From Tachypleus tridentatus (Eukaryota; Arthropoda; Merostomata; Xiphosura; Limulidae), in NCBI RefSeq assembly GCF_004210375.1, contig NW_027467782.1:19137276-19201275 (forward strand): 64,000 nucleotides of DNA, in the 5' to 3' direction. Positions 1 through 64,000 of the stretch are shown here, piece by piece. The position numbers were made by a program, and so were the translations under genes. Each line of letters opens with the position of its first letter. Positions within the stretch are counted from its first letter, which is position 1. The notes beneath the pieces were generated by a model, which saw only the letters and a program-made list of their open reading frames with translations, did no database searches and was not told the DNA's origin.

Positions 1-182
1 CCAAACATGCTCGTCCTTTCACCCATGGGGGTTATAATGTGATGGTTGCATTCGTTGGTAAAAGAGTTGCATGGGTGGTGATCGACTAGCTGCCATCCCT
101 CTAGTATTACACTACAAAATTAAGGACGGTTAGCGCAGATAGCCTCGTGTAGCTTTAGTAAAATTTAAAAAAACAAGCCAAA
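1..182 (+). mobile_element. SINE-A, 5' part outside window
   Basis: This is the body and tail of the commonest repeat in the window. It holds the block around CATGCTCGTCCTTTCA, the GGTAAAAGAGT block, the CTAGCTGCC..CCCTCTAGT block and an A-rich tail. The tRNA-like head lies before base 1. It is diverged from the best copies and lacks several internal bases. Confidence 0.85.
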
Positions 183-1234
183 CCTTTCTACGATTTCGCA
201 AATAATATATTTGTATTTTGTGCGCATTTATTTTAATTCTCCACTTAGTGCAGTGAAAATTTTATATTGTTTAGCAATGGTTGTTTGTTGCTATTATTGG
301 TTTTTTTCACACTCTTCCAGATTGCAACATCACCTAAGAACTGTGAGAGAATAGTGTGGTTTGGGTCTTTGAGAGGATTGTCGCTGACACGCCCCTATCA
401 AAACGCTCCTAGTAATAACCTAGAAATATTGTATCTTTCTTAATCTGAAATGGCCTGGTCGAAACGTTGTTCTCTACTGGCAAAAAAGTTAATACCCAAA
501 AGTTTCAAATCTAATATTTCATGTAAAATAAATAACCGTGTATAACAATGTTTACAAACAACTGAAACCATATGTTTGAGAATTAGAGTTATATATGTAT
601 ATACATAAAAAAATACGAATGTCATAAATAAATAAATTTTTGAGATAAACACATTAACAAAGTAATAAATACTTGGTCCAATATATAATGTGGAATAGTG
701 ATTTAGGCATCGACCTCTAACATCATTCAAATACTTAAACTATTTTAGGTTACTTTATTGTGTGACGACTTAACCCTTCCGTTAATGTTGTATACAATCA
801 CGGTGATGAAGTCTAATTATATTTATTTGATTAGCCATCTCAAGCTGCGCTGATGAGCCTTCAATATGAAACTGCAAACCAACAGCAATGGTTACGGTCG
901 ATCAAAAGGAAATATTATGCCTCAACGTCATTAGTTCTCCTTTCAATTTTACCTTGGTAGAAGAATCTGTATGTGCACTGTAACGAATTTTCCGCTGTAC
1001 ATTTATTTTAATACCTACGTTTGTTCTATATAGTTCTCTTTTCCATGTGACGTATATTGTTGACTACGTATTGTGTGTGCAAGTCCTGCTTGTTGTTGAA
1101 ATTTGTTAAAAAATTTGAAAGTGAAAAGCATCAATATCTAGTTAACAAAAGCGCGCGAGAACAGTGTCAAAATAACTACAGGGTGTTTGAACGTCACTGT
1201 AACTTATACATTTATTAACAGACATGTTTCAATA
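183..1234. other. AT-rich stretch, nothing recognised
   Basis: A 96-codon minus-strand frame at 440-730 is hydrophobic and low in complexity. I see no family motif, splice pattern or codon bias, so I treat it as chance. Confidence 0.5.
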
Positions 1235-1603
1235 TACCGTGTCTGATACAGATCTACCTATATAAAATAAGACCTAGTGTGATTTTGGGGATAGTTTTAC
1301 ATCAGCCCTACCCTTAAAAAAATAAGCCCCTAGTTAAGAGTGGTAGGAAGAGGCAAGAAATAAAAAAATTAATTTATTAATCTGTTTAATAGTTAGTTAA
1401 TTAGTTTGTTTAAGTATTAATCAGTTATTAGTTTAATAGTTTAATAACCGTTCATTTTAAATGGTTAATAATAGTTTTACTTTGTAACTTCATTTTTTTA
1501 ATATATCAAAATAAGACATCCCCCGAAAAATAAGCCCTAGTGTCATATTTGGAAGTGAAAATTAATATAAGTCCTGCCTTATTTTCTTTCGAGAAACACG
1601 GTA
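1235..1603. mobile_element. MITE-like element with short inverted ends
   Basis: The left end TACCGTGT is mirrored by ACACGGTA at the right end, 369 bp apart. Internally, AATAAGACCTAGTGTGATTT near the left and a similar AATAAGCCCTAGTGTCAT block near the right lie in the same orientation around CCCC-rich stretches. From memory, the AAATAAG..CCCCGAAAAATAAG..GAAACACGGTA pattern resembles a dispersed non-coding repeat found in several animal groups. The superfamily is not assignable here. The middle (about 1360-1500) is TTAAT-rich and may be an insertion or decay. Confidence 0.45.
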
Positions 1604-2105
1604 GAATACAGGAGGTAAATATGAATGACAATTATAAACAATGTTGAAAGTGACCCTGCTGGCATAAATACACAGGCCTGATCCTTCTTGTATTTCATTC
1701 TCCTAAACACCGCTATCTGTTAAGCTGGCTTGAAATAGACTGAATAAAATATGATTACAAAACTGCACAGTGATCTTTCCGAACATCCTGTACATTCTGC
1801 CGTAATTCTTATACAGAGCTGAGAGACAGTAACAAGTCAGTGTGCTATAGGCCTAGGGAAGCTATAACTGTGAGTAATCGTTTATTAATCGGAAACAACA
1901 GAAATGAACCAGAAGCGTTTATTGATTTTGAACATTACCAATCATTCAACTTTAGAGAATACTTTCGACGTTATTATTCTTACTGTCACATCTTCTTACC
2001 CATAAAAGTAAGGGGCCAGCCAAGAAAGACGGCGTTAGAGCAAGCGAGGTGCAGCAACATCAACTTAGAATTAATTTGTTCGGCGTGGACTTAGCCGATA
2101 AAAAA
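1604..2105. other. Unassigned stretch; possible LINE C-terminal trace
   Basis: An 84-codon plus-strand frame (1840-2094) ends in RGQPRKT, then a Leu-rich tail. This resembles the Arg-Gly-Arg-Pro-Arg-Lys-Thr-Trp motif near the C-terminus of some LINE polyproteins, but the Trp is missing and nothing upstream supports it. Very tentative. Confidence 0.2.
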
Positions 2106-2166
2106 GATTCAGTCTCTAAGCCAGGTACACAAGATTCAGTTCTAAGCCAGGTACAAGATTCAGTAT
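2106..2166. repeat. Short direct repeat, about 25 bp x 2.5
   Basis: AGATTCAGT followed by CTAAGCCAGGTAC occurs twice, with a third partial AGATTCAGT. The copies differ by one or two bases, so this is a small, fairly young tandem duplication. Confidence 0.8.
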
Positions 2167-2816
2167 TGTTTGTAAAGTTTGTAAAACTGTTGTATATAAA
2201 CCATCATTTCTAATAACTATTAGTAATAACTGTTATTATAAATAAAATTTGTTGTTATGTTTTTTTGTATTAAAATGTATTTATGTAAACAAAAAGGAAA
2301 TCGTGTGCATCAATCATCATATTGGCAAATAGCATAAATGTAATACATACCAACATTCAATTAATTTCCAGGCTCAAACTTTTAAACTTCTGGTCAGTTG
2401 AGACAGTTAAATGAAACATGCAAAATATATCCGAAATAAAAGTAAAATTAATTGAAAACTATGGAATTGTTTAATTCTATTTGCATTATCTCCGTTACAT
2501 TCCATCTTCGCGTATTGTTGCAATTCAAAACGTTCTTAAGGGTTTGTCTAATGATAGGCTTGTTTTTGTCTTCTTGAAAAGAACGATTGATCGGAGCATC
2601 GCTCAAGTAAAAAAAAGAAGATACAACTTTTAAAAGAATAAAATAAGATTTACATATCAATGAAATTAATAATAAAAAACATTTTAATGTCATAACTTAA
2701 GGTTATTTTAAACTTCTTACTAAAAAACCTGAACCTCTAGTTTAACAACCACTGCACGTCCAACGTTCAAGAATATGTGTTATAGCGTCACTGTATCATA
2801 GCAACGTAACGGAAAT
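2167..2816. other. AT-rich stretch, nothing recognised
   Basis: No motif, repeat or RNA gene is visible. An 81-codon minus-strand frame (2448-2693) is Leu/Ser/Phe-rich and looks like chance. Confidence 0.5.
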
Positions 2817-3116
2817 TCGGAAAGTTTGTTTGTTTGTTTTGGAGATTTCTGCAAAGAGCTACTCGAGGGCTATCTGTGCTAGCCGTCCCTAATTTAGCAG
2901 TGTAAGACGAGAGGGAAGGCAGCTAGTCATCACCACCTCCACCACGCCAACTTTTGGGCTACTCTTTTACCAACAAATTGACCGTAACATTATTAACGCC
3001 CCACGGCTAAAAGGGCGAGCATGTTTGGCGCGACAGGGGATGCGGAACCCGCGACCCTCCGATTACAGGTCGCACACTCTTATTGCAGCTTGGCCAACCC
3101 AAGCCAAGTCGGAAAG
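2817..3116 (-). mobile_element. SINE-A copy with 8-bp target duplication
   Basis: On the plus strand it begins with the reversed tail GTTTGTTTGTTTGTTTTGG and runs through the whole body to a decayed tRNA-like head near 3100. TCGGAAAG flanks it on both sides (2817-2824 and 3109-3116), consistent with target-primed insertion. Head and body carry scattered substitutions. Confidence 0.85.
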
Positions 3117-3770
3117 ATCATTAATTCAGATAGTGAAAATAAGATTGAACTCAAAAGTGTTAGCACAAGAAACTATCGATATTAAAATTAAGTGGAAGTA
3201 AACAAAAACAAACAAATCTGATCCAGAGCTCTTAATAAATAACGTAAAGCAAATTGATTTATATTTTTTGCAATTCTTTGGTAGGAATTAGCCGGTAAAA
3301 AATATCCTTAGATTTTGTAAGCAGTTGCTGACTTGAGTTCAAGTAAAAGGCCTAAAACAATTATGTTAATAAATTAATGTAATATAACTTTTATCAATCA
3401 TCTTCCCATAATCTCGACAAACTTTTTAAATTTGTCCATTAAATACAAAACGGTTGTTATTTAAAGAACGAATAATTAAAGATCTAAGTTGTTATTTAAT
3501 TAAGCCGAACAAGAGACTCCCTATTGAAAGAGTTTTTTGCAAACAAATGTCAACGGTTTTAATCCGAAGGAATGTTTATGAATAAATAACTTGCATCAAA
3601 AGGACCCAATAAACATTCATTACGAGGGCGTAGATCTTTTAACTCTTTAACAAATGAAAATGAACCAGCCAACAATAAATTTGTTAAATGTTAATGGATT
3701 AAGAATAGGTATAATGAATTTGGTTGTTTTATAACTGTGCATTCTGCTTGCAGAAGATATAGAACGTACT
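3117..3770. other. AT-rich stretch, nothing recognised
   Basis: No coding motif, repeat or RNA structure stands out. Confidence 0.5.
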
Positions 3771-4055
3771 GGTTTTTTTGTTTGTTTTTTGAATTTCGTA
3801 CAAAGATACATGAAGATTATCTGCTCTAGCCATCCATAATTTAGTAATGTAAGACAAGAGGGAAGGCAGCTAGCCATCACTACCCACCGCCAACTCTTGG
3901 GCTACTCTTTTACCAACGAATTGTGGGATCGACCATCACTTTATAACGCCCTCATAACAGAAAGGACGAACATGTTTGATGTAACGGGGATTCGAACTCG
4001 CGATCCTTACATTACGAGTCGAACACCCGAACCAGCTGCCCATGCCTAGTCGGGC
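3771..4055 (-). mobile_element. SINE-A copy, near full length
   Basis: It has a T/G-rich reversed tail, the full body including the GGGCTACTCTTTTACCAACG block, then GGGGATTCGAACTCGCGATC (B-box region) and a decayed A-box end near 4050. A short frame overlapping its left end is an artefact of the SINE. Confidence 0.85.
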
Positions 4056-5636
4056 GCAATGGATGATTCTGTTTATAAATCTTAGGAAGGCCGTATATTA
4101 TACCTGATGGTGCACGCACTGTTTGTAAAGTTTTATTTTGTTGTTGTGTGTTTTAAGTCCCTAAGGAGGCCTTAAAGTTAAAGATTAAGGTCAGTATATT
4201 TTTGCTGTTAGTAACTTTACAGAGCTTAATAATTTATGTATTTTGTAAATGTACGTGACGAGCAGTTTTCCGTTTTTACATCTAAAAATTAAACACTAAA
4301 TGTATAAAAACTAACAATGTAACACTGTTCTTAAAATCAGTCTCGCTTCTATTGAACTTTGCCGTGAGATGACTTTTTTATGCCGGTGTTTTTTTTCACT
4401 GGAGTTCTTCCAGCAGGTGTTTTGACACTGATTGTAAGCTGTAACATAATTTTAAATTGAAGGACTTAGGAATAACATTTTTGTTTTGAAACTGATAGAA
4501 GATATATCAGTATCTACTTTCTTTATTTTGAAGTCAGATTTCTCAAGCAAAACGGAAAGATAATAATCGTTAAATCAACATGGTTCGGCACGTCCAGATG
4601 GATAAGACACTTTAAGACGCTTTGAACTATGGACAAGGTTGATATTTATGATTACAACAAAAATATATAAATAAGAAATAAACAAATACAAAACGAGAAA
4701 ATGAAAACTGAGGACAGTTGCACAGTTAAAATAGGTTTAAATCCATACAAGACTGTGTGTTATTCAGGGACGGAAGAATAGTTTTTTTTAATGTATAACA
4801 TCTTCTTTTATTATAAGTTCAGTATCTTGTTCGGTTGTTGAAAGAATTTTAAAGTGGGGAAAGAAATCGTACGTCCTGTTTCTGTATTGTGTTGATAGAT
4901 AGGAAATTTGGTAGGGTTTGTAATCCTTCTCTTACAATTAAAATAGATATATCCATATATAACCTCAATACCCCAATGTGGTTCCTCTCTAGAACAAATA
5001 AACACAAGTTTTATATTGAGTATGATTCTCGCATACTATTTATATTAACGATAAATAACTTGACGTTTTTAGAATCACAAGATAATGTACCTATTTCTCT
5101 TAATCATCTTTCAGTTTGATATTTTTTTAACTTTAAAGTAAAGCTACGCAGTAAAGTATATGCATTGAGTCCACAGTTGGGATTGAACCCTGAGTTCTAG
5201 CACTATCAGTAAAAAACAAGTACGTGCCACCTAGAAGTTTTTCTTCATATTTGGGATTTTGTATTTGAAAAACGTCACATGAATGACAGGTTTTGACAGA
5301 TGGTGTATTCTTAATTTTGAAAATAGTAAAACAGTAGTCATTATCTTATCCATAAAGTGCCTCCACTATTATTTAGATGGTCGTTATTTACAGAGATCCA
5401 AATGATCTGAGACAACATTCTTAATGAGACTACCTAGATTAACTCAAACTTTTAACATATATTTAATACAGTTAGTTTTGGTGTTTTTTTCAGGCTCTCG
5501 TACATTCACACATAAATATTGTTTCTCCGTCTAAAGGCTGAGAATTTTTAAGTTTTCAAACACTCTTGAAAAGTCTCTTAGTAGATTGATACCAATATTT
5601 TAACCTGATGGGTATTGTACGCTCACTCGGGATAAG
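4056..5636. other. Long AT-rich stretch, nothing coding
   Basis: A tRNA-head-like scrap (GGTTCGGCACGTCCAGATGG, about 4580-4600) may be a SINE-A head remnant. Overlapping 64- and 76-codon frames at 4811-5119 on opposite strands show no family signature. Confidence 0.45.
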
Positions 5637-5830
5637 CGGCAAATCAGAGACCAGTAGTCAGCCGTTCCTAATTTTAAACAACTGACTAGCTACTCGGTAG
5701 CACTTACTGTCATAATAACCTTTATCTACCTCCTATAAACGAATAACACGACTGACTGTCATTCTTAGAACCTGAGCACAGCTTAAATTCGAACATTATG
5801 ATCCACAACCATGCACGCTTACTACAAACT
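5637..5830. repeat. Old dispersed repeat, shared with 6865-6940
   Basis: TAATAACC..ATCTACCTCCTATAAACGAATAACACGACTGACTGTCA here matches, with about 20% differences, the segment at 6869-6922; GAGACCAGTagTCAGCCGTTCCT is also shared, in a different order. A related trace may exist near 55270-55400. The family is not identified; it could be an ancient SINE-A relative. Confidence 0.4.
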
Positions 5831-6159
5831 ACTGGTGGCCTGTCTCAGTAGAAGATAGTAAGCGTAAATTAATGTTAAAGTTTAATATTATTAAAGATAT
5901 TATTTAAAGTAGCATATTTTTCAAATACATAAACAATGGAACATTTTTTATCATTTATTGTGACTTTGAATAATCAGTAATTTCGAATTTAATGTTCGAA
6001 ATGTCCATTTCATTCCAAAGTTTAACATGTATGGAGCTAGTATATCATTTAGCTTCGTGGAATTTCTTTCAACAACAACAGTGTTGTGATTTTATGTTTG
6101 TCGCTATCATCCGTGCAGCATGATATTAACTGAAAATTTCAACTTTTTTAATCCATGCT

Positions 6160-6419
6160 AATATAAAAGAGAAACAACAATATCTACATTCACAACATTC
6201 ACATTTTTGTTTTTGTTTCCACGTGAAGTATTAAACTACAATCCAGTCACCTCAAGTCAGGGTATAATATCATGGACACTCTGCCCCTCACTGATGACGT
6301 GTGGGGTCAGCTGGTTAAGATTAATGAGGATGGTTCACGAGTAGTAGAAATCAGAACATCTTCCCGAAAACAGTTTGAACTTTTCACAGCGCGTGCCACG
6401 ATCAGAAACTCCAATGGTA
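6160..6419 (+). CDS. Candidate first coding exon, unknown protein
   Basis: An ATG at 6272 opens a frame of 47 codons that reaches a consensus splice donor, AATG|GTAAGC (GT at 6414-6415); the frame continues to a stop at 6461-6463 if unspliced. The peptide begins MDTLPLTDDVWGQLVKINED and is balanced in composition, unlike the Leu/Phe/Asn-rich chance frames nearby. A TATA-like ATATAAAAG lies near 6160, about 110 bp upstream, and base composition is less AT-rich across the exon. The W-G-x-L-x-x-I pattern then a basic F-E-L-F-T-A-R-A segment is weakly reminiscent of the start of an FHA domain (as in Chk2 kinases), but I do not assign it. No downstream exon is visible, so it could be an isolated exon, a retained fragment, or chance. 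Confidence 0.35.
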
Positions 6420-6689
6420 AGCAGTTTTTTGTTTATATCAAAAGGAAGCTGCAAAGTGCCTGAAGAAATCACCAGTTCTAACAACTCCCACCAGGGTTTT
6501 GCCTATCACTCAATCAGCAGGTACTAAAATAGTGTTGCATAGGGGGATGCTTGACGTTGGAATTTATATAGCATTGATGTCAATAAAACATGCGCAAGTC
6601 ATGAATTACGAAAATAATTATATTCTCTGTAGACTGTAATACAACATGTCATATGAACTTGAAAAAAATATATAAAAATGTATGTGTGT

Positions 6690-6803
6690 TTTCTTATAGC
6701 AAAGCCACATCGGGGTATCTTCTGAGCTCACTGAGGGGAATGGAACCCGTGATCTTAGAGTTGAAAATCCGTAGACACACCGCTGTACTAACAGGGGGTA
6801 CAT
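6690..6803 (-). mobile_element. SINE-B copy
   Basis: TTTTCTTATAGCAAAGCCAC, then the GGAATGGAACCCGTGATCTTAG B-box-like block, then ATCCGTAGACACACCGCTGT. Read on the minus strand this is a tRNA-type promoter head followed by a short body. It shares its layout with the copies at 7693, 53150 and 57679. Confidence 0.75.
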
Positions 6804-7692
6804 AAAAATATATATTACTCATTATTTTGGATTTATTTACTCTTGAAACGGAACATTTTTTCTCCCGTAATAACCTGTATCTATCTTCTGGAACTATATA
6901 ACGCGATTGACTGTCAGAGACCAGTTAACCGTTCCTCAAAATAAAAAAAAAAGGCAAAGGTTAATTCAAATATTATCTGAGTCAATACGATGTAGTTATA
7001 AAAACTTAGAACTTATCTAGAGTTATTTTTAAATTGATTATTCTGTTTAGCAATTTTTACTAGACAATAAAGTAAATATAGTTTATTTTAGGGGAAAGTA
7101 AAATATATCTACACGTTTATTATATAGTTCGCTTTTAAATTATAGATAATTTAAATGTTTTGAAACAATGACGTATTTTCTTAGCATTTTCAACTTTCCC
7201 TTTATTAGGTTTAACCATTCAGCTAAGGAAAAAAAGGAATGCTTGAACAATAAAGTTAGTATAATAGCTGTAGTGGGTAAAGCGCAGATAACCCATTTTT
7301 AAGTATTATAAATGTTTGTAGAATTTGTATCTGAAATGTTACCCATAATACCTTCGTTTTACAGATTAAATATTTATATCACTCTTTTCACTATTAACTC
7401 AATATTAACAATTATATTTTGTTCCATCATTGGTGGTTTTTATTACTCTCAGAAACCATTTAAGTAAAAAAGTAAATTTCCCAATCTCGTTTTTAAGACA
7501 GTTTATAATTATTTAAATTTTAGGAAAAATACAGAATACTAACTATTTTATGTTAAAAATCTAATTTGGAGTCTTACCATGTCTGTTCATGACCTATTTA
7601 ACAAACTTGATTTTTGATAATAGACCTGGTTTCCACTTGAGAGGGCTATCGCAAGCCTAATTTTCATTTGTCGCACATCACATTACTAGTGT
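6804..7692. other. AT-rich stretch with two repeat scraps
   Basis: 6865-6940 is the second copy of the old repeat at 5637-5830. 7262-7310 (GTGGGTAAAGCGCAGATAACCC) looks like a SINE-C body scrap. Nothing else is recognised. Confidence 0.45.
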
Positions 7693-7812
7693 GTATTTTT
7701 TTTTCTTATAGCAAAGCCACACCGGGCTATCTTCTGAGCCCACCGAAAGGAATCGAACCCCTGGTTTTAGCGTTGTAAATCCGTAGACTTATTGCTGTAC
7801 TAGCGTGGGGCC
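7693..7812 (-). mobile_element. SINE-B copy
   Basis: TTTTTTCTTATAGCAAAGCC at the left, then GGAATCGAACCCCTGGTTTTAG and AATCCGTAGACTTATTGCTG, ending in GGGGCC. One of the better conserved SINE-B copies. On the minus strand the GGTTCGATTCC B-box is nearly consensus. Confidence 0.8.
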
Positions 7813-9735
7813 TCACATTACTTCCATGCTTTTCATAACCCATGTAATATGCGACGATGATGGTTGTTCAGCGTCCGTTTTAATAGTCTGATTTCAGAGA
7901 AATCTATACGCATCTCGTTTGAAAAGTTTCTTGGTATAATTTCAAAAGGAATATCCTTAACACCCGTTTCATTCTCAAGTTGCTTGAAGTATGCGACGGT
8001 TGAACGAGTGGTATGATTGAAAGATGTGTCTTAGCGATCCCATACTAAGTTGATATCGTTTTGGAGCGTATATTGAACTGGTATACATGGATATCTTGTT
8101 ACAAGACAATGCACTTCATTTCTCATCGCTGAGGTATAACATATTCCAGATCACTTTCTGGATATCTCTGATTGCTCTAGTTGATCCGCGTTCCTTTGTT
8201 TTCCAATATCACTAAGTAGAAGGGAAATTCACAATTTCCTATCTGCATATGGCTTTATGTTTTGAGTGTGCAAATATTTTTCGTCAAACAAGGATATCAA
8301 ATGCCCTTCCAACAAATAACAATTTTTTGGTAACCTTGGAATCGCCAATAAATGTAAAAAATTAGTCTTGATAGATCCAGTTCTATGGTGATTTTATTTC
8401 AGCTGTTATTGTCAATTTCTGACTTACATAAGAACAATTTAAAGATAGATTAAATCAGTCACAACAAATTAAAAATCTTAGACCTCATCAGCAAACACAC
8501 AAATGGTTTTAATAGAAGCATAACTGAATACTTATATAAATATTTCTACCAGTATATAAATGATAAATGTTGTACTATAGTACATGATTCCATATAATCG
8601 TATTCTGTAATACGCTAAAAAAGAGAACTCTACTAAAAATTTGTAGTTTTAGAAATAAGTTATAGAAATAAAAAGAGCAATATCAAATATTAACTTATAT
8701 ACAATATTTTCGAAAGGGCACAATCATAAAAAAATCACTTCTTTGTAGACTCACGTAGAAGCAACCTCTAATTCAGACACATCCACTTCCAAAACGTAGT
8801 GTGTCAAAATTTAGCAGCAGGTTGTAAATTAAGAGCTGCCATTTCACACTAGACATGTGGTTATTAAAGTCCGTTGTTCAAAATTAATGTACAACAAAAC
8901 TTGTCAATATTTCAAACGGTTACAAAATTCTCAAAAGCAACAAGGCTTAGAAATGTGATAAACATTTAACACTTACTCGTAATTTATAAATTTTTCCGTG
9001 TTGAAACAAAAAACCAATAACAGCTTATAACAACAAAAAACTAAGACTAATACGTAGGTTCACAAACTCTTTCAGTCTCTCTCACAAACGACCACACAAA
9101 CTAAACTCAAACACGCCACTCTTTTTTTTCTCGTTATATTTGTAGCAAATCTTCATATAAAAATATGATCTAGCCAAACATAAACAAGTGAGTCAACTAA
9201 GAACTATTATAGGAAAAAAATCGTTCAGCTCATTCCGTATTGGGATTTAAGTCTTAAAAAGACCAAGGAATGTCAGGTTCTTGTGTTCAGGATATCAGTA
9301 TTTAAGTTTTGTAGACCTGGGATGATCAGTCTCGAAAGACCTCTTTCGTTCTCCGTCCTTTATTAATATCTGTTCAATATTTATTTACTACAAAAAGAAC
9401 AGAGTTTAATCAATACACACTTTCACTCTGAGTCATTTCAGGGTCATCTCCATGGAGTAATTATGTTAATATTATTGTGTAAAATATATTTTCAATTTAT
9501 TTTATTGTTTTGAAGTCCACACTACACGAACAGTTCCAATTATGCTTTTCACATTTTTCAATAATTTCAAATTTCAGCAATATTATTTTTATAGAAACAA
9601 CGAGAATTAGAGAACTTGAGGTCAGAAATATAGATTTAGCCAAATTAGAAGTTGTCTTCAGCAAAGACAATTTTATTTTTAAAAGTAGAATGGTTGGCCA
9701 TTATATTATACAATGTTCTTTTCTTCTTTATTGGC
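7813..9735. other. Long AT-rich stretch, nothing recognised
   Basis: No coding family, repeat unit or RNA gene is visible. The 135- and 77-codon plus frames that start at 9510 and 9652 gain their length only by running into the SINE-A copy at 9736 and are not genes. Confidence 0.5.
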
Positions 9736-10010
9736 GGCCCGGCATGGCCAAACGTATTAAGGCGTGCGACTCGTACTCTGAGGGTCGCGGGTTCGCATCC
9801 CCGTCGCGCCAAACATGCTCGCCCTTTCAGTCGTGGGGGCGTTATAATGTATGGTCAATCCCACTATTCGTTGGTAAAAGAGTAGCCCCAGAGTTGGCGG
9901 TGGGTGGTGATAACTAGCTGCCTTCCCTCTAGTCTTACGCGGCTAAATTAGGGACGGTTAGCACAGATAACCCTCGAGTAGCTTTGTGCGAATTTCAAAA
10001 ACAAACAAAA
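9736..10010 (+). mobile_element. SINE-A copy, full length
   Basis: A complete copy: GGCCCGGCATGGCC (A-box side), GGTCGCGGGTTCGCATCC (B-box), the body, and a tail AATTTCAAAAACAAACAAAA. The head resembles a threonine tRNA with CGT in the anticodon position (GACTCGTA). Possible imperfect target duplication TTTATTGG / TTTCATTGG. Confidence 0.9.
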
Positions 10011-12289
10011 CTTTCATTGGTAGTCTGTTCTGTTTTGTATCAGTGAGAGTCAGGTTCAGCGTATACCTTTCTTCCCTTTCTGGAAACGTTATTTTCTTTG
10101 TACTGTAACTGAATCCCAGTTACTTTGTTGTTGCATTATTCATAATATGTTAAATTTATCCATTGTTTGTATTTTTAATTGGCATACCCTTTTCTTGCCA
10201 TATCCAATTTAATTTGTTTTGTTCGTTGTTTCTTATTATCAATATTTAAATCCTTTGGACAGACCTGAGAGGATCAGATAAAATCTTGACCTTTTTTACC
10301 AGAATTTATGGTGTTAGTAATTATTTTATGTTTTGAGTAACTGCTACTTGTTGAACGTAACATAAAAAAAAGGGTATTGCTTTCACAAATGTTCATTGAT
10401 ACGAATTCAGAACCTGTATAAGGGCCATGTACATTAATGTTGTAACGTTCATCATTTACACAGGGATATACTTACTATGTAAGTAGTCTATATATTCCAA
10501 TGTTTTACACATTGTTGGATTATCTTATGTTTATTTACATAAAGACTATTTTAATACACTACATGATATAACAACAAAATGATGAATTATAAGGGTTTAG
10601 AAATAGGTAGCATATTACTAAACTTATAGTAGATATTTAAGGGTGAGAGGTACTTTGGATCGTTTCCATCGTGTTCGAAATCGCGATCTAGTGCTCGTAA
10701 CATTTCTTTTTTGAGTTGTTGTTGAAGTTCGTGAATGATCCGCTTAAAAAGCTGTCATGAAATAATTGCATGCTTGCGTACGCATGAAGGAATTTAAAGT
10801 TTGTTGAGAGGGGAAACTTTATATGCACAAGTAGGTATTGCATTTTATTGTTGTGTTTAGTTTAATTTTAATTGTTTGATCATATCTTGTTGGCACTGAA
10901 TAATATTTTTATTTCAATTTATTTCGATCTTTTTCTCTGAAAGAGTCCCCAACTAATTACTTTACTCATTATTATATATTTCGGACAAGTCTATGAATTA
11001 TTACATTACGTATGTGTATTACTATTTTAAATAACCGAAATTTTAATTTTAATTTAGTATTTAATTAACTGTTAATATGTATCAAAGTTACAACATTTGC
11101 CCACAAGATAGATACACACAATTTTCTTTCTTAAATGAAATATATTTTAATATACAAAAAAAAAACACAAGAAACAATACCATTCACAATAACGGTTATT
11201 TCTAATAGTCTGTACAAATGATGTTTATCTAGAAGAGGTTTTGAAAACTTACATACAACAATGAGATATCTGGTCTGGAACTGAATATTTTATCGATGAT
11301 TTAGGTCCACGACAAGTTGATAATGCCAAACTTCGCGTAATTTGGCTTGGTTCTTGTTTGGCCTCACTCCCTAACAAGCTGATATATGTTGTTTTTTATT
11401 ATAAAGTTAACTAATCTCAAACTATATGGAAAAATCACCTTTCATAAAACCGTCTCAGCCTAATGTAAATTGAAATGAAATTTTTAACTATAACATAATT
11501 CGGTATAACTTTTTCATGAGAAGTTGCGTTATACAAGACAAAGATGACTGATGAACTCACAAAATGTTAAAAAACATGTATAATGAAAGAGAATTGTTGA
11601 ACAACACCAGGAACAAGAGGAAACGGAAAGTTATATCAACGACTTAATGAAGACGTAACTACGACAGAGATTTTTACAACATTATAAATTTTGTCAGTCT
11701 TCTCTTGTAATTGAAATGTAAATTAGTTTAAACATTGATGTAAAACTTAGCATAAACATTATTATAAAATTTAATAACACGATTTATAATTATGCTACGA
11801 TCTAACACTGAACGTAAATCTTGACTAAACACATATACAAAATTATTAAATCTTACAAGTATTTTTCATTATGTTGTGAGATTCGGATAATTCATTGCAC
11901 AGCTTTAAGTTCACAAGCAAACAAATCAACAAAAGTTTAAAATCTTATGTATAGTTCAAGACATAAAATCGAACAATAAAATTTTAAACAGGATAATAGC
12001 CCAATTACTTTTAAAATATACAGTTTAATTGTCACAACAATACAAAATCATTATATCATAATTTAAAAGCCTCACTAACACTCTTCTTCGGCTATGTTCT
12101 TTTCCGAAAGCGTAATTCCTTTTAGATTTATTATTGAATTTAAATCGAATTAGTAATTATCGCCCACATATTTCAATATCGCTTTATTAAATTACGAAAG
12201 TTTATTATGGAAATTCTTTCATTATACCTACAGGTATATTCATTATTATACATTTTCAATTTTACATTTTTCATAAATCGGTATTGTTA
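10011..12289. other. Long AT-rich stretch, nothing recognised
   Basis: No frame over 60 codons survives and no repeat unit or conserved motif is visible. Confidence 0.5.
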
Positions 12290-12376
12290 GCCTCCATCCC
12301 CTCTGGGCAGTGGTAAACCTTCGGATTTACAAGGCTAAAATCAGGGTTCTATTCTCCTCGATGAACACAGTGATAT
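12290..12376 (+). mobile_element. SINE-B fragment
   Basis: CCCCTCTGGGCAGTGGTAAAC, TCGGATTTACAAGGCTAAAA, then GGGTTCTATTCTCCTCGATG. This is the plus-oriented head of SINE-B, directly abutting the RT fragment that follows. Confidence 0.65.
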
Positions 12377-12379
12377 AGT

Positions 12380-13030
12380 GTTTAGAGTCGTTTAGATTCT
12401 GGGTGCAGCAGTATGTGGGTTACTGGAGGTACTCCACATAGCTATGTCGTCGGCATACTGTGATATTAACGTGTAGTTGAGGGAGGAACGGTATATCGTT
12501 GACATAAATGTTGTACAGGACTGGACTAAGTACTGAACTTTGGGGTACTTCGGCAGTTAAATTAGTAGGGATGGAACGTGATTCGTGAATTTTAACCTTA
12601 GCTCAACGATTCCTGATAAAAGTGGATACCATCAGACAATCCGGGGTGGTAAACCTATGGTGTGTGTTTCAAACCTGAAGCCATTGTGCCAGACTGAATC
12701 AGGCTTTCTGAATGTCTAGGAAAGTGGCTACTGGATTGTTTGCGGTTGAAACCACGGTAAACGGATTCAATAAGTACAACAAGATGGTCTGTTGTTTGCC
12801 TGTTTTTTTTTTCTACCAGCGTTTTGGTTGTTCTTTATTATTTTATTGGATTCCAAATAGTAAATAATTCTGTTGATTATCCCATGAGTTTACGTTGGGT
12901 TTTGAGAAGACTAATCGGTCTATAATAACCGGAGTTAGTGAGATCGTTATCTTTTTCCAGACTCTCGTGTAGTATCTTGATAAGAATGAGAGATAAGAAT
13001 ACCTGTCTTAGTACTTTCTCTTTAAATTTC
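12380..13030 (-). pseudogene. Jockey-like LINE reverse transcriptase fragment
   Basis: On the minus strand, in several frames broken by stops and shifts, the order of motifs is that of a Jockey/I-group RT. They are a YYRPISLL motif (about 12890-12945), a long-helix segment with YYLESNKIIKNNQNAG, FLDIQKA (motif A, expected Asp present) near 12720, VPQSSVLSPVLYNIYVNDIP (fingers/palm) near 12500-12560, and QYADDIAMW (motif C) at about 12441-12463. The catalytic YADD is intact although the frame is not. The endonuclease half upstream and the C-terminus are absent; a SINE-B abuts the 3' side. Family identity is from remembered motif patterns and the clade is an inference. Confidence 0.75.
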
Positions 13031-14641
13031 ACTTATTCATCAGACTCAGTGTCAAATGTATCATTCCGCTGTCACCACTCTCTGGTTTCAAACGCGACTT
13101 CTGGACAAACTGCACATGTAGTTCCTTCCTTTTCATTTCCATATATAACTCTTTACTTTTGTGGTATACCAGAGAACGTTAAAACTGGTGGGTACTCTAC
13201 ATTTTACAATATCATGCTGGTTACTTCGTTGAAGAACTGGTTTTAGAAAATATTGGACCAACTAAATACTATTAGTTGCTTAAGAACTCCCCGTCATATC
13301 TTCTCCAATATAGTGATCCCAGAAGGTCTGGTAAGGAAAGGAGACAGACTAATCTAGATGTATTTTACTGGCTACGATACCACACCCTACCATGGGAACG
13401 GTGGTTCAGCTATCATATCTACAATTAAGGATGTCATCATCCTTTCAACACCCAGTTTAGTGATACATACTTTCAACATCGGCGAAAACTGTACCTGGTT
13501 CTCGAGCGTTCCCCCACGTGTGTTCCTCTAGCTAGAGATATCACACTCCAAACAGATGAATTTGGAAACTTTCCGAAGGTTGCTCATCTAAATAAATTAC
13601 TCACTGTTTCCTCAACCAAATCAACGTGAGTTTAGGTAAGATATCGTAATATTTTCTTACACTAACACCTCGACTCACACTTCCCACCCTTCCTCTCCAT
13701 TTCTGGTACTTCTTTTCTTGGATTCAGCTGCGACAGAAAAATTAGTCACGCTTCTGTTGGTGGAGAACTGGAGTATTGGCTCAGATGAAATATGGGATAA
13801 GTGGGAGTTCGAGATTAGGACGAGAAAAAACATTTTTTATATGGAGAGCATCACTGAGCTATCATATGAGAAGAGGTATCTATCGGAAAAAACATTTAAC
13901 GCGTATGAAAGTGTTAAGTTTTCATAAATTCCCAACGAACCTTCAACAGCCTTTTGTTTCACACCCATAGACACTGTATTCAAATTTTGTGTGAGTAATC
14001 TTGTGTATATATAAATAACTAAAGATAAACTTATATATTGGTCTTTCTGTTTGTAAGTTCCAATGTAAAATTATTTGGCCTTCCTAATACAAAATACTTA
14101 TCATCATAACTTATCTGTATGTTTTATCTGTAATGCCACATCACAGATATAATGACACATTTAAACAATGTCACAGAAATATATGATACCATGTAGTTCT
14201 ACTTTTACGAGGCAGGCTTATTTAAAAAATTTAACAAACAAGCTTTTAAATCTTCATAATACTTGCATCAAAGCTACATTTCAACATTATTTGATATTTA
14301 GTATGTAGTTTGATGTCGCCAAGACTTTGTCACATTTGGGAAAGATGGTCATGAAAAATAATCATGTACGTGGATTATGAAGATGTGTTCAGATGAAGTA
14401 CTTTTCAAGAAGGAGACAGTCGTTAAACTTAATTGAATTAAGAAACAAAGCAACATACATCAACATCAAAACCATTATTAAACTTATTTCTATATCAGAT
14501 ATTATTCTGACTTCAAGTGAATAATTATCACTTAATGTTTTACATGATAGATATTACTTTCAGTTATATCGTTGCTACATGTTACTTCACCATTTCAACA
14601 ACTTTCACTAACACTACATTACTGGTATACCTTGATTAACG
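13031..14641. other. Stretch of unknown origin
   Basis: 13031-13250 probably still belongs to the LINE fragment but gives no motif. Overlapping plus-strand frames at 12938-13246 and 13718-13970 do not resemble any family I know. The sequence is slightly richer in GC than its surroundings, suggesting an unrecognised old element. Confidence 0.35.
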
Positions 14642-14860
14642 CCTGGCATGGCCTAGCGCGTTAAGGCGTGCGCTTCGAAATCTGAGGGTCGCGCCCGAGT
14701 CGCGCCAAACATGCTCGCCCTCCCTGCCGTGGGGGCGTTATAATGTGAAGGTCAATCCCACTTTTCGTTGGTAAAAGAGTAGCCCAAAAGTTGGCGGTGG
14801 GTGGTGATGGCTAGCTGCCTTCCCTCTAGTCTTACACTACTAAATAAGGGAGGGCTCGGT
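14642..14860 (+). mobile_element. SINE-A copy, 3'-truncated
   Basis: GCCTGGCATGGCCTAGCGCG starts a good tRNA-like head, but the B-box is shortened: GGGTCGCGCCCGAGTCGCGCC has lost the GGTTCG core. The body runs to CTACTAAATAAGGGA, where the family similarity stops. The B-box loss would make it transcriptionally dead. Confidence 0.85.
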
Positions 14861-14991
14861 GCAGTGGGCTAACAACTTACTCACTTAAATACCTGTTCGT
14901 GAAACCGAAAGTGATTGCGGCCCTATGTTCCTTGACGGAATCGAGTGGTAGATAGATAAATAGATAGACCTTCATTAACACAATATTAGAA

Positions 14992-15186
14992 CGGCATGGC
15001 CAGATGAATAGGACGCTCGATTACCAATCTTACAGTAGCTATTTCGAATCCCTGTCACACCAAACATGTTTACCCTTTCAGCCATTGGGGCATTGTAAAG
15101 CGATGGTCAATCTCACTGTTTGTTTGTAAAAGAATAGCCAGAGTCCTTGTGTAGGTTTGCCGAAATTCAGAAACAAGACAAGCAAA
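14992..15186 (+). mobile_element. SINE-A copy, old and internally deleted
   Basis: ACGGCATGGCCAGATG at the left, ATTTCGAATCCCTGTCACACC at the B-box, a shortened body that lacks the GGTGGTGATG block, and a tail GAAATTCAGAAACAAGACAA. Much more diverged than the 9736 or 37648 copies. The 130 bp just before it hold no recognised feature. Confidence 0.75.
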
Positions 15187-15334
15187 TCTACTTAGTAATA
15201 TTTCATGTGTGCAGACGATTTACGTTATTTTAAAACTTAGAGAGAATCGACTTAATTCTTAGGTTGTTGATAACGTTTATCAAATTTATTATTATTAGGT
15301 CTAGATTATTTGTATATTTGTTGTTTTGGTTGTG

Positions 15335-15588
15335 TTTTTTTTAATTTTGCCAAAAATAAACCAGGGTCATCCACGCTAGCCGTCCCTAATTTACTAGCGT
15401 AAGACTGATGGGGAGGACAAAGCTGTCATTTTCCACGGCCAGATCTTGGGATACACTTTTACCAACGAATACTGAGGTTAACGCACATTATAACGTCCCC
15501 ACGGCCGAAAGGACGAGCATGTTTGGTGTCACGGGGATTCGAACCTGTGATCCTCAGATTACAAGTCGAGTACCTTAACCCGGTTTTG
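15335..15588 (-). mobile_element. SINE-A copy, diverged
   Basis: Contains CTAGCCGTCCCTAATTTACTAG, TACACTTTTACCAACGAATA, AACGTCCCCACGGCCGAAAG and ATTCGAACCTGTGATCCTCAG in minus orientation. It ends near ACCTTAACCCGG without a full A-box. Confidence 0.8.
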
Positions 15589-15701
15589 GGGGCATTAGAC
15601 CAGGAATCTACATCTAATTGTTTATCTACACAATGCTTGTATTCTAACATTACGCTACATTTTTTGTTTTTGTAGCTTTTGTAGTTCTAGTATTAATATT
15701 C

Positions 15702-16229
15702 ATGTTGTCCTCCTGTGAAATAGTGGTATATTTTCAAATCTACATCTCTAAAACCAGGGGCTCGATTCCCCTCGGTAGACACAGCAGACAGCCTGATATT
15801 TATGATCATTTCACTCTCAGAAAGAAAGTATTTTTACCATGTTACGAATGTGTATGTAACTACTTCAATCACATCTGTTCGACAGCCCTTCGTATGGGTT
15901 GTAGTTCAACTAGAGGTCCAGAGCTTGACTGTACATTGCACGTGTGTAACAGGAATATGAGAGTGTTATTCACGTGCAGTGGCCCAAGTATTCTACATGG
16001 AGACACCGACAAAGATAACCAAAGGTCAGCCTTGTATTTTGTTCAACCAACAGCATCACAACAAACTGGTATTATTACACGATTCAGTTCTAAGTATTTA
16101 ACTGAAAATAGTGTCATCGTTATTTCACTAATTTGTTATTACGTCCAATGTGGCAGAATAAACAAAGCCGATCAGGTACATGAGGTCTCGTGCATAACCT
16201 TTATAAACGCCTCAAACCAGTCGCAATGA
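15702..16229 (+). other. 175-codon open frame, not assigned
   Basis: The longest plus-strand frame in this part. Its first 35 codons are translated SINE-B. The remainder is Cys-rich in the middle (CYECVCNYFNHIC, then more Cys to about residue 95) but shows no spacing I can tie to a zinc finger or secreted domain. Its end runs into the degenerate minisatellite at 16215. No start context, donor site or homologous motif supports it, so it is probably chance in a locally less AT-rich patch. Confidence 0.15.
15737..15803 (+). mobile_element. SINE-B fragment
   Basis: TCTAAAACCAGGGGCTCGATTCCCCTCGGTAG is the B-box side of SINE-B, followed by ACACAGCAGACAGCCTG. The 5' end of the head is missing. Confidence 0.6.
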
Positions 16230-16500
16230 CATCTATAACAGTCTCAGTGGTATTAACATTCATAACAGTCTCAGTGGTATTAACATTCATAACAGTCTTG
16301 CACTAGTCATTAACAGCCACAAAAAAGAGTCAAAGAACATAACAGTTTTAGTCACACTGACACCAAACATATCAGTTGCATTGGCATCTATAATATCTCA
16401 GTTGTCATTCTGACACCCAAATTGTCTCATACCAGTTATACTGACGTAATATAATCCACACTAGCACCCCTGATGCTCATAATAGTCTCATAACAGTCAC
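16215..16500. repeat. Degenerate minisatellite, about 27-30 bp
   Basis: CATAACAGTCTCAGTGGTATTAACATT occurs twice exactly in tandem (about 16230-16285). Progressively decayed AACAGT..CA.T..CA units continue to about 16500. The pattern is an old array with one recently duplicated unit. Confidence 0.65.
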
Positions 16501-16726
16501 ATTTACTCTAATTTAAACAATAACCAATAGATGGGGATGCTGTTACCGTTTTATCGATTTCGAAGTGGTTATGTTAAAAATAATATTAAACTTCTGCTTA
16601 TTGATTCCGAAATAATCTTTTACCAATGAATCATTTGTTATTTCTTGCTGTAAACTTACCCTACAAAGCAAAGTATAACTAGAAACTTTCAAATTTTCTA
16701 CCATGAATACATCATGAGTTATTAAC

Positions 16727-16925
16727 AGGTTGTTTGTTTACTGAATTTCTTGCAAAGATGTCTCCTTTAATCGTCCCTAATTTTGAAATGATAGACTAAA
16801 GGGAAGGCGACCGGTCAACATTCATCAACCGCCATTTCGTTGATTGCTCTTATCCCACGTTAAAAGCGATTGGTAAACATGTTTGACGACGGGTGTAAAT
16901 CCAGTGATCTGCCAATTACGAAAAA
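16727..16925 (-). mobile_element. SINE-A copy, strongly diverged
   Basis: GTTTGTTTACTGAATTTCTTGCAAAG is the reversed tail; TCGTCCCTAATTTTGAAATG, AAAGGGAAGGCGACCGGTCA and AAACATGTTTGACGACGGG follow. Large internal losses occur and the A-box end is not seen. Confidence 0.7.
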
Positions 16926-17262
16926 AAGCGCTCTAATAGATCATGTCAGGCGTCAATAACAAATAAACATTTCCAGTAAAAAAGGTGAGGTTTCGATTAC
17001 AAGAAAAACTTCTGGCCGAACGTTTCATGTCTTAAAATGTGTTTGATAAATAAAGGGAGACAAACAGAGACTTGGATAAATACTTTAAATTTTACAATAT
17101 ATTATAATCAAACCATAAGATTAAATTGATTAGTCCTAACAAAGAAAATCAAACATATGTTATTCAATTTTACGGATTTTTTTTGTGTTTTACTGGGTGT
17201 GGAAGCTGTAACAAATAACTACAGTAAAATATATCTCTATAAAACAAATTAAATCACTCAAA

Positions 17263-17393
17263 GTGGGACACGCCCGATTGTTCAGGGGTAAGTGTAAGGT
17301 CTTACAACGTTAAAAATTGGATTTCAATATTCACGGTGGGCAGACCACATGCGCCCCTTGCTGTAACTTTATGTTTATTTAACAACAAACAAT
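17263..17393 (+). mobile_element. SINE-C copy
   Basis: CAGGGGTAAGTGTAAGGTCT, ACAACGTTAAAAATTGGATTTC, then GGTGGGCAGACCACATGCGCC and a tail TTTATTTAACAACAAACAA. SINE-C differs from SINE-B by its GGTGGGCA(G)A.CACA body and CAAACAA tail. Confidence 0.65.
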
Positions 17394-17480
17394 CACAGGT
17401 GAAGCAGATACATAACAAAAGTAAACTTTCTTCCAAGAACATGAAAATTGGTTGTTGTTGTTTTTCAGTTTTCTAAAGTT

Positions 17481-17560
17481 TTGGTGCATCCCAAGTGGCA
17501 CAGCAGTATGTCTGTGGACTAGCAACGCTAGAAACTGGCTTTCTACACTGGTGGTGAGCT
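17481..17560 (+). mobile_element. SINE-C fragment (head)
   Basis: AAGTGGCACAGCAGTATGTCTG, GGACTAGCAACGCTAGAAAC and TGGTGGTGAG. Only the tRNA-like head and the first body bases remain. Confidence 0.6.
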
Positions 17561-18389
17561 TACCTACAACTAGAAGCTGTGTTGATTTTAAAACTTTAGT
17601 GAATTAAATTGCCAGATACTAGCTTACAACTGAAAGCATTGAGGAGTGGAGGAGTATAAACCTTCTTTACAAAATTTGAGACACAGTAATGGTAGATACC
17701 ACACAATTATTGTGTGGTTGACACATACAACTCATCTCTACTTCGATTCATAACTTTTTATTGATGTTGACATCCATTGTATTAAACATTAAGGACAGTT
17801 ATTGAGACCGTATAACTATGGTAACAAAACATGTTAGGTTTAAACTAACTCTTTTCTCTAATAAGAAACAGAGACTGGAAATTAAATATTCTGCCTGTTA
17901 TATCAGTGTAATAAACTCAGAAAAAAAAGGCTTATCCTTCATTAGAGAAACGAGTACAAAGCAATGTATTTCCATTAACTTATCACTGTGTTCAAACTAG
18001 ATCTAGAACTTCTGAAAATAAATATGATAAAATAAACATCCCAACAGGTATATGAAAACAATCTGGTATATAAAACATTTTAATGCGTAAACTTAAATAA
18101 ATAATGACTTGTGTGTGTGTGTCTAAAATTAAAGTATATCCTGAAGAACACAATTGCTAGAAAAACTTTTCAAAACATTAATTTTGCATTTCAATTTCCA
18201 TATCAGCTGGCATAAACAATTTAAAGGATAAGCATGTTAGAGAGGGTTATGCATGCTTCCTTTTGCAAACAAAACTTTCCAAACTGTACTGCAAAGAGCA
18301 CAGATAAAACAAAAATACTGTGTAGTTTTGTGTTTAAGAAAAATATGAAGCTACTGACAATAATTAACATCCTATGATCGTCCGTATAT
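17561..18389. other. AT-rich stretch, nothing recognised
   Basis: A 60-codon frame at 17818-18000 has no family features. A short GTGTGTGTGTGT run lies near 18110. Confidence 0.45.
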
Positions 18390-18651
18390 TATGATATTTT
18401 GGTTTGAATTTCGCGCAAAGCTACACGAGGGTTATCTACGCTAGCCGTCCCTAATTTAGCAGTGTAAGAATAGAGGGAAGGCAGCTAATCATCACCACCC
18501 TACCGCCAACTCTTGGGCTACTCTTTTACCAACAAATAGTGGGATTGGCCGTCACATTATAACGACCATGGCTGAAAGGGGCGATCATGTTTGGTGTGAC
18601 GGAAATTCGAACTCGTGACCCTCAGATTACAAGTCGAGTATGATATTTTGG
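18390..18651 (-). mobile_element. SINE-A copy with perfect 13-bp target duplication
   Basis: TATGATATTTTGG is present at 18390-18402 and 18639-18651. Between them lies SINE-A in minus orientation, ending in the anticodon part of the head (ACAAGTCGAG). The target duplication begins exactly at the truncated head, so the copy was 5'-truncated at insertion rather than eroded later. Confidence 0.92.
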
Positions 18652-18753
18652 AAAAAATTCTGTAACTAGAAATAGCCTGGGATACTTGATTCGGACAAAC
18701 AACACTAGACTTAAATCTTCTGCCCAAGGCCAAAAGTTGGTGACATTTTGGCT

Positions 18754-19063
18754 CTGTACTGACACGTTTGTTTGTTTGTTTGTTTTGGAATTTCGCACAA
18801 AGCTACTCGAGGGCTATCTGTGCTAGCCGTCCCTAATTTAGCAGTGTAAGACTAGAGGGAAGGCAGCTAGTCATCACTACCCACCGCCAACTCTTGGGCT
18901 ACTCTTTTACCAAAGAATAGTGGGATTGACCGTAACATTATAACGCCCCCACGGCTGGGAGGGCGAGCATGTTTGGCGCGACTCGGGTGCGAACTCGCGA
19001 CCCTCAGATTACGAAGCGCACGCCTTAACACGCTAGGCCATGCCAGGCTGCCTGTACTGACAC
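18754..19063 (-). mobile_element. SINE-A, full length, perfect 12-bp target duplication
   Basis: CTGTACTGACAC flanks the element at 18754-18765 and 19052-19063. The copy is complete from the GTTTGTTTGTTTGTTTG tail to GGCCATGCCAGG (head). It has few differences from the copies at 37648 and 9736, so it is one of the youngest insertions in the window. Confidence 0.95.
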
Positions 19064-19329
19064 CTTTATACGATTAGCGACCAAACAGAATCGATCTCAA
19101 TATAAACAATACATCTATTTTTGGTTCTTATTTCATGATTTAAAGTTGAATGACGATTCTTATATTTCTATGTTACGAAAAACCAACAAAAGCTAAAAAT
19201 TTGAAAATTAATATATGTACGAAATATGAAATTTTAACATTTCTACGGTGTATACGAAATACGTTAATGTAATGTGTTACAGAAGTAGTTTGTTGTATTT
19301 AAACTCATACAAGGTAGTTAATTTGTTTG

Positions 19330-19436
19330 TTATTAACTACAGATCTGTATGGTAGGCTATTTGTGTTTTCCATCGCTGAGCTCGAACATCGGAATTTAGT
19401 GTTATAAGCTGTTAACTTATTGCTGAGCCACCAGAA
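19330..19436 (-). mobile_element. SINE-B/C copy, diverged
   Basis: GTAGGCTATTTGTG, then CGCTGAGCTCGAACATCGG and AAGCTGTTAACTTATTGCTGAG. The minus orientation and order match SINE-B or C, but divergence prevents a firm family call. Confidence 0.5.
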
Positions 19437-19670
19437 GGAACAACTTTGAATACATTATCAGAATCCAGTTCTTTGATTGTTTTATCGTCGAACAGTTCGA
19501 TGGACTGTATTTTCTTCATTCTTTGTCCACTGCGAATAATCGAAACCACAGATTTTGTCAACGGTAAGAAAGATTTGTGTTCTGATAATTATTATACAAG
19601 GAGACTGTTAATTTGGATTACGTTATATTTAGAGAGCACATAAGAAAAAACAAAACTCGTTGAACAGTTT

Positions 19671-19804
19671 TAGTGCGCCAACTAATGGCATAGCAGTAAC
19701 TCAGTGGACTTATAACGGTAGAAACAAGGCTTCGATGCTCGTAATGGGCACAGCGTAGATAGCCCATTATTTAGCTTTCGCGACTTAACAACAAAATAAA
19801 CAAA
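19671..19804 (+). mobile_element. SINE-C copy, near full length
   Basis: TAATGGCATAGCAGTAACTC (head), AACGGTAGAAACAAGGCTTCG (B-box side), TAATGGGCACAGCGTAGATAG (body) and a tail CGACTTAACAACAAAATAAA. Confidence 0.7.
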
Positions 19805-20860
19805 TGCATGTGTCTATATGTAAAACGGAAAAGGTATTTACTTCTATCTGTTCGTTGCTAATTTCAAATATTCGCATGACAAAACCTTTTTCATAAAACT
19901 TTTGTCAGTGTAACTATTTACTAATATTTTCATTTCATATAAATACATTTCTTTTGAAATTTAAAGAATGACTAAATGTTTCCGCTTTATTTGTTTCTAA
20001 ATACCTTCACACACAGATACACATATATTCTTCCAATTGTATTTATGTGGATTACAGATTGCACTACAAACTGCAGGATAAAATTTTCACCGAGAACAAT
20101 TTAAAGCACCTGCCCACTTTTAACATATACCTATACATTTTTTTTTTGCCAATAAAATAGGACTTACGAGATTTAAGTAAATTATTTTGTTCGCGAATTG
20201 TTGTAATTATGAAATCTGCGTCAATATAATCTTACTTTGGCACTTTGCCTTCTTGATACAAGGAAAAGAACGTTTACCAGTTACTAAGATCAATGTTTCT
20301 ATGATAATTTATGCATGTGCTTTGTGGAAAATAAATACTTTTATAAAGTTAATATCAGGTTTATCCTCAATGTCTGGAAACTGGCTCGTCACTATAGTCA
20401 GCAGCAGTGGTAAAATTCTACTTAAACAATACATAGCTACTCATCTTCACAAGGATTTGGTTGTGTAGAATATAATGTGCTAAGATTTCTGCAAGTCAAC
20501 AGTATTTCGTTGTGCACTATTTAAATTGAACTGCTGGAATGTACAATAGTAATTATAATTGGACCTCTACATAACTTAGAAGAAAAAAGTGGTGCTCCAC
20601 TGTAAATTCGAATAGAATATAACCAGTATGGAATTCCGGTTAATACCAACAGAGTTTAATCTTTATTAAGCAGTTAATATTTTGTGAAATTATGGGACTT
20701 ATCATGTATGGAATAACTCTCAGGTATAAAGCAGAGTTCTTGTTTTCTTCATCAGTAGCTTTTCGTCTTTTTTACATTAATAAATTCTTGGACATTTTGT
20801 TACAGTAAGTATTGGTTAAATATATTCTGTTCTATTTCTGCCGTCATTAATCCGGAGGTC
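19805..20860. other. AT-rich stretch, nothing recognised
   Basis: The 93-codon frame at 20187-20468 shows no family motif. No left terminus for the pogo element that follows is visible here. Confidence 0.45.
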
Positions 20861-20875
20861 ACTATTCGAAACAAC

Positions 20876-21391
20876 GATTGACTTTACTTATGGTCGCATT
20901 TGCTGACGGAAAACTAGAGAAACCATGGGCAATAGGTAAAAGTAAAAATCCGTGCTGTTTCAAAAATTTAAGGAAGAATCAACTTCCTGTGGAATGGAAA
21001 GCGAATAATAAAGCGTGGATGATTTTAGTGTAATCCAAACTCTGATTGAGAAGATTGATGCAGATGACTCTGGAAATGCGGAAAGTTTTGTGAATGTTGA
21101 CACGAATGTTTAAGAAAAACTGGTGAAATTGAGTTAAAATCTATAATAGAATCGAAGATGGTAACAGTGTGAGAGATTCAGAAAATGAACGAAATGGAAA
21201 GGATAGTGAGGAAATTGAAATTGCAACTTCATCGCAAGTGTTAGGTTATATTAACGCTATCAAATTATAAGCAGAAATGAAGTGGAAAATGAACTTCATG
21301 AAAAGGCAGTAAAATTACAGTTCTCTTTTAACTGCATGAGAAAGCCCATTAAAAAACGAAACAGTTGAAATTGGACACTTTCTTCAAATAA
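20876..21391 (+). pseudogene. pogo/Tigger transposase, deleted and frameshifted
   Basis: DDE-type transposase of the CENP-B/JRK/pogo group, which cuts and pastes its element at TA sites in the nucleus. The first block (about 20877-21030) reads RLTLLMVAFADG, then AIGKSKNPCCFK and NNKAWM, the conserved strand-turn region of DDE_1 transposases. An internal deletion joins it to the acidic C-terminal region: DADDSGNAESFVNVDTN, an acidic Ser/Glu stretch (DSENERNGKDSEEIEI) and SSQVLGYINAIK. The extreme C-terminus (about 21356-21391) reads KQLKLDTFFK-stop in one frame. Q-L-K-L-D-T-F-F is a textbook PCNA-interacting (PIP) box, and Drosophila pogo transposase is known to carry one. Several frame changes and stops separate the blocks, and the catalytic core and DNA-binding domains are missing, so it is inactive. 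Confidence 0.75.
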
Positions 21392-21427
21392 ATTTGATTA
21401 AGATTTTGTGTACTTGTGTATATTTTG

Positions 21428-22180
21428 AATGTCTATTTTTGTTTTATTCCAATAAATATAGCATAAACAGTGTAATAAGTTTATTCACAAATGTCTTACT
21501 TCCCCTCAGTCAAGCAATTTCTTATTCTAACAAATATAAACAGTGTAAGAACTTTATTCACAAATGTCTTACTTCCCCTCAGTCAAGCAAGTTCTTATTC
21601 TAACAAATATAAACAGTGTAAGAACTTTATTCACAAATGTCTTACTTCCCTCAGTCAAGCAAGTTCTTATTCTAACAAATATAAACAGTGTAAGAACTTT
21701 ATTCACAAATGTCTTACTTCCCTCAGTCAAGCAAGTTCTTATTCTAACAAATATAAACAGTGTAAGAACTTTATTCACAAATGTCTTACTTCCCCTCAGT
21801 CAAGCAAGTTCTTATTCTAACAAATATAAACAGTGTAAGAACTTTATTCACAAATGTCTTACTTCCCCCTCAGTCAAGCAAGTTCTTATTCTAACAAATA
21901 TAAACAGTGTAAGAACTTTATTCACAAATGTCTTACTTCCCTCAGTCAAGCAAGTTCTTATTCTAACAAATATACAGTGTAAGAACTTTATTCACAAATG
22001 TCTTACTTCCCCTCAGTCAAGCAAGTTCTTATTCTAACAAATATAAACAGTGTAAGAACTTTATTCACAAATGTCTTACTTCCCCTCAGTCAAGCAAGTT
22101 CTTATTCTAACAAATATAAACAGTGTAAGAACTTTATTCACAAATGTCTTACTTCCCCTCAGTCAAGCAATTTCTTATTG
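21428..22180. repeat. Tandem array, 10 copies of a 73-bp unit
   Basis: Each unit holds AAGAACTTTATTCACAAATG, TCTTACTTCC(CC)TCAGTCAAG, CAAGTTCTTATTCTAAC and AAATATAAACAGTGT. Length varies from about 69 to 74 bp by changes in the C run and a 4-base loss in one unit. The first and last units carry CAATTTCTTATT where all inner ones have CAAGTTCTTATT. The period is not a multiple of three, so long repetitive open frames appear on both strands; they are by-products and not genes. Confidence 0.97.
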
Positions 22181-22284
22181 CTTCGCTCGAAAATTATATA
22201 TAATTAAGGAAATGCAACTTCACTTTGTCTGAGCCGGAAATTTTACTCGCTCCCGTGCGATTCCGCCTTAAACAGGCTTCACTG
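22181..22284 (+). mobile_element. 3' terminal region of the pogo/Tigger element
   Basis: CGAAAATTATATATAATTAAGG then a CG-containing stretch (GCTCCCGTGCGATTCCGCC) up to CAGGCTTCACTG and the TA target. The G+C rise and the CACTG terminus fit a terminal inverted repeat, but its partner is lost. Confidence 0.55.
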
Positions 22285-22286
22285 TA

Positions 22287-22865
22287 TTAAAAATTATTTA
22301 CCCCAGAGTATGTCACAGTCGTATCTAAATCTCAAAATAATTATTTTTTGTCAAAAATCCACATAAACTGACTTATTGATTTTAAAATCCAATTGTTTTT
22401 CTCTAATTATGTCAGAATATTTCATTAATGTTACACCGTGAGTTACGACAGTTGTATTCTGAACTGTAAAGAACAGTCTCCTTTTCATCGAAGTCCATAG
22501 AGATTGGTTCAATCACTTTATAACACCCTTAGATGATATAAATTATTCTCCTTATCCCTGTTAAACCTTGAAACTCACTTTAAATATCGTCCGTTGAGTG
22601 ATTAGAATTATTCACAAGCCACCTGACTTCACCTTTTGTAACGCTTTACTGACTAAACGTTACTTTCTCGTCACTTACCTTGATTTTCTCTTCACTTAGA
22701 AGAGTTACGAATAAGGTACAAGAAAGTTTCAACAGTAATATTTAATGTGCAAGGAAATTGAAAACAGTAATAACCCAAGTACAAAAGAAATATAGATAGC
22801 AATACATATGGTATCACACACTTAAAAACAGTAACACATAAGATACAAACATTTTCAGAGAGTGA
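22287..22865. other. AT-rich stretch, nothing recognised
   Basis: No motif, repeat or RNA gene visible. The 81-codon minus frame at 22692-22937 overlaps a transposon end and is chance. Confidence 0.5.
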
Positions 22866-22867
22866 TA

Positions 22868-24441
22868 CACTGCTGGCCAAAATCTTAAGGCCAATGAACA
22901 TGGAAATAAAATATGCATTTTGCATTGTTAGACTCAATCTCTTATCTGAGTATAGCTTCGAAAAAAGAAAATAAGAAAAGGGAAAATAAAAAACAGCTGT
23001 TTTTTAGCATTTAATAGGGAAAATAAGAACACTATGAAATTAGCTTAAATACTAGCTGGTCAAAAGTTTAAGACCATACCAAAAAGAAGTCCTAAACAGG
23101 GTAGGAAATGCCCAACAAGAGGTATCAGTAGTGAGTTGCGCGGCCGTCATTGCGAATAACTTCAAACATTCGTTTTGCCATGGTCGATATAAGCGTTTAC
23201 AGAAGGCTGACTGGAATGTTATTCCAAGTGGTAAAAATAGCTTCACGAAGATCATGCACTGTTTGGAATTGACGTCCATTTCTATAGACTTCCCTTCCCA
23301 TCCACACCGAAGCATTTTTAATGGGCTTCAGTTCGAGCGAACACGCTGGATGGTCCAAAACAATCACGTTATTCACCATGAAAAAGTCCTTTGTCCTGTG
23401 GGCATTGTGGATTGCAGCATTGTCCTACTGATAGATCCAATCATTTCCACACAAGCGAAACCCTTCAGTCAATAAGGATGCTCTCTCCAACATGCCAATG
23501 TAACCAGCTGCTGTTTGACGCCCCTGTATAACCTGAAGCTCCATTGTTCCATGGAAGGAGAAAGCACCCCAGATCATGATGGAACCTCCTCCACTATATC
23601 GTGTAGAACATGTCTCCAGTGGGATATCCTTATCGTGCCAGTAACGTGGGAAGCCATCTGGACCATCCAGGTTATATTTTTTCTCATCAGAGAACAAAAC
23701 CTTCGTCCACTTTTCTACATCCCATGTTTAGTGCTTCTCAGCAAAGTTTAACCAAGCTCTTTCGTGGTGTGGACGGAGGTGTGTGGCCTTTAAAGACGTT
23801 TACGGTTTTTAAAGTCTTTCTCTCGTAGATACCGTCTTATTGTTCTTGAGCTGCATTCTGCGTCCGTGAGGGCCTTAATCTGGTTCGGCGATCGGCTGGT
23901 GTCTTGTCGGACAACCCGTCGAATGCTCCTGCTCAACGCCGGCGAAATTTTATTGGGCCGACCACTTGAAATTCTCGTTCCATATCCCTCAGGGTTTTTA
24001 AGAAATTTGCAACAACAGTTTTACTACGCCCAATCTCACCAGCGATGGCACGTTGAGAGAGACCTTGTTTTTGCAGTTCGACAATTCTGCCACGTTAAAA
24101 CTCTGTCAACTTTTAGCCTTTGCCATGTTTTCATCCAATGTAACATAGGAGATGTCAGTAGGAGATATTGACAATGCTAATGCTTGAACACAAATGACTA
24201 AATTTCGTTACGTGTTTACCGATTAACGCTTCGTATGGTCTTAAACTTTTGACCAGCTAGTATTTAGGCCAATTTCATAGTGTTCACATTTTCCCTATTA
24301 AATGCTAAAAATTTTTTTTTTTTTTTTTCCCTTTTTTATTTTCATCTTTCGAAGCTCTACTCAAATAAGTGGTTGAGTCTAACAACGGAAAATGCATATT
24401 TTTCTTTATGTTCATTGGCTTTAAGATTTTGACCAGCAGTG
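22868..24441 (-). mobile_element. Tc1-like element, complete ends, about 1574 bp
   Basis: Starts CACTGCTGGCCAAAATCTTA and ends with the inverse ATTTTGACCAGCAGTG, each flanked by TA (22866-22867 and 24442-24443). Each inverted repeat is about 200 bp and carries a second, inner copy of the motif (ACTAGCTGGTCAAAAGTTTA, 23050 and 24258 regions). This is the IR/DR arrangement known for some Tc1 transposons. A T-run at 24311-24328 interrupts the right repeat. The transposase runs on the minus strand between the repeats. Confidence 0.93.
23090..24150 (-). pseudogene. Tc1-like transposase, inactivated
   Basis: DD34E transposase that would excise and insert the surrounding element. Minus-strand pieces in order are a paired-type helix-turn-helix region with AELSNC and CPTRHQP (24130-23860, frameshifted), [16 protein letters not shown] with the first catalytic Asp (about 23690), [15 protein letters not shown] (about 23590), QxDNAAIHNAHR with the second Asp (about 23405, a stop precedes it), and LDHPACSLELKPIKN (about 23330). 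In the last motif the family normally has N-P-I-E-N; here the catalytic Glu is Lys. The tail VYRNGRQFQTVHDLREAIF matches the family C-terminus. Stops, frameshifts and the Glu to Lys change make it dead. The second copy at 31022 has the same family sequence. Confidence 0.9.
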
Positions 24442-24443
24442 TA

Positions 24444-25277
24444 TCTAAAGTACAGAACAGTTTACGACTATAGTACTTAAAACACAAGGAGTCTCATGAA
24501 AGTGAATAGTAAGCAGTCTTCTAATGTCTGGATACTTTCAGTAATACAGAGTTTAGTAATATACAATAAAGATAATAGATAATTGCATAAGTGGGAACAC
24601 TTCCTAATTATCAGTAAAGGTATTTCTTTATTAATAGTAAAGTAACTTAACAGTCATTATGATTCACGCGTAATATTGGCTTCATTAATAAACTAATATG
24701 GCTAATTTTTATAGTTTTATAATAAAGAAGCTGGTAACGTAATACAATAACAGTTTTATCCCTCTTCGTACATTTACCACAAAGAACCTTTCTCTGCCAA
24801 TTTTACCAGATGAAGAAGTCACATCTAGTCTCACTATGTAGTTTTTTAATATTTGAACTTTTGTTTTTATCAAATAAATTAATGTTCTTCTTCTGTCGCG
24901 ACTCAAGATACTCGAGCAAGAAGATCTGGTAGTAATATGATAAATCTGAAGGAAAATTGTAAATGACATTTGAACAAAAATATCTTTAAATAAAAAATTT
25001 AAATAATTCGGATTATGAAAATATTTCAAAAATTATTTTGGAAATGACATTTTAAAGATAATCCTCATAAAATAATAAATTAGATTAAAATTAACATTTT
25101 ATTACCTGCGTAACCAGAGTAATTACTAACATGTAATGTATACAAGTAATCTTCGTTTTATGTTCAAAACTTCTGGTAGATAACAAACCTCTCCTTTCCA
25201 TCTTTATCCTTTATATCAAACTTGACTGAGTAATTTCCTTCATTTGTTAGAACGTAGGTCTGATTGTTTCCTACAAA
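24444..25277. other. AT-rich stretch, nothing recognised
   Basis: The 106-codon minus frame at 24709-25029 has no family features. Confidence 0.45.
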
Positions 25278-25279
25278 TA

Positions 25280-26105
25280 TCAGGTCATCCCTTAAGTAAT
25301 GTCCCATATTAGGTTAAAAAAATAGAAATGATTTCAAACGCTTTTAATGTTCTATAATCAATTATTTCTGTTCCATTATTATTAATTACATTCTGCCAAC
25401 GATTCACAAGCTTCTGAATACAACTTCTATAAAATTTGTGGGGTTTGAAAGAAAAGAATGTAGAGAGGGTAGTTTTGACATCTTCATGTGTTCCAAGCTC
25501 TTTTCCATCAAGATAGTTCTGCAAACTTCGGAACATATTATAATCAGATGGGGCAAGGTCTGGAGAATAAGGATCTTCAATCTTTGCAAATATGATCATT
25601 ACTGTATGGGGCCGTGCATTATCCTGGTGTAACACAACACCTTTACGAATTATCAAAGTAGGCCTCTTTTCCTTCAGTGCAACATTCAAACGCTCTAACT
25701 GTTGACAATAAAAGTCTGATGTAATCATTACATTGAGTGGCAGCAACTCAAAGTGGATCACGCCAACAATATCCCACTAACCTCTCAATAAGACTTTCCT
25801 TGGGTGAAGGTCCATTTTGGGCTGTGCTTTAACCAATTTACCTGCACTGAACCGATGTCTGCGGGTCTTAACATTTTCCTAATATATCCATTTTTCATCT
25901 TCAGTCACTAACCTGTCTAGAAATGGTAAGGGTTTATTTTATTAATGATCTGAAAAAGTGGAGTTGGATTAGTTTCTTTTATTTGTCTGAACATTTTTAT
26001 ACACGTCCTAACACACATTTTAGTCATTAAAGCTTTCTACACAGACAGAAATGATGATGCGTTTTCTGTATTGAAATTTCGGATATTACTTATGGGATGA
26101 CCCGA
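25280..26105 (-). mobile_element. mariner element, internally deleted, 826 bp
   Basis: The left end TCAGGTCATCCCTTAAGTAA and right end TTACTTATGGGATGACCCGA are inverted repeats with few mismatches, flanked by TA at 25278-25279 and 26106-26107. Mariners are normally near 1.3 kb, and about a third is missing, including most of the N-terminal DNA-binding region. Confidence 0.92.
25309..25935 (-). pseudogene. mariner transposase (DD34D), N-truncated
   Basis: From about 25925 downward: PFLDRLVTEDEKWIY (first Asp; the usual motif is VTGDEKW), then a stop, the VKTRRHRFSAGK and DLHPRKVLL blocks, another stop, then an uninterrupted 150-codon frame (25761-25309). That frame contains IHFELLPLN, VVLHQDNARPH (second Asp) and SPDLAPSDYNMF (third Asp, the DD34D signature), then the C-terminal KELGTHEDVKT region. 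All three acidic residues survive, but two in-frame stops and loss of the helix-turn-helix part make it non-functional. The intact stretch is about 40% of the usual 345-residue protein. Confidence 0.92.
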
Positions 26106-26107
26106 TA

Positions 26108-26510
26108 AATTATGAAACATTTTATTTTGTTCATAATAACTTATAGACAATATTTGAATCATGTAGAATTACTTTACAACAAACATGAAGCTGACTGCGT
26201 ACGAAATAAAAAAGTTTTCCGTTATATAAAGAGTCCACTGCGAACAAAATCAATCAAATAAGTATTAAAACAATACAAAACACTGTTGTTTGTATGGTGA
26301 AAAATCATTAAGAAACTCTTATGTTACTTAATAAATATAAATATATGGACAAATAACTTGTTAGTTAATTTATTTCAATATACTGATATATATGGATTTC
26401 GTATTTAGTTGAAACTTCAAAGGATAAACAAGTGTAATGTAATGTGTGGTTCAGTTCTTTGTTTATTCAATAAAAATTATTCCTGAAGTTAATATGTATT
26501 CATAATTTAA
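26108..26510. other. AT-rich stretch, nothing recognised
   Basis: No coding or repeat signal seen between the mariner and the next pseudogene. Confidence 0.5.
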
Positions 26511-26518
26511 TACGAAAT

Positions 26519-28140
26519 TTATGTTGTTGCTATAGATTTGTGTATTACTTCACAGTTGGTACAATGTATACAAGGAGAATGGCATAAATATTTGTATTCT
26601 CGTCTCTGAAATGTGTCTACTCTGAGTGCATGGTTGCAAAATCTTAAACTTTTTTGTGCTAGTTCAAACATTTGAAAACCAGTTTGAATCAAGTGCCAAA
26701 GAAACTCGATAAGATTTTCTATTTTATTTACAACATGGCACATTTCACGCCAAATTTGTTTCAAAAATTGTTACATTTCCTCCTTGGGCATTTAATCTTT
26801 TGCCCTGTCAAAGCCTCCATCACATTGAAAACGTGATGACGGCACACGATCCACAGTAAAGGTTTCCCAAAATTCTTATCAGGTTGACGATCGTTCCATT
26901 GTCCTGACCTGTGTCAAATAAAGTGTGGTCGTATGAAACTGTCATGACCTTATTTATGATATCATAATATTCAAGAAGACTGTAAAGGCTAACTACTTAC
27001 TCATGACCTTCAGAAGAAGGTATTTGGATTATTTCTAGAAGTAAATCAATTGGATCTAAGAATGGAGTAGTGGCACAGACTGCAAGCATCTCATCACCAA
27101 CTATAATTTTTTCTCCTCCTTCAATTTCCTCACTATATTTGTGGCGAAGTGAAACTCAATATTTGACTTAACACGTCTTCTCTGATGCTTGTAATTTCAG
27201 ATTCTATATTTTTCCATTTCCTTTTTCGAACATTTGACCGAGAAAGACTGACATTATTAATGTTAACTCCACTGAATTCCAAGATAGTACCTATAAGCTA
27301 TAAGTTCAAAGGAGGCCGCACCTCGATTCCAGCCTTAGTGGTAATCGGGATGATATGTTCCATGAGCTGATTGATAGAAGTCTCTAAAATAATTTTCTAA
27401 TTATTACTAGATTTTTTCCTTGTTTGTTTTATTAGAAGAATGATATTCCTCACTGGAACTTCACATTCACCAGTACTTTTATTTTCTTCATGTAGGACAT
27501 AAGCATCATTATAGCTTGTCTGGTGTTTACTTAAACTGCTTTCCTGCTCTTCTTCTTCATTTTCAAAACTTATACTTGCTGTTTTCTTGTAATTCCACTG
27601 CGTCATCCTTTTCTCCAAGATTTTATTCTCCTTTTTACTGTTTTTGATCTTCTCCTCTAATTTTTTGTTACATTCCAAAATCACTACTTTTCCCTCTCTA
27701 CAATATTGTAAAAAAAGAATGTCTTCTTCTTTATCTTAACCGGATCTGAAGCTGTCATTTTATTATTTAAACTATATCTTTGGTTCCAATGTAAATTATT
27801 TGTCTACTTTGTCCAAAATGCGAGTTTTCTGAGAAAATGTATCGTTTTTTCTTGTAGTGTCTTATTTCTTTTAATATCTTTATATTTTTAAAGGAGTTTT
27901 CAATTTTGTTTCTGATTGCTTTTCCTGACAGAACAAAACTTGTTCCAAAGCCTGCCAACTCCCAAATAACTATCATTTCTTTTACAAGACAAAACTTGGA
28001 ATTGCCTGTAGCTGGTTCACATCCACCATTTTTGCCTTGACAGATCAAGTCATTTGAATTTCGTTCTTGTGAACAGGCAATTTTCTCTTTGATTGACTTG
28101 TACTTCAGTTTTGAACATGACAACTGATCCACAAATACCT
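26519..28140 (-). pseudogene. Large transposase-like pseudogene, clade unassigned
   Basis: Read from 28132 down it shows a Lys/Cys-rich N-terminal frame of 121 codons (ACSQERNSNDLICQGKNGGC, then a basic stretch), a Lys/Glu coiled-coil-like frame (27684-27397), VSLSRSNVRKRKWKNIESE (about 27250-27190), a block containing GGEKIIVGDEMLAVCATTPF (about 27130), DTGQDNGT (about 26920) and GKPLLWIVCRHHVF (about 26850), then a 26764-26519 frame ending CTNCEVIHKS. The order 'SRSTV/NVRKRK ... D-T-x-x-x-N-G ... LG(K/R)PLLW-x-CRHH' is one I remember from large transposon-derived families in arthropods and cnidarians. I cannot name the superfamily. Frame changes and stops are frequent. It would presumably have been a transposase; no terminal repeats were found. 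Confidence 0.5.
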
Positions 28141-28636
28141 CTTAATTATGAAACCTAGCGTTGGCAATCTATTTTGTGGTAACTGGGCTATAGGGTGGTC
28201 TAGGAGGAATATTTCTTTTCTCTGTGAATATATAGGTTCGGATAGTCCATTTTATATTTTTATATGGCATATTTAACTAAAAATATAAGTTAGCTTGTTT
28301 ATAACAAAAATAAAAAAGTAATATCAATAATAATATTTTATATGGTATTGACAGTGCAAGTACAATCAATAACATCAATAGTAATATTTTATGAAACACT
28401 TCATTCACTTATAACCAACATAGAGAGGCAAATTATGGCTTTTTAGCATAATTATGTGAATATAATTGGCAATCTACACCACTTCTAAAGTTGGGTTCCA
28501 TTTGGGACACCCTACTGGATTTTTTTTTGTAAAAAATTAAATTTCATGTTATCTAAGGACAAAATGATACTTTTGAAGACATGCCCTTTTAACATCATGT
28601 TTGTTTATTATTCTGTTTTAGAGAATAATTAGAAGA
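28141..28636. other. AT-rich stretch, nothing recognised
   Basis: TAATATTTTAT occurs twice (about 28330 and 28383) with AATCAATAA-type neighbours, a minor local repeat. No gene seen. Confidence 0.45.
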
Positions 28637-28639
28637 ATT

Positions 28640-29862
28640 TGAGAATTAGTTTCCAAAAAACAAGAATGATGAGCAATTTTCCTACCAAACCAAAAACAGG
28701 TCGATTAATAAACTTCAAAAACACTAAACAAAAGGAAACCTATAAAACTAAATTTGACATGAGAAGAAAGAAATGGTCTAAAGCGTTAGGAACAGTGAAA
28801 ATATTGTCATGCAAAGAGCCGATAAAGAAAATTCAATCGTTATTTTAATAGCCAAACAGTATTATTTGTTAATGGTAAGTGTATTAAATGATACGTCTAC
28901 GCTTATCCAGTCAAACACTGATATTAACCAAATATACAACAAAAGGACCAGAAATTTACTCAGAATACAATTAAAAGAAAAACTATTACATTTAAACTAT
29001 ACTTTTTTTTTGCATACAAACCAAGCTACAACACCAAAAGCTACGATTTACCAAACGTTCAAAAAACCTTACCCCAATCATGTATCATTATAACTTTCTA
29101 AACTGCAACTTTCATGAACATTTGAACTGCATTTAACCAAGTTACTTTTCTAAAACAAGCACCCATTTAAACAACACTTCATATCTTCTGCAACACTTAC
29201 GTAGTTTATACACTAACATCATTATGTTTAGCTTTGATGTCTTAAGCCTATTTCTTCAAACCCCTTGTCAACAAGCAATACAACTTACTCGAAGAAAACA
29301 TTTTACAAAATTCCAAACGAGAATCAATATGAAACAGGAACACCATTATCGAACTGTTACGACGAGTCAAATTTATTAATTTGCAATGAAACATTCGTAC
29401 ATAATTCAGTTACACGGACTAGCCACACGAAATACATTGCTTGTCCTGTACTTCGACTGTTCTTTTCTTGTATCACATAGAAAAACATGAATCAATCATT
29501 TCCAAATAGAAACCCATAATTTTGTTTAGATATAGAGGTGACGTTTTCTGCGATTTTACTTGTTAAGATAAACAGACATAATTTATCTAACATATAAACA
29601 ATCTACAGAAAGACAAACATTTCACAAAGAAAAACGAAAACAACGATACGATTAATTTTTCAAACATTAGCACCACATGACCCCATACACACACACTTCA
29701 AGGTTTCACCACTAAAATTCATAGAAAAAACACATACAACGGAAATTATATAAATTAATTTTCTTATCATGTAATCCACCAGAGACTAAAAGGCTTTATA
29801 AATTTAGAACAGACTATGTGCAGAACAGAAAACATCGATAAAGAAATTATACACTGAACCTG
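28640..29862 (+). pseudogene. Penelope-like reverse transcriptase fragment
   Basis: Motifs in the order of Penelope-like elements, which prime reverse transcription at exposed DNA ends: QRADKENSIVILIAKQYY (N-terminal RT motif, 28808-28860), VLNDTSTL, ATTPKATIYQTFKKP (the 'P-x-x-Y-G-L-P-K' region, 29025-29070), IIMFSFDVLSLFLQTP (motif A, Asp present, 29220-29265), LSNCYDESNLLICNETF (about 29350-29400), RYRGDVFC (motif C, 29529-29552; normally YVDD, so two residues changed), KNENNDTINF (about 29625) and IHRKNTYNGNYINF (about 29715-29755). Stops and frameshifts occur between blocks. No GIY-YIG domain follows: the fragment ends where the hAT terminus begins near 29866. Confidence 0.8.
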
Positions 29863-29865
29863 GGT

Positions 29866-30780
29866 TCCCAAACGTTTTAGACCTGCAGAGCTTCACATCA
29901 AAAGAAGAAACATTCCTGAGCCTTAACAGAAAAACTACATTGAAAATAGACACAATTGGTCACCAGCACCAGATAAAGTTCACTTCAAGCTTTTAGAATA
30001 CAAATTTATTAAAAATATCAATATTTAAAGAAAAAATTTTACTTGTACTTACTTGTTCAAAAAATTCTGTTTGCAAAATTTATAGCAGTAAAAGTACAGT
30101 GGCTCGGATGGGCTTGCTTTCGTTCACAAAATAGTTCAATATTTGGAGTTATGGTTGTTACCCGTAAGCGCAGATCCTCTTCAATATTTAGTCTGTTTCT
30201 AGTTTTGTCTTTGTAGCTGTACACAGTGAAAATGTTTGTTCACAAAGATGTGTTGTCGGAAAACGTACCAAAATTTTCAAAGCTCTGTTACTCATTTCAG
30301 GGTATTCCAAGGCTATTTGAATCCAAAATTATGTGATTTTTTCCTGTTGAAATTTTATTTTTAGGGTGTAATCAGTTGAAATTTCTAAAAGCTCTTCTTT
30401 CTCTTTCAAAGGTAAATCATTGATATTTGCAGAGTCAACAAATGGATTTTGAATTCACAGTGATTTTTCTAAATGAGAAGGGAATTATTCCCCAATAGTT
30501 GTACACAAATTAGATACGTGCTGCAAGACTGAAACTTTTGCATTTTCACTTCAGGATACTTCATTCATGAGTAAAAAAACCACTGAGATTTTCGAATAAA
30601 TTAAGTTCTTCCACAAGTATACATTCACCACAGAGTTTTAGCTTACATTGAAGCGCTTCCATTTTACTCTGAAATTTGAAGTACATTACCCTGGTACCCT
30701 GCATTATAGCATTCACTTCATTTAGATAGGCAAATAAGTCCGAAAGGTAACCCACTTATTAACATTATAAAATTTCCTCA
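29866..30780 (-). pseudogene. hAT transposase C-terminal region and 3' terminus
   Basis: On the minus strand: YLSDLFAYLNEVNAIMQGTR (30755 down) then MEALQCKLKLCGEC, the helical region of ZBED5/FAM200-type hAT proteins; PFVDSANINDLPLKEKEELL (about 30440); FWIQIALEYPEMSNRALK, then FPTTHLCEQTFSLCTATKTK (30300-30205). The last is the hAT C-terminal dimerisation motif (L-P-F-x-T-S-Y-L-C-E-x-x-F). After a frameshift NRLNIEEDLRLRV and LFCERKQAHPS follow (to about 30105). CTGGGTTCCCAAACG at 29868-29882 looks like the terminal repeat of such elements. Several stops are present. The catalytic core upstream of 30780 is not recognisable. Confidence 0.75.
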
Positions 30781-31019
30781 TGGAGCCATAGATAAGTATG
30801 GAGGGGCCCAAGAGCTCCAAGGAGAAGAGTTTAAAAATCATGCACTAAACTGAATATTTCACTAACGTTACCTAAAGTCGTTATTGAAACTGTTAATACA
30901 TTTTAAAACACGGAAAAAGGAGTTTAACAAAGCTAAAAATTTTCCAAAATTAAAAAAACAATTACTTGCACCTAGAAAATATGTGTACTTCTATTAGAAA
31001 TTTTGAAAAGACCAGCATA
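30781..31019. other. Short AT-rich gap
   Basis: Lies between the hAT fragment and the second Tc1 copy. Nothing recognised. Confidence 0.4.
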
Positions 31020-31021
31020 TA

Positions 31022-32046
31022 CACTGCTGGCCAAAATCTTAAGGCCAATGAACATAAAGAAACAATATGCATTTTCCGTTGTTAGACTCAACCACTTATT
31101 TGAGCAGAGCTTCGAAAGATGAAAATAAAAAAGGGAAAATAAAAAAACTTTTTTAGCATTTAATAGGGAAAATGTGAACACTACGAAATTGGCCTAAATA
31201 CTAGCTGGTCAAAGTTTAAGACCATACTGAAACGAAGCGTTAATCGGTAAACACGTAACGAAATTTAGTCATTTGTGTTCAAGCATTAGCATTGTCAATA
31301 TCTCCTACTGACATCTCCTATGTTACATTGGATGAAAACATGGCAAAGGCTAAAAGTTGACAGAGTTTTAACGTGGCAGAATTGTCGAACTGCAAAAGTA
31401 AGGTCTCTCTCAACGTGCCATCGCTGGTGAGATTGGGCGTAGTAAAACTGTTGTTGGAAATTTCTTAAAAGACCCTGAGGGATATGGAACGAGAATTTCA
31501 AGTGGTCGGCCCAATAAAATTTCGTCGGCGTTGAGCAGGAGCATTCGACGGGTCGTCCGACAAGACACCAGCCGATCGCCGAACCAGATTAAGGCCCTCA
31601 CGGACGCAGAATGCAGCTCAAAACAATAAGACGGTATCTACGAGAGAAAGACTTTAAAAACTGTAAACGTCTTTAAAGGTCACGCACCTCGGTCCACACA
31701 ACGAAACAGCTTGGTTAAACTTTGCTGAGAAGCACTAAACATGGGATGTAGAAAAGTGGACGAAGGTTTTGTTCTCTGATGAGAAAAAATATAACCTGGA
31801 TGACCCAGATGGCTTCCAGTGTTACTGGCACGATAAGGATATCCCACTGGAGACATTTTCTACATGATATAGTGGAGGAGGTTTCATCATGATCTGGGGT
31901 GCTTTCTCCTTCCATGAAACAATGGAGCTTCAGGTTATACAGCAGCGTTAAACAGCGGCTGGCTACATTGGCATGTTGAGGAGAGCATCCTTATTGACTG
32001 AAAGCCCTCGCTTGTGTGGAAATGATTGGATTTTTCAGCAGGACAA
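31022..32046 (+). mobile_element. Tc1-like element, second copy, 3'-truncated
   Basis: The same family as 22868-24441 but in the opposite orientation. The TA at 31020-31021 is followed by CACTGCTGGCCAAAATCTTA, the inner repeat ACTAGCTGGTCAAA-GTTTAA at about 31200, and transposase coding from 31340. Similarity ends abruptly after TTTTTCAGCAGGACAA at about 32046, just before the second catalytic motif, so the right half and right repeat are missing. Confidence 0.92.
31340..32046 (+). pseudogene. Tc1-like transposase, N-terminal half, broken
   Basis: Frames on the plus strand carry AELSNCKSKVSL (HTH region), RRVVRQDTSRSPNQIKAL and [17 protein letters not shown] with the first catalytic Asp (31770-31815), then a [14 protein letters not shown] block. 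Stops occur before and after (for example TGA in the ..FST-stop-YSGGG region at about 31867). The protein stops at the genomic truncation before the second Asp. Minus-strand frames over this region (31295-31915) are shadows. Confidence 0.88.
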
Positions 32047-34200
32047 GTTGTTCTAAGTGAACAACAGAATTTAAACCATGTTTGTTGCTTTATCTATCTA
32101 CTGATCATTTTTAAAACACATAAATATACCTACAACATTGTATTGTAGAGTTTCAATAATAGATAAAATTATGTTATCACATTCTTAAAACTATGAACAG
32201 TTAAATCCATAGTTGAAAGAAAACACTGATTGATCTTTCACACTTAAGGAGATTTCTTCAGGAAGGTAACAGGATAAATGTGTTTTTTTACATATCACTG
32301 TTTTCATAAATCTGTTTTATTCCTTTTGAATATGCACTAAACTTTTGTGTTTTGACGAATTTGATTAATATGAATAAGTACTCATTAAAAACTCTAAAAA
32401 TCGATATGAGAAGTAATAATTGTATGTCATTTGTGAAATCTGTTGGACATCCTGGTCTACTAAATGAATTATTCCATTCTCATATCTCTAATCAGCTAGT
32501 GAAATGGTTCCTCTGATGCCGTGATTTTTATTGTTAGCTTGAGTTCTATCAGAATTTTGTTTTATAGGTATATGATTTGTAAAGAAATATATTTGTAATA
32601 TCTATTTACCTTGTTTTTATTTTTTTTACACTAGGTGTGATTTGACTTCCATTTGATGTGAAGCAGAAAAGTACCTGATTCTTGCCATAATACTCATTGT
32701 TTTATTACTTTAAAGAAATATATGTTAAACAGACAATTAAATTAAAATTGCATACTTGTAAACTTACGTCATTTTATTGTTTTGAATTTTATTTTGTTGA
32801 ATGGTAAAAAATACATATGCAATAATAGCTGTTTGGACATATTTATTATTACTGACCAATCATAAAAATTACAGTTGAGAATAGAGATTGGTTTAGTAAT
32901 TAATTTTATGTTAATGCTCTCTCAAGAACAAAATTGGGACGTTTTGCAAAATGTTCATTTTTATGAAACTAAAATAACGTTTTCTTGGAACTAATATACA
33001 AATATATAAACACACACACAAACAAACACATATATTTGTTAACACGTTGTTTGGCAACCTTTATCTGTAGACATCAATATTTGTATAACAGTGGACATAA
33101 TAACACTAGAACAAAATTTTATAATAAAAATAAAAATGGGAAGTGAAAACAATTAATTTTGAGCTCTGGAAAATTGACTTCAGTTTAAGAAAACTGGGAA
33201 ATCAGTTCATAGAATTCTGATATCTCAAGACTGGTTACTTCCACTCAGTATATTAACGTTTAGATACTTTTTATGTTATGGTAAATATAAGAACCCATAA
33301 CTGAAAGCAAAGGAAAAAAATATGTTATATGTTTGTTACATTATACCTGTCATCTGAGGTGTTGAAGATGCTTCTCGTCAAACACTAGTAGTAGATAACA
33401 CTTCAAAATTACTAACCTTCTCATGGGCACAGCATTATTATTTACGGCCTCACATCACTAAAAGCTGACTTTTGAGATTAAAATAATTTTCTTTGTCTCA
33501 AAATGTCATATTTCATTTATATAACCACTAGAACGTCTTAAATGAACATATAACATTTTCAGTAAAATTTTATATTTTCACTGTTATTACGTTTATTACT
33601 TGATATTTTAGACTGTAGAAAACTCATCAACTATAATGAAAAAAATAGTAAAATTAGAAATAAAATGAGCAGTTGTGCCCTTTCTCCTCATTAATAATCA
33701 AAAGGTTTCAAAGTACGTACCCTGAGAATTTCAACTGTTAGTCATATCCCATAAATTTTCTGTGTTTATTTTACTTTCAACACCTTAAGTTAAACCAACT
33801 GTGAATGAAACTGAAACCTCTGACCGTCTTTGCGCAGCGCGCTGTAATACAATGCTTCTAAAGAGCAAGAAGGCACGTGCAGAACAAAACAGTATGATTC
33901 TTACATGCCCTTGCTCGAAGAACACAATATTGGACAAAAAGCATCTCATATTTCCTACAACATTACCAAAGAAATTTTCAGGAGTAATAAAATTATAATG
34001 AAAATGTGTGGAAATATTTATTATATGATTCAAAGTTGCGCTGGTCCAATAATCATTGTAGGTTCTGATATTGCAGATGTTTCAGTACTACTACTCATTT
34101 ATTTGATGCCTGTCGAATTTCACATCATGAAAGTGTTATTTGAAGAATTACTTATATAACTTACAAGCCTCTTTTTTATAAAGCTGTCAAGTTTTGAATG
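32047..34200. other. Long AT-rich stretch, nothing recognised
   Basis: A short CACACACACAAACAAACACA run lies near 33010. Overlapping frames of 65-84 codons at 33785-34159 on both strands have no family features. The patch 33820-33950 is a little richer in GC than its surroundings. Confidence 0.45.
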
Positions 34201-34204
34201 TGGT

Positions 34205-35202
34205 GTTAAATTGTGCAAATTAATTGAAACAAATTGCCATTTTACAATATTTTCAGCATGACAGTCGGTGTAGGCTCGCTGGATTCACTGATTTCCTTTA
34301 ATGGTCATTTTTTTTCACACAGACGGCGTCATTAGCTGTGTTTTGCAGTACGGTCGATCTACTTGTGGGACATATGACGAAATTTTGAGGAATATTACGT
34401 CATTCGAAATTGCGTTAGAAAGGCAAGGAGACCAGTCAAGAAACAACTTCTTACCAACTCAATGAAGAAAAAACGGCATCAGTGGTGTTTGAAATATAAG
34501 AACTGGACGCAAGAACAATGCCGAAAGGTGTTATTCAGTGACGAGACTCATTTCTTCGTACAGGGTCAAAGAAGTCTGCATGTTCGCAGATCTTTAGGTG
34601 AGAAACTTCGAGAATCTCACATCAATCAGTTCTTAAAACATTCCTTGAAGAAGATGTTTTGGGGCTTTTTCAGCTACTATGGCGTCGGAGGCTTACATAA
34701 CGTAGAAGGTATGATGCGAGGACCACAGTACATTGAAGTTTTGCAGAGAAGAGTCGTTCCAGAATTGAGAAAGAGATTTCCAGATGGATCTGGCATTTTT
34801 CAGCAAAATCTGGCTCCGTGCCACACATCGAAACTTGTGAAGAATTTTATGGCTACAACGCGAATAAAGGTGCTGGACTGGCCTGGAAACTCTCTGGACT
34901 TAAATCCTGCTGAAAATCATTGGACGATTTGTAAAGAAAGACTTTGGGGAAAAGACTGTACTACAAAAGATAAGCTAATTAAGGCCACAATTGAGGTGTG
35001 GTACCGCGATCCAAAAATTAGTAAAGATTGCAGTCAACTCGAGGACTCGATGCCGAAGCGGATTAATGATCTTCTGGTAAATAAAGGCGGTCATATCATC
35101 TAATAATTTGTGAGTAATTTTTGTATTCTCAGAAACAAAATGCAAAAAATTGAAAAAATTGTAATTTTCCGTCTTGTTTCACTTAATTTGCACAAGGGTG
35201 TA
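34205..35202 (+). mobile_element. Tc1-like element, second family
   Basis: GTGCAAATTAATTGAAACAA near 34214 and its inverse TTGTTTCACTTAATTTGCAC near 35178 are terminal repeats. The right end continues AAGGGTG and then TA; the left terminus appears to have lost about three bases. These ends resemble a Tc1 family common in arthropods. Total length about 1 kb, shorter than usual because the N-terminal coding part is degraded. Confidence 0.82.
34390..35103 (+). pseudogene. Tc1-like transposase, long open frame, catalytic Asp lost
   Basis: From about 34390 the frame reads NCVRKARRPVKKQLLTNS, then an ATG at 34462 and 213 codons with no stop until 35104. Domains: MKKKRHQWCLKYKNWT (linker); KVLFSDETHFFVQG with the first catalytic Asp (about residue 27); MFWGFFSYYGVGGL; IFQQNLAPCHTSK (about residue 115), where the family has Gln-Gln-Asp so the second catalytic Asp is Asn; and WPGNSLDLNPAENHW with the final Glu retained. 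The helix-turn-helix domain upstream is frame-broken. It looks like a recently dead copy, but retention of a 640-base frame after loss of a catalytic residue is worth noting. Confidence 0.9.
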
Positions 35203-36056
35203 CCTCAGTTTAGACAGTAACATAAACTATGTATTAACCTACAGATGTATACTATTTTGGCTACCATACGTTACTGTATAAATATACATGTTTATCTTAC
35301 TATTTACCCATTAATGTTTACATTTTAGTTATATTTCTTAAAATATAGAAAGTAAATGAGAAATACATCGAAAAACATTGATTCCGAGTACCCGTGTTAC
35401 GAAATTCTACACTCGTGAGCGTAATAAAATAGAAACTGAGGAATAAGACAAATGGTTATTTTTGAAAGTTCGCTATTTAGATCTACACTACTACATTTAA
35501 TTTGTGTGTTACTAGTTTTCCAAAGCTGGACTGTAATACCTGAAACAGGACCTTTCACCTATGTTGGTCATACGTATAATATATCATAACACCCTTACAT
35601 ATTCTTAGATGATGCGTGTGTATCGGTCTCCTGGTTCTATTCTATTGGCTTAAATATTGCAGCATCGTTGAAATACAAAGTTTAAGGCCATTTGTCTGTT
35701 GATTGAACTCGTATCTTCACAGACAAAACACAACAAATTGTGAAATATAAGCTACAAACATTCATGTCTACATGCATGTTCAAACTAAGAGAAAAACCGA
35801 GTAACTGATCGCAATTAAATATTTACGTAGCTCACATATCTTGATCATGTCGGTGATATAAATATTACAAAGATATATATATATAGCTGTATTCTGATTA
35901 CAACAAGTAACACAAAATATTTTTACAGATGACTTCACCATGTAGAGAGATCGTATGTGGGCGAATTTGAAGATAATTTTTTACGTCAACTACAATTTAA
36001 TTAGAAGATGATGTGTATGGTTTGGCAGGAATAAGCATTAATCGATGTTTTAAAGT
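35203..36056. other. AT-rich stretch, nothing recognised
   Basis: No gene, RNA or repeat unit visible apart from a short ATATATATATA run near 35875. Confidence 0.5.
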
Positions 36057-36285
36057 CCACATTCAATTAATGTAAAACCTTATAAGAACCACGTCATGTA
36101 GCTGCATTCTATGTACATCTAACAGTGAATTTCACATTCAATTAATGTAAAACCATATAAAAACCACACCCTGTAATTACACGCTAGGTACAGTTAATAC
36201 CGAATTCTACATTCAATTAATTTAAAACCTTATAAGAAACATAGCCTGTAACTACATTCTTTCTACAGTTAACACTGTTCGCCTA
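36057..36285. repeat. Tandem repeat, 3 copies of a 75-bp unit
   Basis: ATTCAATTAATGTAAAACC recurs at 36061, 36136 and 36211, each followed by TATAAGAACC-like, then CTGTA-TTAC and TACAGTTAACA-like segments. Copies differ at roughly 10-15% of positions. Confidence 0.9.
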
Positions 36286-36480
36286 CTTAATTGTCAAGGG
36301 TCTCAAGAATACATTATGGGATTGGGGTCAAAAGGTCAAGCAGTTCGCCTGTTCGACGCTCGGGAAGACACAAGGGCTCCCGAGGTGGCATAGGGATCTC
36401 CCGTCAGTACTCTACCCCGTTGTATCCCTCCTCTCAGGGTTATAGAGGTAAATGTCAAGTATGATGACCATTGGTCGAGT
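36286..36480. other. GC-rich patch of unknown origin
   Basis: About 180 bp near 50% GC inside sequence near 30% GC, containing TCGCCTGTTCGACGCTCGGG, GGGCTCCCGAGGTGGC and CCCGTTGTATCCCTCC. No open frame over 30 codons and no tRNA or rRNA match that I recognise. It could be a scrap of an RNA gene or of a less AT-rich transposon. Confidence 0.3.
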
Positions 36481-37636
36481 AGTTTGTCAACTAATGGTTT
36501 AGGTTATAAATAAACTTTATAATGTCTATGTATATTTCTATAAACAAACAAATGTTAAAATACATTTTGATATGTAATTCTAGCTGTATTAGTACTTATT
36601 TTCTTTTTAATATAATTACCAGTTGATTTTGTACGATAATTTTATGGATATGGTAAATTGTTATCTGTTCCAAATCCGTGATTTCTGTGTTGTGTTATAA
36701 ATGTATCGTTAGAATAATTGTATATATAAAGTTTTTGGTTTAATTTTATTAAGTTGTTTGAAGTTAGGCACAAAACTAAACAATGAGCTGTGTTTGTTCT
36801 TCCCACCATGGATATCGAGAAAATCAGGTTGAGGTTGAGAAAATCACTGGGAGCATTCTGAGCTATCGATTAGTTATAACCACGAAGATAAGCGAATTAG
36901 ATGTACATTAGTAAGTACTTTCGAAAACTGAATGGACGAGCAAGGCAAATTTGGTTATTAAACCTTGTAAATAAAATATTTGTGTCTTCATCTTAATTAT
37001 TGAAGAGCTGTATTTTTTACACTTTTCTTTCTAAAATATTTAGGTAAATTAACTCTTTTCAAGAAATATTTACTTGTAATAGAAATAAATCTGTGGTGTT
37101 AAGCTTATATATTTTTTAGTGTGCAAAATAAATTCTGACAAGTAACTTATTTTTACATACTTCTAATTACATGCCATCTAGTGATAGTGAAAATGATGTG
37201 TGATCGAAAAGATAGCATAAAGTGAAAATTTGTTCTTTTTTATCACAAATTTTTGTGCGTATGTTAAATTCTTTAAATTTTGGATGCTATAACATACAAG
37301 AAGAAAGCGAAGATTCTGTTTTGTACTTTTATTGAAAAACATTTTTGAAGAATTTTAAAAACTTGAACAATTTTAATGGAGAAAGTATAATTGCCATCAG
37401 AGTAATAATTTATTCGCTTACGATTTCACAAGCTAAGATTAAATATTGGCATTATTTGGAAGTTAGATTCTGTGGTTTATTTTAATTAAGCTTTTTTTTA
37501 CATTTATTAAACAGGAACTTATTTATGAAATCGGAGCAAAATTTCCGTCATCTATAATCTTGAAAGTTATTTTTTTCGTTTACAGATTGTTTATCATAAT
37601 TTTAAATGTTGATAATAGATGAAAATTCTGTGTTCT
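36481..37636. other. AT-rich stretch, nothing recognised
   Basis: No gene or repeat unit visible. Confidence 0.5.
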
Positions 37637-37938
37637 TTGTAATTAAGTTAGGCCCGGCATGGCCTAGCGCGCAAGGCGTGCGACTCGTAATCCGAGGGTC
37701 GCGGGTTCGCGCCCGCGTCGCGCTAAACATGCTCGCCCTCCCAGCCGTGGGGGTGTATAATGTGACGGTCAATCCCACTATTCGTTGGTAAAAGAGTAGC
37801 CCAAGAGTTGGCGGTGGGTGGTGATGATTAGCTGCCTTCCCTCTAGTCTTACACTGCTAAATTAGGGACGGCTAGCACAGATAGCCCTCGAGTAGCTTTG
37901 TGCGAAATTCCCAAACAAACAAACAAATTGTAATTAAG
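37637..37938 (+). mobile_element. SINE-A, full length, 11-bp target duplication
   Basis: TTGTAATTAAG flanks the copy at 37637-37647 and 37928-37938. The head GGCCCGGCATGGCCTAGCGC and B-box GGTCGCGGGTTCGCGCCCGC are near consensus, and the tail is CCCAAACAAACAAACAAA. It sits in the tail of a SINE-C copy. The 61-codon frame at 37606-37791 is translated SINE. Confidence 0.95.
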
Positions 37939-38005
37939 CACAAAGCGACACAATGGGCATCAAAACCTAGTTTCTAGCAGAGTGAATCCACATACAAAAG
38001 CTAGT
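37928..38005 (-). mobile_element. SINE-C fragment, host of the SINE-A insertion
   Basis: TTGTAATTAAGCACAAAGCGAC is the reversed SINE-C tail, then ACAATGGGCATCAAAACCTAG and TAGCAGAGTGAATCCACA. It is split by the SINE-A insertion at its tail. Confidence 0.65.
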
Positions 38006-40535
38006 TTATCTTGGCAAATGTAGGCAAAGAAACAAATTTGTAAAAGCAAAAGGGATTTGCTATGGAACTATTTAAAGAAATGAGAGGCAACCAAGGAGTA
38101 GAAAAATTGCCACCAACTCCGAGAGCCTGGCTGCAACATTTCTGTAGTTCTCGTGCGATGAAATTTATATGGTAACAATATCTTGTCTTGTACCAAGATA
38201 CTCTGAAATTAGGATGGCAACAATGATACAACAGACTTTTCCCAATGTTTTCAAACGATGTGCTAGTTGTGGATTACGTGTCACAGAAGACTTGCCACAT
38301 GATTAAAAAAACAACAAATTCTTACCCACAAAATTAATACAACTGTATAATGTACCAGATTAATAAATCTTTTTCACTCGGTTAATAATGTGCATTGCTT
38401 TTAACTTTTATGACATTTGTTGATGCAGAGCACAACAATCTGAAATGGGAATAAAGCACTACTGTACTAGATTATTATTAAACTTAATCAATCATTGTGA
38501 ACACAACAGAATCATACTGACATTCCATTATGTTTTTGTTACACCAGTTAATAAAATTCTCCAAGCATTGCCATTATTTTCATATAAAGGAGAGAATATG
38601 TTTTTATGCTATATAAAATGAATATTAATTGATATTTCCGAAAAACAATTTCAATGGAAATGGTGGCCATTTTGAAAATAAAAATTAGTATCTTTAATGT
38701 AGATACAAAAACTGGCAACAACAATTTTCTTATTTGGTAATATTTTTAAATAATTTAAAATGCCATTCTGAAGAAACTATCATAATTTTTTCAATTTTTT
38801 TATTTACTAGTAGATTGGTATTTCAAAATTCTCCTGGTACAGATCTTGTTTTTTTTTTTTTTGTAGAATAGATCTTTTCTTTCACTCATTTTTTTTTAAG
38901 GCCATTTGAGAGGATCTTTCAAATGTTTGCCCAAAGGTCATCAAGATTTCAATAGAAAGATTCTGTAAAGAAAATTCTTATTAAACTTTTACTTCTTGGT
39001 GAATGAAACTTGAAGATCTTATATATTTCAACAACCAATTACACATTTTTGATAGCTACCTACCTCCTGTCATACAAAGCTATCTCAATTAGTCTTTACC
39101 TTCTAAGCATTGCCAAAAAAACATTTTCTCGATCAGTGCACCTATTTTATGCATCAATTTTGTGCATTTGTTCTGAACATGTGCATATCTTGTGCGACTA
39201 CTCTTCACCAGCTAGCTACCCCAACTATTCCTCCTCAATCCTCACTTTCAAGAATTGGCTTGTTCTGAAAAAACTTACCATGAGGAGTATGGGTGGGAAG
39301 TACCCAAGGGAAATATATTTTGGTGTTAGCAAAATAATTTTGGTTATGGTATTATGTCCACTATATAAAGATAGAAGGGCCAGTTTAGGTGCACAACAGG
39401 GTAACTAGTTGAAAGCAACAACCCAGAATGAATGGGTGTGCTCTAAGATGAATGAAGCACACAAATGGGGTACCTCACTACTTCTGGAACAAGTATGCTC
39501 TTTGCATAGGAAGTAGGAAATCAAACCAAGTTGTGTAGAAAAGGAAGTGGTTTTCACAAGTAAAAATGGATCAGTAAGTACAAGCAGTAGTTTTGTATAA
39601 ATGAAATTAGCTATCTACTTTATAAACATCAATTGGACACATTCTATAACTCATCTGTAACCATAATATTGTGGATAGGGCATATAGACTTTGTTATATA
39701 TACCCAACAACCTAATTGTAAGTAAAGAATGTGTCAAAATTCAAGCAACCAAATTTACAAAGAGGAAATGAGCTTTTGGACCAGGCAAACTTCTAAGATC
39801 ACCAAAGAAAAAAGAAGAATAATGAACTACACCAAAAATGAGGTAGAGCCATAATCTCGACTCACCCATAAAAACATGGTCAGCTGTAACCAGTATTATG
39901 GGCAAAATCATAATTCACTCAACCATAAATACAGGGTAAGAGGCATCTTGCATCTAGAATTATAAAAAGAACATGGAGCAATTGCCCAACTTTAAAAATA
40001 CAGTGTAGACTTCCTGTAGTTAATATTAAAAGATGGAAAAAGTCCCTCAATCTCATTTCTAGAAGCTGGAATAAAACCTTCTGCAACTGTAATTAAAGGG
40101 AATAGAGGCATCCCTTGTACTCTAGCATTACAAAGAGGATCCCATGTAGGCTGGATCTGCTCCAACCAATTAATTTATTATTCTATCTATCAATTCTTCC
40201 TTCATTGAGTCAATAATCATGAGTATGTATTATAAAATCAATTTCAAAACTCAGTAGGAAGGCTCCTTGGTCTACCTCACTCAGTGGCTTGGAACTGGTG
40301 AAAACTCCAGTGCTCCAGTAAAAAACAGGGTGAAATGCTGTGGAAGTTCAGAGGAATGTCAGAACAGAGAGAGTACAATGATTGTCTGTGATCCACTATT
40401 TTAAAAAGCAAACTGACCCTATTTTTTTCAATCAAAGGGTTGGAAGGTGTGGACAGAAAACCCCTTCTGCTTTACTCATGAAATCCATGATCACAATCCA
40501 TCATACTTTGAAATGTATTAATATCTAATACTTTA

Positions 40536-40568
<33 letters not shown>

Positions 40569-40990
40569 CACTAGGTTAATGATGTGATCTTATTGAAAAG
40601 CTCCATGTCTATTGCAGGTGTTGCAGAACACCATTAAACGAGTACCAGTTATAGTTCTAGGTACGTCTAGTTAAGCACGTATATAGAGTAGTATATGAAG
40701 TAAATCAGAGCAAACAAATACACTTTTACTACTTTTACTATCCAGGAGCATTGAATTTCAGAAAGAGATTAATATGGTGGGATGAGCAAATAAGTTGCTT
40801 GGATTTGTGGGATAACTGTAATAGGTAAATTAATCATTTTTGGAAAAGGTGCTTACACTGAAAAGCATGTAGCAATGGCTATTAACTCAACTGTAGAGGT
40901 AGATTTAAACTAGGCTAGCATATTAGTAAAACAGGAAATATCTATACTTGACAGAAAAACATATCCAACAGGCATAAAATGTGAATGTGT
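38006..40990. other. Long AT-rich stretch without recognised genes
   Basis: The 132-codon plus frame at 39010-39408 is hydrophobic and Ser/Leu-rich without a family motif. A CACACACACATATATATATA microsatellite lies at about 40539-40568. The 39400-40500 section is purine-rich on the plus strand, possibly the 5' end of the LINE that follows. Confidence 0.4.
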
Positions 40991-40994
40991 TTTA

Positions 40995-43700
40995 AGATTT
41001 ATGTCTAGTTGCTCCTATTGTAATGCTTGGAGTATTAGAGATAAAGTGATGAGTTCCAAGCATTGTAAAAACTCAGGATTAGCTTTGAACAATTTCGACG
41101 AAGGAAATTTGGTTGAAATAACAAACTACTAATTATTTACTAGATACAGAGTGTTGAAAAGGAGGAGTAGTAACTTTATGTGTGAGAAATAAACTATATC
41201 CTGTTGAGTTAGAGCATATTAACGATAACAGCAATAAGGTTGATTTAACTTGGATTAGTGTTAATGGATATCAATGAAAATTCTTGTAATTGGTATTTGT
41301 TTAAGACTATCTAATCAGAGTCTAAACGATAATGTATAATGACATCAGAATGGCAGCTGAAAAAGATGTTATTATAGGAGGTTTTAGTTTCAGTGGTATT
41401 GATTGGGATAATTTTGTATCTAATAGTAAGAGGGAAAAGCTTTTGTAAATTGTTCAGAATACTTTTACACACCAATTGGTGACATAACTAGAAGAAACGA
41501 ATATATATTAGATTAACTATTAACATCCAATGTGAATAGGATACAACTACTACACTATTAGGTTTGGAATTTTACCACATACAGAACTGAAGAATAGAAT
41601 CCTGATTCCAAATTTTAGGAAAGCTAATTCTGATAATATGAAACATGATCTGACTTCTTTGGATTTGGTTAAAAAATTGGAAGGGGATCTTGAAGAGATG
41701 TGGAAAGAAATTCGGAAAAAAGTATTACACATACAGAGCAAACATATTCTCTACAGAAAATAAAGGACAAAGCTGATAAAGTTTAAGAGATCATATCAGG
41801 GATAAACATAATAAGCTCAAGAAATTTAAACTTACTGGAAATAATAATGACTTGGAGTACCATTTGAAATCAAGAAAGCTGTTTAGAAAAACAAGTCAAA
41901 AGGGCAAAACACTGTATTTTGAAGAGGGTTGGCTGAGAGGATTAAGTTAAACAATAAGGAATTCTTTAGGTGTATGATGGATAAGCAAATGTTGGGATAG
42001 GGATTGGGCCTCTTAAAAATATAGTGCAGAGCTGATCTCAGAAGATTATGAGATTGTAAATTTATTCAATTATATGATATTTTCAGTCCTTACAAAGGAA
42101 GATAAAATTGTTATACCTCATCCAGAGCACTTAATGTATGAGGAAAATACTGATGTAAAAGATATCATTTTAAGTTCTAAAATTGTAAGACAAAATTGGG
42201 AAACATAAAAAAAATAGATACATCCTTAAGCTAAACAATTTTTATGTTAGAGTTTGTCTTAGAAGCTTAAAGTTTATATTTATGAACAACTAGCTAATAT
42301 TTTTATTGGCCATTGAGTAGTGGAAGAGTACGAAAAAACTTGCAGTTGGCTAATGTTATTCCAATATTTAAAGTATATGATAAACATTTTCCAGTCAGTT
42401 ATAGGCCAGTTAGTCTTACATCAGTAGTTGGAAAGTTTTTTGGAGTATATGATTAAAGATGCTCTGCAGAGTCAAATAAAGCAGATTAACATAATGTCAA
42501 AGAGCCAGCATAGTTTCACTAAGGGAAAGTGCTGTTTAACAAATCTTGTCACATTCTTTGAGGATTTAAGTGATAATGTTGATTACGGAAATATCATGGA
42601 TTTGGTTTACCTTGAATTTTGGGAAGCATTCAGTAAGGTGCCTCACAAAAGACTTGTTACAAAAACTAAATATGTGGATGTGGAAGGAATGTTGTTAAAT
42701 TATATAGAAAATTGTCCAGGAAGTAGTAATAAATGGAGTTAAGATCTGACTAGATCACAGTTACAAGTGGTGTGCCTCAGAGCTCTGTACTGGGTCCTCT
42801 GCTGTTTGTGACTGATATTAATGATATTGATTCTGGAATAACTAACAAAATTTTGAAGTTTGAAGATGGAGTGGATAACTGTATCAGAGATGCTGTAGAC
42901 TTACAGGAAGATTTAGATCATTTGATGCATCGGGCCAATACATGACAGACGTTTAAATATCTAAAATGTGATGTGTGTAGGTTTTCACAATTTAAATTAT
43001 TGTTACAATTTGAATAGGAATATATCAAATACTGTGGCTGAAGACAAAGGTCTTCATGTTGTGATAGAAATATCACTTAAGTAATCTAAACAGAGTATGG
43101 TAGATAGTAATAGGATTAATAGTATTTTGAGAAGAAATATAAAAATATTGAATACAAGACAAAGGATATTACTGTTTCATTGTAGAGATCACTTGCAAAG
43201 TCAAATTTAGAGTACAGTGTACAGTTTTGGTATCTCTTCCTCAAGAACATTGAACTGATAGAGAAGATTTGGAGAAGAAACACTAACACAATATCTGGGA
43301 TGGTTGGAATGTTCTATGAGGACAAGTTAAAAATCTCTGAATTTGGTTTCTCTGGAAGGGTCAAATAGAATTTGGTTAAAGTATTTAACATTATTAATGG
43401 TATTAATAATATTGATTCTTCAAACTTTTGTGTCTAGCAGTAAAAACAATAGGATGAGGGGTCAAAAATTCAAACTATGGTAGAGTAGGAATCTTTTGCA
43501 ATTTAGACAGTATTACTTTTCAAACAAATTTGGTTTTTGAAATTTGCTGCCTTCAAGGGTGATGGAGGCAGAAAATTTAACTGAGTTTAAGAAAAGATTA
43601 GATGAATACATGAGTAGTAAGGGATGGTTATATTTGGAAGTTCGAAGAGACATCCATGATGAGCTAATGACCTCCTTTTGTTCCTATAAAGTTTTATAAA
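40995..43700 (+). pseudogene. CR1-like LINE, decayed
   Basis: An apurinic endonuclease then RT in CR1/L2 order. Endonuclease pieces: CNAWSIRDKVMS (41015), GGVVTLCVRNKLYPVELEH (41161), VIIGGFSFSGIDWDNF (41365-41418; family V-I-x-G-D-F-N-x-x-x-I-D-W, so the Asp of G-D-F-N is gone). RT pieces: QHSFTKGKCCLTNLVTFFED (about 42505), VYLEFWEAFSKVPHKRL (motif A, Asp replaced by Glu, about 42605-42655), VTSGVPQSSVLGPLLF (about 42758-42810), KFEDGVDN (motif C at 42856-42880; family F-A-D-D, so catalytic residues are altered), LEYSVQFW, NNRMRGQKFKLW, NLLPSRVMEAENLTEFKKRL (43540-43600). Stops are frequent, so it is long dead. The 3' end is near 43700 (CTCCTTTTGTTCCTATAAAG). Confidence 0.85.
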
Positions 43701-46700
43701 ATGTATACCATACCAGTCGATGCCCTACACAGAGTGGGATTCTTATAGTATTGGTGAAGACTTAAGAATGCTGAAAGGAAAGCATAGATGAAAAATGTGA
43801 GAAGACTCAACCCCACAAATGGGAAACAAATAAATGCATAAGAAATCAAAAGATTTTATATAGGTATATAGGTATATATAAGGTATATAGTCAACAATGA
43901 TGAAAAATAATCAGGTAGAATAATGAATGCAATATTACTATTAATAGTGATTTGTAATGTGTAAACTATTGAAATATATCCAATTAACAATGTCTGATAA
44001 ATATCTCATGGATAAACCATCTAAATATATCTAGTTCATAAAGAATGTGCAAACTGTCTTAGATTACCTATAAAATACATTAATAATTCATATCTAACTT
44101 ACTACACATCTAATTAACTAAGACAACAAATGGCACATAATTAAGTCCTATACTTATGAAAATTAGGATCATAAGACACATAGTTAACAGTGACAAATAT
44201 CACTCAGAACAAAGGATTAGATGTTACTAATAGTAATCGTATGTAAAGTACACACAAAAGTTAATGATATGGCCACGTAACAACTGGTAGAAGAGTTGGA
44301 GAAAAGTCTCCAAATTTACTTTTCATTAATTCCATTGTTCCTTAGAACACTGTCATGTTGAAACAAAAAATAAATTGCTGGCTGTGTATATGAATCTAAT
44401 GTCCTATGAATTAACATCCGTCCCTCCTCTGCAGATAAAATCAAAACCAATTTCAAGGAAGTCGTACCAGAAATCACAGTAACGTAAATATTATAACAAG
44501 TATCTAATTAGTCAATACATTGATCTAAATTTCATCTTACAAGTGAATGGAAGAAAGGTAAGATGAAACTGTTGCAAGAAAATGAAACAGTAAATCAGCA
44601 AGTTCTTAAACTGTTACTGTGGGTGAGAAAATTCATGTTCAAAGAATGGCATGCTGATGAAGAAAGTGTACTTTGAGCAGGAATAGCAGATGGAGCTAGT
44701 TGCATCAATATAGATGGCACAATACTATTGGTAGTGAGTAGTTGCATAATATGTACATATTCAGAAATTATGCACTAATTGTGAAAATATTTTTTAAAAA
44801 ATGCTTGGAGGGAAGAAAAGGAATAAGATAGCTTTGTGTGAAGGAGATTAGACAATATCAGAAGGTGATGTATATATACAATACCATTAGCAATAATAAT
44901 AACTGTGCTTTGGGGAAGAGCTTGATCACACTGTAGTGTACAGCACCAATAATCCCATTATTTTATTATTGAGAAGCAAACTTCTTGAAAAACTATGATA
45001 AATCTGATACCCTTTAAACATTTCTAGATAATACTTTCTCATATTATAAGTATAAAATCTGTTAGATGAAATGGTGAAACGAAAAAACATTTTAAGAACT
45101 GATCAGAATTACTGATGACTTTTATATATGTATATTTAAAATGTATCATCTACCATTGTTTCACTGTGCAGATTTCCCCCTTAAAATATCTCTACTTCAG
45201 TGATAAGTGTATCCACTAACTGGTACTATTGTTTAACAGATATCATTGAATAATTCAAGAAGTTTAACAATAAAATATGTGCATTTCAGATATTAAGCTT
45301 ATTGGTTTGTACTTCAAAGACATGAGTACTTTTCAAATGTCTTGATTGGTTTATTATATATCTGACAATATTGTACATATTTAACTGTCACAAATATGCT
45401 GCTTTACTAATATGAAATGTTTAAAAATAATAAATTTGTTAATGTTCTGTAGTCCATACTGTACATGTTATTCTTTAATTCTGGAATATTTCAATGCCTT
45501 TGTTCTATAGCACTAAAAAATTTCCAGTTCTTTTTTAGAGCTTCATATCTATTAATAATGTAAGAGATGTTTTCTGTATACTTATTTTTTAACCAAAAAC
45601 TTAAAAATAATGATTTACTTTTAAATTAATTACAGAATGATGATGACATTGGAATTAAATTGTTATGTTTATCTATAATAAAAATATATATATTTGTGTA
45701 TGTGACTGCTATAACTGCAAGAAAAAAAAACGTTTTCAATTGAAAATGTTGATAACATAGCAGAAAATATCTTAATTCAAAAATGCTTTAAATCACTCAG
45801 GGGGCAGTCACTCAAGGTTGTTGGTTTCAACCTACAAAGTGCATGCTTTTTTCACAGTCAGCTTTATGTTGGGTGCTCCAGAGTTGGTGTTAGTAACAAC
45901 CTCTTTAACTTGGCAGGATATGGGAAAACAACCAATATATCAATTTAATGACATGAGAAACTCTGGGTACTTTCCCAAGTAACTACATATATTTCAGAAT
46001 ATTCTTAAATCCATCTTAGCACAAAAGTAATGACAATAATGAAAGTTTGTCTAGTGTTCTGTGACAACATAAGCAAAATGACTGAATTATTCTGGATCTT
46101 GATATGCACAGTAAATATCTTGAATTTGATTATCACAAATGTTTTGCTACGGGAAAAGTATGTTAAATATTTGGTATAAATAACTATAAAATGTATGTAC
46201 CAAAAAATCTAAGACGTAAATCAAAGAAAGCATGTGATTTGCATTGTAGGTTTTCAATAAAAACGAGTAAATATAGTTATTTACAAATCATAAACTTTTT
46301 CATAGTTATTGGATTTTTCCAAGCTAATATATTTTACTAACAGCTACTCAAAGTTCATTTGAACATACTCTCAACTTGAACTTTTATTTGATTACATATA
46401 AACCAAGACATACAACAAAAACAACTACTTAATACAGAAAAGAATTGTCTTCATCCACAGGGAAATGATTTTTCAACAAATTTCTTCAAAATTTTGATTA
46501 TCAATCAAACAAAATAGTAGATGTAGTTACTAGGTGGACTTAAAATAAAATTCTGGGTCACTTGTGGGTCTACTACAACTTGTACAGGTTTTGTCTTAAA
46601 GTTAAAAACTGGTAATTGTTCATTCTGTACACCGGATACCGTATATCACAGTTACCAAAACTAATTTTTGTAAGCTTGTTCACAAATTATTTGAAAAATC

Positions 46701-46845
46701 TTCAGAACAAACAGTTTTGTGTTCTTTTAATTGATCTACAAAAACTGATGTTATCTTTCTTTGTTAATTTGTATACAGAAAATAAAAAGTTTGGGAATAA
46801 ACTTTTACCACCATTTATTTTGTTATCTCAAATTTGGTAATCAGC
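43701..46845. other. Long AT-rich stretch, nothing recognised
   Basis: A small GGTATATA microsatellite at 43860-43890. A weak tRNA-head-like scrap occurs near 45795 (GGGGGCAGTCACTCAAGGTTG). No coding family seen. Confidence 0.4.
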
Positions 46846-46849
46846 AACT

Positions 46850-47365
46850 GCACTGCCTCACGTCATCGCTAATGTCGCGCGCTTCATCACTGCTACAGAC
46901 TCCGCCCAGTTTGTAACCACAGTCTGGTTAAGATGTTTGTTATCGTGTGTAGGTTGTTCTGCATGTGCTTGCAAACATATTTTTATTGTGCAACTTTCAA
47001 GTGTTTAAATATATTTTGTTTTTAATCCCATTATATGGGTAAGTGGATAATTTGAAAACGAAAGAATCCAGCTGATGGTGAACTTTCAGAAAATAAAGAC
47101 AATGTAAATGATTCTGACACTACTGTTGAAAAGAGAATGGCGCGTCGCTGGAAAAACGTGAAACGAGAATTTAATGAAAGTTTGGAGTTGAAATTTGCAG
47201 TGATTGAAACAAATAATAAATCCATGTGTCTTTTGTGTAACAAAAGATTTTCAAAATAACAAAGGATACAACCTTAAGCAACAATTTAACAATTTTCACA
47301 ACGAATTTTATGTGAAATTTCCAGTTGATAGCAAAAATCGTATGGATGAAATTAGCCATCTGAAA
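46850..47365 (+). pseudogene. hAT/ZBED-type transposase N-terminal fragment
   Basis: A CpG-containing leader (CACGTCATCGCTAATGTCGCG, 46860-46880) precedes an ATG at about 47035. The frame reads MGKWII-stop, then RKNPADGELSENKDN, then RRWKNVKREFNESLELKF, and CLLCNKRFSK with a C-x-x-C zinc-binding pair (47226-47255). After a frameshift come GYNLKQQFNNFH, continuing to FPVDSKNRMDEISHLKA. This matches the zinc-finger N-terminus of hAT-derived proteins of the GTF2IRD2/FAM200/EPM2AIP1 group, where the finger binds DNA. The canonical second His is at the N-L-K-(R)-x-F-x-x-x-H position. It is cut off at 47366 by a SINE-A. It is probably the same superfamily as the C-terminal fragment at 29866-30780. 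Confidence 0.72.
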
Positions 47366-47443
47366 GCTTTGTTTGTTTGTTTTTGTTTGTTTTTGAATTT
47401 CGCACAAAGCTACTCGAGGGCTATCTGTGCTAGTCGTCCCTAA
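47366..47443 (-). mobile_element. SINE-A, tail end only
   Basis: TTTGTTTGTTTTTGTTTGTTTTTG then AATTTCGCACAAAGCTACTCG, stopping at GTCGTCCCTAATT, where the 33-bp array begins. It is severely 5'-truncated. Confidence 0.9.
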
Positions 47444-48690
47444 TTATTTGAATGATATGGTGTCATTTGTATAATGTACTATATATTATTTAAATCAGTT
47501 ATATAAAGCAATTATGAATGATTTAGTGTTAGTTGTATAATGTAAGATAAGTGATTTAAAATCAGTTACATAATGTAATTATTATTGATTTAGTATCAGT
47601 TGTATAATGTATTATAAATGATTTAGAATCAGTTGTATAATATATCATTAATCATTTAGAGTTAATTGCATAATATACCTATAAATGATTTATTGTCAGC
47701 TGTATAATGTATGCATAAATGAATTAGTGTCAGTTGTATAATGCACCCATAAGTGACTAAGTGCCAGTTGTTTATTGTACCAATTAATGATTTAGTGCCA
47801 GTTTTACAATTTATTGACAATGACTTAGTGTGGGTTTTGAAACATATTGTCAATCATTTAGTGTCATTTGTGTAATGTATATATATAAATTTTTGAGTGT
47901 CAGTTGTATAATGTGCTAAAAATGACTTATTTTTAGTTGTATAATGTATCTATAGATAATTTAGTGTCAGTTTTATAATGCAATTATGAATCATTTGGTG
48001 TCAGTTGTATAATGTACCATAAATCATTTAGTGCCAGTTGTATAATGTATTCTACAAATGATTTAGTGTTACTTATACACCTATGAATGATTTGTATCAG
48101 TTGCATAATGTACTGTGAAAGATTTAGAATCAGCTTTATAATGTTTTTATTAATTATTTAATGTCAGTTGTATAATGTATATATAAATGGCATAAAGTTA
48201 GTTCTATAAAGTATTACAAAATATTTTGAATCAGCTTTATAATGTAAATATGAATCATTTGCATGAGTTGAATAATTTACTGTGAATGATTTGTTGTCAG
48301 ATGTATAATATATCTATAAATGATTTAGTGTAAGTTGCGTAATGTACCATGAGATTTAGTGTTAGCTCTATAATGTATTATAAATGATTTAGTGTGTCTA
48401 TACAATGCACTGCAAATCATTTGGTGATAGTTGTATAATGCATATGTGAATGACTGATATAGTGTCGTTTATATGATGTACGATAAATGATTTAGAATCG
48501 GTTATATAATGCAATTACGAATGATTTAGTGTCAGTTGTAGAATGTACTGTAAATGATTTAGAGTAAGTTGTGTAATGTTCCCATAAATTGCTAAGTGTC
48601 AGTTGTTTGAAGTACCAATTTTACAATTTACTGCCAATGATTTAGTGTGGGCTTTACAATTTACTGCCAATCATTTAGTGCTTAGTGACT
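47444..48690. repeat. Degenerate minisatellite, about 33-bp unit
   Basis: Roughly 35-40 imperfect copies of AATGATTTAGTGTCAGTTGT followed by ATAATGTACCATA. Units vary from about 30 to 36 bp with many substitutions, so the array is old. It starts directly at the truncated SINE-A and ends near 48690. No conserved spacer or leader, so it is not a CRISPR. Confidence 0.95.
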
Positions 48691-51176
48691 AAAGATAAAG
48701 AAATGTGTGCAGTGTATATGTCTCCTTGTTCTTAAGTTATAAGTAGGCTGCCTGAAGGTTTGGATTTACGCTTGTTATTTTTTATAATTTGCTTTTTTAA
48801 TTTGATAGTGTTCTTATTTTAACAAGCACAAGCAACTAAGTAATCGACATTAATGCAAGTTCAGTATCAAATTTTCTTACTTTTGTTAATATCAGTTGCA
48901 GTAACATTGTGGCTGTTCAAAAATAACAATAACCTGTTATTATTAATTTTCAGGTAAGACTGATACCAACATTTTACTTAACCTCTAAGACGCATTTCGT
49001 ACACGAGTTTCTGCTTTCATCAGCTGAGAAGTTAGTGTTACAATCCCTTATTATATCATACGTAAAAGCAAACTGACAACTCTGAAATGTTTTATTTGTT
49101 TTTTGTTAAACACAAAGCTCCAGAAAGAGTTATCTAGGTATTGCCTGCCACAAGTTGCGATTCTAATTCTTCAGCAGTATTCGTCCGCAGTCATACCGCT
49201 GTGACACTGGTCCTGCAATTTTTTGAGCACTTTAGATGCCAATTCATCATCGACGATTTTCAGGCAAATATACGATTTGAATATGCAAATCAGCAAGTCA
49301 CTTGACAATCACAGTTAATACAAGTGGAGCAGAGAGTATTCGAACTGCACTTCAACGTTATGTGGCATGTTACGTAGTGTGTAGGTAGTGTAATACCACC
49401 GAAAATTAATCACGTTTGTGAATATTATTAAACCAAAGACTTTTTAAATGTAAAATATCAATACATTCAGATCATAAAAACATTTGTTGCACTTACCCCA
49501 ACAAGCACATTAAAAGTGGTATTCCCGCTGTCGCAAATAGAAAGTAGCGTCATCTATACTCTTAGGGGTACTGAAATTAAATCATTAGTATGATTTTTTA
49601 ACTTTTTTTGTTAATGAATAAATATTTTCAATATGTAGTGTTGTTAGTATTAATTGTTCAGAAAAAGAACTATGTTAAAGACGTTTCAAACTGTACCATT
49701 TTGGTACTATTTAAGTCCTCGTCACAGCACATTACCCTTTGTATTGTGAGAACGTATTTTTTTCCAATTGCTATGAAATTTAAACATATTTTTAAGCAAC
49801 AAACAGAAAAGTCGGAGAAAATTAGCAAGAAACTCTAAAACAAAAATAACAAGAGTGAGAATAAGGTTAAAAAAACAAAGAGAAAATAAAACCTTAAATG
49901 TAACTGATAAAGGAAATCAAAACAAAAAACAGTCAAACCTCTGTTTAAAAAAAAGACATAAAATAGAATCAGGGATGCCAAAGATTAAAATTATCAAAAA
50001 ATAAGTTGTGTGAATAGTAGAAACGTGTGTCAATTGCATGAACTTCATATTATGGTCAGAGTGTAATTTTCTTCATTCGCTATATACGAAGGGGATAATA
50101 TAGAATTACATAAATAACATTACTTGTCAATGATATTGATGAGGAGTTGTAAAGTTATTTCATAGTTAAGTACTTACAGCAATATAGTTTGTAAATATAA
50201 CTGAGATAAAGTCGTTCATAGTGTGATTATAAGTACCTGATAAAACTTAGTTCCATATGCATCCAGTAAGGAAGCTCCTGGAATTGTATATTAATTTTCT
50301 GGACAAGATAAACAGGTATAAAATCTAAAATAATTACAATAATAATCTTTAGGACATGGAACACATTCTCTCTGTTTGATGCTTCTGAACTACTCAGGTA
50401 GACATGAATCATAGGTAAAAGAATGTTTTGTAATGTACATGCCTAACCGCATCCTAAAAAGAAAAGAAAAGTAGATGAAACAAAGTCATTTACCCAAGTA
50501 ACAATTGATAATTAATCTCGACAGAGTAAATCTTTCATAAAATTATTATTTATAAATAATAAATAAAGCGATTTTGTATCCTGACTTGTGTGTTTTTATA
50601 TATGACTTATGTATTGTACACCCCACTTACGTGCCTATATGCTTACCCTTTAGTACTCTGTGAAATATTTTTCAAGTTTTATTTCTGGATAAACAAAATC
50701 AAAGTAAGGTCTTAAACATTTTGTTTTAAACATAAATTTGTTATAATATTCACAGATGTCATGATACATTGAAGGAAAATAAAAAGGTTGTTAAAGCTAG
50801 TTGAATTAGTTTATGAATATATATAACAGATTGAGTTGGAGTGTTCATCGTGCCATCACTCAGTAATATAGATCAATCTTATGTCAGCTAGATACTCATT
50901 GTCAACTTATTTGACTAACTTGATAATACATAAGATTAGAAACTAAATCAAAAGAATTATGGAACGTACTCTAATAGAAAGATTGCGAATTTTTAACATG
51001 GCTGAAGGTCATTCAAGTAACTTCGAACGTTCGTTACGAAAATGCTGTGTCAGTGTTTCTTTGAACAAACCATAATGTTTTCCCATCATGAACCCACTCA
51101 AGAATACTTCATAACATTAATAATAAACACCACTAAACACTACTTCATACCTTTATTTCCAGACATAATAAAAAAT
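48691..51176. other. Long AT-rich stretch with one SINE trace
   Basis: 49088-49215 (AAACACAAAGCTCCAGAAAG, then GTTGCGATTCTAATTCTTC and CATACCGCTGTGACAC) looks like a diverged minus-oriented SINE-B or C. Elsewhere nothing is recognised. Confidence 0.45.
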
Positions 51177-51240
51177 GAGTTTTGATACCCATGGTGGGCA
51201 CTGCACACATAGCTCATTCTGTCGATTCAAACAAACAAAA
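51177..51240 (+). mobile_element. SINE-C fragment (body and tail)
   Basis: GAGTTTTGATACCCATGGTG, GGCACTGCACACATAGCTCA, then GATTCAAACAAACAAAA. The head is missing. Confidence 0.6.
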
Positions 51241-51655
51241 GATCTACGCATTATCAGTAAGTGCTCATAGATTAACTTTTAACTGGCGCAAAGTTTTGCT
51301 CATGCATCTAACTTTACAGTCACACATTACACGTGTATTTCTTTTTGAGCCTTGAGAGTCTTTTACTGCAAAAATATCATTTAATAGGATTACATGACAA
51401 ATTTAAACTTATTTGGACTCTATCTTCCTGTTAATTAAAATATTATGTTGGTTTAAATTACTTATTAAATGAAAGAAAAAAAATCATTTGAAATTGTAAA
51501 TACAACGATTTCTTGTTGGGTTTGTGTCCCCAAATTTTCTTTCCAATATACAGTATTACAATTCTAATGGTTCCTCTTAATGGCTTAAACATTCTAAATT
51601 AAAAAGGTCACCTGTATAATTTTGTATTATGATTTTGTCCCATACAGACCCAATT
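51241..51655. other. AT-rich gap
   Basis: Nothing recognised. Confidence 0.45.
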
Positions 51656-51919
51656 GTAACTCTTCGCGAAAAGTTACACGAGGTTTGTCTGCGTTAGTTG
51701 TCACTAATTTAGCAGTGTAAGATTAGAGGGAAGGCAACTAGTCATCACCACCCACCGCCAACTTTTGGGCTACTCTTTTACCAGCGAATAGTGGAATTGA
51801 TCGTCACTTTATAACGCCCCCACGGCTGAAAGGGCGAGCATGTTTAATGCGACCAGGATTCGAACCTGCAACCATCACATTACGAGTCGATTGTCTTAAC
51901 CACCTAGCCATACCAGGCC
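51656..51919 (-). mobile_element. SINE-A copy, near full length
   Basis: From AAAAGTTACACGAGGTTTGT through the body to ATTCGAACCTGCAACCATCA (B-box) and CCTAGCCATACCAGGCC (A-box end). The tail region is shortened. Confidence 0.88.
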
Positions 51920-51978
51920 AGATAGAAATTTGAATGATTAATTTTTGTAACACACCTTACGTCATTGGAAGTACTTTA

Positions 51979-52028
51979 GGCCCGGTATGGCCAAGTGTCT
52001 TAAGGCGTTCGTCTCGTAATCCGAAGTC
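51979..52028 (+). mobile_element. SINE-A head fragment (tRNA-like part only)
   Basis: GGCCCGGTATGGCCAAGTGT, TTAAGGCG, CTCGTAATCCGA, then unrelated sequence. Only the A-box and anticodon part survive; it is 60 bp from a complete minus copy. Confidence 0.75.
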
Positions 52029-52029
52029 A

Positions 52030-52869
52030 CTCTTTTGTTATCCACTTAATACCTCATCCCTATTAAATAGCCAGAAAAACTATGTTTCAAAACAACTTCG
52101 ATATGAAAATCATCTATAATTAAGCATGTTACAATTATTCTCGTTATAAGAAAATCGTTAATTCCTACCTATGCCGTTATTTTTTTCATTTCTTTTACAT
52201 CTGGTATTACAGTAACAATGAAAACCCTAACAGCCCTACCCCACATTTCACCCGCCTACAAGCGACCAAGAAGATTCATTCTTGATAACATTCTCTCCCA
52301 ACATGAGTAAATTCTGACCATGATCCACATACAAGTCTGTCACTATGACTAATTTCACATTACTTCTTCACGTTAACCGGGGGCTTGTAATGGATCGGAA
52401 CTTTACCAATTAAAGTTGGCTTTCTCGGGTACTCATGTCTCTCAACTCACATGAAATTCTTTATATAGGATTTATAGATCCATACTGTCCTGAAAAGCCG
52501 TTTGTCCGAGATCAGCCGTTTGTTAGATATCAGATCCAACCATATCCTCGCCTTATCATCGAGTGGAAATAAAGAAAACAGAAATTGTTTCCGACCACCC
52601 ATGGTGTTTTTTTTTTCAAAGATCCGTCATCAAGTAGTTCGTCTACCCATAGGAAGAAAACTCTCTCTTCGACGGTTTCACAACTGATGATCAACGGGAT
52701 CGTTAAAGGCTTCTCCGTTGAAAAGATGAATGTCTTCCTTCGAAAATACTAACACACCACCATCGACCCAACCAAAACAAGGCTTTTACGAAAGGGTGGA
52801 ATTTGTATTCAACTCCTTACTCCAAAAGATTCCACACATCTCTATTCCTCAAGAATTTTGTTTTGATTT
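52030..52869. other. Unassigned stretch, C-rich on the plus strand
   Basis: The plus strand is C-rich and G-poor compared with its surroundings, a trend that continues to about 54650 and may mark a retroelement body. No protein motif is readable. Confidence 0.35.
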
Positions 52870-53125
52870 TGTTTTAACTTTCATATAAAGCTACACGAGG
52901 GCTATCTGCGCTAATCGTCCCTAATTTAGCAGTGTAAGATGAGGGGGGAGGCAGCTAGTCATACAACCCACCGCTATCTCTTGGGCTACTCATTGACCAA
53001 TAAATAGTGAGATTGACTTAACATTATAATGCCACCACGGCTGAAGGGGCGAGAATGTTTGGTGTGACGGGGATTCGAACCCGTGATCTTTAGATCTGGC
53101 ATTAACCACCGGGCCATGTCGGCCA
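52870..53125 (-). mobile_element. SINE-A copy
   Basis: AAAGCTACACGAGGGCTATC, AGCAGTGTAAGATGAGGGG, GGGGATTCGAACCCGTGATC and GGGCCATGTCGGCC. The anticodon part of the head is partly deleted. Confidence 0.88.
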
Positions 53126-53149
53126 GAGTAAATTTTTTCTGAAGCTGTT

Positions 53150-53263
53150 TTTTTTTTGTTATAGCAAAACCACAATAAGCTATTTGTTGTGTCCCACAAG
53201 GAAAATCGAACTTCTAATTTTAGCGTTGTAAATCCGTAGACTTATCACTGTCTCAGTGACAGG
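53150..53263 (-). mobile_element. SINE-B copy
   Basis: TTTTTTTTTGTTATAGCAAAAC, then AAATCGAACTTCTAATTTTAG and AAATCCGTAGACTTATCACTG. Confidence 0.7.
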
Positions 53264-54019
53264 AAACCTACAAGTATACACTCTGTTTTACAAACTATAC
53301 CAGATTACTTTATTCACACAGATCATTTCGTAAACGTCAGAAACACCGTACAACCGATCAGCTAATTCAAGGTAGAAACAGCTCCCAAATGCACAACTAA
53401 ACGTATTCTTACTCTTGGTTCTTCCACTTTACACCAAGAAAATCAAGACTACGCACTTAACTTTTTATAGTTCTTCCAGTTAAACCTCCAGAGGATCCGT
53501 CACATCAACAAAGTAATGATGATAACCTGTCGCCATTCAAGCCACTCCTGCCAAAAAACACTGACAACCAGAAGCAAATTTTAAAAAACATGTTCACGGA
53601 GACTACACAAGTCTACAAGCTATCTAAGCCAACAGACAATTTTTTACAGACCATGCATAGAAAGAAGGATACAGTGAAAAGTTAACCGTCACTAAAGTAC
53701 TCTTATACATCGACTGCTTTATTCCAAATGAACACGTTGAAACCTAGACACACACATCTCCAGGACAGTCTGAAGAACCAAGAAAACGATACAACCTGTT
53801 GATGACTTTTGAAGATTCCTACGCTCATCATCGAGACAGTCTCAGTTACCCTACAGTGACAGTACTGATGCTGTGTTCGATAGAATCTTTCAGTACTGTC
53901 CCGTGTTCTTAACATTTTTATTCCGACGAAGAAAAACCAGTCCAAGAAAAAGACTACCACCTGATGTTTCCTGACTTATCATCGACCTTCTCAAAAATGG
54001 TACAGTAGTCCTTATATAT
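53264..54019. other. Unassigned; possible upstream part of the Penelope-like element
   Basis: No RT motif is readable. The C-rich bias matches that of the adjacent GIY-YIG fragment. Minus-strand frames at 53703-54075 have no family features. Confidence 0.35.
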
Positions 54020-54620
54020 ACTAACCTTTGACGTTTAGCTTCCACCAGAAGAGATCGGAATATTCTTTTCAGCACCCTATGATCCTAATCCCTTTTTCAC
54101 TCGCACGATTACAAAATTTATTAAATTAAAGTATTTGCAGTTTCTTAATACTTACAAGACAAGCGACAAAAGGCTGGAAAATCAACTTACAAAATTAAAT
54201 ATATCCCACGAATTAAAAAATCACGAAACCATATACTGCTGCATACCATATATTTGCGACATCAGCAGAAAAACAACCAACATTTGACAAAAACTTGTAA
54301 AAAAATATGACATCCCGGTTAATACCAACTTTATTCAAAAACCAGGCACTAAACTAAGGTCTATAATATGTAAAAAATACACTGACAAATACCACACGAA
54401 TATTATTATAAAATACAATGTAATAGCTGCCACAACTTCTATATAGGATAAACAAGTAGAAAAATGGAAACCAGATTCAAAGAACACGAAAAGTCACCTT
54501 CATACGGTTACGAGCACTGCAAATCAAATAAACACAAATTAAAGAAGCTTTACTTATACAACAACTCAACCCCAAAATAAGCCAATACAAAGGAACACCT
54601 TTCTACATATATTAATGAAT
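54020..54620 (+). pseudogene. Penelope-like element, GIY-YIG endonuclease region
   Basis: This is the C-terminal half of a Penelope-like retroelement protein. The linker reads LENQLTKLNISHELKNHE, then CCIPYICDISRKTTN (normally I-P-Y-V-x-G-L-S/T-E-K), KKYDIPVNTNF, PGTKLRSIICKKYTD (54230-54400). The GIY-YIG nuclease follows: KIQCNSCHNFYIG-stop, then TSRKMETRFKEHEKSP (about 54412-54500). Here F-Y-I-G is the second part of the GIY-YIG signature, R-x-E/T-R-F-K-E-H the next conserved block, and the Cys pair (C-x-x-C) the family's zinc-like insert. The Glu codon after Y-I-G has become TAA. The RT domain is not recognised upstream, so it is a 3' fragment. Confidence 0.78.
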
Positions 54621-54880
54621 ATAATCAAACATCTAAGTAAGTACGCCCTCTACATTGTTACACTCAGTTACACCATCCCATTCAAACATGTGGTCAGCCG
54701 TCTTTTTCTTTCTTTTTTCACCTGACGATGACCGAAGAAGGTCTAAATGTTGTTCGCTTCTCTACATAAAAGTTTTGTCAACACAAACCAGCCGTTTTTA
54801 CATACACATCTTTCTCTACAAGTGGGTTTTCTCGTCATCACTGATTAAAAACAAACACTTTTTAGTACATTTATGATCGA
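54621..54880 (+). other. Penelope-like 3' tail with hammerhead-like core
   Basis: CTGACGA at 54722-54728, a four-pair stem GACC..GGTC (54730-54742) and TAAA after it resemble the CUGANGA / stem II / GAAA core of hammerhead ribozymes, which are known in the terminal repeats of Penelope-like elements. The G of GAAA is T here, so it would not be expected to cleave. Stems I and III were not established. The flanking TCGCTTCTCTACATAAAAG text also recalls Penelope-like tails. Confidence 0.4.
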
Positions 54881-54983
54881 TATTTAAATAAATAATTTAT
54901 TACCTAATTTTAAAGATACATGATTTATATTGACAAAATATATCTCAGAAAAAAAATTACATAAAAAGATTCCAATTTACATA

Positions 54984-55221
54984 CAGGGTGGCCCTTAAGT
55001 CCTTAGCCATCCATACGTTATTATGTTATATTCAATTACGCATGTATTATAAATTTGTTTATTTTTTTAAAGAGAAATATGGCCGATGTAAGCCCATTTA
55101 CACTTGAAGAGCGTATTGTGACAAGTACGTGGGTAAATGAGCGCAAGAATATTGGTGACACCACACAGATATACTGGATACATAAGATATATGGATGGGT
55201 AGGGACTTACGGGCCACCCTG
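54984..55221 (+). mobile_element. 238-bp TIR transposon derivative
   Basis: CAGGGTGGCCCTTAAGTCCTTA at the left and TAGGGACTTACGGGCCACCCTG at the right are inverted repeats of about 22 bp, flanked by TA on both sides (54982-54983 and 55222-55223). An ATG at 55079 starts MADVSPFTLEERIVTSTWVN, which resembles the first helix of mariner/IS630-type transposases (F-T-L-E-E-R). It is therefore probably an internally deleted derivative of a coding element keeping only the start of the gene. Confidence 0.88.
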
Positions 55222-55269
55222 TATAATTAAATATCCTCATCAAAGGTCACTTAAGATTTAGGTATGAAT

Positions 55270-55400
55270 TGCATCTAATTTTTGACTACTGACCAGAGTG
55301 AGAGCAGCTAGCCAGAATCATCCGTTGTTACCAAATATTTGTTTGAGTCTTTGTCCGAATAACGGAATTAACTGTTACTTTTATAAAGCAACAGAGCACA
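55270..55400 (-). repeat. Very old SINE-A-like trace
   Basis: GAGAGCAGCTAGCCAGAATCATCC, GAGTCTTTGTCCGAATAACGGAATTAACTG and TTTTATAAAGC can be lined up with the SINE-A body in minus orientation, with many gaps. Weak. Confidence 0.35.
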
Positions 55401-55470
55401 GACAGACTATTGTCTAGCAATAAGAAGTCCAACAATAAACCAAGATTATAAATTTTACACATTTAAAGAT

Positions 55471-55657
55471 ATTTTATTTGTGTTATTGTTTATAATAAAC
55501 TATCTTCAGGGTACATAAAATGAAAATGTGCGCCTGTTCTCTTGGATTGTTACAGACATGCTACTATTTTATTTGTGTTATTGTTTATAATAAACTATCT
55601 TCAGGGTACATAAAATGAAAATGTGCGCCTGTTCTCTTGGATTGTTACAGACATGCT
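55471..55657. repeat. Perfect tandem duplication, 94 bp x 2
   Basis: TATTTTATTTGTGTTATTGT ... GGATTGTTACAGACATGCTA occurs at 55471-55564 and again at 55565-55657 with no difference seen. It is recent, or an assembly artefact. Confidence 0.95.
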
Positions 55658-55917
55658 ATTAACACTTTGAGACCATCAATACATTAATAGAGTAACAAGG
55701 AAAACAAGTAGACCAAGAATATAGGTTCAACATTAAAGACAACTATGCACTGGTATCCGTTTAAGAGAATTTCCAAACAAACAAAATAAGAGAAAAAACG
55801 TCAAACTTCTTTTCCAGCACGAGTAACACCTGGAAAGAACATTTTACAATATTCAGTTGTGTGTTTGTGTTGCAAGGCATGGAATTTATGTTTAAAACAT
55901 AGTGTGTCCAGAAAGTT
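55658..55917. other. AT-rich gap
   Basis: Nothing recognised. A minus frame at 55801-56043 overlaps the SINE-C that follows. Confidence 0.4.
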
Positions 55918-56046
55918 CACTTGCCCTAGTGGCACAAAGATATGTTTGCGAATTTCCAACACAAGAAACTGGGTTTGGATACATGTGGTGGGCGGCCGAA
56001 AACAGCCCATTATGTAGCTGCGTACTTCACTACAAAGAAACAAACA
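55918..56046 (+). mobile_element. SINE-C copy
   Basis: CCCTAGTGGCACAAAGATATG, AACACAAGAAACTGGGTTTGGATAC, GTGGTGGGCGGCCGAAAACAGCC and CACTACAAAGAAACAAAC. Near full length. Confidence 0.72.
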
Positions 56047-56160
56047 CTAAAAATGTTCTTATGTGAAACAGAAATCTATTTTCCAAAAAAGAAATAAATA
56101 GTCACTTGGTTCTTTTCTTGCCTTCCACATGTAACAAAATATATAAAAAGCAAACAAAAA
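56047..56160. other. Short AT-rich gap
   Basis: Nothing recognised. Confidence 0.4.
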
Positions 56161-56375
56161 GGACCCTGACATGGCCAAGCGTGTTAAGGTGTGCGACTCG
56201 TAATCTGAGGGTCGCGGGTTCGCATCCCCGTCGCGCCAAACATGCTTGCCCTTTCAGTCGTGGGGGCGTTATAATATGACGTTCAATCGCACTATTCGTT
56301 GGTAAAAGAGTAGCCCAAGCGTTGGCGGTGGGTGGTGATGACTAGCTGCCTTCTCTCTAGTCTTACACTGCTAAA
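56161..56375 (+). mobile_element. SINE-A copy fused to a Tc1 transposase
   Basis: A good head (CCTGACATGGCCAAGCGTGT and GGTCGCGGGTTCGCATCCCC) and body, ending at CTTACACTGCTAAAT. Where other copies continue TAGGGACGG, this one changes at once into Tc1 transposase coding sequence. The AAAT at the join belongs to both elements. Confidence 0.92.
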
Positions 56376-56960
56376 TGGAGGCATGTTTGGTTCAGCGATG
56401 AATCACGTTTTATGCTTCGTAGGCAGAATGGAAGGACCCGTGTTTACCGTCGCCGAGGTGAACGTTTTTCAGCAAACTGTGTGCAGAAAGTTGACAGATT
56501 TGGTGGTGGCAGCGTCATGATGTGGGCTGCCATCGCCTACAATGCCAGAACAGACCTTTTGCACATTCGAGGGAATCTTACGGCTCAACGATACGTTGAC
56601 GAGATTCTTAGGCCCCATGTGCAACCCATCATTGTGAACGTCAACGACATGTTTCAACATGACAACGCCCGTCCTCACACAGCCCGACTTACCCCTGTCT
56701 TCTTGAGACACCACAACATCAACGTTCTTCCCTGGCCCTCCAAATCACCAGATTTAAATCCCATCGAACATCTTTGGGACGAGTTGGACCGACGTCTGTG
56801 ACGGCGACAACCTCAACCGCAGACTCTACCTCAGCTTGCAGCAGCTTTGCAGGCTGAGTGGACAGCCATTCCACAGGATGTGATTCGTCATTTCATCGCT
56901 TTCATGGGCAGGAGATGCCAAGCAGTTATTGATGCTCACGGGGGGCATACTCGTTATTGA
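56373..56960 (+). pseudogene. Tc1-like transposase (third family), 5'-truncated
   Basis: The DDE half of a Tc1-group transposase. The frame starts at the SINE junction with KWRHVWFSDESRFML (first catalytic Asp at 56397-56399), then RRRGERFSANCVQ, GGSVMMWAAIAYNAR, NLTAQRYVDEILRP, MFQHDNARPHTAR (second Asp) and WPSKSPDLNPIEHLWDELDR (Glu). One in-frame TGA at 56799 interrupts the DRRL-stop-RR region; the frame then continues to HGGHTRY and a stop at 56958-56960. All three catalytic residues are intact. The N-terminal DNA-binding part is replaced by the SINE. A C-to-T change at a CGA Arg codon would explain the TGA. Right-end sequence (to about 57120) shows no clear terminal repeat. Confidence 0.92.
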
Positions 56961-57678
56961 CGTTGAGTGACGTTAAACTTCAAATAGTGAGCGTGGACTT
57001 CGCCTTTGCAGACTTTGGATGTTCAGCAGGGAATGTACAAAGTTTCACACATGTCATACAGAACTACCCGGAATAAACTTGTTAACAATTTGTCTCACAT
57101 TTTGCCTTTTGTGTTTCTTTTTTTTTTTTTTTTGAAGAGTTTATTTTAATGAGAATACTATATTAGTGAAAATCATTTCCTAAGTTAAAGGTAAATATTC
57201 AATACATATTATCTACCTTTTAAAAATTGGTTGACAGCGACTTCTTGGTTGGTTCGTGGCCTGATGTTTTATTCCTGTATAGAACATTACAGTTGTAATC
57301 GTTCTTATCTAAAGCTTGAACGTCTTTAATTATAATGTCGCCTGTATACTTGTCCATTCAGATTTTGTTTCCTACAGATCCAATTGTACTTTTTCTTCTT
57401 GTCCATTTGTTGCTAACAAATTTGGTGACTACGTGTATTTGTTCGTAACTTGGTGGGATATAATGAGCTACTAAATCTTCTTCATGCATGTACAGATACT
57501 GAGCTTTCACATATTCAGTTGACAAAGATGCTCTTCCAAACACTGTAATTTGGCCTTCTACAAGGAAGATGACTGAGGCAAATAAATACATCCATTATTC
57601 AGTATAACTTCTTTGTCTCTTTGATTTGCGTACGCTTTGGATAACTTTTCTACAAAGTTTTACATTATGTGTATATAT
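56961..57678. other. Transposon 3' flank and AT-rich gap
   Basis: 56961-57110 is likely the 3' untranslated part of the Tc1. A T-run of about 19 at 57118-57135 follows. The 77-codon minus frame at 57358-57591 has no family motif. Confidence 0.4.
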
Positions 57679-57763
57679 GTTTTTTATAGAAAAGCTACAT
57701 CGGGCTATCTGCTGAGTCCACCGAGAGGAATCTAACCTCTGATTTTAGCGTGGTAAATCCTCG
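57679..57763 (-). mobile_element. SINE-B copy
   Basis: TTTTTTATAGAAAAGCTACAT, CGGGCTATCTGCTGAGTCC, GGAATCTAACCTCTGATTTTAG and GGTAAATCC. The end is lost. Confidence 0.72.
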
Positions 57764-57794
57764 TCATTAAAATGTGTAATTCCAGTGAAGATTT

Positions 57795-58290
57795 GTTTAT
57801 TTATAAATATCGCGCAAAGCTACATGAGGGCTATTTGGGCTAGCCATCCATAATTTAGCAGTGTGAGGCTAGAGGGAAGACAGCTACTCATGACCACCCA
57901 CTGTCAACTTTTGGGCTACTCTTTTATCAATGAATAGTGGTATTGACTATGCCTCCAATAATTTTTTGAAGAAAGCTGTGTTTATTAACTCTGATATGTC
58001 CTATTATGGTAAATTTGTGTGTGTTTTCTTATAGAAAAGCCACCGAGAGGAATCTAACCCCTAATTTTAGTGTTGTAAGTCCATAGCCTTACCACTGTAC
58101 CAGAGGTGGCTTATGGTAAAGAAGTAGCCCACTGCTAACTCTTGGGCTACTCTTTTACCAACTAATTTTGGGATTGACCGTTACCATATAACGCCCCCAC
58201 GGCTCAAAGGGCGAGTATGTTTAGTGTCAGGGGGATTCAAACCCGCAACCCTCAGATTTCGAGTCGACTGCCTCAACCACCTAGCCATAT
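57795..58290 (-). repeat. Composite repeat: SINE-A / SINE-B / SINE-A, first copy
   Basis: 57795-57956 is a 5'-truncated SINE-A. It changes at GACTATGCCTCC into a unique segment (ATAATTTTTTGAAGAAAGCTG) of about 70 bp, then a SINE-B (58027-58106), then GGTAAAGAAGTAGCCCAC and a second SINE-A portion (58120-58290) ending in CTAGCCAT. The first 350 bp recur at 61955-62290 in the same order, so the composite was mobilised or duplicated as a unit. Confidence 0.85.
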
Positions 58291-58399
58291 TGTTACAAAT
58301 TCATTTAAAGATTTTTGTTATAAATGTGTTTTCACTTATTTTGAATAATTTTTTAATTATCTTATTATAACAATATATACACAGAGGGTACACAGTGGA

Positions 58400-58533
58400 A
58401 GTTATACCACAGAGTTATAAATACAGAACTCTGGGCACGTGACCGTGTGTCGACAAGGGGAAGTCGCCGCTGTTGTGAAAACGGAAATGGACATCCGAAT
58501 ATCTCTGACGGAGAACTGCCAACTTCTCAAACA
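58400..58533 (+). promoter_or_regulatory. Possible promoter of the THAP copy
   Basis: TTATAAATAC (about 58411) is TATA-like, followed by GGGCACGTGACC (E-box/M-box type) and a CpG-bearing patch GTCGACAAGGGGAAGTCGCC before the exon 1 ATG. The GC rise is local. Inference only. Confidence 0.3.
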
Positions 58534-59525
58534 ATGCCTGAGAGCTGTACTTGTTTTAATTGCACAAAGAAGCGTAAAAAAGGCCTCAGGAATCTCCTTC
58601 CATAAGTAAGTATTCACATTTATGAACTTTCCTTTCAAAATGAAAACTTTGAAGCTTGAGCAATTGCAAACTGTCGTTTGCTTTATGTCTGTCAAGGCCC
58701 AAAGGTCCAAGAAGGTATTGGACGTCAGAATTGAGTTTGATATGGTTCTGATTCAGACTGAGGTATTAAATATACCAGTATTAAGCGATCAGGGAGCCAA
58801 TATATTAACGACAATGGACACTGGTGAAAATTAGGTGTAAAAAGTACATTTTTGTTCCCAATGCTGTTGTTTACTTGCCTAATTTTAAAGTTTCAAAAGA
58901 AGGTTTTAGATTGACGTGGCAATGAAATGTCAGAAAGTGTATCCTCAAAATCAATTACACTACAATTTAATTTTTAGGTTCCCTTTTGATGAAGCAGTTT
59001 GTCAATAATGGTTGAAGGATGTAAGTCGTGAAGGATTTCAGTCATCCAAGCATCACATGGTGTTTAGTGAACACTTTCTCGCAAAAGATTACATGAAAGG
59101 TATAAAACCACTTGGATAATATTGTCAATACTTATTAATATTTTTGAAAAGAAAATTCATATTTTATTTTTGAAAAATACGATCAATGGCGTTATAACCT
59201 GCCCAGTACCTACCAAGAAGAAGAAAAAGACATCAGGTGTCGAGCATTCATATTGTTCAACTGTCCCAGTGAAAGATCAGTTTGAAACACCTAAGTACAA
59301 TCTAAAAAAGATACAAAACGACATGAGAGTATGCAAGCAAAAATGAAAAGGAAAACTGAATTTGTCGTAAAACACCTACAAATCCTAAAAGAAAAGAATA
59401 TTCTCACCAAAGCGCAAGTTGATTTGATGTCACTAAACCTCAGTAATAAAACACTGGATCTTATTGAGAATGAATTGAAGGCATGTGAGATTGAACCTAA
59501 GCGAATGGCTCGTACTCGTACGTAA
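58534..59525 (+). pseudogene. THAP-domain gene copy, three exons, inactivated
   Basis: Exon 1 (58534-58605) starts MPESCTCFNCTKKR, the Cys pair of a C2CH THAP zinc finger, then in a shifted frame ASGISFH. It ends at a consensus donor (AA|GTAAGT). The intron is 58606-58977 (..AATTTTTAG). Exon 2 (58978-59099) completes a Lys codon across the join and gives FPFDEAVCQ-stop-WLKDVSREGF and MVFSEHFLAKDYMKG. The THAP motif normally reads C-S-E-H-F, and here the zinc Cys is Phe. Exon 3 (about 59207-59525) gives KKKKKTSGVEH, YNLKKIQNDMRV and, after a one-base shift, a coiled-coil segment ILKEKNILTKAQVDLMSLNL. THAP proteins bind DNA, and this architecture is shared with P-element-derived THAP transposases. 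Two frameshifts, one stop and the lost Cys make it dead. It is not a processed copy because introns remain. Confidence 0.7.
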
Positions 59526-59749
59526 ATATCGGTACGTTATGATGTACACCTGGCGTTATTCGACAATAAGGCCATCATTAACTGCGCAGATTTGCTTCAC
59601 GATCGCAAGTTGCTTTAAAATTACTATAATCGCAGGTGTGTTTAGTCAATTATATAATTTCCTCAGGAAATTCTCACCGTCTTCAAAACTCACATGTGCT
59701 AGTGTGTTGTTGAAATTGTTCCCGTTTTGGTGAGCATTTTGAAACCTCC

Positions 59750-59917
59750 ATTACGTCACAGTCTGTGATTGCTCAATGTACGAGAGCTCTCTCTCTGTTA
59801 ATAATTCTATGAGTCGTACATACGTGCCACCAACGTATGCAAACTCAAACTCGACCCCAGAGACTGTTGTTACCCTAAATTGGGCACGAAAAGAACGATA
59901 CAAAGAGTTCGTAAGTA
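59750..59917 (+). CDS. Candidate promoter and first exon, unknown protein
   Basis: CATTACGTCACAG (CRE-type TGACGTAA on the other strand) and GATTGCTCAATG (C/EBP-like palindrome) lie just upstream of two in-frame ATGs (59776 and 59809). The frame includes SRTYVPPTYANSNSTPETVV and NWARKERYKEF and reaches a perfect donor, TTC|GTAAGT (GT at 59912-59913). The peptide is balanced in composition. No family is recognised and no second exon was found. It could be a genuine first exon or the 5' end of an unrecognised transposon. Confidence 0.3.
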
Positions 59918-60419
59918 CAAAAACAAAAGTATTTAGTTTATTTGAATGCATTTTAAAAGATAAAATTCACTCCAACGTTTGCCAATTGCACTGTCAATCG
60001 AATCTTGAGCGGTAAACTAGTAACAGTATACCTGGGAGGATGGAATTTTGACAGTGGATTGAACGCATTCTACCTGCACAAATCGGCCACTTTACCACTG
60101 AATACACTCATTAAAATTCTAGCTAACTTCGCAACTCTTAGAATTATTTGTGTATTGTTTGAAGTATAACATCAAATGTACATTGGGAGTAAATAGCAAA
60201 GTTACCTTAAACTATTGTACTAAAGTTGAAAGGAAATTACACATTTTTTCATACATCCTTTTTGATGTCTTCATTTTCTGTTTTATCAAGAAAGTTGATG
60301 TTACACAATGTTCTAAGTCTTTTGTTATACCAGTCTGTTTAAATTTCTTAAATTTATGATGTTTTTCTTTTAATTTTATTTCTTAAAATCTTTGTGAGCC
60401 GATCTGATTTGTTTTGTTT
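59918..60419. other. AT-rich stretch, nothing firm
   Basis: Likely contains the downstream part of the minus-strand LINE fragment that follows, but no motif is readable. Confidence 0.35.
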
Positions 60420-60740
60420 TTACTTGCAGCTACACTTTCCTTTCTATTAGAAATATGTTTATCTTGAATATTTAATAATTTATCTTTATACCTTAAATTA
60501 AAATCGTCTATAATTATAACTTTATTAACAGCTGAAACCTTAATCTTATTGTAAAGTTTCTCACTTATTTCATCAGTGTTATTTCGTGGTCTGTAACAAA
60601 TTCCTACTGAAAGCCTTTATAGCCATAAGGACGTCCCCTGTCCTCCACTTTCTATATGTTAGTCACTGAATGTTTTCTGTCAGGTGTAAATTCTAACTCA
60701 GAAATACTTAGCACTCACATATCAGGAAACTACGTCATAT
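60420..60740 (-). pseudogene. CR1-like LINE endonuclease fragment
   Basis: On the minus strand: RTGDVLMAIKAF (about 60660-60625; family G-G-G-V-L-x-x-I-K), then GICYRPRNNTDE (60605-60570; family V-x-Y-R-P-P-N), then KVIIIDDFNLR (60523-60490; family V-x-x-G-D-F-N with Gly replaced by Asp), followed by an uninterrupted Lys/Asn-rich stretch. These are the ordered motifs of the LINE apurinic endonuclease that nicks target DNA. The RT part is not recognised. Confidence 0.68.
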
Positions 60741-60953
60741 AGTAAAAGTGACTCGCGCACGCTTATGAAGATAACCACAGATAATACAATATCCAAAAGT
60801 CTAAGTACGTTAAACAGCTTCTGCAGTGCTAGTGAACCAACATGAAACCAAAGAATTATGACAAGGTAGCTGTGGAGTCAGAAAACGTTCCCCTTTAAAA
60901 ATAAGTAGGGCTAAAAATCCTATAAAAAATATCAGATATCTGGCTAAGTCCCT

Positions 60954-61760
60954 GTGACCAAACATAATACAACTGGCTACATAAAATTAAAGAACTCACA
61001 CAAAAACTTGATGAATGGAAAGACAACAAAATATCACTGTCACCAAAAACAAGATATTTATCCTAAACTAATCTACCTAGTAAGTAATTCACTACCCAAC
61101 AGCACAGAACTAAAGAAAATAAACTACATAATGTATAAGTTCAGAGGGAACTACAAACCCGAACGCCTATTCAGAGAAGCATTAAATTTATCAGTTAAAG
61201 ATACAGGTTTAGACCTAACAAACTTTGAAAAGTACCTAACAGTCATCACACTCAATCAAATATACAAGATAATGGAGATAGAACATAATTACACAGTTGG
61301 TTTCAACTCCACATTGTTCAAAGAAGAACAACGAACCACAGAGACTGCGAGCCAAAAAAGCAAACAAAACACCAGTTTACCTAAATTAAGTAATGGAAAG
61401 TTAGAGAAAGAGAACACATAAATAAAATTGCACACAATAAACACATAGAAAATATACGAATACCGACACATGAAGGTTCAAAGAGAAATAGAAACACAAT
61501 ACAAAAATGTCAATTTAAACACTTCCCGCAAACAACAAAAAAGATAGAAGCGAAAAGACGGTATTTAAATACAAAATAGCTCATAACATGGTGAGCAAAA
61601 GAGAAAGACTACACACACTAAAAATAGTGAACACAAATAAATATCTGTAATGTGAGAGTCAAGAAATAGTTAAACATTGCTTTTATTACTATCCATATGT
61701 AAACGTATTTTTGGAGAAATGTATTAAACGTGACCAATATAAAATAGATATATAACACTA
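60954..61760 (+). pseudogene. LINE reverse transcriptase C-terminal fragment
   Basis: A stop-free frame of 155 codons (60954-61421) without catalytic motifs includes FREALNLSVKDTGLDLTNF and ITLNQIYKIMEIE. Downstream, broken frames give KRRYLNTK, RERLHTLKIVNTNKYL-stop-CESQEIVKHC (61595-61680) and YYYPYVNVFLEKCIKRDQY. The C-x-x-C / H-C-x-x-x-C pattern after R-E-R-L-H-T-L is the zinc-knuckle tail of Jockey/R1-type LINEs, with the first Cys now a stop and the last Cys replaced by Tyr. The clade is inferred from pattern only. Confidence 0.55.
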
Positions 61761-61954
61761 TTGTCCTATTCAGTAACCAATCCCAGTTACTGTTACACAG
61801 AAACTTTCTTTTCTTTATCTTATAAGTGAGTTTAAATACAAGATACGGTTCGAGAAGTGAAAAACAATATATGAAGATGAAAACGTAAGAGCAAACATCA
61901 GGATATGTGAGAAGTTAATTACAAGCGTTTAACAGAAGAGGAGTACAGGAAAAT

Positions 61955-62290
61955 TTATTTAAAATTTTCGTGCAAAGCTACACAAGGGCTATCTATATTA
62001 GCTGTCTCTAATTTAGCAGTGTAAGACTAGAAGGAAGGCATCTAGTCATCACTACCCACCACCAACTCTTGGGCTACTCTTTTATCAACAAATAGTGGTA
62101 CTGACTATGCCTCCGATAATTTTTGAAGAAAGCTGTATTTATTAACTTTTCTATGTCCTATGATGGTAAAGGTGTGTTGTTTTCTTATAGAAAAGCCACC
62201 GAGAGGAATCTAGCCCTTAATTTTAACGTTGCAAATCCATAGACTTACCACTGCACCAATGGGGGGGACTCACGGTAAAGAAGTTAACAT
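61955..62290 (-). repeat. Composite SINE-A / SINE-B repeat, second copy
   Basis: Same order as 57795-58150: a truncated SINE-A (61960-62098) ending at GTACTGACTATGCCTCC, the connecting segment ATAATTTTTGAAGAAAGCTG, a SINE-B (62179-62262) and ACGGTAAAGAAGT. The copies share the SINE-A break point exactly, which shows common descent rather than two independent insertions. Confidence 0.85.
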
Positions 62291-62410
62291 TTGTTATTAT
62301 ACTTTTGGGATTTGGATTACTTAAAGGAGTTTGTGCTGTGAATAAGGCCAGAACCTTACAATGTTAACAGCCCGATCCAATGTTTTTCAGTATAGGTATT
62401 ATTTTAAATT

Positions 62411-62713
62411 CCAGATAATTTAAACAAAGCACTGCGATGGCCGTCGGACGGTACTGACGCAATGTTATTTCTGCCCAGTGCTCTGAATGTCAAAGTGAAG
62501 AAATTCAACTGAGCACGGGAAATGCCAGCAAGAGTAATTATGACTCATTTAATCTGTTCGTGCAGAAAACAACAGGCATCTGTCGTAAAATTGGATAATT
62601 TGAAATATATTGTCATTTAATTAGTGTCGCGCATGAATGGATTAACGAGATTCCCACTGTCCCAATCTACTATGCAGCGAAACCATAGCCAAGTAAACGG
62701 GCTTGTAGAAGTC
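62411..62713 (+). rRNA. 28S rRNA gene fragment (pseudogene), interrupted
   Basis: TTTAAACAAAGCACTGCGAT, TTTCTGCCCAGTGCTCTGAA, GTCAAAGTGAAGAAATTCAA, GCATGAATGGATTAACGAGA, TTCCCACTGTCCCAATCTAC and GCGAAACCATAGCCAAG match the highly conserved eukaryotic 28S rRNA region around the R1/R2 retrotransposon target. Between TATGACTC (ends 62546) and TTAATTAGTG (starts 62617) there are 70 bp, where normal 28S has 27. The canonical TCTTAAGGTAGCCAAATG is absent. Many substitutions elsewhere show it is not a working gene. No flanking 28S sequence is seen, so it is an isolated fragment. Confidence 0.92.
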
Positions 62714-63189
62714 ATTAATCGTCTTTTTTAACAGCAAAGTTAGCAATTAAAGTTAAAAATATATCATTTGGTCATGTTGTAGCATAGAAATATCTATCGT
62801 GCTTAGAACAAACATCTTTAGGAAAATCACGAGTTGAGTAAGGAAAATGAGAAAAAAAATTATGTATAATTGAGTAAAGCGTGAAACACGCAGCGAGATG
62901 CTCCTTATGTGTTGATGAACATCAAACAAATTATAAATCACAACCGAAATGTTGTAATAGCGAGAAAAATCACACAACAAGGTATGTAAGAAACATAAAC
63001 AAATAAAACAACGTATATACGAAATTGAAAACACAACAGAAATTCGAAAGAACAAGTACCACCACGCCCAATAAACAGTACAAATCGTTTATAATGAAAT
63101 ACAAAAACACCATCAAGACACATAAAAAACCGACATACAAGCAAAATTACAACAACAAAGACTGACGAAAACAAAATAAAAACAGACAT
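62714..63189. other. AT-rich stretch, nothing recognised
   Basis: Minus-strand frames of 100 and 83 codons (62753-63189) are Phe/Val/Leu-rich low-complexity products of an A-rich plus strand. I do not regard them as genes; the A-rich plus strand may be the leader of the LINE that follows. Confidence 0.4.
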
Positions 63190-64000
63190 TTACAAACATC
63201 AAAAAACATCTCCATGTACTTCATTACAGAATACTTGAAACCAACACAAACAAAAGGATACGTAAGAACTTATCATAAAAATTGCCAAAAAACACATCAC
63301 GCCATACATACATATGTTAACCCGGTGAGTCCCTTGAGACCTATTATCTTACATTCACGGTCTTACATATTATACAAGGCGCCCTCACTTCTAAGAAACA
63401 CAACAGTGATAGCATTACTAACATTGTTAAACTAGATATTTGTGTAGTAAGTGAAACCTGTTTATGTGCAAATCATGGATTTAGAATCAAAGGATATTCA
63501 ATACTAAGAAGAGACAGAATAAAAAATAGGTGCAAAAACAGAGGAATTCTACTGTTATATAAATCTGGTCTCATTGTTGAGGAAGTGTAAGTTACTACTT
63601 TAAATTAATGTATGGCCAAAAATATGTTAACTAAAAATGTATTTATTGTAACGGTAGCATGCACACATTGCTCACCGAATAGAAAATTATATATCAATCT
63701 ATTATGCCATATTAATAATAATAATACTAATACAATCATAATAAAAGGTTTAATTGGTAAACATACAATTTTTAGCTGCAATTTAATCAATTCAAATTGA
63801 AGAACGTTATATAAACATTTATGTGATACAAATACAATGTTATTAAATGACGACACCCTCACATATTTCATATCACATGACACCAGTAATATACTGTATT
63901 TTTGTTTACTTATTGCAATAGATTTTCAAGTAGGAAACGATATAGATAGTGATAACTTTCGTGTCTGGAATACTTTCAGTCTCAGTATTATCATAAAAAT
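63190..64000 (+). pseudogene. Jockey-like LINE endonuclease fragment, runs off window
   Basis: A pre-endonuclease frame (63214-63435) is followed by LDICVVSETCLCAN (63434; family D-I-x-x-x-x-E-T-W-L, with the endonuclease Glu retained), GYSILRRDRIKNRCKNRGIL, INLLCHINNNNTNTIIIKGLIGKH (about 63690-63765; family G-D-L/F-N-A-K-H with Asp and Asn lost), LCDTNTMLLNDDTLTYF and, near 63920-63960, a D-F-x-V-G-N-D-I-D-S-D-N-F block (family S-D-H-F). The order is that of a Jockey-group apurinic endonuclease. Stops and shifts are present. The RT part would lie beyond base 64000. Confidence 0.72.

Follow-up and report, generated by a model that had tools for sequence, protein, structure and literature searches.

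A minisatellite that very likely grew within a single dead Tigger copy

The DNA analysed here, called the window throughout, is a stretch of 64,000 nucleotides (C19:19137276-19201275 in a genome assembly of 2.17 Gb). It contains a damaged pogo/Tigger transposon in which a tandem array lies between the end of the former transposase frame and the right terminus of the element. The features of the locus, in window positions, are as follows.

20776..22284, + strand: pogo/Tigger copy, truncated and internally deleted; compared with the copy L018, some 260 bp are missing on the left, the terminal inverted repeat among them
20878..21030, + strand: remnant of a DDE transposase domain, a 51-amino-acid open stretch (Pfam DDE_1, PF03184; E = 1.8e-8)
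21018..21022, + strand: internal deletion junction with a 5-bp overlap between its flanks, marking the loss of about 410 bp of coding sequence
21389..21391, + strand: TAA closing the former transposase C-terminal frame (...LDTFFK*); the L018 translation has the same ending
21463..22179, + strand: tandem array with a 73-bp unit (range, 71-74 bp) in 9.9 copies by TRF; the unit derives from a segment of the 3' UTR that is single-copy in the element
22190..22284, + strand: right end of the Tigger copy, terminating in ...CAGGCTTCACTG (CACTG); the same segment is present in independent copies
22285..22286, + strand: TA target dinucleotide at the right end; TA is on both sides in L040 and L021
22289..22595, + strand: what is left of an older dispersed repeat that served as insertion target for the Tigger copy; matches elsewhere at 68-79% (best 40 of 832 candidates)

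The window remnant and a better-preserved independent copy elsewhere in the genome (L018; DDE_1 match at E = 1e-30) both encode a transposase of the DDE_1 family, as do pogo/Tigger elements of the Tc1/mariner superfamily. These matches uphold the pogo/Tigger identity proposed in an earlier note made from the letters of the window; for the family name, we take a DDE_1 element with CAGT...ACTG ends inserted at TA to be pogo/Tigger. Read by eye, the family ends are CAGTAAAA... on the left and ...TTTACTG or CACTG on the right, and the window copy lacks the left one. Insertion at TA is evident at the level of the family, from L040 and L021 (GGTA/CAGTA... on the left, ...TTTTATTG/TA on the right); the window copy has the flanking TA on its right side only, directly after the CACTG terminus that the note had placed at 22284.

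Alignment to L018, in which the element begins at L018:2762 directly after TA with CAGTAAAACTTG..., places the start of family homology at about 20770-20776 in the window (about L018:3010-3016), upstream of position 20863, from which the note had counted the element. Window positions 20776-21022 align with L018:3016-3263 and positions 21018-21517 with L018:3675-4179, and the internal deletion is read from this pair of alignments. An element without its left terminal repeat and an internal coding segment cannot be a normal transposase substrate. The window copy has lost both and should therefore be immobile. Six copies of the older host repeat were fetched (69-74%), and at least five of them run on across the Tigger insertion point. 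We sought the left part of this repeat in window positions 14001-20776 and did not find it there (best E, 0.1); a single deletion may have removed the left end of the Tigger together with the left flank of its insertion.

TRF reported the array with a period of 73, 97% matches, and a score of 1362 (reporting threshold, 50). A recount with the unit core gave 10 units, which agrees with the ten 73-bp repeats described in the note between a transposase stop at 21389-21391, correctly located there, and the terminus. The first unit is 78 bp long and retains an ancestral GCAT. With a 73-bp unit whose number varies from 1 to 12 among nine duplicates of one insertion, the array is a minisatellite. A satellite would be expected as long arrays detached from its source element and scattered over many loci; searches of the assembly found no array outside two Tigger insertion lineages. 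The array has no indicated function. The fold of the unit is weak (−4.3, versus −2.7 ± 1.5 for 300 mononucleotide shuffles), with values of −8.8 for two tandem units and −7.0 for an ancestral-type stretch. A stem-loop in the unit was considered as a driver of expansion and rejected on this comparison with shuffles.

Several other repeats lie in the window. Just right of the Tigger copy (22864-24445), two long inverted arms are 86-87% complementary; from its appearance, we presume this pair to be a Tc1/mariner-type element. Further transposase remnants are present at 34378-35100, 56361-56798, and 25312-25776 (two DDE_3 and one Transposase_1), and TRF detected a diverged 33/67-bp tandem array of about 34 copies at 66% (47451-48579). 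A scan of the window with Rfam yielded nothing besides a degraded fragment of LSU rRNA, far from the array (62252-62706, + strand; RF02543, 149.6 bits, model positions 1891-2388). This fragment has an insert of about 42 nt, presumably near the R2 retrotransposon target site; an inverted duplicate covers 62252-62706 as well.

We compared the window copy with Tigger copies elsewhere in the genome. The coding and terminal segments adjoin at many genomic places (search scoring the best 40 of 1,855 candidates) and are 65-77 bp apart in L018-L028. Of the copies fetched from outside the window lineage, 31 contain coding remnant, unit, and terminus side by side (L018-L028, L039, L040, and 18 of the 20 copies in a later sample). 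The note had inferred that the terminus belongs to the same element as the transposase fragment and had asked whether the two are found together elsewhere; in these 31 copies they are. A TTTACTG-like terminus followed by TA is present in 21 of the 31, and in the remaining 10 (L018, L026, L027, L028, L047, L048, L050, L052, L054, and L058) no such end with TA is readable, being degraded, misaligned, or absent. The right segment is absent from L043 and L044.

Outside one small clade, every fetched copy (31/31) carries a single unit; this count comprises 10 copies of an earlier sample, L039, and the 20 copies of the later sample, which were chosen among 30 places matching one unit only and whose unit number was known beforehand. 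The 18 usable copies among these 20 fall outside the clade in the tree. In a genome search with two units, 9 of 39 places matched at least two units (best 40 of 820 candidates scored). The ancestral order is ...TTTTTGTTCTTATTC...GAGTCAAGCAAGTATAAC.... The subfamily with two units has diagnostic letters in its 3' UTR (AAATGTC...CCCCTGAG). At the duplication junction, CAAGCAA is joined to GTTCTTATTC. The two breakpoints, TTTTT/GTTCTTATTC and CAAGCAA/GTATAA, have just GT in common in most single-unit copies read, or AGT if L018 is used, and thus lack the direct repeats of at least 5 bp that the Haber-Louis model places at a founding duplication. We conclude that the array is not general anatomy of the element, whose own 3' UTR supplies the unit.

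Eight further copies share the flanks of the window copy: four on C19 (19.33, 18.79, 29.70, and 35.63 Mb, the last being the most broken match), one on C4 (46.1 Mb), and three on C8 (80.6, 85.2, and 91.5 Mb). Among right-flank copies matching at 88% or more (best 40 of 832 candidates), all nine, window included, carry the element. The shared DNA extends well beyond it: L010 matches the window over 8 kb at 98.2%, and L012 does so over 8 kb at 99.0-99.6%. The 19.33-Mb copy is inverted (block C19:19.29-19.35 Mb) and matches window positions 17688-25681 at 98.2%, as well as the window ends (61089-64000 at 98.4%; 1-1236 at 88-94%). The 29.70-Mb copy matches window positions 1-2937 at 94%; L030, from the same block and expected to match the window at about 58-61 kb, gave no match. 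These comparisons of duplicated blocks used samples of 3-8 kb. Long blocks of high identity, with flanks unrelated to the element, are characteristic of segmental duplication, and we read the flank-sharing copies as duplicates of host DNA blocks, not as Tigger transpositions.

Within this lineage, unit number varies widely (L009-L017 in order: 10, 10, 12, 6, 5, 2, 2, 1, and 2), that is, 10 in the window; 10, 12, and 6 on C19; 5 on C4; 2, 2, and 1 on C8; and 2 at C19:35.6 Mb. In a tree of flank and element, copies with 5-12 units form a group of their own (support, 100/100), separate from the copies with one or two. L009 and L012 show 100.0% identity (to one decimal) across about 1.5 kb, with zero-length branches, yet have 10 and 6 units, and the array of L011 holds seven identical units. 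Units are therefore gained or lost faster than the flank mutates. The left flank (20170-20770) joins the element identically in all nine copies, including those with one and two units, where it passes into the element with no interruption at 20770-20776. Because this join is the same in the one- and two-unit copies, the loss of the left end preceded growth of the array. Arrays of more than two units were found only in this lineage, which consists of duplicates of one insertion with common flanks.

SINE-like repeats also distinguish the duplicates. In L013 (C4:46.1 Mb), such a repeat lies within the array, with an apparent 12-bp target duplication (TCTTATTCTAAC); we take this insert to be a SINE from its tRNA-like look and its many copies. 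Another is present at window positions 18771-19048 and absent there from L013, L015, and L016, and a third is present at about 20155 (near 20151-20161) in L014, L015, and L017 and absent from the window. The presence and absence of these repeats among the duplicates help to order the duplications.

The two-unit search mentioned above recovered a second Tigger insertion carrying two units, at C2:37224433 (L040), with the same junction as the window lineage. This insertion has its left end, preceded by TA, and TA follows its right end. Its flanks match not the window lineage but L021 (C8:91.9 Mb), a paralogue or duplicate with one unit. (Window positions 38010-40822 are 92-94% similar to the right flank of L040, which is therefore another dispersed repeat or duplicated block.) The clade of the two insertion sites, which are sisters, received support of 98/97 and 92/94 in two trees, both rooted by midpoint. 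The single unit of L021 is of the L040 unit 1 type at the head position and of the L040 unit 2 type in its tail; it lacks the G specific to unit 1 of L040 (ATGTAGC) and differs from that unit at another site. Similarly, the one unit of L016 has a unit 1 head and the unit 2 tail of L014 and L017, copies with which L016 does not group in the trees. Because head and tail combine two unit types, L021 and L016 look like contractions, although the bases that mark these recombinant units are few and may be shared by chance.

Since the C2 insertion has two units, the same junction, and a sister position to the window lineage, the two-unit seed was probably borne by the transposon into both sites. On the compared sequences, a single origin of the two-unit form followed by transposition is thus the probable course of events. 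It is unlikely, though it deserves serious weight, that each insertion acquired its repeat independently, with the 3' UTR acting as a hotspot at which L040 and the window lineage were duplicated separately. Unit number changes easily within one insertion, L021 has one unit despite its kinship with L040, and the second unit of L040 keeps the GCAT that is missing from the second unit of the window lineage, as separate duplications would allow. Against separate duplications, however, the junction is the same at both sites and occurs in no other insertion among the genome-wide matches, the two sites are sisters in the trees, and L021 resembles a contraction from two units. With trees rooted by midpoint and a recombinant signature of few bases, two duplications at one spot retain this minor share of the probability.

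We searched the genome for the array outside the element with two units and with two junction patterns. A 44-nt junction pattern had 39 matches in 2.17 Gb, of which 38 were in window-lineage duplicates; the 39th (C10:72343943), considered as an outlying array, proved to be a single-unit Tigger. A plain-letter junction pattern allowing up to 3 mismatches had 40 matches genome-wide, 39 in the window lineage and one in L040, and its reversed control had none. L017 and L040 were missed by the 44-nt pattern and caught by the plain-letter one, and junctions of greater divergence may likewise have gone unnoticed; the patterns cover one breakpoint, and the genome searches score the best candidates, a limit that applies to patterns as well, such that diverged arrays could escape. 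No free-standing array of the unit was found in the assembled genome with the two-unit search (best 40 of 820 candidates) and the two junction patterns.

These searches bear on the suggestion, raised in the note, that the array belongs to the element's anatomy and that the transposon is a vehicle seeding a satellite. The two-unit form probably transposed, to one other insertion with the same junction, which lends the vehicle idea limited support, and repeated transposase-binding sites in terminal repeats have been described for Galileo and suggested for Tetris (PMC4079207). It is nevertheless very unlikely that the array is working anatomy, for example, a set of repeated binding sites of this kind, given that each of the 31 copies fetched from outside the clade has a single unit, that the arrays found with more than two units are confined to the lineage without a left end, and that the genome searches showed no seeded, free-standing arrays. 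For the ten units seen here, the note was essentially right in its alternative, namely that the array expanded locally within this copy of a mobile element.

Arrays and near-identical duplicates are hard to assemble, and the array lengths are known from the assembly alone; collapsed or expanded repeats could in principle have produced the length differences. Such an artefact is nonetheless highly improbable, as the copies differ in unit types, in flanking insertions, and in the SINE inside the C4 array, and the mix of unit lengths varies from copy to copy. It is scarcely credible that the Tigger captured, or was entered by, a satellite that already existed, with the unit being a common satellite as the note had allowed: nothing beyond the tandem form speaks for this, other copies carry single-copy sequence homologous to the unit in the corresponding place, and genome searches found no array outside the element.

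Taken together, these results make it very likely that the minisatellite grew within one dead Tigger copy. In the history that we propose, (i) a 78-bp stretch of 3' UTR just past the stop codon of a Tigger source element would have undergone tandem duplication, which brought CAAGCAA next to GTTCTTATTC, the two breakpoints having just GT in common; (ii) to judge from the tree and the unit types, the two-unit form would have inserted at two or more sites; (iii) the window-lineage copy lost its left end and an internal coding segment; (iv) one branch reached 5-12 units, presumably through slippage or unequal exchange, and other copies probably contracted to one unit; and (v) the array came to lie on C4, on C8, and at several places on C19 within duplicated host blocks, not through separate Tigger insertions.

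A more specific version, which we offer tentatively and hold to be rather less probable than its negation, is that a Tigger subfamily moved a freshly formed two-unit repeat to at least two sites and that growth to a dozen units began only after one copy had lost its terminal repeat. If this is true, loss of mobility would mark the difference between a two-unit repeat that is carried along unchanged and a minisatellite that grows, and the blocks would preserve the steps 1-2-5-6-10-12 beside flanks that can be dated. In answer to the question raised in the note, a transposon that contains a satellite-like array is not necessarily what spreads it. The locus also offers a staged record of a minisatellite, from birth (one to two units) through growth and contraction to spread, with the duplicated surroundings usable as a clock.

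Transposon-derived arrays are common. In the human genome, Ahmed and Liang (2012) counted at least 7,276 of them, or 23% of minisatellites and satellites, and the mechanisms postulated account for just 6% of these arrays (PMC3389668). The present case resembles theirs in that a piece of a transposon was tandemly duplicated and the units then expanded locally; it differs in having a DNA transposon as host, in a 2.17-Gb genome, with stages from 1 to 12 units kept by the duplicates of one insertion. The route from transposon to tandem repeat, DNA transposons included, is described in reviews (PMC12628747, PMC6947457). miDNA4 of Xenopus, a Tc1/mariner MITE (Scalvenzi and Pollet, as described in PMC12628747), likewise has a unit within a Tc1/mariner-related element, single or in arrays of variable number. 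For miDNA4, however, capture of an existing repeat by the ancestral MITE is suggested, whereas the unit described here stems from the 3' UTR of the element itself, with larger arrays found only in one lineage without a left end. In Tetris and its TIR-220 repeats of Drosophila virilis, a piece of a DNA transposon is also in tandem, with changes in copy number ascribed to possible unequal crossing-over; unlike the present unit, TIR-220 lies in the terminal repeats and also forms satellite-like arrays of kilobase size, and none comparable were found here (PMC4079207). The order of events proposed above, a first duplication followed by slippage or unequal exchange, is that of the model of Haber and Louis, which differs in having flanking repeats of 5-10 bp where most single-unit copies read here have just GT (as summarized in PMC6947457 and PMC3389668). 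A staged series of this kind in a Tigger copy was not found reported in those parts of the open-access literature that were searched. We conclude that the array is an ordinary transposon-derived minisatellite, formed by a route already known, with an unusually clear history.
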